A model generated the notes under the pieces. It made no database searches. It was not told the origin of the DNA and saw only the letters and a program-made list of their open reading frames with translations. The position numbers and the translations under genes are program-made. Shown piece after piece: positions 1-64,000 of a stretch of 64,000 bases of DNA (position 1 is the stretch's first letter; each line of letters opens with the position of its first letter). The stretch comes from Pelagibacterales bacterium SAG-MED05 (GTDB lineage Bacteria > Pseudomonadota > Alphaproteobacteria > Pelagibacterales > Pelagibacteraceae). The stretch spans positions 1-64,000 of the forward strand of contig JACWDC010000007.1 in NCBI GenBank assembly GCA_014654415.1. Direction: 5' to 3'.

Positions 1-38
1 ACTGATCTATCGTCAAAACTAAATATTACTTTTACCAT
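1..38 (-). CDS. Start of a gene downstream of glyS, possibly pyruvate phosphate dikinase (partial)
   Basis: Only the first 12 codons lie in the window, reading MVKVIFSFDDRS. The ATG shares one base with the glyS stop codon (TAATG arrangement), so the gene is probably translated with glyS. In alphaproteobacteria ppdK often follows glyS, and PPDK proteins begin with a similar short strand (K-V/I-x-x-F), so PPDK is a reasonable guess. Twelve residues are too few to prove it; the evidence is context more than sequence. Confidence 0.4.
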   Translation of the reverse strand, partial: MVKVIFSFDDRS

Positions 39-2092
39 TAAAGACCTTCTAATTTAGAAAAATTAATAAAATTATTAAATGTGTTACAAAACATTTTTAA
101 TAGTTCTAATCTATTGTTCTTAATATCTTGATTTTCATCATTTACAACCACATTATCAAAAAAATCATCAGTAAATTGTTTTGTTTCTGATAGCCTAATC
201 AATAAGTTTTCATAATCTTTATTGCTTTCTTTTAATGTAAAAGCTTTTCGTATTTCATTAATCTTCTCAAATAATATTTTTTCTTCTTCTGTTCTAAAAA
301 GCACTGAGTCGGGCCTACCAATAATTTCTCTCTGGACTTTATCAATAATATTAGAGGATCTTTTATATGAGCTGATAGCATTTATTCCCACATCTTTATT
401 AATATATTTATTCATTAAAAGATTTTTCTTATAAAGGTCTAAAAAATTATCTCCAGTATGAGAGCTAATAGAAGCTTCAATAATATCAGTTTTTACATTT
501 TTTAATTTTAAAATATTTCTCATTCTTTCTTTTAAAAAATCTAACACTTCCATTTCTGTATTTTCATTTCTAATTTCAACACCTTGTTCCTCATAAAGTC
601 TTACTCCATAATTAATAAGATCTCTTAATCTAATTGACAATTTATTTTCAATAATAATTCTTAGCAAACCAATTGCTGCCCTTCTTAAAGCAAAAGGATC
701 TTTCGAGCTTGTTGGTTTTTCATTTATAAGAAAAAAACCTACTAAACTATCTATCTTATCAACGATAGCAATTGAGTAACTAAAAGGTTTCTTTGGTACT
801 GCTGAAGTTAAACCTATAGGAAGATAATGTTCGCTTATAGAGTTTGCAACATCTTCTTCAAAACCTTGGGCTAAGGCAAAATATTTTCCCATCACACCTT
901 GTAATTCAGGATACTCTCCTACTAAATCTGAACATAAATCTGATTTTGAAATAGATGCAGCCACCTGAATTTTTTCTTTATTTAAATTTAATTCATCAGA
1001 GAGTAATGCGGCTAAGTTTCTAATTCTTTGAGTCTTATCGTAAATAGTTCCAATTTTTTCATAGAAAATAATTGTTTTAAGATTGGCTATCTGTTTTATA
1101 AGATTTTTAGATCTATCTTTTTCCCAAAAGAATTTTGCATCAGAAAGTCGCGCATCTACAACTCTTTTATTTCCCTCTGTGATAAGTTTTTTCTCATCTT
1201 TCTTGTTAGCAACAACAAAAAAATAATTTGTTAGTCTTTCTCGATTATCAAATATAGGAAAATACCTTTGGTGCTTTTCAAGTGTAGAAATAATTATTTC
1301 TTCAGGAATTTTTAAATACTCCTTATCAAAATCAACTAATAATACATTAGGATCTTCTACAATATTCACAACTTCCTCTAAAAGACGTTGGTTATATTGT
1401 TCTTTATAGTTTTTTGATTTTGAAACTGAATTGAATTTTTTTAATATTATTTTTTGTCTCTCATTTTGATCTATGACAATTTTATTGCTTTTAAGAAGTA
1501 AAAAATACTCTTTAAAATTTTTAATTTTTTTGGATTTTGTAATTAAATCTTGTTCAATGATAATATTGTCTGTCGACTCTAAATGCTGATACTTAAAAGT
1601 TAATTTATTACCATTAAATATGGAAAATATTGATCTAAGTGGTCTACCCCACACTAAATTATTTGATGACCATTTCATAGATTTTTTCCAACTAATTGAA
1701 GATATGGCTTTTGGTAAAATACTGGTCAACAAATCCTCTACTAAAATATTTTTTTCTGCAGTTTTTATAAAGTAAAATTCACCCTTTTCTGTTTCTTTTT
1801 TAAATAGTTCATTTTCAGAAACATTACGAGACTTAGCAAAACCTCGTAGAATGCTTGCTGGAACTCCTACCTTGGGTCCTTTAATTTCTTTTGATTTAAT
1901 TTTAATTTTTTCAGGGATGCCTTTTATGTAAATACTTAATCTGGTTGGGCTTGAATATTCTAAACAATCCTTGTACTGAATTCCTTCTTCTTTAAAAGAG
2001 TTTTCAAGTTGCTGTTTAAGTTGCGTTCTGGCATTAATTTGAAGTTGAGGAGGTATTTCTTCGCTATAAAGTTCAAGCAAAAATTCAGGCAT
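38..2092 (-). CDS. glyS: Glycyl-tRNA synthetase beta subunit
   Basis: This is the beta chain of the bacterial alpha2-beta2 glycyl-tRNA synthetase, which charges tRNA-Gly in the cytoplasm. It has 684 residues, close to the usual 690. It opens with the family start PEFLLELYSEEIPP and carries the conserved block GVMGKYFALAQG and the SKDPFALRRAA segment near residue 460. The partner alpha subunit gene lies directly upstream, 6 bp away on the same strand, so the two are very probably cotranslated from one mRNA. The C-terminal third is the helical tRNA-binding part. Nothing is missing. Confidence 0.97.
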   Translation of the reverse strand: MPEFLLELYSEEIPPQLQINARTQLKQQLENSFKEEGIQYKDCLEYSSPTRLSIYIKGIPEKIKIKSKEIKGPKVGVPASILRGFAKSRNVSENELFKKETEKGEFYFIKTAEKNILVEDLLTSILPKAISSISWKKSMKWSSNNLVWGRPLRSIFSIFNGNKLTFKYQHLESTDNIIIEQDLITKSKKIKNFKEYFLLLKSNKIVIDQNERQKIILKKFNSVSKSKNYKEQYNQRLLEEVVNIVEDPNVLLVDFDKEYLKIPEEIIISTLEKHQRYFPIFDNRERLTNYFFVVANKKDEKKLITEGNKRVVDARLSDAKFFWEKDRSKNLIKQIANLKTIIFYEKIGTIYDKTQRIRNLAALLSDELNLNKEKIQVAASISKSDLCSDLVGEYPELQGVMGKYFALAQGFEEDVANSISEHYLPIGLTSAVPKKPFSYSIAIVDKIDSLVGFFLINEKPTSSKDPFALRRAAIGLLRIIIENKLSIRLRDLINYGVRLYEEQGVEIRNENTEMEVLDFLKERMRNILKLKNVKTDIIEASISSHTGDNFLDLYKKNLLMNKYINKDVGINAISSYKRSSNIIDKVQREIIGRPDSVLFRTEEEKILFEKINEIRKAFTLKESNKDYENLLIRLSETKQFTDDFFDNVVVNDENQDIKNNRLELLKMFCNTFNNFINFSKLEGL

Positions 2093-2098
2093 AATTTA

Positions 2099-2971
2099 TT
2101 AAATTTGTGTACTTAACCAAAGTGCTCCGCATCCTTTTGCAAGTTCTCTTATTCTATTAATGTATCCAGTTCTTTCTGCCACACCAATTACTCCTCTAGC
2201 ATCAAGTAAATTAAATATATGACTTGCTTTTAAGCATTGATCGTATGCAGGTAAAGAAAGTTTTTTATCTAATAAAGATTTACATTCAATTTCTGTTGAT
2301 TCGAAATTTTTTAATAAAGTTTCGGTATTAGCAAATTCAAAATTGTATGCAGAAAATTCTTTTTCTGCTTGAAAAAATACATCTTTGTATTTTACACCTT
2401 CATTGTTCCAATCAAGATCAAATACATTTTTTTTTCCTTGGACAAACATACATAATCTTTCCAAGCCATAGGTCATTTCAACTGGAATAGGTTTGCATTC
2501 TAATCCTGTCATCTGTTGAAAATAAGTAAATTGTGTGATCTCCATACCATCACACCAAACTTCCCAGCCTAATCCTGCGGCACCTAATGTTGGGCTTTCC
2601 CAATCATCTTCGACAAAACGTACATCATGATTCTTAACATCAATACCAATTGCAGATAAACTTTTTAAATAAGTTTGCTTAATATTGTCAGGCGAAGGTT
2701 TAATTATAACTTGATACTGATAATAATGTTGTAATCGATTAGGATTTTTTCCATACCTTCCATCTGTTGGTCTTCTTGAAGGTTGCACATAAGCTGCTTT
2801 CCAAGGTTTTGGTCCTAAAGATCTTAAAGTTGTTGCGGGGTGAAAAGTTCCTGCTCCTACTTCTAAATCATAAGGTTGTAAGATTACGCAGCCATATTTC
2901 CCCCAAAATTTTTGCAAATTCATTATGATCTCTTGAAAAGATAAAGATTTTAATTTTTTTTTAGTTGGCAT
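2099..2971 (-). CDS. glyQ: Glycyl-tRNA synthetase alpha subunit
   Basis: This is the catalytic alpha chain of the heterotetrameric glycyl-tRNA synthetase, which makes glycyl-adenylate. It has 290 residues, as is usual. Family-specific stretches are plain: [21 protein letters not shown] near the start, then [16 protein letters not shown] and [12 protein letters not shown], which form the class II active site. A Lys-rich leader of about 12 residues precedes the conserved part. The gene sits between the S49 peptidase (start and stop adjacent, no gap) and glyS, forming a three-gene leftward operon. Confidence 0.97.
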
Positions 2972-3784
2972 CTATAAACCAAATCTTTGCCACATCGATT
3001 TTTCTTCTAAATTATTTATTAATTTATCGAAAGGATCAGAGATTGATGAAGAAAGTTTTTTTGCTAAAAAACCTTTCCGTTTTTCAAAGTTTTTAATTAT
3101 AACTTTATCTCCAAATTTTTCTTTAAGAACTTGATCTGCATTCCCAATACCGTCAATTAAACCCAATCTTAAAGCCGATTTACCTGTCCAAAATTCTCCT
3201 GTGAAAATATTATTTTTTTCTGGATCTTTTAATTTTGATCCTCGACTGGTCTCAACAACTTTAATAAAATCAGCATGTAGTTCTAATTGGATATTTTTTA
3301 ATCTTTTTACATCTTCTTCTTTTTCTTCTACAAAGGGATCTAAAGTACTTTTATTTTTTCCTGCAGTGTACACTCTTCTCTGAACTCCAATCTTCTGAAT
3401 TAAATCTTTAAAACCAAATGAAGCCGATATAACGCCAATAGAACCAATTATTGAACTTGAATTAGCAAATATTTCGTCTCCTGCACATGCAATGAAATAT
3501 CCTCCGGAAGCAGCAACATCTTCAGCAAAAATTAAAACTTTTACTTTTTTTTTATCAGCAAGTTCCCTTATATAACTATAAATTAAATGTGATTGTACGG
3601 GCGATCCCCCAGGAGAATTTATTGAAATAGCCACGTGAGAAATCTTTTTTACTGAAAAAGCTTTTTTTAGGATATCCCTTTGATTGGCTAATTCCATACC
3701 TTGTTTAAAACGCCCAGCAGAGCCAATAATGCCGGTTAATCTTACATGAGGTATTACAGTCTTTTTTTTGAAAATAGAAAACAT
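2972..3784 (-). CDS. sppA: S49 family serine peptidase (SppA/SohB-like)
   Basis: This protein has 270 residues and a ClpP/crotonase fold of the S49 family, which degrades cleaved signal peptides or membrane-protein fragments. The motif AASGGYFIACAGDEI puts the nucleophile at about Ser93, and the general-base lysine is expected near Lys145 in GKNKSTLDP, 52 residues later as in other family members. INSPGGSP near residue 56 forms the oxyanion region. Unlike SohB it has no obvious N-terminal membrane anchor or signal peptide: it starts MFSIFKKKTVIP. It is the first gene of the leftward glyQ-glyS unit and faces ispB across a 148-bp gap. Confidence 0.88.
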   Translation of the reverse strand: MFSIFKKKTVIPHVRLTGIIGSAGRFKQGMELANQRDILKKAFSVKKISHVAISINSPGGSPVQSHLIYSYIRELADKKKVKVLIFAEDVAASGGYFIACAGDEIFANSSSIIGSIGVISASFGFKDLIQKIGVQRRVYTAGKNKSTLDPFVEEKEEDVKRLKNIQLELHADFIKVVETSRGSKLKDPEKNNIFTGEFWTGKSALRLGLIDGIGNADQVLKEKFGDKVIIKNFEKRKGFLAKKLSSSISDPFDKLINNLEEKSMWQRFGL

Positions 3785-3932
3785 ATTTTTATGATCGTTA
3801 TAATTATTCTTATAGCAGTAATAATTTAAATTTTAATTATTTTATTACGCTACTTATAGTTGAATTGTGGGTGCGTCACCACGGTTTCATTTAAAAATTT
3901 ATTATTATTAAAATCAATTATAATTAATTTGT
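3785..3932. promoter_or_regulatory. Divergent sppA/ispB promoter region with a GC-rich dyad
   Basis: This 148-bp gap separates two divergent genes. It is nearly all A and T except for a short GC-rich island at 3867-3884 that contains the perfect short dyad GGTG-CGT-CACC (3870-3880). A TATAAT box ends 8 bp before the ispB ATG (around 3919-3924), which would give a transcript with almost no leader. The dyad could be an operator or a small hairpin; I cannot tell which. Confidence 0.4.
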
Positions 3933-4946
3933 ATGGGATCGGTTATACCGCTAAAAAAATCTGCCAATTCAGCCTACTTAGAGCTTAAAAATCTGTTAGG
4001 AGATAAACTTGAAAAAGTAGAAAATTTAGTAAATCTTAAATTAAAGAGCGATGTAAGCTTAATTGAAAAAATGAGTGAACATCATCTTAATTCTGGAGGC
4101 AAAAGACTGAGAGCACTTCTTACTTTAGGATCTGCAAAATTGTCTGGTTACGAGCTGGGAGATCGAGATATTAATTTAGCTGCTTGTGTTGAGCTTATTC
4201 ATTCAGCAACACTATTACATGATGATGTAATAGATGAAAGTTCTTTACGAAGAGGAATTAAAACTACAAATTCTATTTGGGGCAATCAATCGTCTATATT
4301 AGTTGGTGACTACCTTTTGAGTAGATGTTTTGAGATTATGGTTGATGACGGAGATTTAGAAGTTTTAAAACTATTATCTTCTACCTCAGCAAAAATAGCA
4401 CAGGGTGAAGTTTTACAACTTCAACATAAAGGAGAAGCAGACCTCCTTGAAGACACATATATAAATATTATTAATTTAAAAACAGCCTCACTTTTTTCTG
4501 CTGCAACAAAAACGGGAGCATGTCTTGCAAAATGTAATGAGAAAGAAAAAAAATCTTTAGAATCTTATGGAAAAAATCTTGGTCTTGCTTTCCAAATAGC
4601 AGACGATACTCTTGACTATTATGGAAAAGATAAATTCTTTGGAAAAGAAATTGGTAAAGATTTTTATGAAGGAAAAGTAACCCTTCCATTAATAATTGTA
4701 TTTCAAAAAGGCAATAAGGAAGAAAGAAATTTTTTATCTGAAACTTTAAAAAAAAAAAAAAGAAATGAAGATGATTTTAGTGAAACTTTAGCCTTGATTT
4801 ATAAATATAAAGCAATTGAAGCAAGTTTAAAGAGAGCTGAATATTTTGTTAGCGTATCTCATGACTCTCTAGGAATTTTTCCCGATAATGAAGAAAAAAA
4901 GATTTTGCAAAATTTAACTAGTTTCAGTCTTAATAGGTCTTTTTAA
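3933..4946 (+). CDS. ispB: Polyprenyl (octaprenyl-type) diphosphate synthase
   Basis: This is a trans-prenyltransferase that extends farnesyl diphosphate with isopentenyl units to make the quinone side chain. The first Asp-rich motif is LLHDDVIDESSLRRG (Asp97-Asp101) and the second is FQIADDTLDYYGKD near residue 225; both bind magnesium and the diphosphate. GGKRLR near residue 55 is the usual IPP-binding site. At 337 residues it fits IspB-type long-chain synthases and is longer than the second prenyl synthase in this window at 8608-9483. Its stop codon overlaps that of pdxH on the other strand by 4 bp. The exact chain length of the product cannot be read from the sequence. Confidence 0.9.
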   Translation: MGSVIPLKKSANSAYLELKNLLGDKLEKVENLVNLKLKSDVSLIEKMSEHHLNSGGKRLRALLTLGSAKLSGYELGDRDINLAACVELIHSATLLHDDVIDESSLRRGIKTTNSIWGNQSSILVGDYLLSRCFEIMVDDGDLEVLKLLSSTSAKIAQGEVLQLQHKGEADLLEDTYINIINLKTASLFSAATKTGACLAKCNEKEKKSLESYGKNLGLAFQIADDTLDYYGKDKFFGKEIGKDFYEGKVTLPLIIVFQKGNKEERNFLSETLKKKKRNEDDFSETLALIYKYKAIEASLKRAEYFVSVSHDSLGIFPDNEEKKILQNLTSFSLNRSF

Positions 4947-5575
4947 GGATAAAGAAGATTTTTTGTCCACTTATGATTAGATTTTTTATAATTCAATCTT
5001 TCGTGGATTCTGCCTTCTCCGTCTACCCAAAATTCAATTTCATCTGGTAGCAATCTCCATCCAGACCAATGTGGTGGCCTAGGAACGTTATTTTCATCTG
5101 GATATTTTTTTTCAAATTTTTTTATTTTTTCTAAAAAAGTTTCTCTCTTATCTAGCACTTGAGATTGGGATGAAGCCCATGCGCCAATTTTATTTTTATA
5201 AGGTCTTGAATTGTAATAATCATCTGCTTCCTTGGCTGTCACTTCTTCAACTTCTCCTAATATTCTTACCTGTCTTCTCAAACTTTTCCAATGAAAACAC
5301 ATCGAGGCTTTTTGATTGTTTTTTAATTCACTTCCTTTTTTGCTATTAAAATTTGTATAAAAAACAAAACCTTTATGACTCAATCCTTTAAGTAAAACCA
5401 TTCTCACATTTGGTTGATTGTTTTTATCAGACGATGCTACTGCAACAGCATTTGGATCGTTTATTTCTGTCTTCTCAGCTTCAGAAAACCATTTTTTGAA
5501 CAAATCGATAGGATTATCTGCTTCCTCGAAGCAACTATCTATTCCAAGTGAATTTTTGCCATTTTTTTGATTCAT
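4943..5575 (-). CDS. pdxH: Pyridoxine/pyridoxamine 5'-phosphate oxidase
   Basis: This FMN enzyme oxidises pyridoxine or pyridoxamine 5'-phosphate to pyridoxal phosphate in B6 synthesis and salvage. It has 210 residues, typical of the family. Conserved blocks are VRMVLLKGL and GFVFYTNFNSKKG (FMN binding), SRPYKNKIGAWASSQS near residue 125, and the C-terminal signature RIHERLNY followed by LLYP at the very end. The arginine usual before LYP is leucine here. It is a single gene between two rightward genes; its start faces aroC across a 34-bp divergent gap. Confidence 0.95.
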   Translation of the reverse strand: MNQKNGKNSLGIDSCFEEADNPIDLFKKWFSEAEKTEINDPNAVAVASSDKNNQPNVRMVLLKGLSHKGFVFYTNFNSKKGSELKNNQKASMCFHWKSLRRQVRILGEVEEVTAKEADDYYNSRPYKNKIGAWASSQSQVLDKRETFLEKIKKFEKKYPDENNVPRPPHWSGWRLLPDEIEFWVDGEGRIHERLNYKKSNHKWTKNLLYP

Positions 5576-5609
5576 ATATTCTATAAAATAATTTATACAT
5601 TAAATAACT

Positions 5610-6692
5610 ATGTCTTTTAATACTTTTGGAAAAATATTTAGATTTACCACATGGGGGGAGTCTCATGGCCCGGCAATTGGCTGTGTAATTGATGGTTGTC
5701 CTCCTAATATCCCTATATCTGAAATAGATATCCAAAAAGACATGGATAAACGAAGACCTGGACAATCAAAATTTACTACTCAAAGAAAAGAGTCAGACAA
5801 AGTGACTATTCTCTCCGGAGTGTTTGAGGGAAAAACTACTGGAACACCAATCTCCATTATAATTTACAATGAAGATAAAAAGTCTAGAGATTATGAGTCT
5901 ATTAAAAATAAATTCCGACCTGGGCATGCAGATTACACTTATTTTAAAAAATACGGAATCAGAGATTTTAGAGGTGGTGGAAGACAGTCTGCAAGAGAAA
6001 CCGCTTGCAGAGTAGCAGCTGGAGCCGTTGCAAAAATAGTTTTAAAAAAAACTATAGGAAAAAAGTTTAATATTGTGGGAGCAGTAACTCAATTAGGATT
6101 AATGTCATGCGATAAACTGAATTGGAAAAACTCTGAAATAAGAAAAAATCCATTTTTCTGCCCAGATAAAAAATCTGTAAAATTGTGGGAAAAATATCTT
6201 TTAGCTGTAAGAAAAGCTGGTTCTTCTTGCGGAGCGGTGATTGAATTAAGAGCATCTGGAATTCCAGTTGGCTTAGGTGCCCCTATTTATTCAAAACTAG
6301 ATACTGATATTGCCGCTGCTCTCATGAGCATAAATGCTGTTAAAGGAGTAAATATTGGAACAGGTATGAATGCAGCTTTTTTAAGTGGTGAAGAAAATTC
6401 TGATGAAATTAGAAAAAGCTCTGGTAAAATTAAATTTAAAACTAATCATGCTGGTGGAATTTTAGGTGGGATTTCTTCTGGTCAAGATATAGTTGCATCT
6501 TTTGCGGTTAAACCAACATCTTCAATTTTAACTAGTCGAGAAACGATAAATAAAAAAGGTAAAAATACAAAAATTTCTGTTAAAGGAAGGCATGATCCTT
6601 GCGTAGGAATCAGAGCGGTTCCTATTGGTGAAGCAATGATAAGCTGTGTTATTCTCGATCATCTTTTAATGCACCGAGCGCAATGTAGTTAA
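5610..6692 (+). CDS. aroC: Chorismate synthase
   Basis: This enzyme converts 5-enolpyruvylshikimate 3-phosphate to chorismate, the last common step to aromatic amino acids and folate, using reduced FMN. It has 360 residues, as expected. Signatures are [15 protein letters not shown] at the N-terminus, [21 protein letters not shown] near residue 105 and [20 protein letters not shown] just after it. The C-terminal [18 protein letters not shown] is also conserved. It is a lone rightward gene; its TAA overlaps the dxs stop by 4 bp. Confidence 0.97.
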
Positions 6693-8608
6693 TTAGATAT
6701 CTTGCTTTTATTTTTAGCTAAAATAATATTTGAATTTAAAGTTTCCTCAATCTTATTGGCGATTGATAAACTGTCTAGTCCTGCTTTTTCATACATTTTT
6801 TCTGGAGTATCTTGGTCAATAAATAAATCTGGTAAAATCATAGATCTAAATTTTAATCCTTTATCAAAAACTCCTCTATCAGATAAAAATTGCATTACAT
6901 GAGAGCCAAATCCACCAACTGAACCTTCTTCGATTGAGACTAAAACTTCATGATTATTTGCAGCTTCCATGATTAATTTTTCATCTAAAGGCTTAGCAAA
7001 TCTTGCATCAATAATTGTAATATCTATTCCTTTTTTTGATAATATCTCTGATGCTTTCTTGCATTCTTCTAATCTTGTCCCAAAATTTAGAATTGCAACT
7101 TTTTTCCCTTCCTTGATAATTCTGCCTTTTCCAATTTTTAAAAGTTCATTAATCGAAGGGATTTCAATTCCTATTCCGTTTCCTCGAGGGTATCTAAATG
7201 CAGAAGGTCGGTCATTTATATGGACTGAAGTATTAATCATTTTTACTAATTCTGATTCATCGCTAGCAGCCATAACTACAAAATTAGGTAAAGTAGATAA
7301 GTAAGTAATATCAAATGAGCCAGCATGTGTTGGTCCATCAGCTCCAACGAGTCCTGCTCTATCTATTGCAAATCTTACAGGTAATGACTGAATGGCAACA
7401 TCGTGGACAACTTGATCGTAAGCCCTTTGAAGAAAAGTAGAATAAATTGCTGCATAAGGCTTATATCCCTCTGTTGCGAGACCAGCTGCAAAAGTTACTG
7501 CATGTTGTTCAGCTATACCAACATCAAATGTTCGATCAGGAAATTTTTTTTCAAATAAATTTAAACCCGTCCCAGATGGCATTGCCCCAGTAATTCCAAT
7601 AATTTTAGTATCTTGTTCAGCATGCTTAATCAAAGTTTCAGCAAAAACTTTTGTATATGAAGGAGCATTTGATTTAGATTTTTTCTGTTCTCCTGTAGCT
7701 ATATTAAATTTAGAAACTCCATGGTATTTGTCACCTGAGTCTTCTGCTGGTTTATAACCTTTTCCTTTTTGAGTTCTAACATGGATTAATATTGGGCCTT
7801 CATGATTTGAATTCTTAACGTTTTCAAATATTTGTACTAAATTATCAACATCATGTCCGTCTACAGGACCAATATAATAAAAACCTAATTCACTAAATAA
7901 AGTTCCCCCAGTAACTATCCCTCTAAGTAGGTCTTCTGCCTTACCAGCTTTTTGACTAAATCTTTTTGAAAAAGCAGAGATAACCATTTTGACTGTTTCT
8001 CTTAGACTAAAATATAATTTACCTGATAAAAGTTTTGCAAGGTACTTGCTCATAGCGCCTACAGGTTTTGCTATGGACATATCATTATCATTTAAAACTA
8101 CAATAAGTTTTGATTTTAACGCTCCAGCATTATTCATAGCTTCATAAGCCATGCCTGCACTCATAGCTCCATCACCTATAACTGCAACTACGTTATTATT
8201 ATTATTTGATAATTTTTTAGCTACAGCCATACCAAGAGTTGAAGAAATGGAGGTCGAGCTGTGCGCCGCGCCAAATGGATCATATTCACTTTCAGATCTT
8301 TTGGTAAATCCCGATAAACCTCCTCCTTTTCTTAGAGTCTTAATTCTATCTTTTCTTCCAGTAATAATTTTGTGTGGATAGGTTTGGTGGCTTACATCCC
8401 AGACTAATTTATCTTTAGGAGTATCAAAAACAAAATGTAAAGCTACTGTTAGCTCTACAACGCCTAAACCTGCCCCAAGATGTCCGCCAGTTTCTGAAAC
8501 TACGTCGATCAACTCTTCTCTTAATTCATCTGAGATCTGTTTAAGTTGATCCTTGCTGAATTTTCTTAAATCTGCAGGAAAATTTATTTGTCTGATTAGT
8601 TTAGTCAT
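6689..8608 (-). CDS. dxs: 1-deoxy-D-xylulose-5-phosphate synthase
   Basis: This thiamine-diphosphate enzyme condenses pyruvate with glyceraldehyde 3-phosphate in the first step of the MEP isoprenoid pathway. It has 639 residues, as usual. Visible motifs are [15 protein letters not shown] near residue 72, the ThDP-binding stretch [18 protein letters not shown] near residue 145, [17 protein letters not shown] with the catalytic glutamate near residue 365, and [15 protein letters not shown] near residue 420. It follows ispA with a 1-bp overlap (TAATG), so ispA, dxs and xseB form one leftward isoprenoid operon, a common arrangement in proteobacteria. Confidence 0.97.
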
Positions 8609-9483
8609 TAAAAATTTCTACCAAGTATGAATTTTATAGTATCTGATAAATCTTTAGCTTTTTTTCCATGTTTTTTTAATTTTAGCAATATCTTTTTCTT
8701 CAAATTATTTGCATAATTATAAGCTTTTTCATATCCCATTAAATTAATTAATGTTGATTTTCCTTTTTTATTATCTTTTTGAATTGGTTTACCAACCAAT
8801 TTTCTTGATCCTTTGACGTCTAAAAAATCATCTGCAAACTGAAATAAAAGTCCGATTTCTTCACCTAAAGTACTTAAAAACTTTTTTTCTTTACTATTTC
8901 TTTTTGCTAATACTCCTACAGCATAAAGACAAAAATTAAATAATTTTCCTGTTTTTTTCTTTTGCATGGCTATGATTTGTTTTAAACTTTTTTTCTTATT
9001 TTCAAATTTTAGATCAAGTTCTTGACCACCCGCTATCCCAGTATGGCCTGAACAAAATGCTAATGATTTTATAATTTCATTTTTTAATTTTGGATTTATC
9101 GAATAGTTTTTGTCAGCTATAATCTCAAATGCTAAGGTTAATAAAGAATTTCCTGCCAATACAGCTGATGCCTCTCCATATTTTATATGCGTTGATGGTT
9201 TTCCTCTTCTTATCGAATCATCATCCATGCATGGAAGATCATCATGGATTAAAGAGTATGAATGAATACATTCTACAGCAGCACAAATATTAATTAATCT
9301 TTTTTGATTCAAATTAAATATTTTGCCTGCATTAAATATAACTGTAGATCTTATCTTTTTTCCACCAGATATAACTCCATACTTCATTGGATTGATTAAT
9401 GAAGATGCTTCTTGTTTTTTTAAATAATTGATTAAAAATTTATCTATTTTTTTTGAATTTTTAATTAATTTATTTTTTATCAT
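8608..9483 (-). CDS. ispA: Farnesyl diphosphate synthase (short-chain prenyl synthase)
   Basis: This short-chain trans-prenyltransferase makes farnesyl (or geranylgeranyl) diphosphate. It has 291 residues. The first Asp-rich motif is DDLPCMDDD (residues 81-89), with the two-residue insertion typical of bacterial type FPP synthases, followed by [10 protein letters not shown]. The second motif is [15 protein letters not shown] near residue 208. Its position between xseB and dxs is the standard ispA position. It overlaps xseB by 14 bp and dxs by 1 bp. Chain-length specificity cannot be fixed from sequence alone. Confidence 0.93.
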
Positions 9484-9700
9484 TTTTTATTTTTTTTGTA
9501 GTTAAGGAAATTTCTTTAACCTTTTTTTTAAATAGTAAGTCGATATGCTTATTTAATTGTATCAATCTTTTATAATCATTAAGTGAATCGGCTAAATCTG
9601 CCTCTTTGCTTTCAAGTTTATTTAAAATATCGTTAATTTCATCTCTCGCCTCTTTTAATGATTTACTTTTAACTTCAGCTGGAATATTTTCATTTTTCAT
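9470..9700 (-). CDS. xseB: Exodeoxyribonuclease VII small subunit
   Basis: This is a 76-residue protein of the XseB family, the small helical subunit that wraps the XseA nuclease. The family core is visible as EARDEINDILNKLESKEADL followed by LADSLNDYKRL. Its place directly upstream of ispA and dxs is the usual one. The large subunit gene is not in this window. The start is only 21 bp from the divergent sua5 start, so the two promoters must overlap each other or lie inside the opposite coding region. Confidence 0.88.
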   Translation of the reverse strand: MKNENIPAEVKSKSLKEARDEINDILNKLESKEADLADSLNDYKRLIQLNKHIDLLFKKKVKEISLTTKKIKNDKK

Positions 9701-9721
9701 TAGTCTTATAATAATAACATT

Positions 9722-10669
9722 ATGAAAAATATCTATTCAAATATATTTTCTTTTAACAAAAAAACACTGGACAAATCTATTGTCAATTTGAAAAAAGGAA
9801 ATGTAGTCGGCATACCTACAGAAACTGTTTATGGATTAGGTGGAAATGCTTATTCAAAGAAAGCTGTACAAAAAATATATAATCTTAAAAAGAGGCCAAA
9901 AAAAAATCCATTAATTGTACATTATTTAAATTATAAAGATGCTGATAAAGATGTTGTCTTTAATCCTGGCTTTTACAAGTTGTATAAAAAGTTTTGTCCT
10001 GGACCCATTACTTTTGTTTTAAAAAAAAAAAATAAATCTAAAATTCAATCTTCTGTTACTGCAAAATTGAATACCGTTGCAATAAGATTTCCAAGCCACA
10101 GAACTACAAGGTCGGTGCTTGAAAAACTTAATTTTCCATTGGCTATGCCTAGTGCAAATTTATCTTCTGGAATAAGTCCTGTGAGTGCTTTAGATGTTTC
10201 AGATGAATTTAAAAAAAAAATTAAAATCATAATTAATAGTGGAAATTCAAAGATTGGGATAGAATCAACAGTGGTAAGCTTAGTTGGAAAACCAAAGATT
10301 TTACGGCCTGGAATAATTGCAGCCAAAACCATTAAAAAATTTTTAAAAATTAGTATTGTAAAAAAAAACTCAAAAATTAGTTCGCCTGGCATGCTTAAAA
10401 AACATTACTCGCCTGGCATACCTGTATTATTAAATAAGAAAAAGGCTGATAAAAAGTGCGCTTTAATTACATTTGGAAAAAAATACAAAAAAAAAACAAA
10501 TTATTTCAACCTGAGTAAAAAATCAGACTTGAAAGAAGCTGCATCTAATTTATACAGAACTTTTAGAAAAATTAAAAAACAAGGATTTAAAAAAATATTT
10601 GTAGTAAAAATACCCAATCACGGTCCTGGTATAGCAATAAATGATCGATTGAAAAGAGCTTCAAACTAA
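9722..10669 (+). CDS. tsaC: L-threonylcarbamoyladenylate synthase (Sua5/YrdC type)
   Basis: This enzyme makes threonylcarbamoyl-AMP from threonine, bicarbonate and ATP for the t6A modification of ANN-decoding tRNAs. The YrdC domain fills residues 10-200, with GIPTETVYGLGGNA near residue 30, KRPKKNPLIVH near residue 57 and the MPSANLSSG stretch near residue 140. A C-terminal Sua5 extension follows with SPGMLKKHYSPG near residue 220, so this is the long Sua5 form of 315 residues. It is followed with no gap by the ABC ATPase gene and may be cotranscribed with it. Confidence 0.93.
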   Translation: MKNIYSNIFSFNKKTLDKSIVNLKKGNVVGIPTETVYGLGGNAYSKKAVQKIYNLKKRPKKNPLIVHYLNYKDADKDVVFNPGFYKLYKKFCPGPITFVLKKKNKSKIQSSVTAKLNTVAIRFPSHRTTRSVLEKLNFPLAMPSANLSSGISPVSALDVSDEFKKKIKIIINSGNSKIGIESTVVSLVGKPKILRPGIIAAKTIKKFLKISIVKKNSKISSPGMLKKHYSPGIPVLLNKKKADKKCALITFGKKYKKKTNYFNLSKKSDLKEAASNLYRTFRKIKKQGFKKIFVVKIPNHGPGIAINDRLKRASN

Positions 10670-11401
10670 ATGTATATTCAAATTAAAAATCTAACTAAAA
10701 AATTCAAAAATAATTTTGCAGTTAATAAAATTAGCTTTGATATTGAAAAAAATAAGACTGTTGGTCTCTTGGGCCCAAATGGGTGTGGAAAAACTACCTC
10801 TATAGGCATGCTGCTTGGTTTAATTGAACCGTCAGAAGGGGAAATAATTATAAACAATAAAAATTTACAATCTTATAAAAGAAATGAATTATTAGCTGAA
10901 ATTAATTTTGCTTCACCTTACATTGAACTTCCAAAAAAACTTACAGTAAAACAAAATTTAGAAGTTTATGGAAGATTATATGGTGTTGAAAATTTAAACA
11001 GCCGTATTAATGAAATATCTGCAGATCTAGATATTAAAAGTTTTTTTGAAAAAAACACAGGTGAGCTTTCTTCAGGACAAAAAAATAGAGTATCATTAGC
11101 TAAATCTTTAATTAACAAACCAAAAATTCTACTTTTAGACGAACCGACAGCAAGTTTAGATCCTGACATTGGTGATTTTATAAGAAGTTACATTCAGGAA
11201 TATAGATCAAAGAATCAAGTAACTATTCTTTTAGCCTCGCATAATATGAATGAAGTTGAAAGACTGTGTAACAGTATAATAATGATGAAAGAAGGAAAAA
11301 TTATAGACAGAGGAACTTGTTCTCAAATAATAAAAAGGCATGGAAGGAATAACCTAGAGGAAACTTTTCTTAAGTTAGCTAGGAGTAAAGATGAACTTTA
11401 A
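10670..11401 (+). CDS. ABC transporter ATP-binding protein
   Basis: This is a 243-residue ABC ATPase. Walker A is GPNGCGKTT (residues 35-43), the signature is LSSGQKNRVSLAKSL and Walker B is KILLLDEPTASLD, with the switch histidine in LLASHNMNE. The ATG follows the sua5 stop directly and the 3' end overlaps the permease gene by 11 bp, so ATPase and permease form a translationally coupled pair. The family resembles ABC-2 exporters of the NodI/drug or polysaccharide type. Given the glycan-modifying genes behind it, export of a lipid or glycan is plausible, but the substrate is not known. Confidence 0.9.
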   Translation: MYIQIKNLTKKFKNNFAVNKISFDIEKNKTVGLLGPNGCGKTTSIGMLLGLIEPSEGEIIINNKNLQSYKRNELLAEINFASPYIELPKKLTVKQNLEVYGRLYGVENLNSRINEISADLDIKSFFEKNTGELSSGQKNRVSLAKSLINKPKILLLDEPTASLDPDIGDFIRSYIQEYRSKNQVTILLASHNMNEVERLCNSIIMMKEGKIIDRGTCSQIIKRHGRNNLEETFLKLARSKDEL

Positions 11402-12182
11402 CAAAATTTATGCGCTTGGACTCAGGCATTTGTATTTAATAAGTAATTCATTTCCAAGAGTTTTAGATTTAATATACTGGCCTACAGTACAAATTTTCTT
11501 ATGGGGATTCATATCAAAATTTTTTACACTTAGTTCAGATTATTATAGCAATACAATTGGAATAATTCTTACTGCTGCAATTTTATACGATTTTTTATTT
11601 AGGGCTAGTATCAGCTTTAATATGATGTTTTTAGAAGAAATTTGGAGTAGAAATTTTACGAATTTGTTTATTGCTCCAATTAAAATAAGTGAAATCATTA
11701 CGTCATTAACTATAACAGCAGTTTTAAGGACTCTTATTGGCTTAATTCCTGCATCAATTTTAGCCGTGCCTTTATTTGGTGTTTCAATTTTTGAGCTTGG
11801 TTTGCCATTACTATTTCTGCTGATAGCTTTATATCTATTTGGAATAAGTTTAGGTCTTTTAGTAGCGTCAGGGTTATTAAGATTTGGCCCATCATTTGAA
11901 AATATTGCTTGGGCAAGTTTATTCTTTTTTGCTCCATTAGGATGTATTTACTATCCAATTGAAATTCTACCGTATGCCCTTCAAATTATTGCTAAAGGAC
12001 TTCCCTTGGTTCATATTTTTGAAGAAATGAGAAATATACTAATAAACGATCTAATAAATTACTCTGACATAATTAAAGCAATATCTATGTCTATAGTTTA
12101 TTTTATATTTGGTGTTATAATTTTTAATATCTCGTATTCTGGTGCCAGACAAAGAGGCACATTAATAAACATGGGTGAATAA
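11391..12182 (+). CDS. ABC-2 type transporter permease
   Basis: This 263-residue integral membrane protein has about six hydrophobic segments, for example IIGLIPASILAVPLFG-like and LPLLFLLIALYLFGISLGLL stretches, and a soluble N-terminus with the short helix RVLDLIYWPTVQIFLWGF. That layout is typical of ABC-2 permeases that work with a separate ATPase as a dimer in the inner membrane. The ATPase gene overlaps it upstream. The 2OG-oxygenase-like gene starts 5 bp downstream. The transported compound is unknown. Confidence 0.88.
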   Translation: MNFNKIYALGLRHLYLISNSFPRVLDLIYWPTVQIFLWGFISKFFTLSSDYYSNTIGIILTAAILYDFLFRASISFNMMFLEEIWSRNFTNLFIAPIKISEIITSLTITAVLRTLIGLIPASILAVPLFGVSIFELGLPLLFLLIALYLFGISLGLLVASGLLRFGPSFENIAWASLFFFAPLGCIYYPIEILPYALQIIAKGLPLVHIFEEMRNILINDLINYSDIIKAISMSIVYFIFGVIIFNISYSGARQRGTLINMGE

Positions 12183-12187
12183 ATATT

Positions 12188-12895
12188 ATGCGTGAAAAAA
12201 TTGAAGAAATAAAAAATTTAGAATCTGCTCCTAAAGTGGTAAAAAATTTATATAATAAAGAAGAAATTGAAGAGTTTTTAAAATTATATAAAGATCTTCC
12301 AACCACTGTTCACAACAAAAAACAAAATGTTATCAAAAAAAGATGGCTTCAAGGATATAATAAAAAATTAGAAAAATTATTTTTTGAAAGACTTAAAAAA
12401 GAAATTGGAGATTTTAATATGGATAATCTTCAAGATGAAAATGGCAAAGATATTTACGGGCTTATACAGGAAAGTCATGCTCCTATTGGTTTGCATGTAG
12501 ATGCTGGTTTTGAACCAAAAAGCCAGATATATAAACAAAGTTTAATCCCACTTTCACCAGTTGGAAGTACGGTTATTTTTAAAAATAGATTTTATGAGCA
12601 ATCAACCAGCTTTACTCAAGACCCTGAAGAGCTAAAAAAAAAAAATTTAAATTATGGACAAAACAAAAGATCATCTGAACATTTAGAGTTATACGGTGAC
12701 AAACCTTTTGATAAAGAAATACATGAAAAGTATTTAAAACATGAGAATATAGATAATTTAAAAGGTTTAGAGGTAGAACTAATTTATAAATGGGAAGTTG
12801 GTTCAATGTTGATTTTTGATAGAACTCATTTACATTGTTCCTCATCTGTAATTGAGGGTAAAAAAATAGGTATAGCAACATTTACAAAAAAATAA
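12188..12895 (+). CDS. 2-oxoglutarate/Fe(II) dioxygenase-like protein
   Basis: This 235-residue protein looks like a non-haem iron dioxygenase of the phytanoyl-CoA or prolyl-hydroxylase type. A candidate HxD pair is His103-Val-Asp105 in GLHVDAGFE, and a distal histidine is His214 or His216 in FDRTHLHCSS near the C-terminus, followed by a basic patch (GKKIG) where 2-oxoglutarate is normally held. The middle part (residues 140-190) is rich in charged residues and not recognised. It is the first of three accessory genes behind the ABC exporter. The fold call is from motif spacing only. Confidence 0.6.
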   Translation: MREKIEEIKNLESAPKVVKNLYNKEEIEEFLKLYKDLPTTVHNKKQNVIKKRWLQGYNKKLEKLFFERLKKEIGDFNMDNLQDENGKDIYGLIQESHAPIGLHVDAGFEPKSQIYKQSLIPLSPVGSTVIFKNRFYEQSTSFTQDPEELKKKNLNYGQNKRSSEHLELYGDKPFDKEIHEKYLKHENIDNLKGLEVELIYKWEVGSMLIFDRTHLHCSSSVIEGKKIGIATFTKK

Positions 12896-12905
12896 AAAAT
12901 TTTTT

Positions 12906-13844
12906 ATGTTTCTAAGGAAAATAAGAATAAGTATAACAAAAATAATATTGCCATTTTTACATAAAATACTTCAATTATTGAAAGCTAATACAAGAACAGT
13001 AAATTTTCTTAATGATAAAAAAATTAATGCAAACAATGCTTACAATTTTCAAACTAATATTGAAGTATTGCTTAAAAATAAAAAATTGATTGGTCTAGAT
13101 GTTGGAGCTCAAGGAGGTTTTAATTCAGATAAATTTTTTCCAGAAAAATATAATAAATACTTCGAATCTATTTTAGTTGATCCATTAAAAAACTCTTTAA
13201 ATGATAAAAAAAGCAGTCATGCCATCAATAAAGGCCTTTGGAGTTCTAAAGAAATTAGAAAACTTTATATTCTAAACAAACGACCTGAAAGTTCTTCTAT
13301 GTATGAGCCGGATAGAAACTCATTAACAATTTATGGTTTTGAAAAAAAGGATTTTCATTTATTTGACGTAGATAAAATTGAAATGGTTGAATGTGATACA
13401 TTGTCTTCGAGTCTTAAAGAATTAAATATAAATTCTTTAGATTATTTAAAAATTGATACTCAAGGCTCTGAATTAGAAATTCTAAAAGGTTTAGAAAGTT
13501 ATAGGCCTCTAATAATAAAATGCGAAGTTCAGATATTTCCTATGTACAAGAATACTCCTTCTTGGACAGAAGTGACGGATCTTTTGTATAAATTGGGCTA
13601 TATAGTCTCTGATTGGAAAAAAATAGGATCACACGCTACAAGAACTCCTGTAGAAATGGACATGGTATTTATACCAAATTTTTTAATAGACTCAGGAAAA
13701 AAATTAATCCTTGAAAAAGAAAAAGAATTTATAAGTTTGATGCTTATATCTGGCCAAATAAAACTTTTGAAAAAAGTTTCTAAAATCCTAAACTTAGGAC
13801 ATTCTGATCTTTATATGAAAACTAAAGACAGATACTTTAATTAA
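12906..13844 (+). CDS. FkbM family methyltransferase
   Basis: This 312-residue protein is an S-adenosylmethionine-dependent O-methyltransferase of the FkbM family. Motif I is LIGLDVGAQGGFNSD near residue 58, an acidic residue binding the SAM ribose follows in ILVDPLKNS, and the family hallmark is LDYLKIDTQGSELEILKGL near residue 180, with CEVQIFPMY after it. Such enzymes often methylate sugars of surface glycans or small metabolites. The N-terminal 50 residues are basic and hydrophobic and may lie on the membrane. It lies between the dioxygenase-like and GT17-like genes. Confidence 0.85.
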   Translation: MFLRKIRISITKIILPFLHKILQLLKANTRTVNFLNDKKINANNAYNFQTNIEVLLKNKKLIGLDVGAQGGFNSDKFFPEKYNKYFESILVDPLKNSLNDKKSSHAINKGLWSSKEIRKLYILNKRPESSSMYEPDRNSLTIYGFEKKDFHLFDVDKIEMVECDTLSSSLKELNINSLDYLKIDTQGSELEILKGLESYRPLIIKCEVQIFPMYKNTPSWTEVTDLLYKLGYIVSDWKKIGSHATRTPVEMDMVFIPNFLIDSGKKLILEKEKEFISLMLISGQIKLLKKVSKILNLGHSDLYMKTKDRYFN

Positions 13845-13851
13845 AAAATAT

Positions 13852-14658
13852 ATGGCAATTTTTGACTGTTTCCAATATTTTAATGAAGATCATATAGCAG
13901 ATTTAAGATTTAACATTCTAAATGAATTCGTAGATAAATTTGTAATAGTTGAGTCTACTGTAAATCATCAAGGTAGGTTAAAAAAATTACATTTCGATAT
14001 TAATAAATATAAAAAATTTAAGAATAAAATAGATTATATTGTTGTAGAAGATACTCCTGAAAATATAAAAAAACCTCATGAAGGAGGCGAATCTTTAGTA
14101 GAACAATACCAAAGGAACTCCATTATGAGAGGTCTAAAAAATGCTAATGATAATGATCTAGTTATTTTATCTGATGTAGATGAAATACCAGATCTCACCA
14201 AGTTAAAAGAATACAACAAAAATAACTATGCAGTTTTTTCTCAAAAGATGTTCATGTACAAATTAAATTTTTTAAACTTAAAAGAAAATAACTGGCATGG
14301 ATCAAAAATTTGTTTAAAGAAAAATCTAAAATCTCCTCAATGGCTAAGAAATCTAAAATTTAAAAAATATCCTTTTTGGAGAATAGACAAAACTAAAAAT
14401 TTACAAATAATAAAAAATGGAGGCTGGCATTTTGCCTATCTTCAAACTCCTAAGAATATATCAGAAAAAATAAAATCATTCGCTCATGGAGAGTTTAATA
14501 AAGCCAATATTTCAAATGAAGAAAATATAAGATTAAGAATTGAAAAAGGACAAGATATTTTTGAAAGAGATCATAGCTTAAAAAAGGTAGAAATTGATTC
14601 ATCATTTCCAAAATATATTCTTCAAAACAAAGAAAAATTTAAAAAATGGATTGATTAA
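13852..14658 (+). CDS. Glycosyltransferase family 17-like protein
   Basis: This 268-residue protein resembles GT17 (beta-1,4-N-acetylglucosaminyltransferase type). It starts MAIFDCFQYFNED, carries FVIVESTVNHQGR near residue 31 and YQRNSIMRGLKNANDNDL, then the acidic motif ILSDVDEIPD near residue 106, probably the metal and nucleotide-sugar site. GGWHFAYL near residue 200 is also typical. There is no signal peptide. It ends only 4 bp from the 3' end of the oppositely oriented tRNA-Arg gene. Together with the FkbM and dioxygenase-like genes it suggests modification of a surface glycan or glycolipid. Confidence 0.82.
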   Translation: MAIFDCFQYFNEDHIADLRFNILNEFVDKFVIVESTVNHQGRLKKLHFDINKYKKFKNKIDYIVVEDTPENIKKPHEGGESLVEQYQRNSIMRGLKNANDNDLVILSDVDEIPDLTKLKEYNKNNYAVFSQKMFMYKLNFLNLKENNWHGSKICLKKNLKSPQWLRNLKFKKYPFWRIDKTKNLQIIKNGGWHFAYLQTPKNISEKIKSFAHGEFNKANISNEENIRLRIEKGQDIFERDHSLKKVEIDSSFPKYILQNKEKFKKWID

Positions 14659-14662
14659 CTTA

Positions 14663-14739
14663 TGGTGCGCCCGGAAGGATTTGAACCCTCAACCTCCTGA
14701 TCCGAAGTCAGGCGCTCTATCCAGTTGAGCTACGAACGC
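14663..14739 (-). tRNA. tRNA-Arg (anticodon TCG)
   Basis: The complement folds as a 77-nt cloverleaf with an encoded CCA end. The acceptor stem GCGTTCG pairs with CGGGCGC using two G-U pairs, the anticodon stem CCTGA/TCAGG encloses loop CTTCGGA with anticodon TCG, and the T arm is GAGGG-TTCAAAT-CCTTC. It reads CGA and probably CGG. It is transcribed towards the GT17-like gene and borders a small accessory cluster. Confidence 0.95.
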
Positions 14740-14764
14740 ATTTGACTATAATCTAAATTAAATC

Positions 14765-15745
14765 ATGAATAACTCAATGAAATTCTTAGTAAAAAAAAAA
14801 GATGATAGTAAAAGACTTGATATATTCTTATCAGAAAAAATAAAACATTTAACAAGATCAAATATTAAGAAAATTATTGAGTCAAGAAATGTAAAAATAA
14901 ATAAAAAGATAACTGACTCTCCATCAAAAAAAGTTAAAATTATTGATGAGGTAATGATTAAATTGTTAATTAAAAACTCAGAAAGGCTTTTACCAAATAA
15001 AATAAAATTAGATATTCGTTTTGAGGATAAAGATATCCTAGTTATAAATAAACCAAAAGGAATGGTTGTGCATCCTGGAGCAGGAAATTACGAAAATACA
15101 TTGGCGAATGCATTGGTTTATAAATACAAAAATAAATTGTCTAATATCAATGGGGAATCGAGACCTGGAATAGTTCATAGAATAGACAAACAAACCAGCG
15201 GTTTACTGGTAATTGCAAAAAATAATTTATCTCACTCTAGTCTTGGTAAACAGTTTAGCGATCATTCTATTAAAAGAAAATATTTATGCTTAGTTTGGGG
15301 AGTTATAAGACCATTGGAAGGTCGTATAGAGACACTAATTTCCAGAAATAAAAAAAATAGACAATTAATGGTGGTAAGTGACTTGAGAGGGAAAAAGGCA
15401 ATAACAAATTATAGAACTATAAAAGTATTTAATGTAAAAGATATTCCAAAAATTAGTTTAATTGAATGTGAGCTAGAAACTGGAAGAACACATCAGATTA
15501 GAGTGCATATGAAATATAAAGGTTCATCTTTATTGGGTGATAATCAATATGGAAAAAAAAATATAAAATTTAAAAAGATAAATAAAGATTTTTTTAAAAA
15601 TCTCTCTGTTCTTAATGGTCAAGCTCTTCATGCGAAAAGTTTAGGTTTTATTCATCCCTCTAAAAATAAATGGGTTAATTTTGAGTCTGAACTTCCTAAT
15701 GATTTCAATAAATTATTGAATTTTTTGAAAAATCTTTGTAGTTGA
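14765..15745 (+). CDS. rluD: Ribosomal large subunit pseudouridine synthase RluD-like
   Basis: This RluA-family enzyme of 326 residues isomerises uridines in helix 69 of 23S rRNA. An S4-like RNA-binding domain occupies about residues 15-75 (RLDIFLSEKIKHLTRSNIKK). The catalytic aspartate is in GIVHRIDKQTSGLLVIAKN near residue 140, and GRTHQIRVHMKY near residue 240 is the other family signature. It is followed by rpoH 30 bp downstream, a pairing seen in many alphaproteobacteria. RluD is called rather than RluC on the S4 domain, length and context. Confidence 0.9.
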   Translation: MNNSMKFLVKKKDDSKRLDIFLSEKIKHLTRSNIKKIIESRNVKINKKITDSPSKKVKIIDEVMIKLLIKNSERLLPNKIKLDIRFEDKDILVINKPKGMVVHPGAGNYENTLANALVYKYKNKLSNINGESRPGIVHRIDKQTSGLLVIAKNNLSHSSLGKQFSDHSIKRKYLCLVWGVIRPLEGRIETLISRNKKNRQLMVVSDLRGKKAITNYRTIKVFNVKDIPKISLIECELETGRTHQIRVHMKYKGSSLLGDNQYGKKNIKFKKINKDFFKNLSVLNGQALHAKSLGFIHPSKNKWVNFESELPNDFNKLLNFLKNLCS

Positions 15746-15775
15746 AAAATGAAATGTGATATATAAATCAAAAAT

Positions 15776-16672
15776 ATGACTAATAAAAAAACAATAAGCA
15801 ATTTACCTACACCTTCGGTGGAAGGTCTGTCATTGTACTTAGCGCAGATTAAAAAATTTCCAATGTTGGATGCTGAAGAAGAATACATGTTGGCAAAAAA
15901 TTGGAGAGAAAATGGAAATTTACAGTCTGCTCACAAATTGGTTACTAGTCATTTAAGATTAGTTGCAAAAATTGCTATGGGCTATCGTGGATATGGATTA
16001 CCTGTAAATGAATTAATATCTGAAGGAAATATAGGTTTAATGCAAGCTGTAAAAAAATTTGATCCTGAAAAAGGCTTTAGACTAGCCACTTACGCGATGT
16101 GGTGGATTAAAGCATCAATACAGGAATATGTTTTAAGGTCTTGGAGTCTTGTTAAAATGGGAACTACCACTGCTCAAAAAAAACTTTTTTTCAATTTAAA
16201 GAAACTAAAAAATCAAATAGCTCCTGGTCAAGAAGGTGATTTAAAAGATGAACAAGTTGATGAAATTTCAAAAAGACTAGATGTAAACTCTCAAGAAGTA
16301 GTAAACATGAATAGAAGAATGATGGGTCAAGAAAAATCTTTAAATGATCCAATCAAAAGTGGTGAGACAGATGAATGGCAGGATTGGTTAATAGATGACA
16401 GTTTGGATCAAGAATTAATAATATCTCAAAAACAAGAATATGATGACAAAAAAGTATTATTGGATGATGCAATGAAAATTTTAAATGAAAGAGAAAAAGA
16501 AATCATTAATGCACGAAGACTCTCTGAAAATCCTAAAACTTTAGAAGAATTAAGTAAGAAATATAAAATTAGCAGGGAAAGAATTCGACAAATTGAAACT
16601 AAGGCTTTTGAAAAGTTACAAAAATCAATGATTAATGCCAGTAAATCAAAAAATTTACTTCCTGCAAACTAA
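15776..16672 (+). CDS. rpoH: Heat-shock sigma factor RpoH (sigma-32)
   Basis: This alternative sigma factor of 298 residues directs RNA polymerase to heat-shock promoters. Region 2 shows [20 protein letters not shown] and [20 protein letters not shown], the -10 recognition helix. The RpoH-specific box lies just after it at [12 protein letters not shown] near residue 138. Region 4 ends with [16 protein letters not shown]. The N-terminus [14 protein letters not shown] is RpoH-like, not RpoD-like. Its stop codon overlaps purA by 4 bp on the opposite strand. Confidence 0.95.
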
Positions 16673-17961
16673 ACTTTAAAAGGATCTTCAATCAAAATTG
16701 TATCGTCTCTCTCTGGACTTGTAGAAATACTTGAAACTTTAGCACCAATAAAATCTTCTAAAGCATATATATAATTTTTTGCTTTTTCAGGTAAATCTTT
16801 AATATTTCTTATGCCTTGGGTTGAGCTTTTCCATCCTGGAAAAGTTTTATAAATGGGTTTAATGTTGAATTGATCTTCAGAAACTGCAGGTAAATAATCT
16901 ATTTTTTTTCCGTTTAATTCATACTCTACACAAATTTTAATTTCATCTAATTCATCCAAAACATCTAGTTTAGTTAATGCAATTCCATTTATGCCTGCAA
17001 TCTTTATTGTTTGGCGAACTAAAACGCCATCAAACCAACCGCATCTTCTCTTTCTTGCCGTTACCGTTCCAAATTCTTTTCCTCTTTTTCCTAAGCTCTC
17101 ACCAATTTTATTTTTAAGTTCAGTAGGAAATGGTCCACTACCAACCCTTGTTGTATAAGCTTTTGTGATTCCTAAAACATAGTGTATCGTATTTGGTCCT
17201 AGTCCAGATCCTGTTGCAGCCATTGCTGGCACCGTGTTTGATGAAGTAACATAAGGATATGTCCCATGATCTACATCTAAAAGTATTCCTTGAGCTCCTT
17301 CGAACAATATTTTTTTTCTATCTTTCTTAAACTCATCTAATTTTAACCAAACAGGTTGAGCAAATTTTAAAATTTCAGGAGCAATTTTTAATAATTTTTT
17401 TTTAAGATCATCTTTTTTATAAATATTTTTTTTTAAGCCTTTTCTAATAGCATTATGATGTAGCAATACATTTGTTAATCTATTATCCAAATTCTTTTTA
17501 GATCTTAAGTCCATTACACGGATAGAGCGTCTTCCTACTTTGTCTTCATAACAAGGGCCAATTCCTCTTCTTGTTGTTCCGATTTTGCCTTTTCCTGCAG
17601 CATCTTCTCTTATTTCGTCCATCTCTTGATGAAACGGAAGTATTAACGAAGCTGACTCTGAAATCATAAAATTCTCTGGACTTACATTTATTCCCTTTTT
17701 TTTTATTTCTTTAATCTCATCTAATAGAGCCCAAGGATCTATAACTACACCATTGCCTAAAATTGAAATTTTTCCATCTCTAACTATACCTGATGGCAAC
17801 AATCTTAATTTAAATATTTTTTTATCAATAACTAAAGTATGTCCAGCATTATGGCCGCCTTGGAAACGAACAACTACGTCAGCTTCACTAGATAGCCAGT
17901 CAACTATTTTTCCTTTTCCTTCATCTCCCCACTGAGAACCTACAACAACTACATTTTTCAT
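16669..17961 (-). CDS. purA: Adenylosuccinate synthetase
   Basis: This enzyme joins IMP and aspartate using GTP, the first committed step to AMP. It has 430 residues, as usual. The GTP-binding loop is [16 protein letters not shown] (from residue 8). [10 protein letters not shown] near residue 35, [14 protein letters not shown] near residue 128, and [18 protein letters not shown] and [15 protein letters not shown] further on are all conserved. It is the last gene of a long leftward series and overlaps thiD by 1 bp. Confidence 0.97.
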
Positions 17962-18773
17962 TATTTAAATTTTTTATTTATTATCATTGAGTTTAAATGG
18001 TTTATAGGACCATGTCCTTTCCCATAATTAGGATTAGATCCTATAGCTTGGTTAACATATTTAATTCCTAACTCACAGGATTTCTTTAAAGGTTTTCCAC
18101 ATGATAAAAAAGTTGCAATTGCACTTGATAAAGTGCAACCAGTTCCGTGAGTGTTTTTAGTTTTAATTTTTTTGTTTTTAAAAATCTTAATCTCCTTTCT
18201 ATTTAAAAAAATATCTTCCATATACTGGGATTTCCTGTGACCACCTTTTAACAAAACATTCTTTACACCAAACTTTAGCAAAATATTTGCAGCATGTATC
18301 ATGTCTTCAAGAGTATTAATTTTTGTTTTTGTTAAAACCTCGGCTTCAGGAATATTTGGTGTTATCAAATAAACTTTTTTGATCAATTTATCTTTTAAAG
18401 TTTTAATTGCTGATTGATTAATTAATCTAGCGCCGCCTTTAGCAACCATAACAGGATCTAAAACAACCTTAGAAACTTTGACTTTCTTCAAAGCGTTTGC
18501 AACAGATTTAATTACTTGAGATGAATGAAGCATACCAATTTTTATTCCATCAGGTTTTATATCTTTACATGTAAATAAAATTTGTTTTTCTATTTCTTGA
18601 GGTCTGATGGGAAAAACAGCGCTTACTTCTTTTGTATTTTGAACCGTAACAGCAGTAACTGCTGTCATTGCATAGCCACCAAGAGCAGTAACTGTTTTAA
18701 TATCAGCTTGGATTCCTGCTCCACCAGAAGAGTCAGATCCAGCTATTATTAAAATTTTAGATTTGATTTTCAA
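17961..18773 (-). CDS. thiD: Hydroxymethylpyrimidine (phosphate) kinase
   Basis: This ribokinase-fold enzyme phosphorylates HMP and HMP-phosphate to HMP-diphosphate for thiamine synthesis. It has 270 residues. It opens with [20 protein letters not shown] and has [19 protein letters not shown] near residue 103 and the anion-hole and base motif [15 protein letters not shown] near residue 208. It overlaps purA by 1 bp and glmM by 4 bp. With thiE at 36708-37310 it provides late steps of thiamine assembly. No thiC is seen in the window, which fits HMP uptake as described for SAR11 but does not prove it. Confidence 0.95.
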
Positions 18774-20104
18774 TTTTTTATTGATCTTTTAATTATCTTA
18801 ATACATTTTAAAATTAAACTTTTGTCATATGACTCTGCCATAATTCTAATTTTTGGTTCCGTTCCTGATTTTCTAACTAAGACCCTTCCTTTATTTCCCA
18901 TAAGTTTATTCGCTTTTTTGATTGCATTTTCACACTTAATCTTACTAATTACATTCTTGTCTTTAACAACAATGTTTTCCAAAATTTGAGGTAGAGATTT
19001 AAAAACATTAAGTAATTTGCTCGATTGTTTTTTTTTTCTTAAAGAGAATAAAACTTCTAACGCTACCATCAGTCCATCACCAGTGGTTGCAAATTTTCCC
19101 AAAATTATATGTCCAGACTGTTCTCCCCCAAGGTTAAAGTTGAATTTTTTCATTTTTTCTTTAACATATCTATCTCCAACTTTTGATCTAAAAAATTTTA
19201 TTTTTTCATCTTTTAAAAAAATTTCTAAACCGTAATTTGACATTAATGTGCCTATTACGCCTCCTTTTAAAAGCTTCTTTGATTTCCATCTTCGAGCAAG
19301 CATAGCAATAATTTGATCTCCATCTATAATCTTGCCTTTTTCATCACACATAATAATTCTGTCTGCATCTCCATCAAATGATATTCCAACATGTGCTTTA
19401 AATTTTCTTACGGCTGATCTGATTTTAGAGGGATGCATAGAACCACATTTATCATTAATATTAAAACCGTTAGGTTTTACTCCTATAGATATAACTTTTG
19501 CTCCTAGCTCCTTTAGTAATTTAGGGGCAGCTTTATATGCGGCTCCATTAGCGCAATCCAAAACTATTTTTGTGCCTCTCAAATGAAAATTTTTTGGGAA
19601 ATTTTTTCTTAAAATTTCAATATATTTATCATTTCCATTTTCTAATCTTTTTACTCTACCTAATAATTTAGGATTTGTTAGTTGTGTTGTATTTTTTGCA
19701 TCAATTAATTTTTCAATCTTTTTTTCTATTTGGTCTGATAATTTCATGCCATCTGGTCCAAACAGTTTAAGACCATTGTCGTGATAGGGATTATGAGATG
19801 CTGTAATCATAATGCCCATATTAGCTCTCATAGATTTCGTAAGCATTGCAAGTCCATTGGTTGGTAATGGCCCTAATGTGAAAACATGCATACCTCCTGA
19901 TACTAAGCCTGATACTAATGCAGGTTCCAAAGTATATCCTGATAACCTTGTGTCTTTAGCTATAATAGCAACTTGTTTAGATTTTTTTTGATTTTTAAAA
20001 TATGTTCCTGATGCTAAACCAAATTTAAAAAATTTTTCACCAGTAATATTGCCTTGATTAACTGTTCCTCGAATTCCATCGGTTCCAAAATATTTATTTT
20101 TCAT
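18770..20104 (-). CDS. glmM: Phosphoglucosamine mutase
   Basis: This enzyme interconverts glucosamine 6-phosphate and 1-phosphate on the way to UDP-GlcNAc for peptidoglycan and lipopolysaccharide. It has 444 residues, as usual. The phosphoserine loop is MITASHNPYHDNG with the active serine at about 103, the magnesium loop is SFDGDADRII near residue 243, the sugar-binding loop is LGGEQSGHIIL near residue 327, and the phosphate-binding loop VRKSGTEPKIRIM is near the C-terminus. It lies between folP and thiD; glmM beside folP is a common bacterial order. Confidence 0.96.
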   Translation of the reverse strand: MKNKYFGTDGIRGTVNQGNITGEKFFKFGLASGTYFKNQKKSKQVAIIAKDTRLSGYTLEPALVSGLVSGGMHVFTLGPLPTNGLAMLTKSMRANMGIMITASHNPYHDNGLKLFGPDGMKLSDQIEKKIEKLIDAKNTTQLTNPKLLGRVKRLENGNDKYIEILRKNFPKNFHLRGTKIVLDCANGAAYKAAPKLLKELGAKVISIGVKPNGFNINDKCGSMHPSKIRSAVRKFKAHVGISFDGDADRIIMCDEKGKIIDGDQIIAMLARRWKSKKLLKGGVIGTLMSNYGLEIFLKDEKIKFFRSKVGDRYVKEKMKKFNFNLGGEQSGHIILGKFATTGDGLMVALEVLFSLRKKKQSSKLLNVFKSLPQILENIVVKDKNVISKIKCENAIKKANKLMGNKGRVLVRKSGTEPKIRIMAESYDKSLILKCIKIIKRSIKN

Positions 20105-21171
20105 TAATTTTTAAAATTTGATAATATTTTTTTAAATACTAAAATTCCTTGTTTTACTTCATTTACATTATGCACTCTAAAAATCTGAACCCCTTGGGAC
20201 AACAAAAATAAAACAGAAGCAATAGTTCCTCCGAGTCTTTCCTTGCTATCATTAATACCTGATATTTGACTTATAAATCTTTTTTTAGAAGTTCCAACCA
20301 AAATAGGAAATCCAAGACTATGAAACAAAGATATCTTAGAAATTAAAGTCAAATTATGTTTCAAATTTTTACCAAAGCCAATGCCTGGATCTAAAATTAT
20401 TTTTTTATTATCAATTTTTTTTATACCTTTTTCAAAAAAATCATAGATATCCAATAAAACATCTTTATATTTTGGGCTCTTTTGCATTGTGTTAGGTGTG
20501 CCTTGCATATGATGAAGAACTTTTGCAATTTTATATCTTTTTAATTTTGATAACGATTGATCATCATAATTGAAACCTGAAACATCATTTATTAAATCAG
20601 TTCCATGTTTAATTGCCTTAATCATTACGTCTGATTTTCTTGTGTCTATAGATAGACATACATTCTTATGTTTTTTTTTAAAATTCTTTACAATTTTTTT
20701 AATTCTTTTCCATTCCCTATTTGTTAAAACTGTTTTTGAACCAGGTCTAGTTGACTCTCCCCCAATATCAATAATGTTTGCTCCAGATTTTATCATATTA
20801 TAAATATGATTTTTGGCTTTTTTCTGATTATTAAACTTTCCTCCATCAGAAAAACTATCTGGAGTTAAATTTAAAATTCCCATAATTGACGGCTCTAAAA
20901 AATTTACATTATTTAAAAAATTTTTTCTTTTCAAAATTATCTTTTTTAAATCTTGCTGAACTTTTTTTCTACAAGGAGTGCTTAGAGTATCAATTTTTTT
21001 TAAGGCAATTATCTTTGATAAAACTTTATTGTTTTTTCTTGAAATAACTTCAACTTTATCAAAAGCAATATTATTATTCCCACATAATGGTAGTGCTATT
21101 TTCTTTCTTATTAGTAGTTTTGCGTTAATGCCATAATAAAAATTACACGCTCTTGTGTAATATTTTGTCAT
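20104..21171 (-). CDS. folP: Dihydropteroate synthase with N-terminal extension
   Basis: This enzyme joins p-aminobenzoate to the pterin diphosphate in folate synthesis. The TIM-barrel part begins near residue 95 with IMGILNLTPDSFSDGG, followed by GANIIDIGGESTRPGS near residue 130 and ILDPGIGFGKN near residue 265. At 355 residues it is some 75-90 longer than E. coli FolP; the extra part is N-terminal, has no motif I recognise, and resembles the extended form found in other alphaproteobacteria. It lies 6 bp downstream of ftsH and overlaps glmM by 1 bp. Confidence 0.93.
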   Translation of the reverse strand: MTKYYTRACNFYYGINAKLLIRKKIALPLCGNNNIAFDKVEVISRKNNKVLSKIIALKKIDTLSTPCRKKVQQDLKKIILKRKNFLNNVNFLEPSIMGILNLTPDSFSDGGKFNNQKKAKNHIYNMIKSGANIIDIGGESTRPGSKTVLTNREWKRIKKIVKNFKKKHKNVCLSIDTRKSDVMIKAIKHGTDLINDVSGFNYDDQSLSKLKRYKIAKVLHHMQGTPNTMQKSPKYKDVLLDIYDFFEKGIKKIDNKKIILDPGIGFGKNLKHNLTLISKISLFHSLGFPILVGTSKKRFISQISGINDSKERLGGTIASVLFLLSQGVQIFRVHNVNEVKQGILVFKKILSNFKN

Positions 21172-21177
21172 GATTAT

Positions 21178-23074
21178 TTAGATTGCTGGTTTTGGCTTTA
21201 AACCTAATGAACCAAGAGCTGATGATGATTTGCCATCATCCCGATCATCCTCTTTAAAAGATCTCGTTGGTTTTATGTCTTTTAAGATTAAATCTCTTAT
21301 CTCATCGCCCGATAAAGTTTCATATATTAAAAGAGCTTTTGCTAATTTGTGAAGATCGTCAATTTTTTCTGAAAGAACTTTTTTAGCTCTTTCATAACCT
21401 TTATCTACAATTTTCTTTACTTCAGAATCGACTTTTTTGGCAGTTTCTTCTGACATGTTTTGTTGTTTTGTTACTGATCTGCCCAAAAATACTTCTTCTT
21501 CATTTTCCCCATATGCAATAGTTCCTAATTCTTCGCTCATTCCATACTTTGTTACCATATTTTTTGCCATTTTAGTTACCATGTCAATATCTGAAGAAGC
21601 TCCAGAAGTTACTTTATCATGTCCAAAAATTAATTCTTCTGCTATCCTGCCTCCCATAGCTACGGCTATATCGGAGTGCATTTTTTCTCTTGATACTGAA
21701 AGCTGGTCTCTCTCTGGAAGTCTCATAACCATACCTAAAGCTCTGCCTCTAGGTATAATTGTAGCTTTATGAATTGGATCAGATGCTTTTTCATTTAATG
21801 CAACAATAGCATGTCCCCCCCTCATGATAAGCAGTTAATTTTTTTTCATCTTCGGACATCACCATAGATCTTCTTTCTGCTCCCATCATTACTTTATCTT
21901 TAGCTTCTTCTACGTCTGACATCGTAACAACTCTCTTATTTTTTCTTGCTGCTAGCAAAGCTGACTCATTTATTAAATTCGCTAAGTCTGCACCAGAAAA
22001 TCCAGGTGTACCTCTAGCAATTGTTCTTAATTTTACATCTGGTCCAGTATTAATTTTTTTTACATGAACTTTTAAAATTGCTTCTCTTCCGATAATATCA
22101 GGATTCGCAACAACAACTTGTCTATCAAATCTACCAGGTCTTAACAAAGCAGGATCTAAAACATCAGGTCTGTTTGTAGCCGCAATTAATATTATACCTT
22201 CGTTTGTATCAAAACCATCCATTTCCACTAAAAGTTGGTTGAGTGTTTGTTCTCTTTCATCATTGCCGCCGCCAAGTCCTGCTCCTCTACTTCTTCCTAC
22301 TGCATCGATTTCATCAATAAAAATTATACATGGAGAATGTTTTTTTCCTTGCTCAAACATATCTCTAACTCTCGATGCTCCTACTCCTACAAACATTTCC
22401 ACAAAATCTGATCCTGAAATAGAAAAGAACGGAACGTTTGCCTCTCCGGCGATAGCTTTTGCTAATAAAGTTTTTCCAGTTCCTGGGGGACCTATTAATA
22501 AAGCACCTTTAGGTATTTTCCCTCCTAGTCTACTAAATTTTTTCGGATCTTTTAAAAATTCTACAATTTCTTCTACTTCTTCTTTTGCCTCTTCAACTCC
22601 TGCAACATCATTAAAAGTAACTTTTCCTTGGGCTTCATTCAATAATTTTGCCTTCGATCTTCCAAAACCCATTGCTCCACCTTTACCACCCTGCATTTGA
22701 CGCATGAAGAAAATCCAAACTCCAATTAGTAATAGCATTGGGAACCAAGAAAGTAAGATGCCTAAAAGTGATGGCATTTTATCTTCCAAGGGAGTAGCGG
22801 CTATGCTTATGTTCTGTTCTGATAATTTCTCAACTAAGTTTGGGTAATTTGGAGAATAAGTATTAAAAGTTTCTCCATCAGATAAAACCCCAGATATATT
22901 ATTTCCTTGAATTTTAACTTCGACTACTCTTCCCGCATCCACTTCGCTCATAAAAGTTGAGAAAGGAAGCTTATTTTTTTCAGAGTTTATTTTTTTAGGA
23001 TCTTGAAACATATTAAATAGCCCCACAGAAAGTAAGACTATAATTGCCCACATCACCAAATTTTTAAAATTCAT
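21178..23074 (-). CDS. ftsH: ATP-dependent zinc metalloprotease FtsH (single-base frameshift)
   Basis: This membrane-anchored AAA+ protease degrades damaged membrane proteins and regulators such as RpoH and LpxC. Two hydrophobic segments (about residues 5-21 and 103-125) flank a periplasmic loop; Walker A GPPGTGKT is at residues 195-202, with an intact Walker B and second region of homology. The reading frame breaks at a run of seven C on the plus strand (21815-21821): the upstream frame reads AYHEGG then goes wrong, and the downstream frame resumes [15 protein letters not shown]. Removing one base restores the zinc motif HEGGH (from about His417) and a protein of about 631 residues. Most likely a sequence error. 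Confidence 0.93.
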
Positions 23075-23157
23075 ATTATTTAAATAAACATTATTTTTAA
23101 TTTAACAAGAGTATATTAGAGAGAATTAAGTTGTAAATAAGACAAAATATATCACTT

Positions 23158-24193
23158 TTATGAAAATCTGTAATCTTTGTTCTCTTTTTGGAAAATTATA
23201 TGATTTTTTTCCCTAAAAATAATGCATCCGCCAAGAGTAAATTTTACATTTTTTTTTACTTTAATCAGGTTGATTAAGTTGATAATCTTTTTTCGATCGA
23301 GTTGTATAATAAGAATTGGTAAAATCTTTGATTACTCTCTTTAAAACCATAACTTTCATTTCTTGATTAATATTGTAAAATTTTTTTAGATCTATAAAAA
23401 TTTTTTTATTTTTCTTAATAATTATATCTTTATAAATTTTGTTAAAATAATAATCTAAAGTATCACGGCTAGAAGCTAGATTTTTAATTGATTGAAAAAT
23501 TCTATCATAATTAATTCCACTTGTTTCAAGTGAACTTTTCAAATTTCTTATTCTAGTCCTTAAATATTTGGTATTTCTATTAGTTGGATCTTTAAAATAC
23601 TTACCAAAGCTAATTTCTGAAATCTTTATTAACTGTTTTTTTTTAAAGTCTAGTAAAGGTCTTATTAACCTAATATTACCATTAATCTTATAAATTTGTT
23701 TCATTGAAGAGAGTCCTTGTAAGCCGCTACCTCTAGAAAGCCTGATAAAAAATGTTTCTACTTGATCTTCAAGATTGTGAGCGGTCAATATCATTTTGAT
23801 CTTTTTTTTTTTACAAAAATTTGCAAGAAGATTGTATCTAATTTTTCTCGCTTCACTTTGAATATTTTTTATAATAGTTTTTTTATTTTTTAGAATATTA
23901 AGGGTTATTTGATGTTTTTTTAATAGTTTTTTTACAGACTTTGCTTCATTAGAAGAATTTTTTCTTAAATTATGATCTACTAAAACATAATAAATTTTAC
24001 ATTTATTTTCATAGCTGTAGGCTTTTGCTAATGCAGTTAAAGCTAAGCTGTCTGGCCCACCTGATACAGCAATTAAAAAAAATTTTTTTTTAAATGAATT
24101 TAACTTTTTTTTAAATGAAAGATAAATATGAGATAATTCTTCGTAATTTTTAAAAGAATTTTTAAGAATTACATTTGAATTTTTTTTGCTCAT
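23158..24193 (-). CDS. tilS: tRNA(Ile)-lysidine synthetase (single-base frameshift near the C-terminus)
   Basis: TilS turns the anticodon C of tRNA-Ile(CAU) into lysidine so that it reads AUA. The PP-loop is AVSGGPDS (residues 42-49), followed by LVDHNLR near residue 73 and TAHNLEDQVETFFIRLSRGSG near residue 135. The uninterrupted frame stops after RSKKDYQLNQPD at 23261. Removing one base from the run of six T at 23288-23293 gives RSKKIINLINLIKV, then KFTLGGCIIFR, the usual TilS C-terminal domain, ending at 23158. It overlaps cpoB by 32 bp upstream. ATA codons are frequent here, so the gene is expected to be essential. Confidence 0.9.
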
Positions 24194-25130
24194 ACTGAGC
24201 TTTTTGTAACACAGACTTAGTTGCTTTTGGATATTCTTTTTTTACTCCAGATATCATTTTACAGCCTTGATCTTTTTCACCAAGTTGAACCATAGTAATA
24301 CCGAGTTTTAAAAGATTGTCAGGGGCTTTTTTACTTTTAGGATAATTTTGATATCCATCTAAATATGCGGTAGCTGCATCAGAGTAAAGTTGTCTAATCC
24401 TAAATGTCTCGCCATACCAATATTGAGCATTGCCTGCTAAATCATGATCTTTATTTTTTTGAATAAATTCTTTTAATGCAAATTCTGCAGTTTCATAATC
24501 TCCTATTTTCATAAAACTAACTGCAAATTCATATTGTTCTTGTGGAGGTTTGTCTGGCAACAAAGATTCTCTTTTTTCAGGTTCCTCTGTGATTACAGTT
24601 TGAGCGCTTTCAATAGAACTAGTTTGTTGTTCTTCCGGTAAATTAGAAACTGAATATCCTGGATTTGCACCAAAGTCAGCTGGTTGACTAGATCCTGGTA
24701 AAACTTTTTTTGTTTTTGTTTTTGTTTTTTTATTTTCAGTATCAAAATTTTCAAGGTCAGAAAATCTTAATTGATTGTCTGACTGAATTTTTGTAACGCG
24801 TGAAGACAGTTTATCTAACTTAAAATTAACCTCTTCGAATTTATTAGTAAGTTCTCTAAATTGATCTTCAATTTCATTTAATTTTAAAAGATGTTTTGTT
24901 AAAATATCTTCATTAAGCTCACTAGATTTCATTAAAGAAGAGCTTGAAGATATAGCGTCTGATTTTTGATATACAGCTTTCTCTAATGTTTTTAAATCTT
25001 TAGTTAAGACTTGGATTTGGTCGGCGACTGCTTGGATTAATACTTCCTCTTCCTCAGCTTTAAGAAAAGAATGAGATAAAGCTAATAATAGTATAAAAAA
25101 AATTAAGAAACTTTTTTTAATCAAGTCCAT
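24162..25130 (-). CDS. cpoB: Cell division coordinator CpoB (YbgF-like, Tol-associated)
   Basis: This is a periplasmic protein of 322 residues. A signal peptide is clear at residues 1-24 (hydrophobic core FLIFFILLLALSHSFL). A coiled-coil region follows at about residues 28-115, a low-complexity Lys/Thr and Pro/Ser linker to about residue 190, and a C-terminal TPR-type domain with QYEFAVSFMKIGDYETAEF, AQYWYGETFRIRQLY and TMVQLGEKDQGC. This is the YbgF/CpoB layout that links Tol-Pal to cell-wall synthesis. It lies downstream of pal but is separated from it by a strong terminator, so here it seems grouped with tilS. Confidence 0.9.
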   Translation of the reverse strand: MDLIKKSFLIFFILLLALSHSFLKAEEEEVLIQAVADQIQVLTKDLKTLEKAVYQKSDAISSSSSLMKSSELNEDILTKHLLKLNEIEDQFRELTNKFEEVNFKLDKLSSRVTKIQSDNQLRFSDLENFDTENKKTKTKTKKVLPGSSQPADFGANPGYSVSNLPEEQQTSSIESAQTVITEEPEKRESLLPDKPPQEQYEFAVSFMKIGDYETAEFALKEFIQKNKDHDLAGNAQYWYGETFRIRQLYSDAATAYLDGYQNYPKSKKAPDNLLKLGITMVQLGEKDQGCKMISGVKKEYPKATKSVLQKAQYEQKKFKCNS

Positions 25131-25157
25131 GATGAGTCTTTAAATATACAAAATGGC

Positions 25158-25198
25158 AAAAAAAAGACCCTTTAATAGTGTATTTATTAAAGGGTCTT
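25158..25198 (-). terminator. Intrinsic terminator after pal
   Basis: A perfect 13-bp inverted repeat (AAGACCCTTTAAT at 25164-25176 and its complement at 25186-25198, loop of 9 nt) is followed on the minus strand by a run of T ending at 25158. This is a textbook Rho-independent terminator for leftward transcription. It lies in the 83-bp gap between pal and cpoB, so it should end the tol-pal transcript. Confidence 0.93.
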
Positions 25199-25213
25199 AA
25201 ATTTTAAATAAAA

Positions 25214-25691
25214 TTAATTTACTTTTACTGTAACTGATCTTCTATTTTGAGACCAAGCTAAAGTACTAGACGCAGGATTAACAGGTTTTTCTTTTCCATA
25301 GCTAATCGTGGAAATCCTTTTTCCTGAAATTCCATAAGTCATTAAATAGTCTTTAGCGGCATTTGCTCTTCGCTCGCCTAAAGCTAAGTTATACTCTCTT
25401 GTTCCTCTTTCATCAGCGTGACCTTCTATTGTCACACTAAGCTTTTTTGTTTTTTCTCAGATATGTTGCTTGCTTTCTGAGAGTAGCTCTTGATGCTGTC
25501 GTTAAAGAAGATTTGTTCGTAGCAAAAAATACTCTGTCTGGAACACCAGAGGCTAAATATTTTACTGTTTCTTTTCCAGTATATACATCACCATCCATGT
25601 CTCCTGATTTTTTAGCTGTTGAACAAGCGCTTAAAATTAACGTTGTAAAAATTACTAAAAATATATTTTTTAAATTCGTGTTAAGTATCAT
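25214..25691 (-). CDS. pal: Peptidoglycan-associated lipoprotein Pal (single-base frameshift)
   Basis: Pal is an outer-membrane lipoprotein that binds peptidoglycan and TolB. The lipobox LSAC places the lipidated cysteine at about residue 23. The OmpA-like domain has [13 protein letters not shown], then [19 protein letters not shown] and the ending [13 protein letters not shown]. The frame breaks around two runs of six T (25443-25448 and 25450-25455). Removing one base gives [18 protein letters not shown] and one protein of about 158 residues, the normal length. A sequence error is the simplest cause. It closes the leftward tolQRAB-pal operon. Confidence 0.93.
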
Positions 25692-25768
25692 TTTTTCCCC
25701 TGGGTTGATTGTTGAAATATTTCAAATTATTAAACATTATTCAAGCTTAAATTACATAAAAAACACCC

Positions 25769-27106
25769 TCACTTTGATAATAAAGAAGACCAAGATGGGT
25801 CGGAAGCGTCAGTTTTTGTGGTCAGCCTTCTCTCGTTATAGCCTGTAATGTCTATTGACCAGAGCGTAGCTGAAAACCCTTCTCCCTTAGAACCAGCTTT
25901 GGTCTCTCTATAGAAAACTAAAACTCTTCCATTGGGAGACCAGGACGGGGCCTCTTGATAATAATTTTCTGTTAATAATCTTTCCCCTGAACCGTCGGTT
26001 CTCATTACTCCAATATAAAATCTTCCTTTTCGCATTTTCGTAAAAGCTATTAAATCTCCTCTAGGGGACCAAACAGGTGTTCCATATATTCCTTTTTCAA
26101 AAGTAATTCTTTTCACATTGCTTCCATCGCTTCTCATAACATAAAGCTGTTGAAGGCCGCTTCTGTCAGAATTAAAAGCAATATATTTTCCATCTGGTGA
26201 AAAAGACGGCGATGTATCAATTGATGAATGATTTGTTATTCTTTCAACTACTCTGGTTTCTAAATCCATTGTGTAAATATCTGAATTACCATCTTCTGCA
26301 AAACTCATTATTATCTTTTTCCCATCTGGAGAAAATCTAGGAGCAAATGTCATGCCTGGAAAATTCCCAACAACCTCTTGCTTGCCAGTTTCTATATCCA
26401 GTAAATAAACTCTTGGCATATTTCTAAAATAGGAAAGATATGTAATCATTTGATTAGTCGGATTAAATCTTGGAGTTAATACAAGTTCATTTCCTAATGT
26501 TAGATATTTTGTATTGGCACCATCTTGATCCATAATAGCTAATTTTTTTACTCTTTCGCTTTTTGGCCCTTTTTCAGAAACATAAATAATTCTTGTGTCA
26601 AAATACCCCTCTTCTCCTGTTAAACGTTCATATATTTTATCAGATATTATGTGAGCAACTCTTCTCCAATTAGATGGTGTTGTGGTGAAAGCTAAAGCTG
26701 TCATTTCTTTAGCAGCTGTTAGATCCCAAAGTCTAAATTCAACTTTTAATTTTCCATCTTTAACTAATAGTTTTCCCGTAACTAGTGCCTGTGCTTTGAT
26801 CAGTCTCCAATCTTCAAATCTTGGTTTTAGATGTGCAATATCAGGTTTTTGCACAAAAGCTTCTTTTTTTAATGGATTAAACAATCCTGTATTTTTAAAA
26901 TTTTTTTCAATAATTGTAGAAATATTGTTGCCTAACTCTTTAACTTTTATTCCCTCGTATTCAGCTGATTTTATATCGACATGTAAAGGTGAAACCGCAA
27001 TTGGTAAAGGATCTAAATTACCTCTAGTAATATCAACTTCTATTAAAGCATATAAAGAGTTTAGAGAAATGAAATACACCACTAAAGACAAAAATATTTT
27101 TTTCAT
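25769..27106 (-). CDS. tolB: Tol-Pal system protein TolB
   Basis: This periplasmic protein of 445 residues links Pal to TolA. It has a signal peptide at residues 1-20 ([19 protein letters not shown]), an N-terminal domain to about residue 160, and a C-terminal six-bladed propeller with repeats of the type [16 protein letters not shown] and [16 protein letters not shown]. The length is normal. It lies between tolA (1 bp apart) and pal. Confidence 0.95.
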
Positions 27107-27107
27107 A

Positions 27108-27914
27108 TTATCCTTTTAACATTTCTGTTGGATTAAAATTTAATTGCATATCTTTCCATTTTTCATATCCAGTAGGTGGAACTTTAAGAGGCTGACATAA
27201 TCTTATTGCTCTTAAAGCGCTTTCTGCTAATACTTTATAGAATTTTTGCCCAGGCCTATTCATTCTTTGGTGATCCAAAATTTCAGATTTCATTACGGTT
27301 CCATCTTGTTTTAATTTTAGTTTAATTCTAACTAACAAATCTTCATCATAAGGCAACCCAAGAGGTACGCTCCAACAGCCAAATATCTGAGCTCTTAAAG
27401 CATCTTCTTCTGATAAAGTTAACCCAGTAGCAAAAGAATTCTTAACACTGCTCTGAGTTAATTTGTCTATTTTATTTCTTTTTACTGCCTCCTCTTCTTT
27501 AGCTTTATCAATTAAAGCTGCTATTTGGTTTGTGTCTACAATTTCTTTTTTTTCAAATTCCGAAGACTGTCTAATTTGTGGCTCTATTTCCTCTGGATTT
27601 TGTTTCTTTTTAACTATTTGTTTTTTTTCTTTTTTTTCATCAGGCAAAGGAATTCTATCCGGCTTTTCTTTAGGTTTTGCTGACGGTGGTGCTTGTTCTG
27701 AAACTACTCTTTCTTCTTTCTTTTTTGTTTCTTCAATAATCTTTCTGGCTTTAGGAGCAAATGGGATATTCGTTTTGTCTGAAATTTGAATTAACTCAAC
27801 AGAAACTATAGGAGGCAGATCTACTGGCTGTCTAATCATGAAGGGCAAAGTTAAAACGGTTAATAAAATCATTATCGAGTGAAATATAAGAGAATAAATT
27901 AAACTTTTTGTCAT
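27108..27914 (-). CDS. tolA: TolA-like inner membrane protein
   Basis: This protein of 268 residues has one N-terminal membrane helix ([18 protein letters not shown]), a Lys/Glu/Pro-rich middle part (about residues 60-165) that would span the periplasm, and a C-terminal TonB/TolA-like domain with [19 protein letters not shown] and the ending [14 protein letters not shown]. That is the TolA layout, and it lies in the standard tolQ-tolR-tolA-tolB order. No separate TonB is seen in the window, so TolA or a TonB elsewhere would have to energise the BtuB-like receptor. Confidence 0.88.
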
Positions 27915-27921
27915 TTTTCAT

Positions 27922-28335
27922 TTAGTTTTTGTATGGCTCAGATATTAATGCGACTTTTGAAAAACCAGCGCCAGACAATGTTCCCATAACTTCTAGAACT
28001 CTACCGTAATTTATAGTTTTATCTCCTCGAACATAAATCCTTGTATCTGTTCTATTTTTTGCAATAGCTAAAAGTTTTGGAATAATTTTTTGATAATTAA
28101 CTTTATGTTCTTGAATAAAAACTTCACCTTTAGAATTAATAGTTATTGTTAATGGCTCTTGATCATCTGGTAGAGAATCTGCCGCGGACTCTGGTAAATC
28201 AACTTGAACACCTACTGTTAAAAGAGGCGCAGTCACCATAAAAATAATTAATAAAACTAACATAACATCAACGAACGGTGTTACGTTAATTTCACTCATA
28301 GGTTCATTTTTTGAGCGATTAAATTTAAAAGCCAT
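27922..28335 (-). CDS. tolR: Tol-Pal system protein TolR (ExbD family)
   Basis: This protein of 137 residues has a short cytoplasmic N-terminus, one membrane helix and a periplasmic domain. The N-terminal motif SEINVTPFVDVMLVLLIIFM contains the proton-path aspartate (about Asp23) conserved in TolR and ExbD. It forms the stator with TolQ and powers TolA. The tolQ gene ends 3 bp upstream and tolA starts 7 bp downstream on the same strand. Confidence 0.95.
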   Translation of the reverse strand: MAFKFNRSKNEPMSEINVTPFVDVMLVLLIIFMVTAPLLTVGVQVDLPESAADSLPDDQEPLTITINSKGEVFIQEHKVNYQKIIPKLLAIAKNRTDTRIYVRGDKTINYGRVLEVMGTLSGAGFSKVALISEPYKN

Positions 28336-28338
28336 TTT

Positions 28339-29019
28339 TTATATAATTGATAAAAATCTTTTTGAAAAGTTATCTATTTTCGAAATATATCTTTTGGAGT
28401 CACTGTTAAATTTATTATAAGCCACAACTGCTGGAATCGCGGCCAATAAGCCGAGAGCGGTTGCAAATAAAGCTTCTGCAATACCAGGGGCTACTATTGC
28501 TAAACTTGTATTTCTAGAAATTGCAATTGATTGAAAAGAATTCATGATTCCCCAGACTGTTCCGAATAATCCTATAAATGGCGCGGTAGATCCTACTGTT
28601 GCAAGAAAAGTAAAATTTTTTTCTATTTTTTTAATTTCATCATCTGTGGCAATTTCTAAAATACGTTCAACCCTTGCTGCTTGAACTGCAGATGATTGCC
28701 TTTTAGTTTTAATAACCTCATTCATTGCTGTTTTAAAAATTCTTGTTGCTGGATCTTTTGAATTAGTTGGAAGGTTATTATTAAAACCTTCTGCAGACTT
28801 TGCTTTCCAAAATTTTTTTTCAAAATCTTCTGTTGAAGCATTAATAGTTTTAAATAATTTAAATTTATCAAATATTAACGCCCATGAAAAAATAGAACTA
28901 GCAATTAAAAGAATGATAACAAATTTAACAACAAAATCAGCTCGTATAAAAAGTTTCCATAAAGAAAAGTCTGAGCTTCCACCTAAACCAACAACTTGAG
29001 CTGCTATTTCTTGTTCCAT
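28339..29019 (-). CDS. tolQ: Tol-Pal system protein TolQ
   Basis: This is a 226-residue MotA/TolQ/ExbB family membrane protein with three membrane helices: one near residues 30-50 and two in the C-terminal half. The family motif FLATVGSTAPFIGLFGTVWGIMNSF near residue 145 and GIAEALFATALGLLAAIPAVVAYN are present. With TolR it forms the proton channel of the Tol system that holds the outer membrane together during division. A 69-bp gap to the RuvC-like gene upstream probably holds the tol operon promoter. Confidence 0.96.
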   Translation of the reverse strand: MEQEIAAQVVGLGGSSDFSLWKLFIRADFVVKFVIILLIASSIFSWALIFDKFKLFKTINASTEDFEKKFWKAKSAEGFNNNLPTNSKDPATRIFKTAMNEVIKTKRQSSAVQAARVERILEIATDDEIKKIEKNFTFLATVGSTAPFIGLFGTVWGIMNSFQSIAISRNTSLAIVAPGIAEALFATALGLLAAIPAVVAYNKFNSDSKRYISKIDNFSKRFLSII

Positions 29020-29088
29020 TGAAGTTAAATACTTTTAGAATGTGTCATGAATTTGGCGCTTTTAAAGTTAAATATATGATTAACTTAT

Positions 29089-29580
29089 TTAATTACCTTC
29101 ATTTAATCTGGTCTCGCTATAGAATCTAGCTATTAAAATAGCATCTGATTTGTTTACATCTTTCTTTCTAGCTAGTTCATCTGATAATGAAGGATACATC
29201 TCTATTGCTTTAGTTCTGCTAGAGTCTTTTGATGAATTTATCAATTCAAAATGTTTTTTCCATTTCGATGGTCTTACAAAAAAGATTGGTAAACCTAAAG
29301 CCGCGCATACTCCTTTTATTGCTCCAAAAGTTTGGCCAAAATTAAACATACTAGTAACCCCTTGTCCTGGCATTGCGTTTACCTGCTCAACAACCACGGA
29401 CACTTCTTCATTTTCAGAGATATTGTCTCTGAGTAATTTAACCAATTGTGCACTGTTAAGTTGTCTTTTATTTTTTTTTCCCTCAGACATCACTGGTATT
29501 TCAAAAATACTAAGCACTTTATTGTTTTCTAAAATAGCTATTGCTCCACTTAATCCTGGGTCAATTCCTATAATTTTCAT
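29089..29580 (-). CDS. RuvC-like Holliday junction resolvase, phage-type subfamily
   Basis: This 163-residue protein has an RNase H-like fold. Acidic residues of the RuvC type are visible: Asp7 in GIDPGLSG, Glu65 in VVVEQ and an aspartate near residue 145 in NKSDAILIA. The middle block NAMPGQGVTSMFNFGQTFGA and KWKKHF is typical of the divergent RuvC-like nucleases seen in phages and prophages, and not of classical RuvC. It sits between yebC and tolQ, exactly where ruvC-ruvA-ruvB lie in many alphaproteobacteria, yet no ruvA or ruvB follow. It probably resolves recombination intermediates. Confidence 0.8.
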   Translation of the reverse strand: MKIIGIDPGLSGAIAILENNKVLSIFEIPVMSEGKKNKRQLNSAQLVKLLRDNISENEEVSVVVEQVNAMPGQGVTSMFNFGQTFGAIKGVCAALGLPIFFVRPSKWKKHFELINSSKDSSRTKAIEMYPSLSDELARKKDVNKSDAILIARFYSETRLNEGN

Positions 29581-29583
29581 AAT

Positions 29584-30307
29584 TTAATTTCCCAGATTAG
29601 CATTTGTATAAATATTTTGAACATCATCTAATTCTTCCAAAGACTCCAATATTTGAAAAACTTTTTTCACTTTGTTCTTTGTTTAAACTTAAATAACTAA
29701 TAGGTCTCCATTCTATGCCAGAGTGCAGGAAGTTGTCTAATTTCTTTTCAAATTCACTTTTAACTTTATAAAAATCCTCTTTTTCAGATATTACTTCGTG
29801 ATAATTATCTAAATTAAGACAATCTTTAGCTCCAGAATTCGTAGCCATTTCAAACATTTCTTCTTCGCTGCATTTTTTCTTATCTATGTGCAGAACTCCA
29901 CAATTATAAAACAAATGAGTAGTTGATCCAGACTCTCCAAGTCTACCTTCGTTTTTTTGCAAAATTGTCCTTATGCTTGCAGCAGATCTGTTTTTATTAT
30001 CTGTTAGTGTTTCAATTATAAAAGCAGTATTGAATGGTCCAAAACCTTCGTATCTTAAATTTTCATAGTTTTTATCACCGCTCATTTCTGATTTGCTTAT
30101 TGCTCGGAAAATATTATCTTTAGGCATATTTGCCTGCTTGGCTGCTTGAATGGCTGTTCTTAGCCTTGGATTCATATCGGGATCTTTGTCTCCTAATTTT
30201 GCAGAAACAGTAATTTCTCTAGAAAGCTTTGAAAAAATTTTTGATCTTTCTTTATCGGCACGACCTTTTTTGTGTTTGATTCCAGCCCAATGTGAATGAC
30301 CCGCCAT
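29584..30307 (-). CDS. yebC: YebC/PmpR family protein (single-base frameshift near the C-terminus)
   Basis: This is a member of the YebC/TACO1 family, proteins that help translation through difficult motifs or act as transcription regulators. The N-terminus MAGHSHWAGIKHKKGRADKE is diagnostic. The straight frame ends early at 29624 with GVFGRIR. Removing one base at the run of six T (29662-29667) gives KVFQILESLEELDDVQNIY and TNANLGN, the normal YebC ending, for about 240 residues. It lies 3 bp upstream of the RuvC-like gene and 2 bp downstream of ymdB. The yebC-ruvC adjacency is common in bacteria. Confidence 0.92.
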
Positions 30308-30309
30308 AT

Positions 30310-31117
30310 TTATTTAATTAAATTTCCACCTTCAATTAACCTAGTTATCTTTTTTGCTAAACCCGTCTCATGATCTGCTTCAATAATTATTCCGGATAAT
30401 GTAGCCTCTCCTTCAGCAGGAAAGTGTTTAATTGTGTCTTTAGATTTCAAAAATTTTTTTACTGAATTTTCTTTATTCATTCCAATCACAGAATTGTAAT
30501 CTCCGCACATACCAATATCAGTTTGGTACGCAGTTCCTTTTTCTAAAATTCTTGTATCTGCAGTGGGGACATGGGTGTGAGTCCCAACTACTCCAGTCGA
30601 TGATCCGTCAAAAAAATGTCCGATTGCCATTTTTTCACTTGTAATTTCTCCATGAAAATCAACCAAAATAAAATCAACATTGTTTTTTTAATACGATCTT
30701 ATTTTTAATTTTTTTTGCTGCTTCAAAAACATCTTCTGTTTTTTTCATAAAAACATTTCCCATTAAATTTATGACTCCAACTTTAAATCTATTATCTTTT
30801 GTTTGGTAAATTCCATAACCATTTCCAGGCGAACCTTCCACAAAATTTGCCGGTCTAAGAAGTCTGCTTTCTTTATTTATATAATCGGCTGTTTCTTGTT
30901 TATCCCAAATATGATTTCCAGAAGTAATGACGTCTATTCCCAATGAAAAAAATTCCTCCGCTATTGACCTTGTAATTCCTCTTCCATCATCCGCTGCATT
31001 TTCTCCATTTATAATGGTAAAATCTATTTCATTATAGTTAATAATTTTAGACAGATTTTTTTTAATTGCTTTTCTTCCAGAGGGTCCCACTACATCTCCC
31101 AATATAAGTATTTTCAT
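30310..31117 (-). CDS. ymdB: YmdB family metallophosphoesterase (single-base frameshift)
   Basis: This calcineurin-like phosphodiesterase family (TIGR00282) acts on 2',3'-cyclic nucleotides in other bacteria. Metal-site motifs are ILGDVVGPSGRKA at the start, INGENAADDGRG, SGNHIWDKQE, and in the second part VDFHGEITSEK and GTHTHVPTADTRIL. The frame breaks at a run of seven T (30683-30689). Removing one base joins KIVLKN to NVDFILVDFHGE and gives about 268 residues, the family length. It lies between yebC and the 5-formyl-THF cyclo-ligase gene. Confidence 0.92.
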
Positions 31118-31671
31118 TAAACAATGCCTTTCTCTGTCAATATATAATCTAATTTTACATCATTATTGGACACTGGAAGCTTATGATGTTTTTGAAATGA
31201 AAAAGCAATGCCAATAGTCAAAATATTATTATATGTTTTTAAATATTTGTTAAGATACCGATCATAAAATCCCCCTCCATACCCTAATCTATTATTCTTA
31301 TTATCATATGCTAATAATGGGATTAGCATTACATTTGGAACGATATTTTTAAATGATTTAAAGGGCTCAAGCATTCCAAATTTATTGATTTGTAGTACAT
31401 CATTCTTTTCCCACTTATAAAAATGCATTGAGTTTTTGCCAGTTATTACTGGTAAAAATATTTTTATTTTATCCATAGAATTTGAATCAAACAATTTAAG
31501 AATGTTTACTTCGAAAGAAGCTGGATAATAACTAGATAAATTAACATCTTTTTTCTTATATTTTTTTTTTATTAGTTTGATTAATGGATTAAAAAAACTA
31601 GTGCTTATATCAAAATATTTTTTCTTTCTCATAAAAAAATATTTTTTTCTTAATCGATCTTTGTTCTGCAT
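31117..31671 (-). CDS. 5-formyltetrahydrofolate cyclo-ligase
   Basis: This 184-residue protein of the 5-FCL (YgfA) family converts 5-formyl-THF to 5,10-methenyl-THF using ATP. The N-terminus is basic (KDRLRKKYFFMRKKKYFD), and the conserved C-terminal motif RLGYGGGFYDRYL near residue 130 binds the nucleotide phosphates. PLLAYDNKNN just before it is also typical. It adjoins zapA with no gap, as ygfA does in many proteobacteria, but no 6S RNA gene fits between them here. Confidence 0.9.
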   Translation of the reverse strand: MQNKDRLRKKYFFMRKKKYFDISTSFFNPLIKLIKKKYKKKDVNLSSYYPASFEVNILKLFDSNSMDKIKIFLPVITGKNSMHFYKWEKNDVLQINKFGMLEPFKSFKNIVPNVMLIPLLAYDNKNNRLGYGGGFYDRYLNKYLKTYNNILTIGIAFSFQKHHKLPVSNNDVKLDYILTEKGIV

Positions 31672-32118
31672 TTACTGAATTTTAGAAACTGATTCAGTGT
31701 TTGAAAGTATTTTTTCTAGAGATTCTGTTGTTTTGTCTAACATTGACTCGTACAGGTTATTGTTTTCTTCAACGGTTTTTTGAAACTTATCTAATTCATC
31801 ATTTAATTTACTGATTTCTTTATCTTTTCCCTCTTTATATTTAATGGCTAATTTTTTTAATTCTTGAAATTTATCTGCTAAATTATCTAATTTTTTCTTT
31901 TGTTGATTAACCCTCTGTTTTAAATCAAAGTATTCATCAATTAACTGTATTGTGGTAATCAATAAAAGTTTATTTTCTCCAATATTTCCTAATTTGTCTT
32001 TTAGTTCGCTATATTTCTTGTCTAGAAACTTAGTTAAACTTTTTAATGACTCTTCTTGCCCGTCATCACAAGACAAAAGATAATCTTTATTATTAAACTT
32101 AATATTTACGTTTGCCAT
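31672..32118 (-). CDS. zapA: Cell division protein ZapA
   Basis: This 148-residue protein matches the ZapA family. The N-terminal domain has VNIKFNNKDYLLSCDDGQEE and LLLITTIQLIDEYFDL, and a long C-terminal coiled coil runs from about residue 80 to the end. ZapA bundles FtsZ filaments at the division ring. The C-terminal coil is longer than in E. coli ZapA (109 residues). It overlaps the upstream coiled-coil gene by 13 bp and adjoins 5-FCL directly. Confidence 0.85.
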   Translation of the reverse strand: MANVNIKFNNKDYLLSCDDGQEESLKSLTKFLDKKYSELKDKLGNIGENKLLLITTIQLIDEYFDLKQRVNQQKKKLDNLADKFQELKKLAIKYKEGKDKEISKLNDELDKFQKTVEENNNLYESMLDKTTESLEKILSNTESVSKIQ

Positions 32119-32429
32119 TCTTCAATTTCACTCACTAAATTTTCTGTTTCTTGACTTAGTTCTTCAATGTCTTGGTTAAATTTATCTTCCATACTTGATT
32201 TTTTATTAATTTCTTCCTGAAGATTAACTATCTTTTCCTTTAAATATTTGTGCTCTCTCATTAATTCTAGGTTTTTTTTTTCAATCTCTGATTTTTGTCT
32301 AAGTAATTCGTTTTTTTCAGTTTTTATTTTCTGTGTTTTATATGAAGAATGTGAATAAGTTGATGTCAAAGCATTCAATTTATCTATTAACTCATTTAAA
32401 TTTTTTTCTTTTTTTTCAAAAATACTCAT
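32106..32429 (-). CDS. Small coiled-coil protein next to zapA (DUF4164-like)
   Basis: This 107-residue protein is almost entirely predicted coiled coil, with heptad-like spacing of Leu and Ile among Lys and Glu and no membrane segment or catalytic motif. Small proteins of this type, grouped as DUF4164, often precede zapA in alphaproteobacteria, and a role with ZapA at the division ring is a fair guess from context only. It starts 61 bp from the divergent tkt gene. Confidence 0.6.
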   Translation of the reverse strand: MSIFEKKEKNLNELIDKLNALTSTYSHSSYKTQKIKTEKNELLRQKSEIEKKNLELMREHKYLKEKIVNLQEEINKKSSMEDKFNQDIEELSQETENLVSEIEEWQT

Positions 32430-32451
32430 ATGTTTCTTTTATATCATATTA

Positions 32452-32480
32452 TTGATATACTTAGTTTAAGTCTATATAGG
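32452..32480 (+). promoter_or_regulatory. Candidate sigma-70 promoter for tkt
   Basis: TTGATA (32452-32457) and TATAGG (32475-32480) are separated by 17 bp in the divergent gap upstream of the tkt GTG start at 32491. The match is good for -35 but only fair for -10, and AT-rich DNA gives such matches often. Confidence 0.35.
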
Positions 32481-32490
32481 TAATTTAACT

Positions 32491-34474
32491 GTGAACTTAA
32501 AATTTAATCAATTATCAAACGCAATAAGATTTTTATCAATTGATGCTGTGCAAAAAGCAAATTCTGGTCACCCTGGGATGCCTATGGGGATGGCGGATGT
32601 TGCTACAGTATTATTTAAATACCACCTGAGGTTTAATCCTAAAAATCCCAATTGGATTAACAGAGATAGATTTATTTTATCCGCGGGTCATGGTTCAATG
32701 CTTTTATATTCTTTGCTTTATTTAACTGGCTACAAAAGTATTTCGATTGATGACATAAAAAATTTTAGACAACTAAATTCTATTTGTGCAGGTCATCCTG
32801 AATATGAAAGAGGCACAGGTATTGAGACTACTACTGGTCCTTTGGGACAAGGTCTTGGTAATGCAGTTGGAATGGCAATTGCTGAAGAAATTTTGAGAAA
32901 AAAATTTGGACCGACTTTAATCAATAATAAAACATATGTGATCGCAAGTGACGGAGATTTAATGGAGGGAATTAGTCACGAAGCAATGAGTTTAGCGGGC
33001 CATCTGAAACTTAAAAACTTAGTAGTTTTTTTCGATAATAATAAAATCTCTATTGATGGTTCTACTTCACTAAGTGTATCTGATAATTATAAAAAAAGAT
33101 TTGAAAGTTATGGATGGAACTTTTTAGAAATTAATGGTCATAATGAAAAACAAATTTCTAAAGCTATAACTAAAGCGTCTAAAGCTAACAAGCCTACTGT
33201 AATTTCATGCAAGACTATAATTGGTTTTGGATCTCCAAATAAATCTGGAAAAGCTTCTTCACATGGTTCTCCGCTAGGTGATGAAGAAATTGCCTTAGTA
33301 AGAAAAAAACTTAAATGGAATAATGACCCTTTTGAAATTCCTGAGGATATTTTATACGCTTGGAGGGAAATTGGTAAAAAAGGAATTGAATTAGAAGCAA
33401 AATGGCTAGAAACATTAGACAAAAAAAACTCTAATATTAAATCAACATTAAAAGATACTTATATAGAGTCAGACTTAAAAAACCTTGAAGATTTAATTAA
33501 AAAAGAAAAAACAAAATACTTTGAATCAAAACCAAGCATGGCAACAAGACAGTGTTCATCAGCTGCTATAGAAAGTATTTCTAGTATTTTGCCTCAGTTA
33601 ATTGGTGGTTCAGCAGATCTTAGTGGGTCAAACAACACTAAAACAAATAATTCTAAAGTAATTAGTTCAAAAAATTTTGATGGAAATTATATTCATTACG
33701 GTGTTAGAGAGCATGGGATGGCTGCTGTTATGAATGGATTAGCATTATACAGTGGACTAATTCCTTATGGCGGAACCTTTTTAATTTTTTCTGATTATTG
33801 TAAACCATCAATAAGGCTTGCAGCTTTAATGGGTTTAAAAGTAATCTATATTTTTTCTCATGACTCCATTGGGCTTGGTGAAGATGGTCCAACACATCAA
33901 CCTATAGAACAATTAAATGGTTTAAGAGCAATTCCTAATCTTAATGTTTTTTCGTCCTGCTGATATAAATGAAACTCTAGAATGTTGGGAGATTGCTTTA
34001 AAAAATAAAAATACACCCAGCGCGATTGCTTTATCAAGACAAAAATTACCTTACATCAATCCTAAATTTTCCGAAAATAATAAGTGCGAAAATGGAGCTT
34101 ATGTGGTCAAGATGACTTCCCATAAAAGCAAGGTCACATTAGTTGCCTCTGGATCAGAAGTTGAATTGGCTTTAGATGTGCACGATGAATTAAAAAAAAA
34201 TGATATTGAGTCGAAAGTAATTTCGATGCCATGCCAAGAACTTTTTGATAAACAATCTGATGATTTTAAAAAAGATATTCTAGAAGAAGAATCTTTAATT
34301 GTTACAATTGAGGCTGGCAATGTTTCTTCATGGGAAAAATATTTAGGAGTTAAAGGTATATCTTTAGGTATTAATAGATTTGGTGAAAGCGCTCCTTATA
34401 AAAAAGTATACGAACATCTTAATTTGTCTGTAGAGAAAATAGTAATCACCATTCAAGAAAATCTTAGAAAATAG
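32491..34474 (+). CDS. tkt: Transketolase (single-base frameshift)
   Basis: This thiamine-diphosphate enzyme moves two-carbon units in the pentose phosphate pathway. The start is GTG. Motifs are SGHPGMPMGMADVATVL near residue 26, GHGSMLLYSLLYLTGY, the ThDP motif SDGDLMEGISHEAMSLAGH near residue 153, and HDSIGLGEDGPTHQPIEQL near residue 460. The frame breaks at a run of six T (33947-33952): the first part ends NVFSSC and the second resumes FRPADINETLECW. Removing one base restores NVFRPADINET and about 660 residues. It heads the rightward unit tkt-pgk-fba-thiE-efp-suhB. Confidence 0.94.
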
Positions 34475-34485
34475 CCCAAATTTAA

Positions 34486-35676
34486 ATGAGTAAAATTAAA
34501 TATTTTTCTGAAAATCTAGATGTTCAGAGTAAAACAATTATTCTTAGACTTGATTTAAACGTTCCATTAAATGAAAAAAAAATTAAAGACAAAAGCAGAA
34601 TTGTGACATGCTTACCTTTTTTAAAAGACTTAATAAAAAAAAAAGCAAAGATAATTATTATAAGCCATTTAGGAAGGCCAAAAGGTGTAAAGAACAATGA
34701 TTTGTCTTTAACACCAATATATAAGTTTTTAAAAGAACAGCTAGAAACAAAAGTATATTTTTTTATGGGAGATATTAATGAGGAGATGAAAAGTAAATTT
34801 TCATACTTAAAAGAAGGTGAGGTTATTTTATTAGAAAATATTAGATTCTTTAAAGAAGAGAGTGAAAATGATGATAATTTTGCAAAAAAACTTGCTTCAC
34901 TTGGTGATATTTATATTAATGATGCTTTTTCTTGTTCACACAGAGAACAGGCTTCTATTCACAAAATCACGAAATACATAAAAGAGTCCTATGCAGGTCC
35001 GCTTTTAAAAAAAGAAGTGGCGGCAATAAATGCAATTATTAAAAATAAAAAGGAGCCGGTTACCTGTATTATAGGAGGGTCAAAAATTTCAACAAAAATC
35101 AATGTAATTACTAATTTAATAAAAAATGTAAACAATATTGTTATTGTTGGTGCAATGGCTAATAATTTTTTAAACTTCAAAGGTTTTCAAGTTGGAAAAT
35201 CAATAGTAGAAAAAAATTCGAGAAAAATAATTGACAACATATACACAGAAGCTAAAAAACTTAATTGTAATATTGTTGTTCCCGAAGATTGCAATGTCTC
35301 AACTAATTTTGAGGGTTCTGGAAAAACAAAAAAACAGGACTCTGTTGAAAAAAATGAAATAATCTTAGATATTGGCCCAAAAACAATTAAAAATATTGAA
35401 AGCATAATAGATCAATCTAGTACGGTTTTGTGGAATGGCCCTGCAGGATATTTTGAAAATAAGAACTTTTCAACTGGTACATTAGCAATAGCAAGAAAGA
35501 TTTCTGAAAATACAGCCAAAAAATCTTTGATATCAATAATTGGTGGCGGAGATACTATTTCTGGAATTAATAAAAGTAATGATAAATTTGCTTTTACACA
35601 CTTATCAACAGCAGGTGGAGCATTTTTAGAATTTCTTGAAGGAAAAGACTTGCCCGGTCTCAACGTTTTAAAATAA
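34486..35676 (+). CDS. pgk: Phosphoglycerate kinase
   Basis: This glycolytic and gluconeogenic enzyme has 396 residues, the usual length. Motifs are ILRLDLNVPLN near residue 20, ISHLGRPKG near residue 61, LLENIRFFKEE near residue 115, NDAFSCSHREQAS, the hinge region TCIIGGSKISTKI, and the C-terminal nucleotide loop IGGGDTISGI. It follows tkt after 11 bp. In many alphaproteobacteria gapA lies between tkt and pgk; here it does not. Confidence 0.96.
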   Translation: MSKIKYFSENLDVQSKTIILRLDLNVPLNEKKIKDKSRIVTCLPFLKDLIKKKAKIIIISHLGRPKGVKNNDLSLTPIYKFLKEQLETKVYFFMGDINEEMKSKFSYLKEGEVILLENIRFFKEESENDDNFAKKLASLGDIYINDAFSCSHREQASIHKITKYIKESYAGPLLKKEVAAINAIIKNKKEPVTCIIGGSKISTKINVITNLIKNVNNIVIVGAMANNFLNFKGFQVGKSIVEKNSRKIIDNIYTEAKKLNCNIVVPEDCNVSTNFEGSGKTKKQDSVEKNEIILDIGPKTIKNIESIIDQSSTVLWNGPAGYFENKNFSTGTLAIARKISENTAKKSLISIIGGGDTISGINKSNDKFAFTHLSTAGGAFLEFLEGKDLPGLNVLK

Positions 35677-35685
35677 ACATAAACT

Positions 35686-36702
35686 ATGACATTAGAAGAA
35701 ATTGCAAAAAAAATGTGCGCTAAAGGTAAAGGAATATTAGCGGCAGATGAAAGCACCGGTACAATTGCAAAAAGATTTAAAAGTATAAACGTAGAAAATA
35801 CTGAAAAAAATAGATTAATTTTTAGACAAACTCTTTTTAGTTCTGAAGCTATGAAAAATTATATTGGTGGAGTTATTCTTTTTGACGAAACTATAAAACA
35901 AAAAACTACTTTTGGACCAAGTGTTCCAGAACTAATTTCAAAGAATGATGCTATTCCAGGAATTAAAGTTGATAAAGGTGCTAAACCTCTCGCTGGATCA
36001 TCAGATGAAACTGTGACTGAAGGTTTGGATGGTCTAAGAGAAAGATTAAAAGAATACTATGAGCTGGGTGCAAGATTTACAAAATGGAGAGCAGTTTATA
36101 AAATTGGTAACAAATTTCCTTCATCACAATCAATAAGATCAAACGCCCATGCTCTTGCTAGATATGCAGCGCTTGTACAAGAAGCAGAAATGGTTCCAAT
36201 AGTAGAACCTGAGGTATTAATGGATGGATCTCATGATATCAATAAATGTTATCAGGTAACAACTGATGTATTAAACGAATGTTATAATGAACTTGCAATT
36301 CACAAAGTAAATTTAAAAGGAACAGTTTTAAAACCAAATATGATTATTCCAGGATCTGACTCTACAACAAGATCAAGTGCTGAAGAAATTGCAAAAAAAA
36401 CACTAGATTGTCTTAAAAAAAATGTTCCAAGCGAAGTGACTGGTATTGCTTTTTTATCTGGAGGACAGTCAGAAATTGAAGCTAGCAAAAACCTAAATGC
36501 AATTAATAAAATTAATGATACAAATTTTTTAATTACCTTTTCATATGGAAGAGGTTTGCAAGCAAGTGCTTTAAAAGCATTTGGTGAAGATCAAAGTAAT
36601 CAGAATAATATTCAAAAAGCTTTTGATCATAGAGCAAAAATGAATGGACTTTCTTCAAAAGGAGAATGGTCTGAAAATTTAGAAAAAGAAGTTGCAGCCT
36701 AA
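35686..36702 (+). CDS. Fructose-bisphosphate aldolase, class I (eukaryote-like)
   Basis: This 338-residue enzyme forms a Schiff base, unlike zinc-dependent class II aldolases. It starts like animal and plant enzymes (GKGILAADESTGTIAKRF near residue 14), has GARFTKWRAVYKIG near residue 127 and the Schiff-base lysine in GTVLKPNMIIPG near residue 213, then FLSGGQSEIEASKNLNAIN near residue 257. It lies 9 bp downstream of pgk and is probably cotranscribed with it. The likely role is gluconeogenesis or triose-phosphate balance. Confidence 0.94.
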   Translation: MTLEEIAKKMCAKGKGILAADESTGTIAKRFKSINVENTEKNRLIFRQTLFSSEAMKNYIGGVILFDETIKQKTTFGPSVPELISKNDAIPGIKVDKGAKPLAGSSDETVTEGLDGLRERLKEYYELGARFTKWRAVYKIGNKFPSSQSIRSNAHALARYAALVQEAEMVPIVEPEVLMDGSHDINKCYQVTTDVLNECYNELAIHKVNLKGTVLKPNMIIPGSDSTTRSSAEEIAKKTLDCLKKNVPSEVTGIAFLSGGQSEIEASKNLNAINKINDTNFLITFSYGRGLQASALKAFGEDQSNQNNIQKAFDHRAKMNGLSSKGEWSENLEKEVAA

Positions 36703-36707
36703 ATAGC

Positions 36708-37310
36708 TTGAAAAAGTTAGTATATTTAATCTCTCCAACTAAAATTCATAATAATTTTTATGATGATTTGAAAAAAGTACTCTCTAGAAAAAATGTAAAA
36801 TTTTTTCAATTAAGATTAAAAAAAGTAAAAAAAAATAAAATTATTACAATCGCTAAAGAAATAAAAAAAATTACAAAGAAATATAAAGTTAAGCTTATAA
36901 TTAACGATCATCCTAATATTTCAAAAATTACTAATGCTGACGGATGTCATCTAGGTCAAAAGGATGGTTCAGTGAAAAATGCAAAAAAATATCTTAAAAA
37001 AAAGATGATTGGCGTAACATGTCATAATTCTAAATCATTAGCTAAGATTGCAGTTCAAAATAAAGCTGATTATTTAGCCTTTGGATCCTTTAGTAAATCA
37101 AAGCTAAAACCTAATGCTAAAAAAGCTGATCTAAAAATTTTAAAATGGGCAAAAAGAAATATAAAAAAACCAATTGTTGCAATAGGTGGAATTAACAATT
37201 CAAACTACAAAAAATTTATTAGATCTGGAGCTAAATATATTGCAATATCAAGTTATATTTGGGATAACCCAAAATTAAAACCAGAAATTGCAATTAGAAA
37301 ATTTAAATGA
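36708..37310 (+). CDS. thiE: Thiamine-phosphate synthase
   Basis: This TIM-barrel enzyme of 200 residues joins HMP-diphosphate and thiazole phosphate. The start is TTG, only 5 bp after the fba stop. Conserved parts are NDHPNISKITNADGCHLGQ near residue 66, IGVTCHNSKSL near residue 100, ADYLAFGSFSKSK near residue 118 and VAIGGINNSN near residue 155. It overlaps the efp start by 4 bp. Together with thiD it covers the end of thiamine assembly. Confidence 0.9.
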   Translation: MKKLVYLISPTKIHNNFYDDLKKVLSRKNVKFFQLRLKKVKKNKIITIAKEIKKITKKYKVKLIINDHPNISKITNADGCHLGQKDGSVKNAKKYLKKKMIGVTCHNSKSLAKIAVQNKADYLAFGSFSKSKLKPNAKKADLKILKWAKRNIKKPIVAIGGINNSNYKKFIRSGAKYIAISSYIWDNPKLKPEIAIRKFK

Positions 37311-37870
37311 AAATTACTGCTATAGAGATAAAACCTGGAATGATTATTGAACATAAGAATGATTACTGGAATGTTTTAAAAACACAACATGTCAAGCCTG
37401 GAAAAGGTGGAGCATTCAACCAAGTAGAATTAAAAAGTGTCATTAAAGGTACAAAATTAAATGAGAGGTTCAGATCGAGCGAGACAGTTGAAAAAGCAGA
37501 AGTGGATGAAAAAAAATTTAATTTTTTATATATAGACGGAGAAAACTGCCATTTTATGGATAATCAAAATTTTGAACAAGTCGAAATACCTAAGTCTATT
37601 ACTGGAGAGAAATATAAATTACTTAAAGAAAACTTAGAAGTTACAATTTGTTTTATGGAGGAAAAGCCTATTTCAATAGAACTTCCTAATAACATAGAGT
37701 GTACTATTGAAAGCACAGATGCTGCTATAAAGAATCAAACTGCTTCTTCTTCTTACAAACCAGCATTATTAGATTGTGGAATAAAGATAGATGTCCCTCC
37801 ATTTATTGAAAGTGGTGAAAAAATTATAGTAGATACTCGTACTTTGGAATATGTAAAGAGAGTTAATTAA
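37307..37870 (+). CDS. efp: Translation elongation factor P
   Basis: EF-P helps ribosomes pass polyproline stretches. It has 187 residues in three beta domains. The loop that reaches the peptidyl centre is HVKPGKGGAFNQVELK, with the modifiable lysine at residue 33, the position modified by EpmA in other proteobacteria. The C-terminal signature GIKIDVPPFIESGEKIIVDT is intact. The start overlaps thiE by 4 bp and the stop overlaps suhB by 1 bp. Confidence 0.96.
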   Translation: MKITAIEIKPGMIIEHKNDYWNVLKTQHVKPGKGGAFNQVELKSVIKGTKLNERFRSSETVEKAEVDEKKFNFLYIDGENCHFMDNQNFEQVEIPKSITGEKYKLLKENLEVTICFMEEKPISIELPNNIECTIESTDAAIKNQTASSSYKPALLDCGIKIDVPPFIESGEKIIVDTRTLEYVKRVN

Positions 37871-38673
37871 TGAGATTAAATTCTCCTAAAATAAATATTA
37901 TTACCAAAGCATGTATGAAAGCTTCGAGATCTTTAATAAGAGATTTTGGTGAAATAGAAAATTTACAAGTTTCATCTAAAGGCCCTGGTGATTTTGTAAC
38001 TTCAGCTGACAAAAGAACTGAAAAAATAATTATTGAAGAATTACAAAAGGCTCATCCAGATTATGGAATTATTACTGAAGAATCTGGAATTATTAATAAA
38101 GCAAACACAAACAATAGATGGATTATTGATCCTATAGATGGAACAACGAATTTTTTAAATGGGATACCTCAATTTGCCATTTCTATAGGATATGAAGAAG
38201 AAAATGAAATTAAATGTGGTGTCATTTTTGATCCTATTAAAAATGAAATGTTTTTTGCTGAAAAAGGAAATGGTGCATATTTAAATAATTCAAGAATTAG
38301 AGTCTCAAACAAAAAAAAATTAAAAGATGCTCTACTAGTTACTGGTGGTCCTAGGCAATCAAGTAAAATTAAAGAAGAAATTTTTTCTGAATTTATTAAA
38401 GTGTCGAATAGTATTCTTTCTCCTGTAAGAAAATTTGGGAGCGCAGCTTTAGATGTTGCTTATGTGGCTTGTGGTAGATTTGATGGTTATTGGCAAAGGG
38501 AATTAAGTTATTGGGATATAGCTGCAGGTATAATTATTTTAAAAGAGGCTGGTGGATTTATTGATTTTTTTGAACCAGATAATGAAGCTCCATTAAAAAA
38601 GAACGTTTTGGCTTCAAATGCAAATATTCATGATGAATTAAGTGATTTAATTATTAAAAAAAATATTGAGTAA
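37870..38673 (+). CDS. suhB: Inositol monophosphatase family protein
   Basis: This magnesium-dependent phosphatase of 267 residues shows the three family metal motifs: ITEESG near residue 73, WIIDPIDGTTNFLNGIP near residue 91 and SYWDIAAGIIILKEAGG near residue 214. In bacteria SuhB acts on inositol-1-phosphate and also joins the rRNA antitermination complex. Efp followed by suhB is a common alphaproteobacterial pair. The substrate is not proven by sequence. Confidence 0.92.
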   Translation: MRLNSPKINIITKACMKASRSLIRDFGEIENLQVSSKGPGDFVTSADKRTEKIIIEELQKAHPDYGIITEESGIINKANTNNRWIIDPIDGTTNFLNGIPQFAISIGYEEENEIKCGVIFDPIKNEMFFAEKGNGAYLNNSRIRVSNKKKLKDALLVTGGPRQSSKIKEEIFSEFIKVSNSILSPVRKFGSAALDVAYVACGRFDGYWQRELSYWDIAAGIIILKEAGGFIDFFEPDNEAPLKKNVLASNANIHDELSDLIIKKNIE

Positions 38674-38701
38674 AAACCTTTAATAATATAAAACTCGCAG
38701 C

Positions 38702-38926
38702 ATGAAAAAAAATATACACCCTAATTATCATAAAATAAAAGTCGTTATGACGGATGGCAGCGAATTTGAAACCAGATCTACCTGGGGAAAAGAGAACGAT
38801 ATTTTAAAATTAGATATTGATCCCAAATCTCATTATGCGTGGACTGGTGGTGCACAAAAGATTTTAGATAAAGGTAGAGTAAGCAAATATAATAAAAAAT
38901 TTAGTAACCTTAGAAAAAAAAAATAA
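38702..38926 (+). CDS. rpmE: Ribosomal protein bL31 (zinc-free form)
   Basis: This 74-residue protein begins [20 protein letters not shown] and has RSTWGK and the [11 protein letters not shown] block of alphaproteobacterial bL31. It contains no cysteine, so it belongs to the form without a zinc site. It precedes the TrcR-like gene by 3 bp and follows suhB by 28 bp. Confidence 0.95.
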
Positions 38927-38929
38927 AAT

Positions 38930-39514
38930 ATGTCTGAAGCCCCATTTATGCCAAAAGCTACCGCTGTTTGGTTGGTAGAAAACACAACGCTAACATTTAA
39001 ACAAATTGCTGAATTTTGTAATTTACATGAACTCGAAATTAAAGGAATTGCTGATGGAGACGTCGCAAAAAGTATTAAAGCTTACAATCCAATTTTAGCA
39101 GGTCAACTATCGAGAGAAGAGGTAGAAACTTGTTCGAAAGACCCTCAAAAAAAATTGAGCTTATTAAAAAAGATTGATGAAGTGGAGATTAAAGAAAGAA
39201 AAAAACCTAAATACACTCCTCTATCTAAGAGACAAGACAGGCCTGACGCTATTTTATGGTTGTGTAAAAATGCCTCTGAATTAACAGATGGACAAATTTC
39301 AAAACTGGTTGGCAGCACAAAAGGCACGGTGTCATTAATAAGAAAAAGGAGTTACTGGAATTTTTCAAATCTTAAACCGAGAGATCCAGTTATTTTAGCG
39401 CTCTGCACTCAAGAAATCTTTGAAAAAAGTCTTTCAAAAGCTAAAAGGAGAATTGAAAGAGAAAAAAAAGCTAAAATTAGAGAAGAAAAAAAAGCTCAAG
39501 CAGCTTCAGTATAG
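38930..39514 (+). CDS. DUF1013 protein (TrcR-like cell-cycle regulator)
   Basis: This 194-residue protein belongs to the alphaproteobacterial DUF1013 family, recently named TrcR as a cell-cycle transcription regulator. It begins PFMPKATAVWLVENTTLTFKQ with a helix-turn-helix-like N-terminus, and the second half has DRPDAILWLCKNASELTD and then SKLVGSTKGTVSLIR, a second helix-turn-helix-like region near residue 120. The tail is Lys/Glu-rich. It follows rpmE after 3 bp, the usual order. DNA binding is known for the family, not shown here. Confidence 0.85.
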   Translation: MSEAPFMPKATAVWLVENTTLTFKQIAEFCNLHELEIKGIADGDVAKSIKAYNPILAGQLSREEVETCSKDPQKKLSLLKKIDEVEIKERKKPKYTPLSKRQDRPDAILWLCKNASELTDGQISKLVGSTKGTVSLIRKRSYWNFSNLKPRDPVILALCTQEIFEKSLSKAKRRIEREKKAKIREEKKAQAASV

Positions 39515-39565
39515 ACAATTAATCAATCTAGTGATAACTAACGTGGGATTAACAGGGGGTTTTTT

Positions 39566-39760
39566 ATTAAAATAGACGTAAAAGATAATAATGTTGAACA
39601 AGCCATAAGAGTATTGAAAAGAAAACTTCAGAAAGAAGGTTTTTTTAAAGTTATGAAAATGAAAAGTACATACGAAAAGCCTTCGGAGAGAAAAAAAAGA
39701 GTTCAAACTGAAAATATAAAAAGAATAAAAAAACTCCAAAAATTAAAAAATAGGTACTAA
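39566..39760 (+). CDS. rpsU: Ribosomal protein bS21 with an apparent ATT start codon
   Basis: This frame of 64 residues reads (M)KIDVKDNNVEQAIRVLKRK and continues GFFKVMKMKSTYEKPSER, which is plain bS21, a small basic protein of the 30S subunit. There is no ATG, GTG or TTG in this frame upstream; a stop codon lies a few codons before the protein. The Shine-Dalgarno-like run AGGGGG (39554-39559) is six bases before the ATT at 39566, so ATT is the best start. ATT starts are known for infC and allow autoregulation. cspA starts 26 bp downstream. Confidence 0.85.
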   Translation: MKIDVKDNNVEQAIRVLKRKLQKEGFFKVMKMKSTYEKPSERKKRVQTENIKRIKKLQKLKNRY

Positions 39761-39786
39761 TTTATAAAATAATGAGAGGATCAATA

Positions 39787-39990
39787 ATGCCGTCTGGTAA
39801 AGTTAAATGGTTTAATTCAAAGAAAGGCTATGGATTTATTACTGATGATGAAACAAATAAAGACATATTCTTACATGTTTCAGCTTTAGAAGAATCTAAA
39901 TTAAGAGTATTAAAAGAAGAACAAAAAATAAAATTCGATATAAAAGAAGAAAAAAGTAAGCTCCAAGCAATTAACATTAAAAAGATTTAA
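39787..39990 (+). CDS. cspA: Cold-shock domain protein
   Basis: This small single-stranded nucleic-acid-binding protein of 67 residues has the RNP1-like motif KGYGFIT after GKVKWFNSK, and RNP2-like DIFLHVSAL. The start at 39787 is preferred to an in-frame ATG at 39772 because GAGAGGA lies between the two at ribosome-binding distance and the protein then begins MPSGKVKWF, as the family does. The C-terminal half is Lys/Glu-rich. It lies between rpsU and initiator tRNA. Confidence 0.93.
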   Translation: MPSGKVKWFNSKKGYGFITDDETNKDIFLHVSALEESKLRVLKEEQKIKFDIKEEKSKLQAINIKKI

Positions 39991-39995
39991 TTCAA

Positions 39996-40072
<77 letters not shown>

Positions 40073-40113
40073 ATCATGCTAAATTTTTTTTATTTTAAGA
40101 TAAAAGATCTTTG

Positions 40114-40287
40114 TTAGGGCTGTATATCATCATTATTTCTAGATTTAAGTTGTTTTAAAATATCTTTTTTTTTTTCGTTAGTATAACTACTCCAATTTGC
40201 TATTTCTTCGATAGTACGCCCACAACCCACACAAAATCCACTTTCTGAGTCCATCTGACAGATGTCAACACAAGGGGAATCGGTCAT
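40114..40287 (-). CDS. DUF1289 small cysteine protein
   Basis: This 57-residue protein begins [19 protein letters not shown] and continues [14 protein letters not shown], the DUF1289 pattern with cysteines spaced C-x3-C, then C-x2-C, a likely small metal site. No function is established for the family. A run of eleven A in the coding strand encodes three lysines. It lies convergent to tRNA-fMet and downstream of the B12-regulated genes, 33 bp from the membrane-protein gene. Confidence 0.9.
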
Positions 40288-40320
40288 TAGTAAATTCGTC
40301 TTATTCCAAAAATAAAAAGT

Positions 40321-40821
40321 TTAATTGCCATTAATTTTGGAAATATTAAATTTTACTCTATCAAAACTGTATATCGTCTCTATTAATGATGAAAAAATTA
40401 AAGTTGATATGATGGTATAACCAAAAAAAGGTATTGCTAACGTGTAGCAACTAATTAAGCCTGATAGATTATATTCATACATTCCAGAAGTCCAAACGCC
40501 AAAATTTGTTATTATAAAAAATATTAAAGCTCCAAATAATGCTCCAGATATTCTTGATAAAAAACTGCTTCTAAAATACATCGAGGCAACACCTATCAAC
40601 AGCACACTACCCCAAGTCCAATGCGTGCCACTATGATACCCAATAATAAAATCTGTAACTGCAAAACTTATCAATAAAGCTGGTAAAAATCGTAAACCTA
40701 AAAATACAGGTACATAAAAACTTAACGCGATAAGGCTGGTAAAATTAGGTGGATGAGGAATAAATCTACTGGCTGCAAGTGACAAAAATATTCCAATTGA
40801 TATAACTAGGTTTTTTCTCAT
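40321..40821 (-). CDS. Small membrane protein, ECF S-component-like (DUF6580-type)
   Basis: This 166-residue membrane protein has about five hydrophobic helices and short loops. It starts MRKNLVISIGIFLSLAASRF, then PHPPNFTSLIALSF, and has FAVTDFIIGYHSGTHWTW in the middle. The pattern matches small S-component-like membrane proteins (DUF6580) that often sit beside B12 receptors. It follows btuB by 19 bp under the same riboswitch, so a part in cobalamin uptake across the inner membrane is inferred. No ATPase or T-component gene is nearby. Confidence 0.65.
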   Translation of the reverse strand: MRKNLVISIGIFLSLAASRFIPHPPNFTSLIALSFYVPVFLGLRFLPALLISFAVTDFIIGYHSGTHWTWGSVLLIGVASMYFRSSFLSRISGALFGALIFFIITNFGVWTSGMYEYNLSGLISCYTLAIPFFGYTIISTLIFSSLIETIYSFDRVKFNISKINGN

Positions 40822-40840
40822 AAGTTATAATTACAAACTA

Positions 40841-42701
40841 TCAATATTTCGATCTTAGAGATAGCTCAAAATTTCTTCCCTCTTGATTATAGCCATAGGG
40901 TTTTTGATAATACTCATCTGTAAGATTTGTACTACTTAATGCCCATTCCATGCCAAATAACTCTTTAGTCAATGACAGATTTATTATGTCTGTACTATCT
41001 ACTTTTTTTTCTTACAGATCCTACCCAATCTTCTGCTTTGCCGACATGCCTATAGTTAACATTCATACCAAATAAACCAGTATAACTTGAATTTAATTTT
41101 GCGTTATAATTAACACCATATTGTTTTTCTGGTCTTCTAAGTTGAGGTCTTCCATTTCCTTCCGAACTCTTAGAAAGAGTATTAGTTAAACTAACTCTTT
41201 GATTATCATTCTTAAAAGTAAAGCTACTCTCTAATCCTTCCTGTTCTATATCAAGTGTTTCGTTATAACCTCCGCTACTATTACTTCGATTTAAAACATC
41301 AGACACTGACCCTCTATAAGCTGTTGTTCCAAAAGAAATACTATCAGACAAATTATATTCAGCAGCAAGCTCTCTAGTTAAACTAGTCTCTGGTTTTGTA
41401 GTTAACATAGCTTTAAAGGCTCCATTATAAAAAGAAGATCCAGGGTTTCCACCGTGTAGAACATATAAATCTGGGTGTCTCACACCAGTTGACTCGGATA
41501 AACTTAACGTAAGCTTATCAATTAGTTTTGTAGCGTTTAATCTATAAGTAATATTCTCTCCACTATATTTATGAGAATCACCTCTAGTGTGTAAAGAGAG
41601 AGTGGTTGTTTCATCAATTTTGTATCCAGCATTCGAAAAAATTCCTAAGTTATCAGAATGTCCTTTAGCTGAATTACCGTAAGTACCATAAACCTGAAAA
41701 TCTCCTTTATCATATTTATAGTCACTACCAAAACCATAAGACAGGTTGTCTGAAAAGTTAATTTTTCTTTCAGCTTTTAAACTATAAGTTTGAGAATAAT
41801 ATTTATTTTTTTCTGCTTCATCATAAACTCGATCATACACATGAACATGTGAAGTAAAAGTATCAAGTTTTTTTTCTGTTTTATTTTCCAAACTTGATTG
41901 AAGCGCATACATAATATTTGTACCTGAAGCATATTCATCTGAGGATTTATCATATCCGGTTTCTGTTTTTCTTACGTATCCAGTTCCTTTAAATTTTAAA
42001 TTATCAGATAAGAATTTCTGAGTATTATAATTTAGTGATAAATTTTTTGTTCCATCAAGGTCTGGCTTGCTATTACCAGCAGAGATTTCTTCGGCTTGAG
42101 AAGACCCACCTTTAATATTATGGTGCCAACCATTATCGGTTATATAAGTATAATTTCCACTAATTGAATTATTTCGTCTATCAGAAGCATTGATAGATGC
42201 GCTATTTTCATAATCAATAGCAGTAACAAAATTGATTGCACCACCGATAGCAGCAGGTCCAAAGATTGCACCACTTGCGCCTTTATAAATTTCTATTTGT
42301 TGTAATCCTTGTAAGAAATCATAGCCAAAATCAAACATTGCTTTTGGAGAGCCTTGATCATTGATAGGTGTTCCGTTTAATAAAACCAATGTATGATTTG
42401 AATTTGTTCCTCTCATAAATATTGAAGTTTTTTGTCCGGTAGGTCCATCACTGTACACATCTATACCAGCTACATATTCTAAAACACTTCTTACATCTTG
42501 ATATCCAGAGTCAATCATCATTTTTTTTGTTATAACTGTTTTACCAAGTGAACTTTCAGTTATTTCGGAGGTATTAGGAGCGGAAAAAATAGTCAGACAA
42601 GGGGTGCCGCTTATATTTCTCCACTTACAGTTTTCCAATTCTTTACTTTCTAAAGGTAAATAAATTAATATTGATAGAATTATAGTAAATAATTTTTTCA
42701 T
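40841..42701 (-). CDS. btuB: TonB-dependent receptor, BtuB-like (single-base frameshift near the C-terminus)
   Basis: This outer-membrane receptor probably takes up cobalamin. It has a signal peptide (residues 1-19), a plug domain with SVLEYVAGIDVYSDGPTG, MRGTNSNHTLVLLNGTPIND and IEIYKGASGAIFGPAAIGGA (about residues 90-160), then a beta barrel. The straight frame stops at 40995 after VRKKSR. Removing one base from the run of eight T at 41003-41010 gives VRKKVDSTDIINLSL, then NLTDEYYQKPYGYNQEGR and the end LRSKY, a normal aromatic barrel terminus, for about 619 residues. A cobalamin riboswitch precedes it. Confidence 0.9.
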
Positions 42702-42717
42702 TTCAGCCTATGTATTT

Positions 42718-42738
42718 ATGAAGTTTTTAAAGCTTCAT
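42718..42738 (-). promoter_or_regulatory. Hairpin just upstream of the btuB start
   Basis: The sequence ATGAAG-N9-CTTCAT forms a 6-bp stem, extendable by A-T pairs, 16 bp before the btuB ATG. It lies between the riboswitch and the ribosome-binding region and could take part in translational control. No T-run follows, so it is not a simple terminator. Confidence 0.4.
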
Positions 42739-42811
42739 GTTAATAATATGCCGATGCTAATTTTACATTGTAGAATTTAGACTTTTTTCCTGGCCTTCAT
42801 TCAACAGCGGT

Positions 42812-42917
42812 CTATACTGGGTGGCGTTCGGGCTTAAACATAAGTTTTTACCGTTGCAGGAACAGTCAATGAATTACACATTGTTTCCCACCATGCATTC
42901 AGTATTAACACCCTGAT
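42812..42917 (-). promoter_or_regulatory. Cobalamin (B12) riboswitch upstream of btuB
   Basis: On the minus strand the conserved order of a cobalamin aptamer is clear: GGTGGGAA, then GACTGTTCCTGCAACGGTAA (the CTG-x2-CC-x-GCAACGGT core), then AAGCCCGAACGCCACCC (the B12 box region). The ends ATACTG and CAGTAT pair as P1 (42900-42905 with 42814-42819). It lies 110 bp upstream of the btuB start on the same strand. Binding of adenosylcobalamin would be expected to lower btuB expression. This is the only stretch over 300 bp without a gene (42702-43025); the rest of it holds the hairpin before btuB and the start region of the divergent radical SAM gene. Confidence 0.93.
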
Positions 42918-43025
42918 AGTTAAATTTTGTTTTTTTGTCAATAGAAGCATAGATATAGCCAATTAAAATGAAAAAAATCATTATGTTTTATTGAATTCTT
43001 CTAAGATATTTGTATAATTTACCTA

Positions 43026-45503
43026 ATGTCTGAAAATACATCCAAAATTTACCCTGAGAATGTATACAACGATAAAGCTCGGGACACTGAACAATATGAT
43101 GTTGTGTTATTACAGCTGCCTCTATGGGGACCCTATCACCCTCCACTAGCTCACGGTCTTTTAAAATCATATTTAAACCACAATGGAATATCTTGCAAAA
43201 CTATAGATATAAATGCCCATGTATATACCACGAGAGGAAAAAAATATTTTGACTTTTGGCATGTAAAATACAGTCAGACAGATAAACTTTTTATTAGAGA
43301 ACCTATGGTCGAAATGTATAAAGATTTTAGAACGCTAATGCTTTATTACATGAATGAAATAAAAAGAGCTAACCCAATTGTTGTAGGCTGTTCTGTATTT
43401 GACTCCTCTAGAATTCTTACAGAAGTTTTTTTAGATGATCTAAGAAGACATATTCCTGGAATTAAACATGTTCTAGGAGGACCTGGTGTTGCGCACTTTA
43501 TGAAAAATACAGATAGTTTATTAACTCTTGACCACATTGATGCAGTTTGCCAGGACGAAGGGGAAAATGCTATTGTTGATTATGTGAAGGCTGTAAAAAG
43601 TAACAGTGGAGAACCCGTAGCAGGAATAGTTTATAAAAAAGATGGAAAAATTATAACGGGTCCACCTTCAGCATATAAAGGGAAGCTTGATACTCTTCCA
43701 TATCCAGATTTCGAAGGCGCAAACTTACAACATTATATAAGAAGAACTTTGCCACTTTATTCTTCAAGAGGCTGCGTAAATAAATGCAATTACTGCAGCG
43801 CTATTGGCTTTATGACTAACAAAAGATATCCGTTTAGATTTAGGTCCGGAAAACGAATGTTCGATGAAGTTGTTTATTTTAAAAAAATATATCCGCAAGT
43901 TGAAGAAATTCGAATGGCTAATAACATCGACAATGGAAAAATGTCTGCCCTAGATGAGTTTTGTGATTTAATGATTGAGTCTGGCTTAAATGATGAGCTC
44001 ACATGGACAATGGAAAGTAGTGTTGTACGTAAGGAAATGAGAAAACCTGTTTATGAAAAAATGAGAAAGGCTGGCTGTACTTTTCTCACATATGGAGTGG
44101 AGACACCCGCAGAACACTTGTTAGAAAAGGTAGGAAAAACTCTAGCTCTTCAAAAAGGCGTAGATCTTCCCGCAATATTAAGAGAAGGTAAAGAAGCAGG
44201 AATAGATTTAACAATAAACATAATGATTGGTTTGCCGGGAGAAACTGAAGAAGATTTTCAACACTTGTGTAGATTTTTGGAAGAAAATAAAAATGCTTTA
44301 ATTATGGTTAATCCGGCAATACAGTTTTGTGAATATTATCCTGGATCCTCAGGAAATGCTAATCCAGAAAAAATTGGAATTGATATGTCAAAAGGAACTT
44401 TGATGTGGGAAACAAAAGATGGAACGAATACCTATCTTGTGAGAATGGATCGTTTTGAAAGATTTGCAAATTTACTTAAAAAATTAAAAATTGATAACTT
44501 TTTCCAAATTGAAGAAATATTTGACAAACATCAGAGGCTATTCGAATATTATTACGTTTCTAAAGATGCTAAAAATGCTGCCATTGAATATAACCAAATT
44601 CCTAAGGAAGATCTTACAGAAGAGACTACGGCTAAATTTTTAGAAATTACTACTGGTGATCGAACCGCTTTGGATAAATATATACAAAAACAAAAAAATC
44701 TCCAAGTAGCTAAGCTAGAAGATTATGTAACTTTTAGAGGGAGTATAGATGACGATTTTGTTAATGAGTCTTTATCAAATTTTATCAACGATTATGTGAA
44801 AATTAAACCTTATGATAGAGAGTATCCTATACACGAATGGAAACACAAAATTCGAAAAGTTCTTTTGGTTACTTCTGGTTATAATAAAATTGAATATCTG
44901 ATAAATGATATCCTTTTATCCTTAAACAAAATTGATAAAGCGGTAGTTACTGCTTATAATTTAAAGACAAGTACCACTAACAAATTTGAATTAATTAAAG
45001 AGTCTTTTGATGAACTAAGTTCATACATAGAAAAAACTAATAAAGGAATGGAAAATATTTTTTCTGTATTCTCCAGAAAAGTTAACAAAACTAATTATTA
45101 CTATAAGAAAGTTAACAAAATGATGAATTTGTTTGTAGAAGGAGTTGATGCTATTAATGGTAATCAGCAAGGCTCTTCTATGAATGGATCAAATAATAAA
45201 AAATTAAATTCTATATTAAAAGAATTATATAATTTGGCTAACTCGATTGATGAAAATGAAAATAGAGTTTTTTCAAAATTAATGTGGGAAACTCATTTTT
45301 TTGCTTTCTATAATAGAGTTGTAGGATACAGGAATACTGAAAGAGGAATTATTATGCTTCATACTGTAATTGATTTTCTTTTGAAAAAAATGATAGTATT
45401 AAGAGATAAGAAGGCTGCTTTAGATATTCCTAAAAGTAAAAAAACCAATGATTTTTTTAAGCCTACAGAAGACTCGAATCCTGTCTACGCAGGTAAGATT
45501 TAA
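43026..45503 (+). CDS. B12-binding-domain radical SAM protein with long C-terminal extension
   Basis: This 825-residue protein has an N-terminal B12-binding-like Rossmann region (about residues 20-200; VVLLQLPLWGPYHPPLAHGLL, then GCSVFDSSRI and HVLGGPGVAHF) and a radical SAM core with the cluster motif Cys250-x3-Cys254-x2-Cys257 in SSRGCVNKCNYCSA. MIGLPGETEEDF near residue 400 is also typical. The last 300 residues or so have no motif I know and are mostly helical and charged. Class B radical SAM enzymes do methylations or ring changes using cobalamin. It is divergent from the B12-riboswitch btuB operon. The reaction and substrate are unknown. Confidence 0.85.
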   Translation: MSENTSKIYPENVYNDKARDTEQYDVVLLQLPLWGPYHPPLAHGLLKSYLNHNGISCKTIDINAHVYTTRGKKYFDFWHVKYSQTDKLFIREPMVEMYKDFRTLMLYYMNEIKRANPIVVGCSVFDSSRILTEVFLDDLRRHIPGIKHVLGGPGVAHFMKNTDSLLTLDHIDAVCQDEGENAIVDYVKAVKSNSGEPVAGIVYKKDGKIITGPPSAYKGKLDTLPYPDFEGANLQHYIRRTLPLYSSRGCVNKCNYCSAIGFMTNKRYPFRFRSGKRMFDEVVYFKKIYPQVEEIRMANNIDNGKMSALDEFCDLMIESGLNDELTWTMESSVVRKEMRKPVYEKMRKAGCTFLTYGVETPAEHLLEKVGKTLALQKGVDLPAILREGKEAGIDLTINIMIGLPGETEEDFQHLCRFLEENKNALIMVNPAIQFCEYYPGSSGNANPEKIGIDMSKGTLMWETKDGTNTYLVRMDRFERFANLLKKLKIDNFFQIEEIFDKHQRLFEYYYVSKDAKNAAIEYNQIPKEDLTEETTAKFLEITTGDRTALDKYIQKQKNLQVAKLEDYVTFRGSIDDDFVNESLSNFINDYVKIKPYDREYPIHEWKHKIRKVLLVTSGYNKIEYLINDILLSLNKIDKAVVTAYNLKTSTTNKFELIKESFDELSSYIEKTNKGMENIFSVFSRKVNKTNYYYKKVNKMMNLFVEGVDAINGNQQGSSMNGSNNKKLNSILKELYNLANSIDENENRVFSKLMWETHFFAFYNRVVGYRNTERGIIMLHTVIDFLLKKMIVLRDKKAALDIPKSKKTNDFFKPTEDSNPVYAGKI

Positions 45504-45547
45504 GTTTTAAATCTTGATTTTTTACTATCTCCAAGAAAAACCTTAAC
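45500..45547 (-). pseudogene. Remnant of a transaldolase 3' end
   Basis: Reading the minus strand, these codons give VKVFLGDSKKSRFKT followed by TAA. The intact transaldolase at 47378-48076 ends VKGFLADSKKSKFKI followed by TAA, so 11 of 15 residues and the stop match. The stop also overlaps the radical SAM stop by the same TTAA as the intact gene overlaps typA. The rest of the gene is absent. The same frame can be extended to an ATG at 45595 (31 codons, hydrophobic N-terminus, antisense to typA), which I take as chance. Confidence 0.65.
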
Positions 45548-45563
45548 CATAGCAACCAAGATA

Positions 45564-47381
45564 ATGACAAATACAATCAGAAATATAACAATCATTGCAC
45601 ACGTTGATCACGGTAAAACAACTTTGATTGATAATTTAATGAAACAAAGCGGCTTATTCAGAGATAACGAAGTTGTTGAGGAAAGGCTTATGGACTCAGG
45701 TGAGCTTGAAAAGGAAAGAGGTATTACAATTTTAGCAAAGCCGACCTCAATAAATTGGAAAAACTCTAGGATAAATATAATTGATACTCCAGGTCACAGA
45801 GATTTTGCAGCAGAGGTGGAGAGAGTTTTACATATGGCAGATGGAGCTTTGTTATTAATAGACTCTGCCGAGGGCGTGATGCCGCAAACAAAATTTGTTT
45901 TAGCTAAGGCACTCAAACAAGGTTTAAAACCTATAGTAATTATAAACAAACTAGATAAATCAGACCAAAGAGCTAGTGAGGTTTTAGATGAAACATTTGA
46001 TTTATTTGTTAACTTGGATGCCAACGAAGAGCAATTAGATTTTCCCGTATTGTATGCTAGTGGTAGATCTGGGTGGGCCAGCAAAGAATTGGATGGGGCT
46101 AGAGAAAATCTCCATCCTTTATTAGATTTAATTATTGAAAAAGTAAATCCAGCTCCGTTAGATAAAGAAAAACCTTTTGCGATGTTGTCCACATTACTTT
46201 ATGCCGACAGCTTTTTAGGTAGAAGTTTAATTGGTAAAATTGCGCAAGGTACAGCTAGAGCAAATCAACAAATTAAAGCAATTAATCTTAAAGGTAAGAA
46301 AATTGACGAAGGAAGATTAACAAAAATTTTTAGATATGAAGGAACTAAAAAAGTTCCAATAGAAAAAGGTGAGGCTGGAGATATTGTGATTATAGCTGGT
46401 TTAGAGAAAGCAAATGTTGCCGATACTATTTGCGATTTAGAGATAAACGACCCTATAGACGCAACACCAATTGATCCTCCTACAATGTCTATAACAATTA
46501 CAGTTAATAGTTCGCCGCTTGCAGGAACAGAAGGTAAAAAATTAACTAGTACACAAATAAGAGAAAGATTAATTTTAGAAGCAGAAAATAATGTTGGAAT
46601 ATCATTCGATGAAAATAAAAATAAAGATGCTTTTATAATAAGTGGACGTGGAGAATTGATGTTAGAAATTTTACTTACTCAAATGAGAAGAGAAGGTTTT
46701 GAAATGACTGTTAGCCCGCCAAAAGTATTATTTCAAAAAGATAAAGAAGAAAATAAGCTTGAACCTTTAGAGGAAATTACAATGGATCTAGACGAGGAAT
46801 TCTCTTCAAGAATAATTGACTCGATGAATAGAAGAAAAGGAAAATTAACTGAGCTAAAAGATACAGGTAAAAATAAAAAAAGACTAATCTTTCATGCTCC
46901 GACTAGAGGATTAATGGGTTATACGAGTAGGTTTTTAACTCTAACAAAAGGAACTGGTGTGATAAATAGAATTTTTCACTCTTATGGAAAATACACTGGA
47001 GATATGGAAGGAAGAAGAAATGGAGCTTTAATTTCTATGGAAAATGGAAAAGCTGTTGCATTCGCAATATTCAATCTTCAGGCAAGAGGAGAAATGTTTG
47101 TAACACATAATGATCCTGTTTATGAGGGCATGATTGTTGGTCTAGCCTCTAAAAGTGGAGATTTAGAGATAAATGTAATGAAAGGAAAAAAACTTACAAA
47201 TATGAGAACACAAGGTACAGATGAAAATGTTGTCTTAACTCCAGTAAGAAAAATGGCAATAGCTGAACAACTAGGTATGCTTAATACAGACGAAGCACTT
47301 GAAATTACACCCAAGTCCTGCAGATTAAGAAAGTTAATTTTAGATCCTCATGAAAGAAAGAGGCAGTCCAGAGCTTCTTAA
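45564..47381 (+). CDS. typA: Ribosome-associated GTPase TypA/BipA
   Basis: This translational GTPase of the EF-G family has 605 residues, as usual. G1 is AHVDHGKTT (residues 12-20), the switch region has RGITILAKP, G3 is DTPGHRDF near residue 73 and G4 is NKLD near residue 127. The C-terminal TypA part has RGLMGYTSRFLTLTKGTG near residue 450 and TPKSCRLRKLILDPHERKR at the end. It acts on 50S assembly and stress or cold growth in other bacteria. The stop overlaps transaldolase by 4 bp on the other strand. Confidence 0.96.
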   Translation: MTNTIRNITIIAHVDHGKTTLIDNLMKQSGLFRDNEVVEERLMDSGELEKERGITILAKPTSINWKNSRINIIDTPGHRDFAAEVERVLHMADGALLLIDSAEGVMPQTKFVLAKALKQGLKPIVIINKLDKSDQRASEVLDETFDLFVNLDANEEQLDFPVLYASGRSGWASKELDGARENLHPLLDLIIEKVNPAPLDKEKPFAMLSTLLYADSFLGRSLIGKIAQGTARANQQIKAINLKGKKIDEGRLTKIFRYEGTKKVPIEKGEAGDIVIIAGLEKANVADTICDLEINDPIDATPIDPPTMSITITVNSSPLAGTEGKKLTSTQIRERLILEAENNVGISFDENKNKDAFIISGRGELMLEILLTQMRREGFEMTVSPPKVLFQKDKEENKLEPLEEITMDLDEEFSSRIIDSMNRRKGKLTELKDTGKNKKRLIFHAPTRGLMGYTSRFLTLTKGTGVINRIFHSYGKYTGDMEGRRNGALISMENGKAVAFAIFNLQARGEMFVTHNDPVYEGMIVGLASKSGDLEINVMKGKKLTNMRTQGTDENVVLTPVRKMAIAEQLGMLNTDEALEITPKSCRLRKLILDPHERKRQSRAS

Positions 47382-48076
47382 ATTTTAAATTTAGACTTTT
47401 TACTATCAGCCAAAAAACCTTTAACTGTATCGAGAGTTAATGCTTTGTAGCTTTTACCAAAAGAACTTATTTGATTAATAACTTTTGGAGGCATAGTTAT
47501 AATATTACATTTCAATTGTTTAGCTTGAATAAAATTATAGGCTTCTCTTGTGCTAGCCCAAAGAATTTCAATATTTTTATATTTTTTTGTTAAGGCAATA
47601 CTTTTATTAAATATTGGAATCGGATCTTTGCCTTTATCTGCCATTCTACCTGCAAATATAGATATGATTGATTTTGTTTTAATATTTAAACACTTAAAAA
47701 TTTTTGCCACCTGTTCAAAAGTATATATAGCTGTTATATTTAATTTTATACCTTTGCTGCTTAATTCTCTAATTACTGAACCCATAAAAAAACCTTTTGA
47801 ATTAACAACTGGTATTTTGACATAAACATTCTTGCCCCATTTATTAATCTTGTATGCTTGCTTGAGCATTTCTTTAGGATTATCTGCAAAAACCTCAAAT
47901 GAAATAGGTTTTCTTTTACAAGTTTTTAAAATCTTTAATGAATAATCTTTATAGTTTTTAGCTCCTGAAAGTCGCATTAAGCTTGGATTAGTTGTAAAAC
48001 CATCGACTAAATTTTTGTTATTAAAAAATTTTATAATCTTATAGTCAGCGCTGTCACAAAATATTTTTGTTTTCAT
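47378..48076 (-). CDS. tal: Transaldolase (TalC/fructose-6-phosphate aldolase-like)
   Basis: This short transaldolase-family enzyme has 232 residues. It begins with CDSADYKIIKFF, has DGFTTNPSLMRLSG near residue 25 and the Schiff-base lysine in NVYVKIPVV near residue 87, then ITAIYTFEQV. The family includes transaldolases and fructose-6-phosphate aldolases; a transaldolase role with tkt in the pentose pathway is the likelier one. It overlaps the pntB end by 1 bp and ends FLADSKKSKFKI. A broken copy of that end lies at 45500-45547. Confidence 0.9.
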   Translation of the reverse strand: MKTKIFCDSADYKIIKFFNNKNLVDGFTTNPSLMRLSGAKNYKDYSLKILKTCKRKPISFEVFADNPKEMLKQAYKINKWGKNVYVKIPVVNSKGFFMGSVIRELSSKGIKLNITAIYTFEQVAKIFKCLNIKTKSIISIFAGRMADKGKDPIPIFNKSIALTKKYKNIEILWASTREAYNFIQAKQLKCNIITMPPKVINQISSFGKSYKALTLDTVKGFLADSKKSKFKI

Positions 48077-49479
48077 TAATCTAAATTTTTTACAATATCC
48101 TCTGTCATCTTTTTTGCATCAGCAAATAACATTAACGTATTGTCTCTGTAAAATAATTCATTGTCTATACCCGCATAACCTGGTGATAAGCTTCTTTTTA
48201 CAAATAATACTGATTTACATTTTTCTACATCAAGAACAGGCATTCCAAATATAGGGCTTTTTGGATCAGTTTTAGCTATAGGATTCGTAACATCATTAGC
48301 TCCAATAACAAATGCTACATCTGAATTAGCAAAATCATTATTAATGTCTTCTAATTCAAAAACTTCATCGTAAGGAACGTTAGCTTCTGCCAATAATACA
48401 TTCATATGACCGGGCATTCTTCCAGCCACGGGGTGGATTGCGTAGGTTACTTTAATGTCATTCTTTTTTAACTTATCAACCATTTCTCTTAAGGCATGTT
48501 GTGCTTGTGCTACAGCCATTCCATAACCTGGAACTATTATAACTGAGGATGCATTCTTCATCAAAAAAGCTGCATCTTCTGCATTTCCACTTTTAACGGG
48601 CTTTTTATCTTGTTTGTCTTTTATATCAGGGGAAGAGTTGTCTGCGCCAAATCCTCCAAGGATAACACTTATGAAAGATCTGTTCATAGCTTTACACATT
48701 ATATAAGAAAGAATTGCACCTGAAGATCCTACGAGAGCTCCAGTAATTATTAAGGCGGTATTCTCTAAAGTAAAACCAATACCAGCCGCTGCCCATCCAG
48801 AATAAGAATTAAGCATTGAAATAACAACTGGCATATCTGCACCTCCAATTGGAATAATTAATAAAAATCCAACTAAAAAAGAAATGACAATTACAGTCCA
48901 GAAAAAGCTCTCAGACTGAGATCTGCACAAATAAAATATTAATACAAAAATTGTAATACCCAAAATCAGATTTAAATAATGTTGTCCAACAAATGTAATT
49001 GGTGAGCCAGACATAATTCCTTTTAGTTTTAAAAAAGCTATTATTGACCCTGAAAAAGTTATAGCTCCAACTGCTGCTCCAATAGACATTTCAATTAAGC
49101 TTGCTAGTTTAATCTCTCCTATAGAACCAAGATTAAAAGCTGAGGGATTCAAGAAAGCTGCTATCGCTACAAAAACTGCTGCAAGACCAACGAGACTGTG
49201 AAAACCTGCAACCAATTCTGGCATTGCAGTCATCGGTATTCTAAATGCAATAAAAGAACCTATCGCTCCACCAACAATCAAAAGTAAAAATACATAAATT
49301 ATAGAAGTGGAAAAATTACCTATCGATAAAAATGTAACTGCTATAGCAATTATCATTCCAATGATCCCAAAATAATTACCTTGTCTAGATGTATCAGGTG
49401 AAGATAAGCCTCGTAATGCAAGAATAAAAAGTATTCCTGATATTAAATAAAATATTGCTGATAAATTGGCTGATATCAT
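48076..49479 (-). CDS. pntB: NAD(P) transhydrogenase subunit beta
   Basis: This proton-pumping transhydrogenase subunit of 467 residues has an N-terminal membrane domain of about eight or nine helices (residues 1-270) and a C-terminal NADP(H)-binding domain starting near residue 300 (SVIIVPGYGMAVAQAQHAL, then HPVAGRMPGHMNVLLAEA and VIGANDVTNP). It uses the proton gradient to make NADPH from NADH. It overlaps pntAB by 4 bp, and the three subunits form one leftward operon with transaldolase at its end. Confidence 0.96.
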   Translation of the reverse strand: MISANLSAIFYLISGILFILALRGLSSPDTSRQGNYFGIIGMIIAIAVTFLSIGNFSTSIIYVFLLLIVGGAIGSFIAFRIPMTAMPELVAGFHSLVGLAAVFVAIAAFLNPSAFNLGSIGEIKLASLIEMSIGAAVGAITFSGSIIAFLKLKGIMSGSPITFVGQHYLNLILGITIFVLIFYLCRSQSESFFWTVIVISFLVGFLLIIPIGGADMPVVISMLNSYSGWAAAGIGFTLENTALIITGALVGSSGAILSYIMCKAMNRSFISVILGGFGADNSSPDIKDKQDKKPVKSGNAEDAAFLMKNASSVIIVPGYGMAVAQAQHALREMVDKLKKNDIKVTYAIHPVAGRMPGHMNVLLAEANVPYDEVFELEDINNDFANSDVAFVIGANDVTNPIAKTDPKSPIFGMPVLDVEKCKSVLFVKRSLSPGYAGIDNELFYRDNTLMLFADAKKMTEDIVKNLD

Positions 49480-49787
49480 TTTTTATTATTTTTCTTTTTT
49501 TTGTACATCTGCAGCATTCTTTGGGTAACTAAAAACCCTCCAAAAATATTTATTGCAGCTAAAATAATAGCTAAATAACCAAAAATACTTGATGTATCGA
49601 AAATGTTATTTGATGATCCTGCTAATGCTGCAATTATTGCTCCAACTATAATTACAGAAGAGATAGCATTTGTTACTGACATTAAAGGAGTGTGCAAAGA
49701 TGGGGTTACGCTCCATACAACATAATATCCTATGAAAATTGATAATATAAATATACTTAATCTAAATATAAACGGGTCTATTTCCAC
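49476..49787 (-). CDS. pntAB: NAD(P) transhydrogenase subunit alpha, membrane part
   Basis: This is a 103-residue membrane protein with four hydrophobic segments, the separate C-terminal half of PntA found in alphaproteobacteria. FIGYYVVWSVTPSLHTPLMSVTNAISSVII near the middle is the family signature; the N-terminus PFIFRLSIFILSI precedes it. It overlaps pntAA by 1 bp and pntB by 4 bp. Confidence 0.95.
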   Translation of the reverse strand: MEIDPFIFRLSIFILSIFIGYYVVWSVTPSLHTPLMSVTNAISSVIIVGAIIAALAGSSNNIFDTSSIFGYLAIILAAINIFGGFLVTQRMLQMYKKKKNNKK

Positions 49788-50884
49788 TATTCAATCTCCT
49801 TAATTAAAGTTTTTACAATAATCTCATCTTCCATATTGATATCAAAATCTTTCTTTTCCTTATTGTATAAATTCCTAATAAAACTAAATAAATTTTTAGC
49901 ATAAAGACTTGAAGCAGTTAGAGGTAATCTGTTCATAAGATTTTTAACTCCAATAACTTTAACTCCATTAACAATATTAATTTTTCCCACTTCTGAAAAA
50001 GCGGAATTCCCTCCTTGTTCAACCGCAAGGTCATAAATAATTGACCCAGGTCTCATTAATTTTACTAATTCTTCGCTTATAATTCTCGGAGCAGGTTTGC
50101 CTGGTATAAGAGCTGTGCATATAACTATGTCATTTTTTTTAAGAGCATCTTTCATCATTTCAGCTTGTTTTTTTTTAAAGTCTTCACTTGCTTCTTTCGC
50201 ATAACCACCTTCGGTTTCTAAATCTTCTGATTCTTTAACTGTCAAAAATTTACCACCTAAACTTTCAACTTGCTCTTTTGATGTCGCTCTTACGTCTGTA
50301 GCTGAAACTATAGCGCCTAATCTTTTTGCAGTAGCTATCGCTTGTAAACCAGCTACCCCGGCACCGATAACTAAAACTTTTGCTGCTGGTACTGTCCCAG
50401 CTGCAGTCATCATCATTGGAATTGCTTTTTCAAACTCGTAGATGGAATCTACAACTGATCTATAGCCTGCAAGATTTGATTGGGAAGATAAAACATCCAT
50501 TGATTGTGCTCGTGTTATTCGTGGCAATAATTCCAATGAAAAAATATTAATATTTTTTTTTAAGATCTCTTTAAATTTAGTCTGATTTTTTGAAGGATTT
50601 AATATTCCAATTAAAATAGTTTTATCTTTTAAATTAAAAATTTCTTCATTTGAAGGACAGTTTACTTTTAGTAATAAATTACAATTATTTAAAACTTCTT
50701 TTGATGAACTTTTAATTTCCACTCCAACTTTTTTATATTCTTCGTCTTGAATTCCAATATGAGTAGCATAATCATTTTCTATACATATTTTTAATCCAAG
50801 ATTAATTATATTTTTTGCTGTTTCAGGTGTAATAGAAATTCTCTTTTCTAATGATAAATCTTCTTTAATGGAGCCTACTATCAT
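49787..50884 (-). CDS. pntAA: NAD(P) transhydrogenase subunit alpha, NAD-binding part
   Basis: This soluble NAD(H)-binding subunit of the transhydrogenase has 365 residues and an alanine-dehydrogenase-like fold. Motifs are EKRISITPETAKNI near residue 13, LLPRITRAQSMDVLSSQSN near residue 138, AAGTVPAAKVLVIGAGVAGLQAIATAKRLGA near residue 165 (nucleotide loop GAGVAG) and ICTALIPGKPAPRII. Together with pntAB and pntB it makes the split alphaproteobacterial enzyme. It starts 18 bp after rpmJ ends. Confidence 0.96.
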   Translation of the reverse strand: MIVGSIKEDLSLEKRISITPETAKNIINLGLKICIENDYATHIGIQDEEYKKVGVEIKSSSKEVLNNCNLLLKVNCPSNEEIFNLKDKTILIGILNPSKNQTKFKEILKKNINIFSLELLPRITRAQSMDVLSSQSNLAGYRSVVDSIYEFEKAIPMMMTAAGTVPAAKVLVIGAGVAGLQAIATAKRLGAIVSATDVRATSKEQVESLGGKFLTVKESEDLETEGGYAKEASEDFKKKQAEMMKDALKKNDIVICTALIPGKPAPRIISEELVKLMRPGSIIYDLAVEQGGNSAFSEVGKINIVNGVKVIGVKNLMNRLPLTASSLYAKNLFSFIRNLYNKEKKDFDINMEDEIIVKTLIKEIE

Positions 50885-50902
50885 GTGTAAAATGCTATTT
50901 GA

Positions 50903-51028
50903 TTAACCTTGACGAGCTTTAAATTTTGGATTTTTTTTATTAATTACATATAGTTTCCCTCTGCGCTTTACTAGTTTAGAGTTCAAGTCTCTTTTCTTTA
51001 GTGATTTTAGTGAGCTAGCTATTTTCAT
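50903..51028 (-). CDS. rpmJ: Ribosomal protein bL36 (zinc-free form)
   Basis: This 41-residue protein reads [18 protein letters not shown], then [19 protein letters not shown] and RQG at the end, which is the cysteine-free bL36 type of many alphaproteobacteria. It starts only 11 bp after the 3' end of the 5S rRNA gene on the same strand. Confidence 0.93.
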
Positions 51029-51039
51029 AATTATAAAAG

Positions 51040-51155
51040 CCTGGCAACGTCCTACTCTCCCATATCTTAAGACAAAGTACCATCGGCGCTGAAGAACTTA
51101 ACTTCCGAGTTCGGAATGGGATCGGGTGTTGCCCCTTCGCAATAATTACCAGGCA
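51040..51155 (-). rRNA. rrf: 5S ribosomal RNA
   Basis: The complement is a 116-nt 5S rRNA: the ends TGCCTGG and CCAGGC pair as helix I, and the core CACCCGATCCCATTCCGAAC, then GGAAGTTAAG and GGGAGAGTAGG are near-universal. No 23S or 16S gene lies beside it; upstream on its strand come tRNA-Val and a glycan gene cluster. Confidence 0.97.
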
Positions 51156-51297
51156 AAAAGTTTATATTATTATTTTTTAATTATGTAAATAGCCTAAAAT
51201 TACTTTATTTAAACAAATATACGTATCTAAAAGTTATTTGAAATAGACTTATTTACGAATTTAATAAAAAAAGATACTAAAAGTTTTTAACTTATTT

Positions 51298-51372
51298 TGG
51301 TGGGCGTGATAAGAATTGAACTTATGACCTCTTCGATGTCAACGAAGCGTTCTACCACTGAACTACACGCCC
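51298..51372 (-). tRNA. tRNA-Val (anticodon GAC)
   Basis: The complement folds as a 75-nt cloverleaf with encoded CCA. The acceptor stem GGGCGTG/CACGCCC is perfect, the anticodon stem CTTCG/CGAAG encloses loop TTGACAT with anticodon GAC, and the T arm is ATAAG-TTCAATT-CTTAT. It lies between the 5S rRNA and the glycan cluster and may mark that cluster's edge. Confidence 0.95.
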
Positions 51373-51409
51373 AAAAATGAGTTGTGAAAAGATATTACAA
51401 TTTAAATTT

Positions 51410-52192
51410 TTAAAAAATTAAATTTTTCAATATAAGTTTTAATTTCAATTTAAATATGAAAAATTTTAATCGTCTAGTTTGAAAATTTTTAATAAATGTT
51501 AATTTATTTCTTCTTAACCAATAGTTGTATTCATTAAGATAAAGCTTAAGATTTTTTTTCGAAAAATTGTTCTCATGTGTTCTGTAGGTAAGCAAAGGCT
51601 CATTAATCATATAAAATTTATGGAAATGACTAAGCTTAATGAACAAATCAAAATCTCCAATTATTTGAAATTTATTGTTAAATCTATACTTCTTGAAAAT
51701 ATGTTTTTTAAGCATTATTGCGCTTATACCTACTATATATTTGTCAAGCAATTGTTGAGTTGAAATACTTTTAAAAAAATTTTTTTTTTCGTTAACCTTT
51801 TTCTTTTTTGTTTTTTGATTGTAAATATAATATTTAGAAAAAACTACATCTGAATTTTCCTTATTAAATTTTGCAATAAATTTAGATAAGAAGTTTTTAT
51901 TCCAATAGTCATCGGTATCTAAAAAACATATAAAATTTCCCCTTGTTTTTTTAATTGCTTTGTTTCTTGCATGATAAAGTGGAAACAATCTTTTTGAATA
52001 AAAATATCTAATTCTTTTATCCTGATATTTTTTTATAATTTTTTTGCTATTATCATCAGATTTGTTATCCCAAAATATAAGTTCCCAATTATGATAGTCT
52101 TGTGCAAAAATACTATTCAAACTATTGATCAAATACTTTTCACCATTATGACAGTTCATAATAATGCTTACAAGAGGAAGCTTTTTTTTCAT
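51410..52192 (-). CDS. Glycosyltransferase family 2 protein
   Basis: This 260-residue protein has a GT-A fold with the start VSIIMNCHNGEKYL, the motif ELIFWDNKSDDNSKKI near residue 37 and the metal-binding FLDTDDYW near residue 93. It would add one sugar to a growing surface polysaccharide on the cytoplasmic side. It is the last gene of the leftward glycan cluster and lies 8 bp downstream of the APS-kinase-like gene. The donor and acceptor sugars are unknown. Confidence 0.88.
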   Translation of the reverse strand: MKKKLPLVSIIMNCHNGEKYLINSLNSIFAQDYHNWELIFWDNKSDDNSKKIIKKYQDKRIRYFYSKRLFPLYHARNKAIKKTRGNFICFLDTDDYWNKNFLSKFIAKFNKENSDVVFSKYYIYNQKTKKKKVNEKKNFFKSISTQQLLDKYIVGISAIMLKKHIFKKYRFNNKFQIIGDFDLFIKLSHFHKFYMINEPLLTYRTHENNFSKKNLKLYLNEYNYWLRRNKLTFIKNFQTRRLKFFIFKLKLKLILKNLIF

Positions 52193-52200
52193 TAATGATT

Positions 52201-52608
52201 TTAAATAAATTTTTCTAAAAATATTTTAGCCCACAATTTATAGTTTTTTGAAGTTACTCTTAAGTTATATTTTTTAGGTTTTTTAAAAATTCTATTCATT
52301 CTAGGGTATCGGCTTTTTTTAATTGTATCCATCCAAATGATTAAGTGTGGTTTAAAAATTTTTCTCTGTTCGTGATGCGGGCATACAAAGTCAGCAATAA
52401 CAAATTTTTTTTTAGATTTATTTGCTAATACTTTCATTCTATTTACTTGTCTAATTATCCCTGTTTTGCTGAAATCCCAATCATTGTACTTGCCTCGAAC
52501 TTTGTCCGCATTAAGCCATTTGGCTCTTAATTTTTTTGTTAAATTTTTAGCTAAAGTAGTTTTACCTGATCCAGGTAAACCCATTATTAAGATTTTTTTA
52601 ATTTTCAT
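52201..52608 (-). CDS. P-loop kinase, adenylylsulfate-kinase-like
   Basis: This 135-residue protein has a Walker A GLPGSGKTT (residues 9-17) and continues LNADKVRGKYNDWDFS, then RQVNRMKVLANKSKK and FVIADFVCPHHEQR. These match the core order of APS kinase (CysC: NAD, R, DW, RM, A-D-F). It is much shorter than usual CysC (about 200). It overlaps the SDR gene by 11 bp. Since a sulfotransferase gene is three genes upstream, a role in supplying PAPS is attractive but unproven; phosphorylation of another small molecule is possible. Confidence 0.65.
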   Translation of the reverse strand: MKIKKILIMGLPGSGKTTLAKNLTKKLRAKWLNADKVRGKYNDWDFSKTGIIRQVNRMKVLANKSKKKFVIADFVCPHHEQRKIFKPHLIIWMDTIKKSRYPRMNRIFKKPKKYNLRVTSKNYKLWAKIFLEKFI

Positions 52609-53557
52609 ACAATTTATCTTTTTTCTTTAGTAATTTTATTTCAAAATTTATTGTTGATGATAGAGATTTAATAAAGTTTTTTTTTGGTTTCCACCCAAGT
52701 AATTTTTTGGCCTTATTTATATCTGGATAAAATTTTATAAACTCTTCTTTTCTCATTTCTATCTTTCCAAATTCTGGTTTACCTTTTTTAATTAGTGTAC
52801 TTATCCTTTCTATCACCGATCTTACTTTTATAGGTTTGCCTGATCCAATATTAATAATTTCACCCAAAACTTTTTTAGATTTAAGTATTTTTTCCATAGC
52901 ATTAATCACTTGCTCAATATCAATAAAATCTCTTAATTGCTTTCCATCTGAGCATGGAAAAATTTTGTTTGCCAAACAAGATTTAATTATAAATGGGATA
53001 ATTCTATTTGAATCCTGCCCTTTTCCATAAACTTGATAAAGCCTTACTACGGCACAAGGGAAATTATTTTTTTTAAATTTCTTAATTAAGTAATTAGTTG
53101 CTAAGTATTTTGGTCTTCCATATATTGACTTGGGATTACATTGAAAATGTTCTTTATGTGGAGATTTAATGCTTTCATATTCAGCCCCGCTACCTATTTG
53201 CAAAAATAATTTTATCTTTTTGTCTGAAAAAATTTTAACTAAATTTTTACAACCAAGAAAATGCGTATTATAATTACCTACTTTATTTTTATGATCTACG
53301 TATCCTCCTAAATTAACCACATAATCAAATTCTTTATTTATTTTTTTTAAAGATGATTTTGAATTTAAATTTCCTGTTAGATATTTAACTTTTTTAAGTT
53401 TTCGTAAATTTTTTGGCTTTTTAGTTGAAAATGAAGTTACATTCCAACGTAAACTTAAACATTTTTTTGCTAAGTGATAGCCTATAAACCCTGTTCCACC
53501 AATTATTAAAATCTTAGATTTTACTTTTTTTTCCATGGGGCTTTTTTTTCTTTCCAT
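52598..53557 (-). CDS. NAD(P)-dependent sugar epimerase/dehydratase (extended SDR)
   Basis: This is an extended short-chain dehydrogenase of 319 residues. The nucleotide loop is IGGTGFIGYHL near residue 18, the catalytic serine region is LQIGSGAEYES near residue 122 and the Tyr-x3-Lys pair is YGRPK near residue 148; RDFIDIEQV near residue 210 is typical. In CDP-dideoxyhexose clusters the last step is a 4-keto reduction by an SDR of this kind (RfbJ-like), which fits here. The first ATG overlaps rfbF by 37 bp; the ATG at 53538 or close to it, giving MEKKVKSKIL, may be the true start. Confidence 0.8.
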   Translation of the reverse strand: MERKKSPMEKKVKSKILIIGGTGFIGYHLAKKCLSLRWNVTSFSTKKPKNLRKLKKVKYLTGNLNSKSSLKKINKEFDYVVNLGGYVDHKNKVGNYNTHFLGCKNLVKIFSDKKIKLFLQIGSGAEYESIKSPHKEHFQCNPKSIYGRPKYLATNYLIKKFKKNNFPCAVVRLYQVYGKGQDSNRIIPFIIKSCLANKIFPCSDGKQLRDFIDIEQVINAMEKILKSKKVLGEIINIGSGKPIKVRSVIERISTLIKKGKPEFGKIEMRKEEFIKFYPDINKAKKLLGWKPKKNFIKSLSSTINFEIKLLKKKDKLYEN

Positions 53558-54216
53558 AAATCAGAAAGGACTTTTTTATCTCTCATGGTATCCATGCATT
53601 GCCAAAATCCATAATGTTTGTAAGCCATTAATTGTTTTTTTTTTGTTAATCTATTGAAGGGTTCTCTTTCAAGCATAATTTTATCACCCGAGATAAAATT
53701 AAATATTTTATAATTAAAAATAAAAAAACCTCCATTAACCCAATTGTTTTTTAATTGAGGTTTTTCTTTAAATTTCTTTACTCTGCTTCCTGAAATATCT
53801 AACTCTCCAAATCTGGCTGGAGGCCTAACTGCTGTCAAAGTGGCTATTTTTTTATGCTTTTTATGAAAACGGTAAAGTTTTTTTAAATTTTGATTTGTCA
53901 AGCCATCTCCATATGTGACAGAAAAAATTTCATTTTTTTTGAAATATTTTTTTAACCTTAATAGTCTTCCTCCTGTTAAAGTTTCTTTTCCTGTATAAAC
54001 ACATTTGATTCTTTTTTTATTTTTATAAAATCTTTCTAAAAATTCTTTCTTATAACCAGTGGCAAGAATAAAATCTTTAAATCCATAACTTTGATAAAAT
54101 TTTATTATATGTTGAACCATTGGTGTTTTTCCAATTTTTATCATTGGTTTTGGAATAAGTTTTGTTTCCTCAGCTAGTCTAGAACCCAAACCTCCACACA
54201 AAATTACTACTTTCAT
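53521..54216 (-). CDS. rfbF: Glucose-1-phosphate cytidylyltransferase (RfbF-like)
   Basis: This enzyme of 231 residues would make CDP-glucose from glucose 1-phosphate and CTP. The start is VVILCGGLGSRLAEET and IPKPMIKIGKTPMVQHI, followed by ETLTGGRLLRLKKYF near residue 77, VTYGDGL, PPARFGELD and the C-terminal APWKKK, all RfbF-like. It is about 25 residues shorter than usual because the stretch between FLERFY and the TGGR motif is short. A second, related nucleotidyltransferase lies at 61123-61893. Confidence 0.88.
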   Translation of the reverse strand: MKVVILCGGLGSRLAEETKLIPKPMIKIGKTPMVQHIIKFYQSYGFKDFILATGYKKEFLERFYKNKKRIKCVYTGKETLTGGRLLRLKKYFKKNEIFSVTYGDGLTNQNLKKLYRFHKKHKKIATLTAVRPPARFGELDISGSRVKKFKEKPQLKNNWVNGGFFIFNYKIFNFISGDKIMLEREPFNRLTKKKQLMAYKHYGFWQCMDTMRDKKVLSDLWKEKKAPWKKK

Positions 54217-54220
54217 AAAT

Positions 54221-55318
54221 TTATTTTTTTGATCCTATTGAATAAGGGAGTTTTTTATTTTGTATTGTAAATTTATTAAATAAAAAAATTCTCATAAAAT
54301 AAAATATTGGAATTGACAATATTTGTTTCCATCTTAGATGCTTAAAAGTATTTTTCCAAACAAGTAATTCACATTTCATGGGTAAAAAATTAAAATATAT
54401 TTCTTTTCTTGAGAACATAAAGTCATAATTGTAATTTTTAATCATTCTTGATGTTAAAAATTGAAAAAATTCTAAATCCCTATTAAAAAAAAAATTTTTA
54501 TCAATATTAATCTTAAAATTTTTATTCACTCCAGAAATCCACCTTTTACTAGCTTTATCGCCCCACCATTGTAATCCAAGCTTGGTCGATGATTTAAGGC
54601 ATTTTTCATATTTTATTTTGAATATTTTGCAAAACTTTCTCATCACGTATTCGTTTTCCCAATGTAATTTTTCATATTGAAGTACGTAAACTTTTTTTAA
54701 TTTCATTAAATCAAAAATACCATTTAAAACTAAATCTAATTGAAAATATAATTCTCTGGGGAAAAAACCACTGCCATTTTGGTAAGTTAGCCAAGTTTTA
54801 ATCGGAGAATTAATTGAAGCCATAGGATGGCGAATAATATGAATAATTGATGTATTCTTTGATTTTATAGTACGCACAAATTCTTTTGTCCAACTCACTA
54901 AATGAGTATGTATAAAAAGAATTTTCTTTTCACATTTTTTATCTCCTTTCGCAATTGAATATGATATGTGTAAATTTTTTATAATATCAATTTTGCTTGT
55001 TTGATTTTTTTTCATCAATTTTGAAAAATTTTTTATAAATTTTTTTTTATTTACCTTAAAAAATTTATTTCTATTTTTACCTAAACGATCTTGTCTTTCA
55101 AACCTGCCCCAAAAACCTTTGGAATTAAAGTAATGAGGATACAAGCTAATAAATCTTTTTGAAATCTGATCTGGAGAATTTAAGTTCAACATTTCCTGAA
55201 AGCTTTTGTTAATTCTTAAATAACCTGGAAATGTTAATACTTGTGAGTGACCATCAAGTAGACCTTGAAAGAAATCTGAGCCACCCCTTCCACCTGCAAC
55301 CAGTAAAACAATTTTCAT
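54221..55318 (-). CDS. Sulfotransferase family protein
   Basis: This 365-residue protein has the two sulfotransferase PAPS sites: an N-terminal loop VAGGRGGSDFFQGLLDGH (5'-phosphosulfate site, from residue 7) and IIHIIRHPMASINSP near residue 170 (3'-phosphate site, Arg and Ser). It would transfer sulfate to a sugar or lipid hydroxyl. The C-terminus is basic with a hydrophobic stretch (SIPIFYFMRIFLF) that may touch the membrane. It sits 4 bp upstream of rfbF in the glycan cluster, close to an APS-kinase-like gene. Confidence 0.78.
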   Translation of the reverse strand: MKIVLLVAGGRGGSDFFQGLLDGHSQVLTFPGYLRINKSFQEMLNLNSPDQISKRFISLYPHYFNSKGFWGRFERQDRLGKNRNKFFKVNKKKFIKNFSKLMKKNQTSKIDIIKNLHISYSIAKGDKKCEKKILFIHTHLVSWTKEFVRTIKSKNTSIIHIIRHPMASINSPIKTWLTYQNGSGFFPRELYFQLDLVLNGIFDLMKLKKVYVLQYEKLHWENEYVMRKFCKIFKIKYEKCLKSSTKLGLQWWGDKASKRWISGVNKNFKINIDKNFFFNRDLEFFQFLTSRMIKNYNYDFMFSRKEIYFNFLPMKCELLVWKNTFKHLRWKQILSIPIFYFMRIFLFNKFTIQNKKLPYSIGSKK

Positions 55319-55333
55319 AGATAAGAAATGAAT

Positions 55334-56290
55334 TTATAAATTTGATTTATTAAATGCTTTAATCATTTTTTGCAGAAATCTCACTGAGTCCTTTGGGTGC
55401 TTTCCTACAGCCGTTTCTGCTGCTAATACAAGTCCTGCTGCTCCCATTTCTAAAGAATTAAATATATCATTTGCCTCTCCTCTAGTCGGGTAGTTATTTT
55501 CCAGCATACTTTCTAGCAAATTTGTTGCTATATAAATTTTTTTAATTTTATATTTTTCTTTTAATTTAAATAAACTTCTTTGAACAATTGGTATATTTTC
55601 TATGTTGACGTCCTTTGATAAATCACCTCTATCTATTAAAAATTGATCACCATATTTCAAAATTTCTTTAAAAGATTTAATAGCATTTTTTGTTTCAATT
55701 TTAAAAATTTTATTTTCATTTTTTAATAGATGATTGAATTGAATTATATCTTTAACAGAATTTGTAAATGATAAAGCATAATTTTTAATTTTTAGTTTTT
55801 TTCCAATTTGAATTGCTTCAAGGTCTTTTGCCGTTAAATAGTTTAACTTAATCTTTCTATTTACTAGGTGCACACCTTTGTTGTTTTCTAAATACCCAGA
55901 AGATATAACTTTACATAAAGCATGTTCATTTTTCTCTATTATTTTTACAGAAAGATTACTAAAGCCTATACTAAGAATATCCCCTTTCTTTAAATCGTTT
56001 AGAACATATGCAGGATAAAGTTGTATATTTTTTTTTTTGCCGAAGATATAAAATTTTTGATATTCTTTAAAAAATTTTTTCTTTTTAGTTTTAATTCTTA
56101 TTTGCGCACCTTCTGTATCAATACAAATTGGAACAGTGGAATATTCTCTAATAAAATTAATTGATTTTTCCAATTTACTTAAAGATAGATGAGACATGTT
56201 TAGTCTGAGGAGATGTATTTTTTTATTTGAAAATTTAAGAAATTTTTTATTTAGACTTTGCGGTCCTAATGTACAAATTATTTTAACCAT
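55334..56290 (-). CDS. Pyruvate-kinase-like protein lacking the C-terminal domain
   Basis: This 318-residue protein follows the pyruvate kinase barrel: KIICTLGPQS at the start, LLRLNMSH near residue 28, DTEGAQIR (DxKGPxIR in true kinases), then IFKIETKNA (catalytic lysine), FLIDRGDLSK and IATNLLESMLENNYPTRGEANDI with AAETAVGKHP near the end. The C-terminal regulatory domain is absent (usual length about 470) and the K to E change in DTEG is unlike working enzymes. It lies between a sulfotransferase and an RmlC-like gene, so a glycan-related role, perhaps with a phosphoenolpyruvate-like compound, is inferred. Confidence 0.75.
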   Translation of the reverse strand: MVKIICTLGPQSLNKKFLKFSNKKIHLLRLNMSHLSLSKLEKSINFIREYSTVPICIDTEGAQIRIKTKKKKFFKEYQKFYIFGKKKNIQLYPAYVLNDLKKGDILSIGFSNLSVKIIEKNEHALCKVISSGYLENNKGVHLVNRKIKLNYLTAKDLEAIQIGKKLKIKNYALSFTNSVKDIIQFNHLLKNENKIFKIETKNAIKSFKEILKYGDQFLIDRGDLSKDVNIENIPIVQRSLFKLKEKYKIKKIYIATNLLESMLENNYPTRGEANDIFNSLEMGAAGLVLAAETAVGKHPKDSVRFLQKMIKAFNKSNL

Positions 56291-56299
56291 AAAACTTTA

Positions 56300-56734
56300 T
56301 TACCATTTATAATTAAATTTTTGATCGGAGTGATCTTTTCGTACCATCTCTTTTTCATTATGTGGAAGACTAAGACAATTGGCTATGATAGACTCAGGCT
56401 CATAAAATCCCTTAAAACCATTCCATATATTAGGGGGGATGGTGACTAAGAAATAATTTTTTGGTGAAAGACTAATCTCTTGATATTTGCCTTTAGTAGG
56501 ACTTTCAGATCTTTCATCAAACAAAACTAATTTTACAGAACCCTTTATACAAGCATAATTTAATGTGGCCTCCTTATGTAAATGCCAAGCTTTAATAGAG
56601 TCTTTATGAATAGTAGAAAAATAGATCTCACCGAAAGACTTAAATATTTTACTATCATTTCTCAACATATGCATAACGCTTCCTCGATTATCTGACAAAA
56701 TTTTAAGGGATGTTATCTTTACATCATGTATCAT
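56300..56734 (-). CDS. RmlC-like sugar epimerase/cupin (dTDP-4-keto-rhamnose epimerase family)
   Basis: This 144-residue cupin resembles RmlC-type 3,5-epimerases: LSDNRGSVMHMLRND near residue 13 (RGS block), AWHLHKEATLNYACIKGSVKLVLFDER with the catalytic histidine near residue 52, and IPPNIWNGFKGF near residue 99. It is shorter than RmlC (about 180). In a CDP-sugar cluster such an epimerase could turn a D-4-keto sugar into the L form, as in ascarylose synthesis. The substrate is inferred from context. Confidence 0.75.
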   Translation of the reverse strand: MIHDVKITSLKILSDNRGSVMHMLRNDSKIFKSFGEIYFSTIHKDSIKAWHLHKEATLNYACIKGSVKLVLFDERSESPTKGKYQEISLSPKNYFLVTIPPNIWNGFKGFYEPESIIANCLSLPHNEKEMVRKDHSDQKFNYKW

Positions 56735-56737
56735 AAT

Positions 56738-57733
56738 TTAAATTTTTAAAAATAACCTTATTTTTCTATTAATAAAATAAATTATAGATAACCAAGCATT
56801 AGGAAAAATTAAGTTGTTAAAAAAGTGCCTTCTAAAATTTATATAATTTAAGCCCATTTGTTCTCCATAAAAAAAAATTTTAAAAAAATAATTAAAAAAA
56901 TTTCTTAAAGCATAATTCTTGTTTTTGATGTATTTAAATAAACTAAGTCCTTTGCTTCTATAATAATCTAAGGCTTCTGGTATTCTAACAATTTCAACCA
57001 TTGGATAAAGATTACTCCACTCTCTAACTCCATGTAAACTAACGGTAAGTGGTCTTGCGCAAAAAAATGCATCAGATTTAGAAAATGCAGCACAAAATAT
57101 TTTAATAAAAAAACAAGTATTTTCAAAGTTTGACCATGTTCGAACATCTTTAATCAATTTTTTGTCTATTACATTCTGATGTCGATTCCATTGATCTCTA
57201 CGAAAAACACAAACAAATACACCCAACAAGTAATCGAATGAAATTTTTCTATCTATTAAATCAAAAAATTTAAGTTTTTTATTTTTTTTTTGTGGTGAAT
57301 GTCTTTTCATTTTTTTTGGAAGATTTTTTGTATTGAAGGGATAATTAAATTTTTTCAAATAGTTTTTATTTAAATAGTAAGAGTTGATCCAAAAAAATTC
57401 ACATTTTTTATTCTTTTTAATTATATTTTTAAGGGTTTTAATCCCATCTCTCACAATTAAATCATCATCACCCAAAAACCATATAAAATCTCCTTTAGCC
57501 ATATTAGAAACTTTTAATAAATTTAAAGCAAAGCCTAAATTTTTTTTATTTTTATTAAATCTTATTTTTAACTTTTTTTTAAATGGGTGAATTAATTTTT
57601 GAATATTTGCCTTGGAACAATTATCAGATATACAAACTTCAAATTGTTTTTCTGTTTGAAGTGACAATGAATTCAAACAATTAATTAAGGTACTCGGCCT
57701 ATTGTAAGTTGGTATGCAAATAGAAATTAACAC
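56738..57733 (-). CDS. Glycosyltransferase family 2, abequosyltransferase-like
   Basis: This GT-A enzyme has 331 residues with the start SICIPTYNRPSTLINCLNSL, then FEVCISDNCSK and the metal motif FIWFLGDDDLIV near residue 86. The type is that of RfbV-like transferases that add 3,6-dideoxyhexoses. The C-terminus (about residues 255-331) is rich in aromatic and basic residues and may bind the membrane. It lies directly behind the dehydrase gene (57734), which would make its donor sugar. Specificity is inferred from context. Confidence 0.82.
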   Translation of the reverse strand: MLISICIPTYNRPSTLINCLNSLSLQTEKQFEVCISDNCSKANIQKLIHPFKKKLKIRFNKNKKNLGFALNLLKVSNMAKGDFIWFLGDDDLIVRDGIKTLKNIIKKNKKCEFFWINSYYLNKNYLKKFNYPFNTKNLPKKMKRHSPQKKNKKLKFFDLIDRKISFDYLLGVFVCVFRRDQWNRHQNVIDKKLIKDVRTWSNFENTCFFIKIFCAAFSKSDAFFCARPLTVSLHGVREWSNLYPMVEIVRIPEALDYYRSKGLSLFKYIKNKNYALRNFFNYFFKIFFYGEQMGLNYINFRRHFFNNLIFPNAWLSIIYFINRKIRLFLKI

Positions 57734-58903
57734 TTATTTAAAATAAATTGGTCTGGCGTATTTTTTAAAATTTTTGCAAATAAAGTCAATATCCTTTGAT
57801 GATAAATTTGCGTGATTTGGTAAATATATTCCATATTTGTCTATAAACTCTGCATTAGGTAATGAAGGTTTATTTTTTATTTTTTTAGACCAAAATGGTT
57901 GCTGACCCATATTTCCACAAATTAATGGTCTAGATTGAATTTTTTTTGATTTTAGATATCTAAATACTTGTAGCCTGTTTTTAACAAAAGTAGCAAAACC
58001 AAAACTTGATATCAATTTTAAATTACTATTTTGCTTCCAAAAATCTTTTAAGTTTTTTTTATACCTTTCAAAATTTTTGTGCCTTATTTTGGAAATCTTC
58101 TTAATTTTTTTTAATTGTTCTATTCCTAAATTTGCATTAAAATCTGTAGATCTAACATTTAAACCTGAATAATAAAAAGTATATAAAGATTTAAATTCAT
58201 CAACTTTAAATTTTTTTTCTAATTTTTTTTTAAATTGCTCTTGTACATCACGCGCCCATCCATGTGATCTTATGGCAAGTAAAATATTATAAAAATTTCT
58301 ATCACTTGTTGAAACCATACCTCCTTCAATTGTAGATATATGGTGGCCATAGTAAAAAGAATGTGAACTTGCCATACCAAATGTTCCTAAATTTTTATTT
58401 TTAAATCTACTCCCCAAACTTTCACAATTATCTTCTATTAATTTAAAATTATATTTTTTCTGAAGATTAAAAATTTTTTTAAAATTATTGCTATGGCCCA
58501 GTACATTGACAACGACCGCTAGGCCCGGATTATATTTTTTACAAATTTTTTCTAAGTTTCGTGCAGATAAGCCGAGATCGTTTTCATCACAATCACATAG
58601 GATAACTTTATATCCTAGTTGTAAAAATGGACTAACACTTGTTGCCCACGAAACCGCTGGTAAAACTACTACTTTATTTTTTAAATAATTACCCTCTAAA
58701 AGAGCTTGTGCAATTAATAAATTTGCTGATGAACCTGAATTAACAAAAACTGAAAATTTTGTATTTAAATATTTGGAGAATTTTTCTTGGAATTGATGTG
58801 TTAATTTTGACTGATTAAGGTATTTTCTTTCTTTAAGAAAGTTTATCATTTTTTTATAGTCTTTATTGTCTATTGTATTGTCTGCTAGTTTAAATTCTTT
58901 CAT
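57734..58903 (-). CDS. PLP/PMP-dependent sugar 3-dehydrase (ColD/RfbH-like)
   Basis: This DegT-family protein of 389 residues has the aminotransferase fold, but the usual Schiff-base lysine is replaced by histidine in SFYYGHHISTIEGGM (His187-His188). That swap is the hallmark of 3-dehydrases such as ColD and RfbH/E1, which remove the 3-hydroxyl of 4-keto-6-deoxysugars. The four cysteines for the iron-sulfur cluster of RfbH/E1 are absent in the RSHGWARD region, so by this and by length it is closer to the cluster-free ColD type. It follows the aminotransferase gene with no gap. Confidence 0.85.
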   Translation of the reverse strand: MKEFKLADNTIDNKDYKKMINFLKERKYLNQSKLTHQFQEKFSKYLNTKFSVFVNSGSSANLLIAQALLEGNYLKNKVVVLPAVSWATSVSPFLQLGYKVILCDCDENDLGLSARNLEKICKKYNPGLAVVVNVLGHSNNFKKIFNLQKKYNFKLIEDNCESLGSRFKNKNLGTFGMASSHSFYYGHHISTIEGGMVSTSDRNFYNILLAIRSHGWARDVQEQFKKKLEKKFKVDEFKSLYTFYYSGLNVRSTDFNANLGIEQLKKIKKISKIRHKNFERYKKNLKDFWKQNSNLKLISSFGFATFVKNRLQVFRYLKSKKIQSRPLICGNMGQQPFWSKKIKNKPSLPNAEFIDKYGIYLPNHANLSSKDIDFICKNFKKYARPIYFK

Positions 58904-60055
58904 TTAGATACTCTTACTTTCATCAAATTTTTTTAAACAGTTTATAATATAGTTTATTTTTTTATTTTCTAAGTTTGGAAAAAAAGGAAGAGAAACTATT
59001 TCCTTCCAAATATGCTTGGTATTTTTCAAGCTTTTGTCATCATATGCTTTATAAAGTTTATTCATTGGTAGCGGAACAAAATGAACTGCCGTACTTATTT
59101 TTTTTTCTTTTAAAAAATTTATTAACTCATCTCTATATTTTGTTTTTATTGAAAAAAGCCAATAAGAACCATTTTTAGTGTTATAAGGAAAAACAGGTTT
59201 TATATAATTTAAATTTTTAATTCCTATTAAATATTTTTTAAGTATTAAGTTCCTCTTTTTATTAAATAAATTAATTTTACTTAATTGTGCTAAACCCACT
59301 GATGCCGTTAGATCATTCATATTATACTTAAATCCTAAGTTTTCAATTTCATACTTCCAATGTTTAGAATAATTTTTTTTCTTTTTAAAAAACATTAAAT
59401 GTCTCTCCCAAGGATCTTTATTCCAACCATGAAAGCTTAAGGATTTTAACTTTTCATATTTTTTTTTATCATTCAAGCAAATCATGCCACCATCACCAGT
59501 TGTAATAATTTTTTTTTCTTCAAAACTGAAACATGAAATATCTGACCAGGTGCCAATTTTTTTTCCTTTATAAATTCCACCACAGCTTTCTGCGCTATCT
59601 TCTATTAGTAATAATTTTTTCTTTTTCGCCCAAGGTTTTATTTTTTCCATTTGGGATGGGTGACCTCCCATATGAACACAAATCAATGCAACACAATCTT
59701 TAGTATATTTTTTCTTAAGATCATCAAAGTCGATAGTTAAATCCTCTTTTCTAATATCAACAAACTTTGGTTTTAGGCCACAATATAATGCAGCAGCCGC
59801 TGTGGCGCTAAATGTAATTGTTGGAACTAGAACTTTTTTATTTTTAGGAAAATTGCAAGATAAAAGAGCTAAATGTAAAGCTGCTGTTCCAGAATTTACA
59901 GCAACAGCATATTTTGTACCAATAAATCTAGAGAATCTTTTTTCAAATTTATGAACTTGAGGTCCATACCCTATCCACGACTTATTAAAAACTTTTTTGA
60001 TATTATCTAATTCTTCTCTACCAACCCAAGGTTTAAATAATCTTATTTTTTTCAT
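58904..60055 (-). CDS. DegT/DnrJ/EryC1-family sugar aminotransferase
   Basis: This 383-residue PLP enzyme has the family motifs VNSGTAALHLALL near residue 55, LIEDSAESCGG near residue 155 and the cofactor lysine in SFEEKKIITTGDGGM near residue 182. It would transfer an amino group from glutamate to a keto sugar nucleotide. It sits between CDP-glucose 4,6-dehydratase and the 3-dehydrase, so a CDP-4-keto-6-deoxyglucose product could go either to a 4-amino sugar or on to 3-deoxy sugars. Exact substrate unknown. Confidence 0.87.
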   Translation of the reverse strand: MKKIRLFKPWVGREELDNIKKVFNKSWIGYGPQVHKFEKRFSRFIGTKYAVAVNSGTAALHLALLSCNFPKNKKVLVPTITFSATAAAALYCGLKPKFVDIRKEDLTIDFDDLKKKYTKDCVALICVHMGGHPSQMEKIKPWAKKKKLLLIEDSAESCGGIYKGKKIGTWSDISCFSFEEKKIITTGDGGMICLNDKKKYEKLKSLSFHGWNKDPWERHLMFFKKKKNYSKHWKYEIENLGFKYNMNDLTASVGLAQLSKINLFNKKRNLILKKYLIGIKNLNYIKPVFPYNTKNGSYWLFSIKTKYRDELINFLKEKKISTAVHFVPLPMNKLYKAYDDKSLKNTKHIWKEIVSLPFFPNLENKKINYIINCLKKFDESKSI

Positions 60056-60058
60056 TAA

Positions 60059-61123
60059 TTATATAAAATATTTTTTTTGATAATTGTTAATTTGTTTAAA
60101 CGATAGCTCTATTAATTTTTTTTTGTTTTTATTTTTATAAAAAAATTTATACCAATCAAAACTTAGAGCCAGAGCTTCTTTAGATTTTAAATGAGTTTTC
60201 CATTTTAATAATTTGGTCACTTTAGAACTATCTAATGATAAATGTTCGGACTCATATTGCCTTTTTGAAATAAATTCAATTTTTGACTTCGAGTTAAGAT
60301 ATTTTTTTCCAAATCTAGCCACATCTATTACCCTCATATTATTTTTAATATTTGGTCCAAAGTTCCACGCTCCAACGAAACTTTTATTTTTATATAATTT
60401 TTGGGCTAATTTAAGATAGCCAAATATTGGTTCGATAACATGCTGCCACGGTCTTGAGGCTTCAGGGCTTCTTATAAATATTTTTTTATTGAATATAAAT
60501 GACTCTGCGCAGTCCTTTACTATCCTATCTTTTGTCCAATCACCTCCACCAATACAATTACCTGATCGTACAGTCGCTATTTTACAATTGCTATTTCTGT
60601 AAAATGATTTGATGAAACTGTGAGTTATAACTTCACAAGATGCTTTGCTACCACTGTAAATATCATAACCCCCGAGATGATCTCCTTCTTTAAATTTTTT
60701 TCTTTTTTCCAAATTTAAATAAACTTTATCAGTAGTCACTATAAGAACTGCTTTAACACTTTTACAGCTTCTAATAGCTTCTAGAATATTTGCTGTTCCT
60801 ATAATGTTAGCTTTAGTCGTGCCAAGTGGATCTTTATAGCTTTCTAATACACTTGATTGGGCTGCCATGTGAAATATAACTTCAGGTTTAATTTTATTTA
60901 TTGATTTGGTCAGTTTATTTAAGTTTAAAATATCATTTCGTATATCTTTTTTAAGAAAACTAGAAAGTTTAAGTCCGTCAAAAAAATTAGGTTTTGAAAT
61001 AGGATTTAAAGCGTAGCCGTATATTCTTGCTCCAAACTTACTTAATATTAAAGTCATCCAGCTTCCTTTAAAGCCAGTATGTCCAGTTATTAATACTTTT
61101 TTATTTTTCCAAAAATTTTTCAT
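60059..61123 (-). CDS. rfbG: CDP-glucose 4,6-dehydratase
   Basis: This is an SDR enzyme of 354 residues that makes CDP-4-keto-6-deoxyglucose. It starts FWKNKKVLITGHTGFKGSWM (loop GHTGFKGSW specific to this enzyme), then FHMAAQSSVLESYKDP near residue 85, TTDKVYLN near residue 127 and the catalytic Tyr-x3-Lys pair in DIYSGSKASCE near residue 150. RPWQHVIEPIFGYL near residue 225 is also diagnostic. It lies between the aminotransferase and a nucleotidyltransferase gene; the 1-bp overlap with the latter suggests coupled translation. Confidence 0.92.
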   Translation of the reverse strand: MKNFWKNKKVLITGHTGFKGSWMTLILSKFGARIYGYALNPISKPNFFDGLKLSSFLKKDIRNDILNLNKLTKSINKIKPEVIFHMAAQSSVLESYKDPLGTTKANIIGTANILEAIRSCKSVKAVLIVTTDKVYLNLEKRKKFKEGDHLGGYDIYSGSKASCEVITHSFIKSFYRNSNCKIATVRSGNCIGGGDWTKDRIVKDCAESFIFNKKIFIRSPEASRPWQHVIEPIFGYLKLAQKLYKNKSFVGAWNFGPNIKNNMRVIDVARFGKKYLNSKSKIEFISKRQYESEHLSLDSSKVTKLLKWKTHLKSKEALALSFDWYKFFYKNKNKKKLIELSFKQINNYQKKYFI

Positions 61124-61893
61124 TAATGTAATAAATTTTTTTTTATCTTTTTAACTTTTGAATAAATTTTATTTTTTATTTTTTTATTCAAATTTTTTAT
61201 GTCTTTTTCATTGTCTACTGAATGCCAAAATCCATTTATTTCTTCAAAATTTGTATTATTTTTTTTTATTATTTTTGGGTAAAACTCTTTTTCAAAATTA
61301 TTATATAGTCTAAAATTTTTTTCAATTAAATTGGCCTTTATTATAGAAATTCCAGAAAAAATATGTCCTAAAAAATTTCTTCTTTTATTAGCTTTTACAG
61401 AATTAAACTCAAGATCTCTTTCAAAACTCGCTACCTTTTTTTTTAAAATACCAACTACACCATAGCTTAAAGGAGCAGCACATCCTAGAAAAGTAATATC
61501 AATGTCTTTATTGTAATGTTTGGTTAATATTTTCTTTAGATTAAAATCAAAAATAGCATCACCATTTAATAGAGTAATATGATTAGATTTAATTTTTTCT
61601 TTAACATTAAATATTCTTTTAGAAATACTTGAATTTAAACCTGTGTTAATTAAATCAAAGTTTAATTTTTTTAGATCTTTATCGTTTTTAATATATTTTC
61701 TAATTTGATTACCTTTATATCCTAACGGTAAGATAAAATGATTTATTGAATTTTTTTTAAGTGCTTTAACAATATACCAAAGAATAGGTTTATTATGTAT
61801 TTTTACCAAAGTCTTAGGTATTTTTTTTCCGAGATTACCTAACCTAGTACCTCTTCCGCCGCAAAGAATAATAGCAGATTTAATTTTTATCAT
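61123..61893 (-). CDS. Sugar-phosphate nucleotidyltransferase
   Basis: This 256-residue GT-A-type nucleotidyltransferase starts AIILCGGRGTRLGNLGKKIPKTLVKIHNKPIL (nucleotide loop GGRGTRLG and Lys for the sugar phosphate), and has LLNGDAIFDF near residue 108 and GFWHSVDNEKD near the end, which resembles the last part of RfbF. It overlaps rfbG by 1 bp and may be the working CTP:glucose-1-phosphate transferase of that pathway, or make another nucleotide sugar. The nucleotide is not decided by sequence alone. Confidence 0.8.
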   Translation of the reverse strand: MIKIKSAIILCGGRGTRLGNLGKKIPKTLVKIHNKPILWYIVKALKKNSINHFILPLGYKGNQIRKYIKNDKDLKKLNFDLINTGLNSSISKRIFNVKEKIKSNHITLLNGDAIFDFNLKKILTKHYNKDIDITFLGCAAPLSYGVVGILKKKVASFERDLEFNSVKANKRRNFLGHIFSGISIIKANLIEKNFRLYNNFEKEFYPKIIKKNNTNFEEINGFWHSVDNEKDIKNLNKKIKNKIYSKVKKIKKNLLH

Positions 61894-61896
61894 ATT

Positions 61897-62514
61897 TTAT
61901 TTAATCAATTTTAAAATTTCTTCAAGATTTTTTATACTATTTTTAAATTTCTTTTTATAGTTTCCATATCCATAACTCGTATATATAAAGTCCATTTTAG
62001 CATTAACTGCTGCCCTCTGATCTACTAGCATATCTCCTACATAACAAGTTTCTTTATTAGTTAGAGATAGTTTTTTTAATGCTCTATTAATAAGTTCTGG
62101 ATGTGGCTTACCTCTATAACTGCTTGATGGAGAAAATGAATGTTTTATTGGTAATTTGAAAGATCTAATAATTTTTTTTGTTCTTGATTTGTCTTTAGAT
62201 GTAACAACGCAGATTTTAATTTTTTTATTTTTTAAGATATTTAAAGTTTTTAAAACATTTTTATAAAGAGCTATTTTCTTTAAATTTTTTATTGATGAAG
62301 AGCTATAAATATTCTGAATTTTTCTATGATTATTATTTATTTTAAGTTTAAACAAGATCTGTGTAAAAGGTAATCCTATATATTTAAAGTATTCTTTGAA
62401 AGATTTCTTAATCCCAGTTTTTTTTTTTACTTGAGACCAAGCTAAAGACATATTTTGTTTGGAATCAATTAAAACACCATCTAAGTCAAAAATTATTGCT
62501 TTATATTTTTTCAT
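61897..62514 (-). CDS. HAD-family hydrolase (phosphoglycolate phosphatase-like)
   Basis: This 205-residue phosphatase shows the HAD motifs: I in IIFDLDGVLIDS (Asp10 and Asp12), II in CVVTSKDK near residue 100, III (Lys) in RGKPHPELI near residue 134 and IV in YVGDMLVDQRAA near residue 158. It may dephosphorylate a sugar phosphate for the glycan cluster, for example a Kdo- or heptose-like intermediate, since it overlaps the KdsB-like gene by 1 bp and precedes the nucleotidyltransferase. Substrate unknown. Confidence 0.82.
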   Translation of the reverse strand: MKKYKAIIFDLDGVLIDSKQNMSLAWSQVKKKTGIKKSFKEYFKYIGLPFTQILFKLKINNNHRKIQNIYSSSSIKNLKKIALYKNVLKTLNILKNKKIKICVVTSKDKSRTKKIIRSFKLPIKHSFSPSSSYRGKPHPELINRALKKLSLTNKETCYVGDMLVDQRAAVNAKMDFIYTSYGYGNYKKKFKNSIKNLEEILKLIK

Positions 62515-63251
62515 TAATAAAGCCGTCTAAAGTTATCTTTAGGCATTAATTTTTTAGCTTTTTTAAGATCTTCATTAACATCTACAGCAAAGCTTCTGCT
62601 TTTTATTATAAAAGTACCAATTGAAAAATCATTTTCTAGAGCTCTGAGCAATTCTACTCCTTCTATGCTCTCTAAATTACTCTTTTTTAATTTAGCGAAT
62701 GCACCTAGTTTTTTAGGTTTAAAAGAAATTATTGAATAATGTTTTAAGAAAAGATTATTTTTTTTACTGTATTCATAGGGGATATTCGAACGACTAAGGT
62801 AGAGAATTCTATTTTTTTTAGATTTTATTACCTTAACAATATTTTTTTTTTGGTTTTCTTTTTTTGATGAAATTTGAGAAGGCAAAACAATATCAAAATT
62901 TTTGTTTTTCAAATGAAATGTTACCAATTTGTCAATATCTTTAGGTGATACAAATGGTTCATCTCCTTGAATATCTATAACTAATTTGCTTTTAAATTTT
63001 TTTGATACCTCCGAGATTCTCTCCGTTCCATTACTATGCTGGCTGGAAGTTAAAACTGCTGTTCCACCGTTTTCCTCTACAATCTTTTTAATCTTTGTGC
63101 TATCTGTGCATACAATTACCTTATCAATTTTTTTTGATAACATGACTCTTTTGAAAGTATGAACAATCATAGGAATTCCATCAATTTTTATTAAAGATTT
63201 TTTTTCTAACCTTTTTGAGTGGAGTCTCGCGGGTATAAGACCTAATATCAT
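62514..63251 (-). CDS. CMP-Kdo synthetase-like cytidylyltransferase (KdsB family)
   Basis: This protein of 245 residues matches KdsB: LIPARLHSKRLEKKSLIKIDG at the start, VIVCTDSTKI near residue 45, SNGTERISEV near residue 73 and VIDIQGDEPFVSP near residue 90, then YLSRSNIPYE. KdsB activates Kdo with CTP for lipid A core synthesis. Here it lies in the variable glycan cluster, so it may activate Kdo or a related 3-deoxy sugar acid for the surface glycan. A housekeeping kdsB may exist elsewhere. Confidence 0.85.
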   Translation of the reverse strand: MILGLIPARLHSKRLEKKSLIKIDGIPMIVHTFKRVMLSKKIDKVIVCTDSTKIKKIVEENGGTAVLTSSQHSNGTERISEVSKKFKSKLVIDIQGDEPFVSPKDIDKLVTFHLKNKNFDIVLPSQISSKKENQKKNIVKVIKSKKNRILYLSRSNIPYEYSKKNNLFLKHYSIISFKPKKLGAFAKLKKSNLESIEGVELLRALENDFSIGTFIIKSRSFAVDVNEDLKKAKKLMPKDNFRRLY

Positions 63252-63266
63252 AACAAGATTAATTAA

Positions 63267-64000
63267 TTATTTTATTTTTTTTCCTAAAAATTCTATGTGG
63301 TATGTATGTGAATATTTATAAACAAGAGACCTCCACCTTTTTTTAAATTTAAAATCGTAAAAGCCTCTTGAATTGTATTTTTCCACTCTTTTTTGTGATC
63401 TGTTAACGCTATAAAAATATTTTTTGGTACATCTCTCTAAATTTTGCAAGTAATAATCTTGCATAATATCCGACATTTCTCCTAAAGAAGTAGTGTTAAC
63501 GATAAGATCAAATATCTCATCATTAAATTTTTCCATAAAATTTTGTGGCAAAATTACAAAATCATATTTCAATAAATCCTCTGAATTTAATCTATCTAAA
63601 TTTTTAAAATCAGAAAAAGTCCCAATCTTTTTTGATGGAAAATTACTGTATAGGAAATAAGAAGATAATAAACATAGCTCAGGCAACTCTATAATGACAA
63701 ATGTGGAGTTATTATAGTAGTTTTTTAGCAATCTTGAGAGACCTCCATAACCTCCGCCAATATCAAGAAATATATTTCTTTTTTCATCCTGCAAACTTGT
63801 ATTTCTTTTTATTTGTGAAAGGTAATAAGCATATCTTAATATTCTTTGATTAATTCTTTGGCCTCTGTAATTTAAACAAAAATTATTTCCAATTATACTA
63901 TCGGAAGTCATTCTTAAAATTTCTAGCGATACATGAGATGAAAGCTTATGGTAAAGATTAATTAAAGAGATAGCTTTTATTTTATTTAATCTTGAACCAG
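63267..64000 (-). CDS. Putative sugar O-methyltransferase (partial, runs off the window)
   Basis: The frame is open to the window edge: before the ATG at 63911 it still reads GSRLNKIKAISLINLYHK and LSSHVSLEILRM, so the true start lies beyond 64000. The SAM-binding motif is FLDIGGGYGGLSRLL, followed by VIIELPELCLLS and, later, LIVNTTSLGEM. This layout matches the putative sugar O-methyltransferase family of glycan clusters (TIGR04371-type). It would methylate a sugar of the polysaccharide. The assignment is by motif pattern. Confidence 0.75.
   Translation of the reverse strand, partial: GSRLNKIKAISLINLYHKLSSHVSLEILRMTSDSIIGNNFCLNYRGQRINQRILRYAYYLSQIKRNTSLQDEKRNIFLDIGGGYGGLSRLLKNYYNNSTFVIIELPELCLLSSYFLYSNFPSKKIGTFSDFKNLDRLNSEDLLKYDFVILPQNFMEKFNDEIFDLIVNTTSLGEMSDIMQDYYLQNLERCTKKYFYSVNRSQKRVEKYNSRGFYDFKFKKRWRSLVYKYSHTYHIEFLGKKIK

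Follow-up and report, generated by a model that had tools for sequence, protein, structure and literature searches.

The gene at 55334..56290 on the minus strand of the window (the whole 64,000-nucleotide stretch of DNA analysed here) encodes a short pyruvate-kinase-like protein, and its homologues make up a pyruvate-kinase (PK) subfamily that is probably dedicated to sulfate activation. Conserved linkage or fusion of the short PK to sulfate-activation or sulfotransferase genes was found across its loci, and we assign the subfamily with considerable confidence to the formation of PAPS. Regarding its role there, we consider it on balance to be a PEP phosphotransferase that serves this pathway and not glycolysis. 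Its most likely reaction is the regeneration of ATP from ADP, with the choice of ADP as acceptor being an even call.

A short pyruvate kinase in a surface-glycan operon

The gene belongs to an operon of tightly packed same-strand genes that spans 51410-63251 and has intergenic distances between -37 and +15 bp. The source genome, of the SAR11 group, comprises 969 kb and is 87% complete. The operon encodes glycosyltransferases, sugar-nucleotide enzymes, two aminotransferases, cytidylyltransferases, an RmlC-like protein, a sulfotransferase-like protein and an APS-kinase-like P-loop protein, among which the following features are referred to below.

52201..52608, minus strand: short APS-kinase-type P-loop kinase of 135 aa (30.7 bits with Pfam APS_kinase, above the cut-off of 21.1)
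53521..54216, minus strand: glucose-1-phosphate cytidylyltransferase-like, same operon (TIGR02623 269 bits, cut-off 300)
54221..55318, minus strand: putative sulfotransferase-like protein, 365 aa, next downstream after a 15 bp gap (assigned via its L043 homologue)
55334..56290, minus strand: short pyruvate-kinase-like protein of 318 aa, made up of the barrel and lid domains
56300..56734, minus strand: RmlC/FdtA-like cupin, same operon, 9 bp gap (dTDP_sugar_isom 42.6 bits)
57734..60055, minus strand: two DegT-family aminotransferases, same operon
60059..61123, minus strand: NAD-dependent sugar-nucleotide dehydratase-like, same operon (Pfam GDP_Man_Dehyd 2.6e-30)
62514..63251, minus strand: CMP-sugar cytidylyltransferase-like (CTP_transf_3), same operon

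The short PK is a real open reading frame. Its PF00224 barrel was the sole Pfam family matched (164.3 bits, cut-off 30) and the next gene lies 15 bp away, which together indicate that the protein has no C-terminal (PK_C) domain, the part that carries allosteric regulation and tetramer contacts in ordinary pyruvate kinases. The KIE motif with the catalytic lysine was located at K197-I-E199 and the DTEGAQIR motif at residues 58-65. A predicted model (pLDDT 89.6, pTM 0.86, built with six sequences) matched solved pyruvate kinases at Z ~33, with 315 residues aligned at 22-27% identity, and the PF00224 match and this comparison both place the protein in the PK barrel-and-lid fold. The score against the pyruvate kinase equivalog TIGR01064 was 217.1 bits, below its cut-off of 306.4. 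The preliminary description had read the barrel motifs, the KIE lysine and the missing C-terminal domain from the sequence, and had put the gene between sulfotransferase and RmlC-like genes; these observations hold. The product of 54221..55318 had no Pfam match of its own and takes its assignment from a homologue in L043 (10138-11226; phmmer 3e-133), which scored 26.5 bits with Sulfotransfer_3, just below the cut-off of 27. The product of 52201..52608 also matched phrog_10255 'kinase' (2e-29). Transaldolase-like and NAD(P) transhydrogenase-like subunit genes, recognised by sequence, flank the glycan operon (window 47378-50884), and similar genes come after the similar cluster of L145.

Distribution and phylogeny of the short PKs

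Strong PK matches in 197 genomes of the same family were mainly either full-length (~470 aa) or short (frames of 316-344 aa), the latter occurring in 14 SAR11 genomes. A search of the genus found the short PK in 17 of 169 genomes, the window's own and earlier members included. Profile searches yielded three further members among 385 genomes of the class (365-369 bits, the next best match reaching 247) and two among 398 genomes of the phylum. By tblastn against plasmids the short PK was detected on two rhizobial megaplasmids, with the matches listed after these at 32% identity or less. Three contigs with short PKs were recovered from the viral collection by a DNA motif pattern; the window protein alone gave no match when used to search that collection. 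L097 also carries the DNA motif pattern, yet no DTEGAQ open reading frame and no PK match were found in it. Each of the 32 members examined has the motif D(T/S)EGAQ(I/V)R, and in the tree 25 short PKs grouped together with 100/100 support, apart from the full-length PKs and from PK3, a further PK relative described below. On these data the short PKs form a separate, well-supported subfamily of pyruvate kinases.

Sulfation genes around the short PKs

We counted as a sulfation gene any ATP sulfurylase, APS-kinase-like, small HxGH adenylyltransferase or sulfotransferase-like gene. Two loci (L096 and L098) were unparsed by the gene-picking rule, which leaves 30 loci rather than 32, and owing to a masked stretch the script missed L036, where the adenylyltransferase adjoins the short PK. 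With L036 included, a sulfation gene was fused or adjacent to the short PK in 25/30 loci (24/30 by script), lay within three genes in 28/30 (27/30) and was present anywhere in the stretch in 29/30 (28/30); L149 had no sulfation gene by these queries. Adjacency or fusion extended to 8/8 parsed loci from outside SAR11 genomes. In 14 of the 30 loci the short PK directly adjoins an APS-kinase-like gene, and 20 of the 30 have one in the stretch; a sulfotransferase-like gene fell within three genes in 12. The control set consisted of stretches around full-length SAR11 PKs, in which the same queries returned 0/20. At full-PK loci with 1.5-kb flanks, weak adenylyltransferase matches were obtained at 2/56.

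Most queries were themselves drawn from the short-PK loci and so find the locus they came from, and the match at L151 is its own query alone, without Pfam support. For queries fixed before the last eight SAR11 loci, 4/8 of these had an adjacent sulfation gene and 6/8 had one within two genes. At L108 the script took an overlapping open reading frame for the PK, and the order reported for this locus (PK, then sulfurylase) comes from separate inspection. CysN-type matches in the window (+10 genes) and in L147 (+2) were set aside by eye as probable translation GTPases, and their removal left the adjacency counts unchanged.

The tightest form of this linkage is a single open reading frame holding PK and ATP-sulfurylase domains, found in L051/L052, L101, L102 and L107. 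L051 and L052 are two near-identical proteins on megaplasmids of Ensifer adhaerens and Sinorhizobium chiapasense, and the other fusions come from genomes G391, G404 and G669. In these proteins of 718-736 aa the short PK occupies the N-terminal half and ATP sulfurylase the C-terminal half. APS kinase comes next in four of the five fusion records (L051, L052, L102 and L107), that of L102 scoring above cut-off (148 vs 138.7), and the fifth (L101) is followed by a sulfotransferase-like gene recognised by its P-loop, without Pfam support. The sulfurylase half of L052 reached 357 bits with PRK04149 (cut-off 387) and 312 with TIGR00339 (cut-off 323), and though below both cut-offs it clearly belongs to the ATP-sulfurylase family. 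In L107 (7966-10119) the sulfurylase half has lost the RN, GRDH and ISGT motifs and the PK half keeps its own, so the fusion there is not a simple channel of ATP to a sulfurylase.

Separate genes recur in comparable arrangements. In L108 (G696) the PK is followed by a separate ATP sulfurylase and in L100 (G297) by APS kinase, while the phage contig L099, which has a virion structural gene by PHROGs, carries a sulfotransferase, the short PK and a small HxGH adenylyltransferase in this order. The neighbours of SAR11 short PKs are sulfotransferase-like genes (e.g., L039, L041, L042 and L043) or APS-kinase-like genes. The kinase type encoded at 52201..52608 occurs fused to the HxGH adenylyltransferase in proteins that neighbour the short PK in L037, L046, L146, L150 and L152 and lie two genes off in L148. 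Only two of the 22 SAR11 genomes tested had CysD, in both cases on the short-PK contig and 11-13 kb away, with CysN-APS-kinase genes also on that contig, 11-13 kb off. Sulfotransferase Pfam matches exceeded their cut-offs in L039, L041, L042, L099 and L107; the sulfotransferase-like genes of L101, L145, L148 and L151 had no such match, and the gene after the PK in L098 is sulfotransferase-like by P-loop motif only, again without such a match.

Possible origin of APS in SAR11

Among the ATP sulfurylase matches listed, none came from the 14 short-PK SAR11 genomes, and 12 of these gave no CysD match. The small HxGH adenylyltransferase was present in 12/14, as well as in 9/14 genomes without short PK or PK3. 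The window's own genome has an APS kinase on C30 (67 bits) and the following adenylyltransferase.

G000:C4:17108-17473 (L117 1501-1884): HxGH adenylyltransferase, ~125 aa

AprB, confirmed by profile as was AprA, lay within the 1.5-kb flank at 8 of 26 adenylyltransferase loci (a set including L044 and L109-L133), and two more of the 26 had in the flank a 265-aa gene that elsewhere stands between adenylyltransferase and AprB and that we take to be aprM. On one SAR11 stretch (L044 2769-10469) the short PK, an APS-kinase-like/adenylyltransferase pair and aprB-aprA occur together. According to PMC5069961, Ca. Pelagibacter ubique has AprBA and lacks sat and cysDNCHIJ, though Table 3 of that work shows several strains with cysC and cysQ. 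The HxGH adenylyltransferase is thus a candidate for the sulfate adenylyltransferase (ATP sulfurylase) described as missing from SAR11. A search with its profile reached NMN adenylyltransferases (5e-8) and, up to an E-value of 1, picked up no sulfurylase, hhalign against ATP sulfurylases gave a probability of 4.7%, and the L035 protein scored 18.9 bits with the Pfam ATP-sulfurylase model, below cut-off. The fold resembles PPAT/NMNAT (Z ~11), with no ATP sulfurylase among the 50 folds listed. As both sequence and fold are NMN/phosphopantetheine-like, it is the gene context that makes this protein a sulfurylase candidate.

Marine viral contigs (IMG/VR, L173-L252) carry a cassette of sulfotransferase, APS-kinase-like gene and HxGH adenylyltransferase. 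Among the best 80 of at least 589 viral adenylyltransferase contigs, 78 had the APS-kinase-like gene, which as a rule immediately precedes the adenylyltransferase or forms one protein with it (19 fused), and 36 had a sulfotransferase-like gene.

Active-site conservation

We compared 25 short PKs with 57 full-length PKs (30 from SAR11, 26 from others of the class and one from L004). Asp58, Arg65, Lys138, Lys197, Glu199, Thr256 and Glu292 (window numbering), the Arg-x-Asn-x-Ser-His motif and Arg-Gly-Asp-Leu at 221-224 were kept in 25/25 short PKs. Likewise, the equivalents of rabbit Arg73, Asn75, Ser77, Asp113, Lys270, Glu272, Asp296 and Thr328, which we take to be the residues of PEP binding, Mg binding and phosphoryl transfer, were found in all 25. 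The PEP end of the site is, by this conservation, kept, and the short PKs are presumably catalytically active. The equivalents of Arg119 and Lys206, which contact the nucleotide, were also invariant in the 25 sequences.

Two residues separate the groups completely. The lid Asp (rabbit D177), present in 57/57 full PKs, is Phe in 25/25 short PKs (Phe110), and the Ser of the SGE/SAE motif, again in 57/57 full PKs, is Ala in 25/25 (Ala290). Further changes fixed in the 25 short PKs are Glu60, Ala62 and Gln63 in the loop, Asp220 for the Ala before RGD (Asp also in three SAR11 PK3) and Asn257 for the Gln after the catalytic Thr. According to PMC8835810, three residues of the rabbit lid, Arg119, Lys206 and Asp177, make contact with the nucleotide; for Asp177 the contact runs through a water coordinated to the Mg of MgATP. 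In the same work residues 113, 114, 117 and 120 are associated with K+ dependence. The pattern of conservation thus leaves the PEP half intact and the adenosine contacts kept, with the Mg-phosphate side altered. The residue after Phe110 is variable and often acidic in the short PKs, so that the acidic ligand may conceivably have shifted to this position.

The preliminary description had singled out the Glu of DTEGAQIR, where kinases were said to have Lys. The Glu is indeed unusual, but Lys is the E. coli/rabbit type and not the local norm, since 56/57 of the full PKs compared have Gln at this position and 1/57 has Lys. Glu for Lys was accordingly downgraded as the key change, the losses of the lid Asp and the Ser being more telling.

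A second PK lineage beside ATP sulfurylase

ATP sulfurylase (PF01747) was found in just 9 of the 197 SAR11-family genomes, and in three of those nine it is directly followed by PK3, a pyruvate-kinase relative of 441-454 aa. A PK3 profile search of 308 genomes of the class gave two more, both directly after ATP sulfurylase, making 5/5 genomes (three SAR11, two others).

PK3 loci: L048 7403-10199; L049 8081-10422; L050 8936-11723; L138; L139

An APS-kinase-like gene stands in front of the sulfurylase-PK3 pair in G002, G191 and G386. The three SAR11 PK3 all keep the lid Asp and the Ser, and in the tree PK3 is not sister to the short family. It follows that sulfate-activation genes have acquired a PK neighbour from two separate lineages; judged by its sequence, PK3, with an ordinary nucleotide site, would fit the ATP-regeneration account best.

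Possible roles of the short PK

In the account that we favour, a PAPS branch would feed the sulfotransferases of the surface-glycan cluster. ADP released by APS kinase would be turned back into ATP by the short PK, with PEP being spent; the removal of ADP would relieve its hold on PAPS formation, the sulfurylase would be re-supplied with ATP, and PEP would in effect pay for the uphill activation of sulfate. A precedent comes from human PAPSS1 in vitro, for which PMC9885120 describes a PAPS peak practically missing without PK/PEP/LDH and significantly increased with it. The proposed logic is shared, in that PEP and PK remove ADP so that PAPS forms; in that work commercial PK was added, whereas the short PK is a pathway-fused or co-encoded family with an altered nucleotide site. 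We count in favour of ATP regeneration the fusions, the adjacency in 25/30 loci against 0/20, the nearby sulfotransferase-like genes, the CysD linkage, PK3, the PAPSS1 precedent and the invariance of the PEP, metal and phosphoryl residues and of the Arg119 and Lys206 equivalents. Against it we count the degenerate sulfurylase of L107, L149 with no sulfation gene, the self-matching queries and the adenylyltransferase being common in SAR11 anyway. The lid Asp and Ser, lost in 25/25 short PKs and kept in 57/57 full PKs and 3/3 SAR11 PK3, argue against ordinary use of MgADP, and the stretches of L035, L036, L041, L099, L101 and L108, in which no APS kinase was seen, hold no local source of ADP.

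A serious rival is that the short PK is itself a PEP-dependent APS kinase, a non-homologous stand-in for the known enzyme. Its barrel would be re-tuned to APS instead of MgADP and would form PAPS with PEP as the direct donor, so that APS kinase would have arisen a second time; we regard this as unlikely. The kept adenosine side (His77, Lys206 and Arg119 equivalents) and the lost residues of the Mg-bound phosphate are in line with such a change, as is the fusion partner, an enzyme that makes APS. In L099 the short PK takes the place usual for an APS-kinase-like gene, which 78 of the 80 top-ranking viral adenylyltransferase loci possess, although this contig of 10.8 kb may lack the rest of the phage; in L035 and L036 adenylyltransferase and PK occur and no APS kinase was seen. 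Nor did G044, a genome 94% complete, give an APS_kinase match, a silence that is weak given that the search missed a divergent gene known in G084. An APS-phosphorylating short PK would, however, be redundant with the APS-kinase-like genes adjacent in 14/30 loci and present in 20/30 stretches, and pyruvate kinases are known to bind the nucleotide with its ribose 3'-OH pointing away from PEP.

Another role in the same pathway, be it as a regulator or scaffold that binds APS or PPi or in the transfer of PEP to PPi or another acceptor, seems improbable. It would agree with the loss of the Mg-nucleotide residues, with the fixed replacements in 25/25 sequences and with the degenerate state of the sulfurylase domain fused to the PK of L107, but the residues for PEP, Mg and phosphoryl transfer, invariant in 25 diverse sequences, would be needless in a pure scaffold.

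The preliminary description had proposed that the enzyme serves the glycan cluster, which the neighbourhoods of its homologues uphold as we read them, and more specifically that it supports sugar-acid synthesis or pyruvylation. This enolpyruvate role, with PEP used for pyruvylation, Kdo/sialic-acid-like synthesis or phosphonates, we now consider very improbable. It could draw on the CTP_transf_3 gene of the operon, on NeuB-like genes near L101 and L149 (recognised by sequence only) and on PEP mutase genes right beside the short PK in L102 (5716-7386) and L148 (7992-9293). Such genes are confined to few loci and the role was rejected as not recurrent, whereas the recurrent partners of the homologues are sulfate-activation and sulfotransferase-like genes, adjacent or fused in 25/30 loci, including 8/8 outside SAR11.

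A glycolytic pyruvate kinase that has merely shed its C-terminal domain is the reading to which we give least credence, and the doubt expressed about it from the sequence alone proved justified. GAPDH was found in 20/20 and PFK in 17/20 of the stretches around full-length SAR11 PKs (one representative of each Pfam-checked), and neither was found near the short PKs at E 1e-10; of the families recurring around full PKs, just the ABC-ATPase type and PK itself had matches there. Homologues next to glycolysis genes are thus the rule for the SAR11 full-length PKs and not for the short family. A full-type PK is also encoded in 7 of the 14 short-PK SAR11 genomes (a partial match in G018), as well as in G297 and G404. 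On the other side, no PK besides the short one was found in the 87%-complete genome of the window, and the remaining 7/14 genomes show no full PK; gene context, paralogues and the lost nucleotide-side residues led us to reject the glycolytic role.

Relation to known systems

Pyruvate kinase (PF00224/TIGR01064) has the same fold and the same PEP, Mg and catalytic Lys residues, and the short PK differs in missing the C-terminal domain, the lid Asp and the Ser and in its sulfation rather than glycolysis context. NF005234 (PRK06739), a model of a 352-aa short pyruvate kinase, is likewise too short for a C-terminal domain, but the window protein scores far under its curated cut-off (125.4 vs 564 bits). 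With PAPS synthases, CysDNC and Sat-CysC the short PKs share their gene neighbourhoods, and in the fusions an attached ATP-sulfurylase domain with, in most cases, APS kinase next door. We know of no described ATP sulfurylase/APS kinase module that carries a PK domain, and a literature search of titles and abstracts returned no report of PK linked to sulfate activation or in such modules.

PAPS is energetically costly to make, and the known solutions couple its formation to GTP or to the hydrolysis of pyrophosphate. A PEP-driven module, including a PK/ATP-sulfurylase fusion, would if true be a new way to pay for sulfation. For the regeneration of PAPS the fused protein suggests itself as a candidate. 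Databases probably list such genes as pyk, and they would need renaming. These observations also point to sulfated surface glycans in SAR11 and to a phage version of the pathway.
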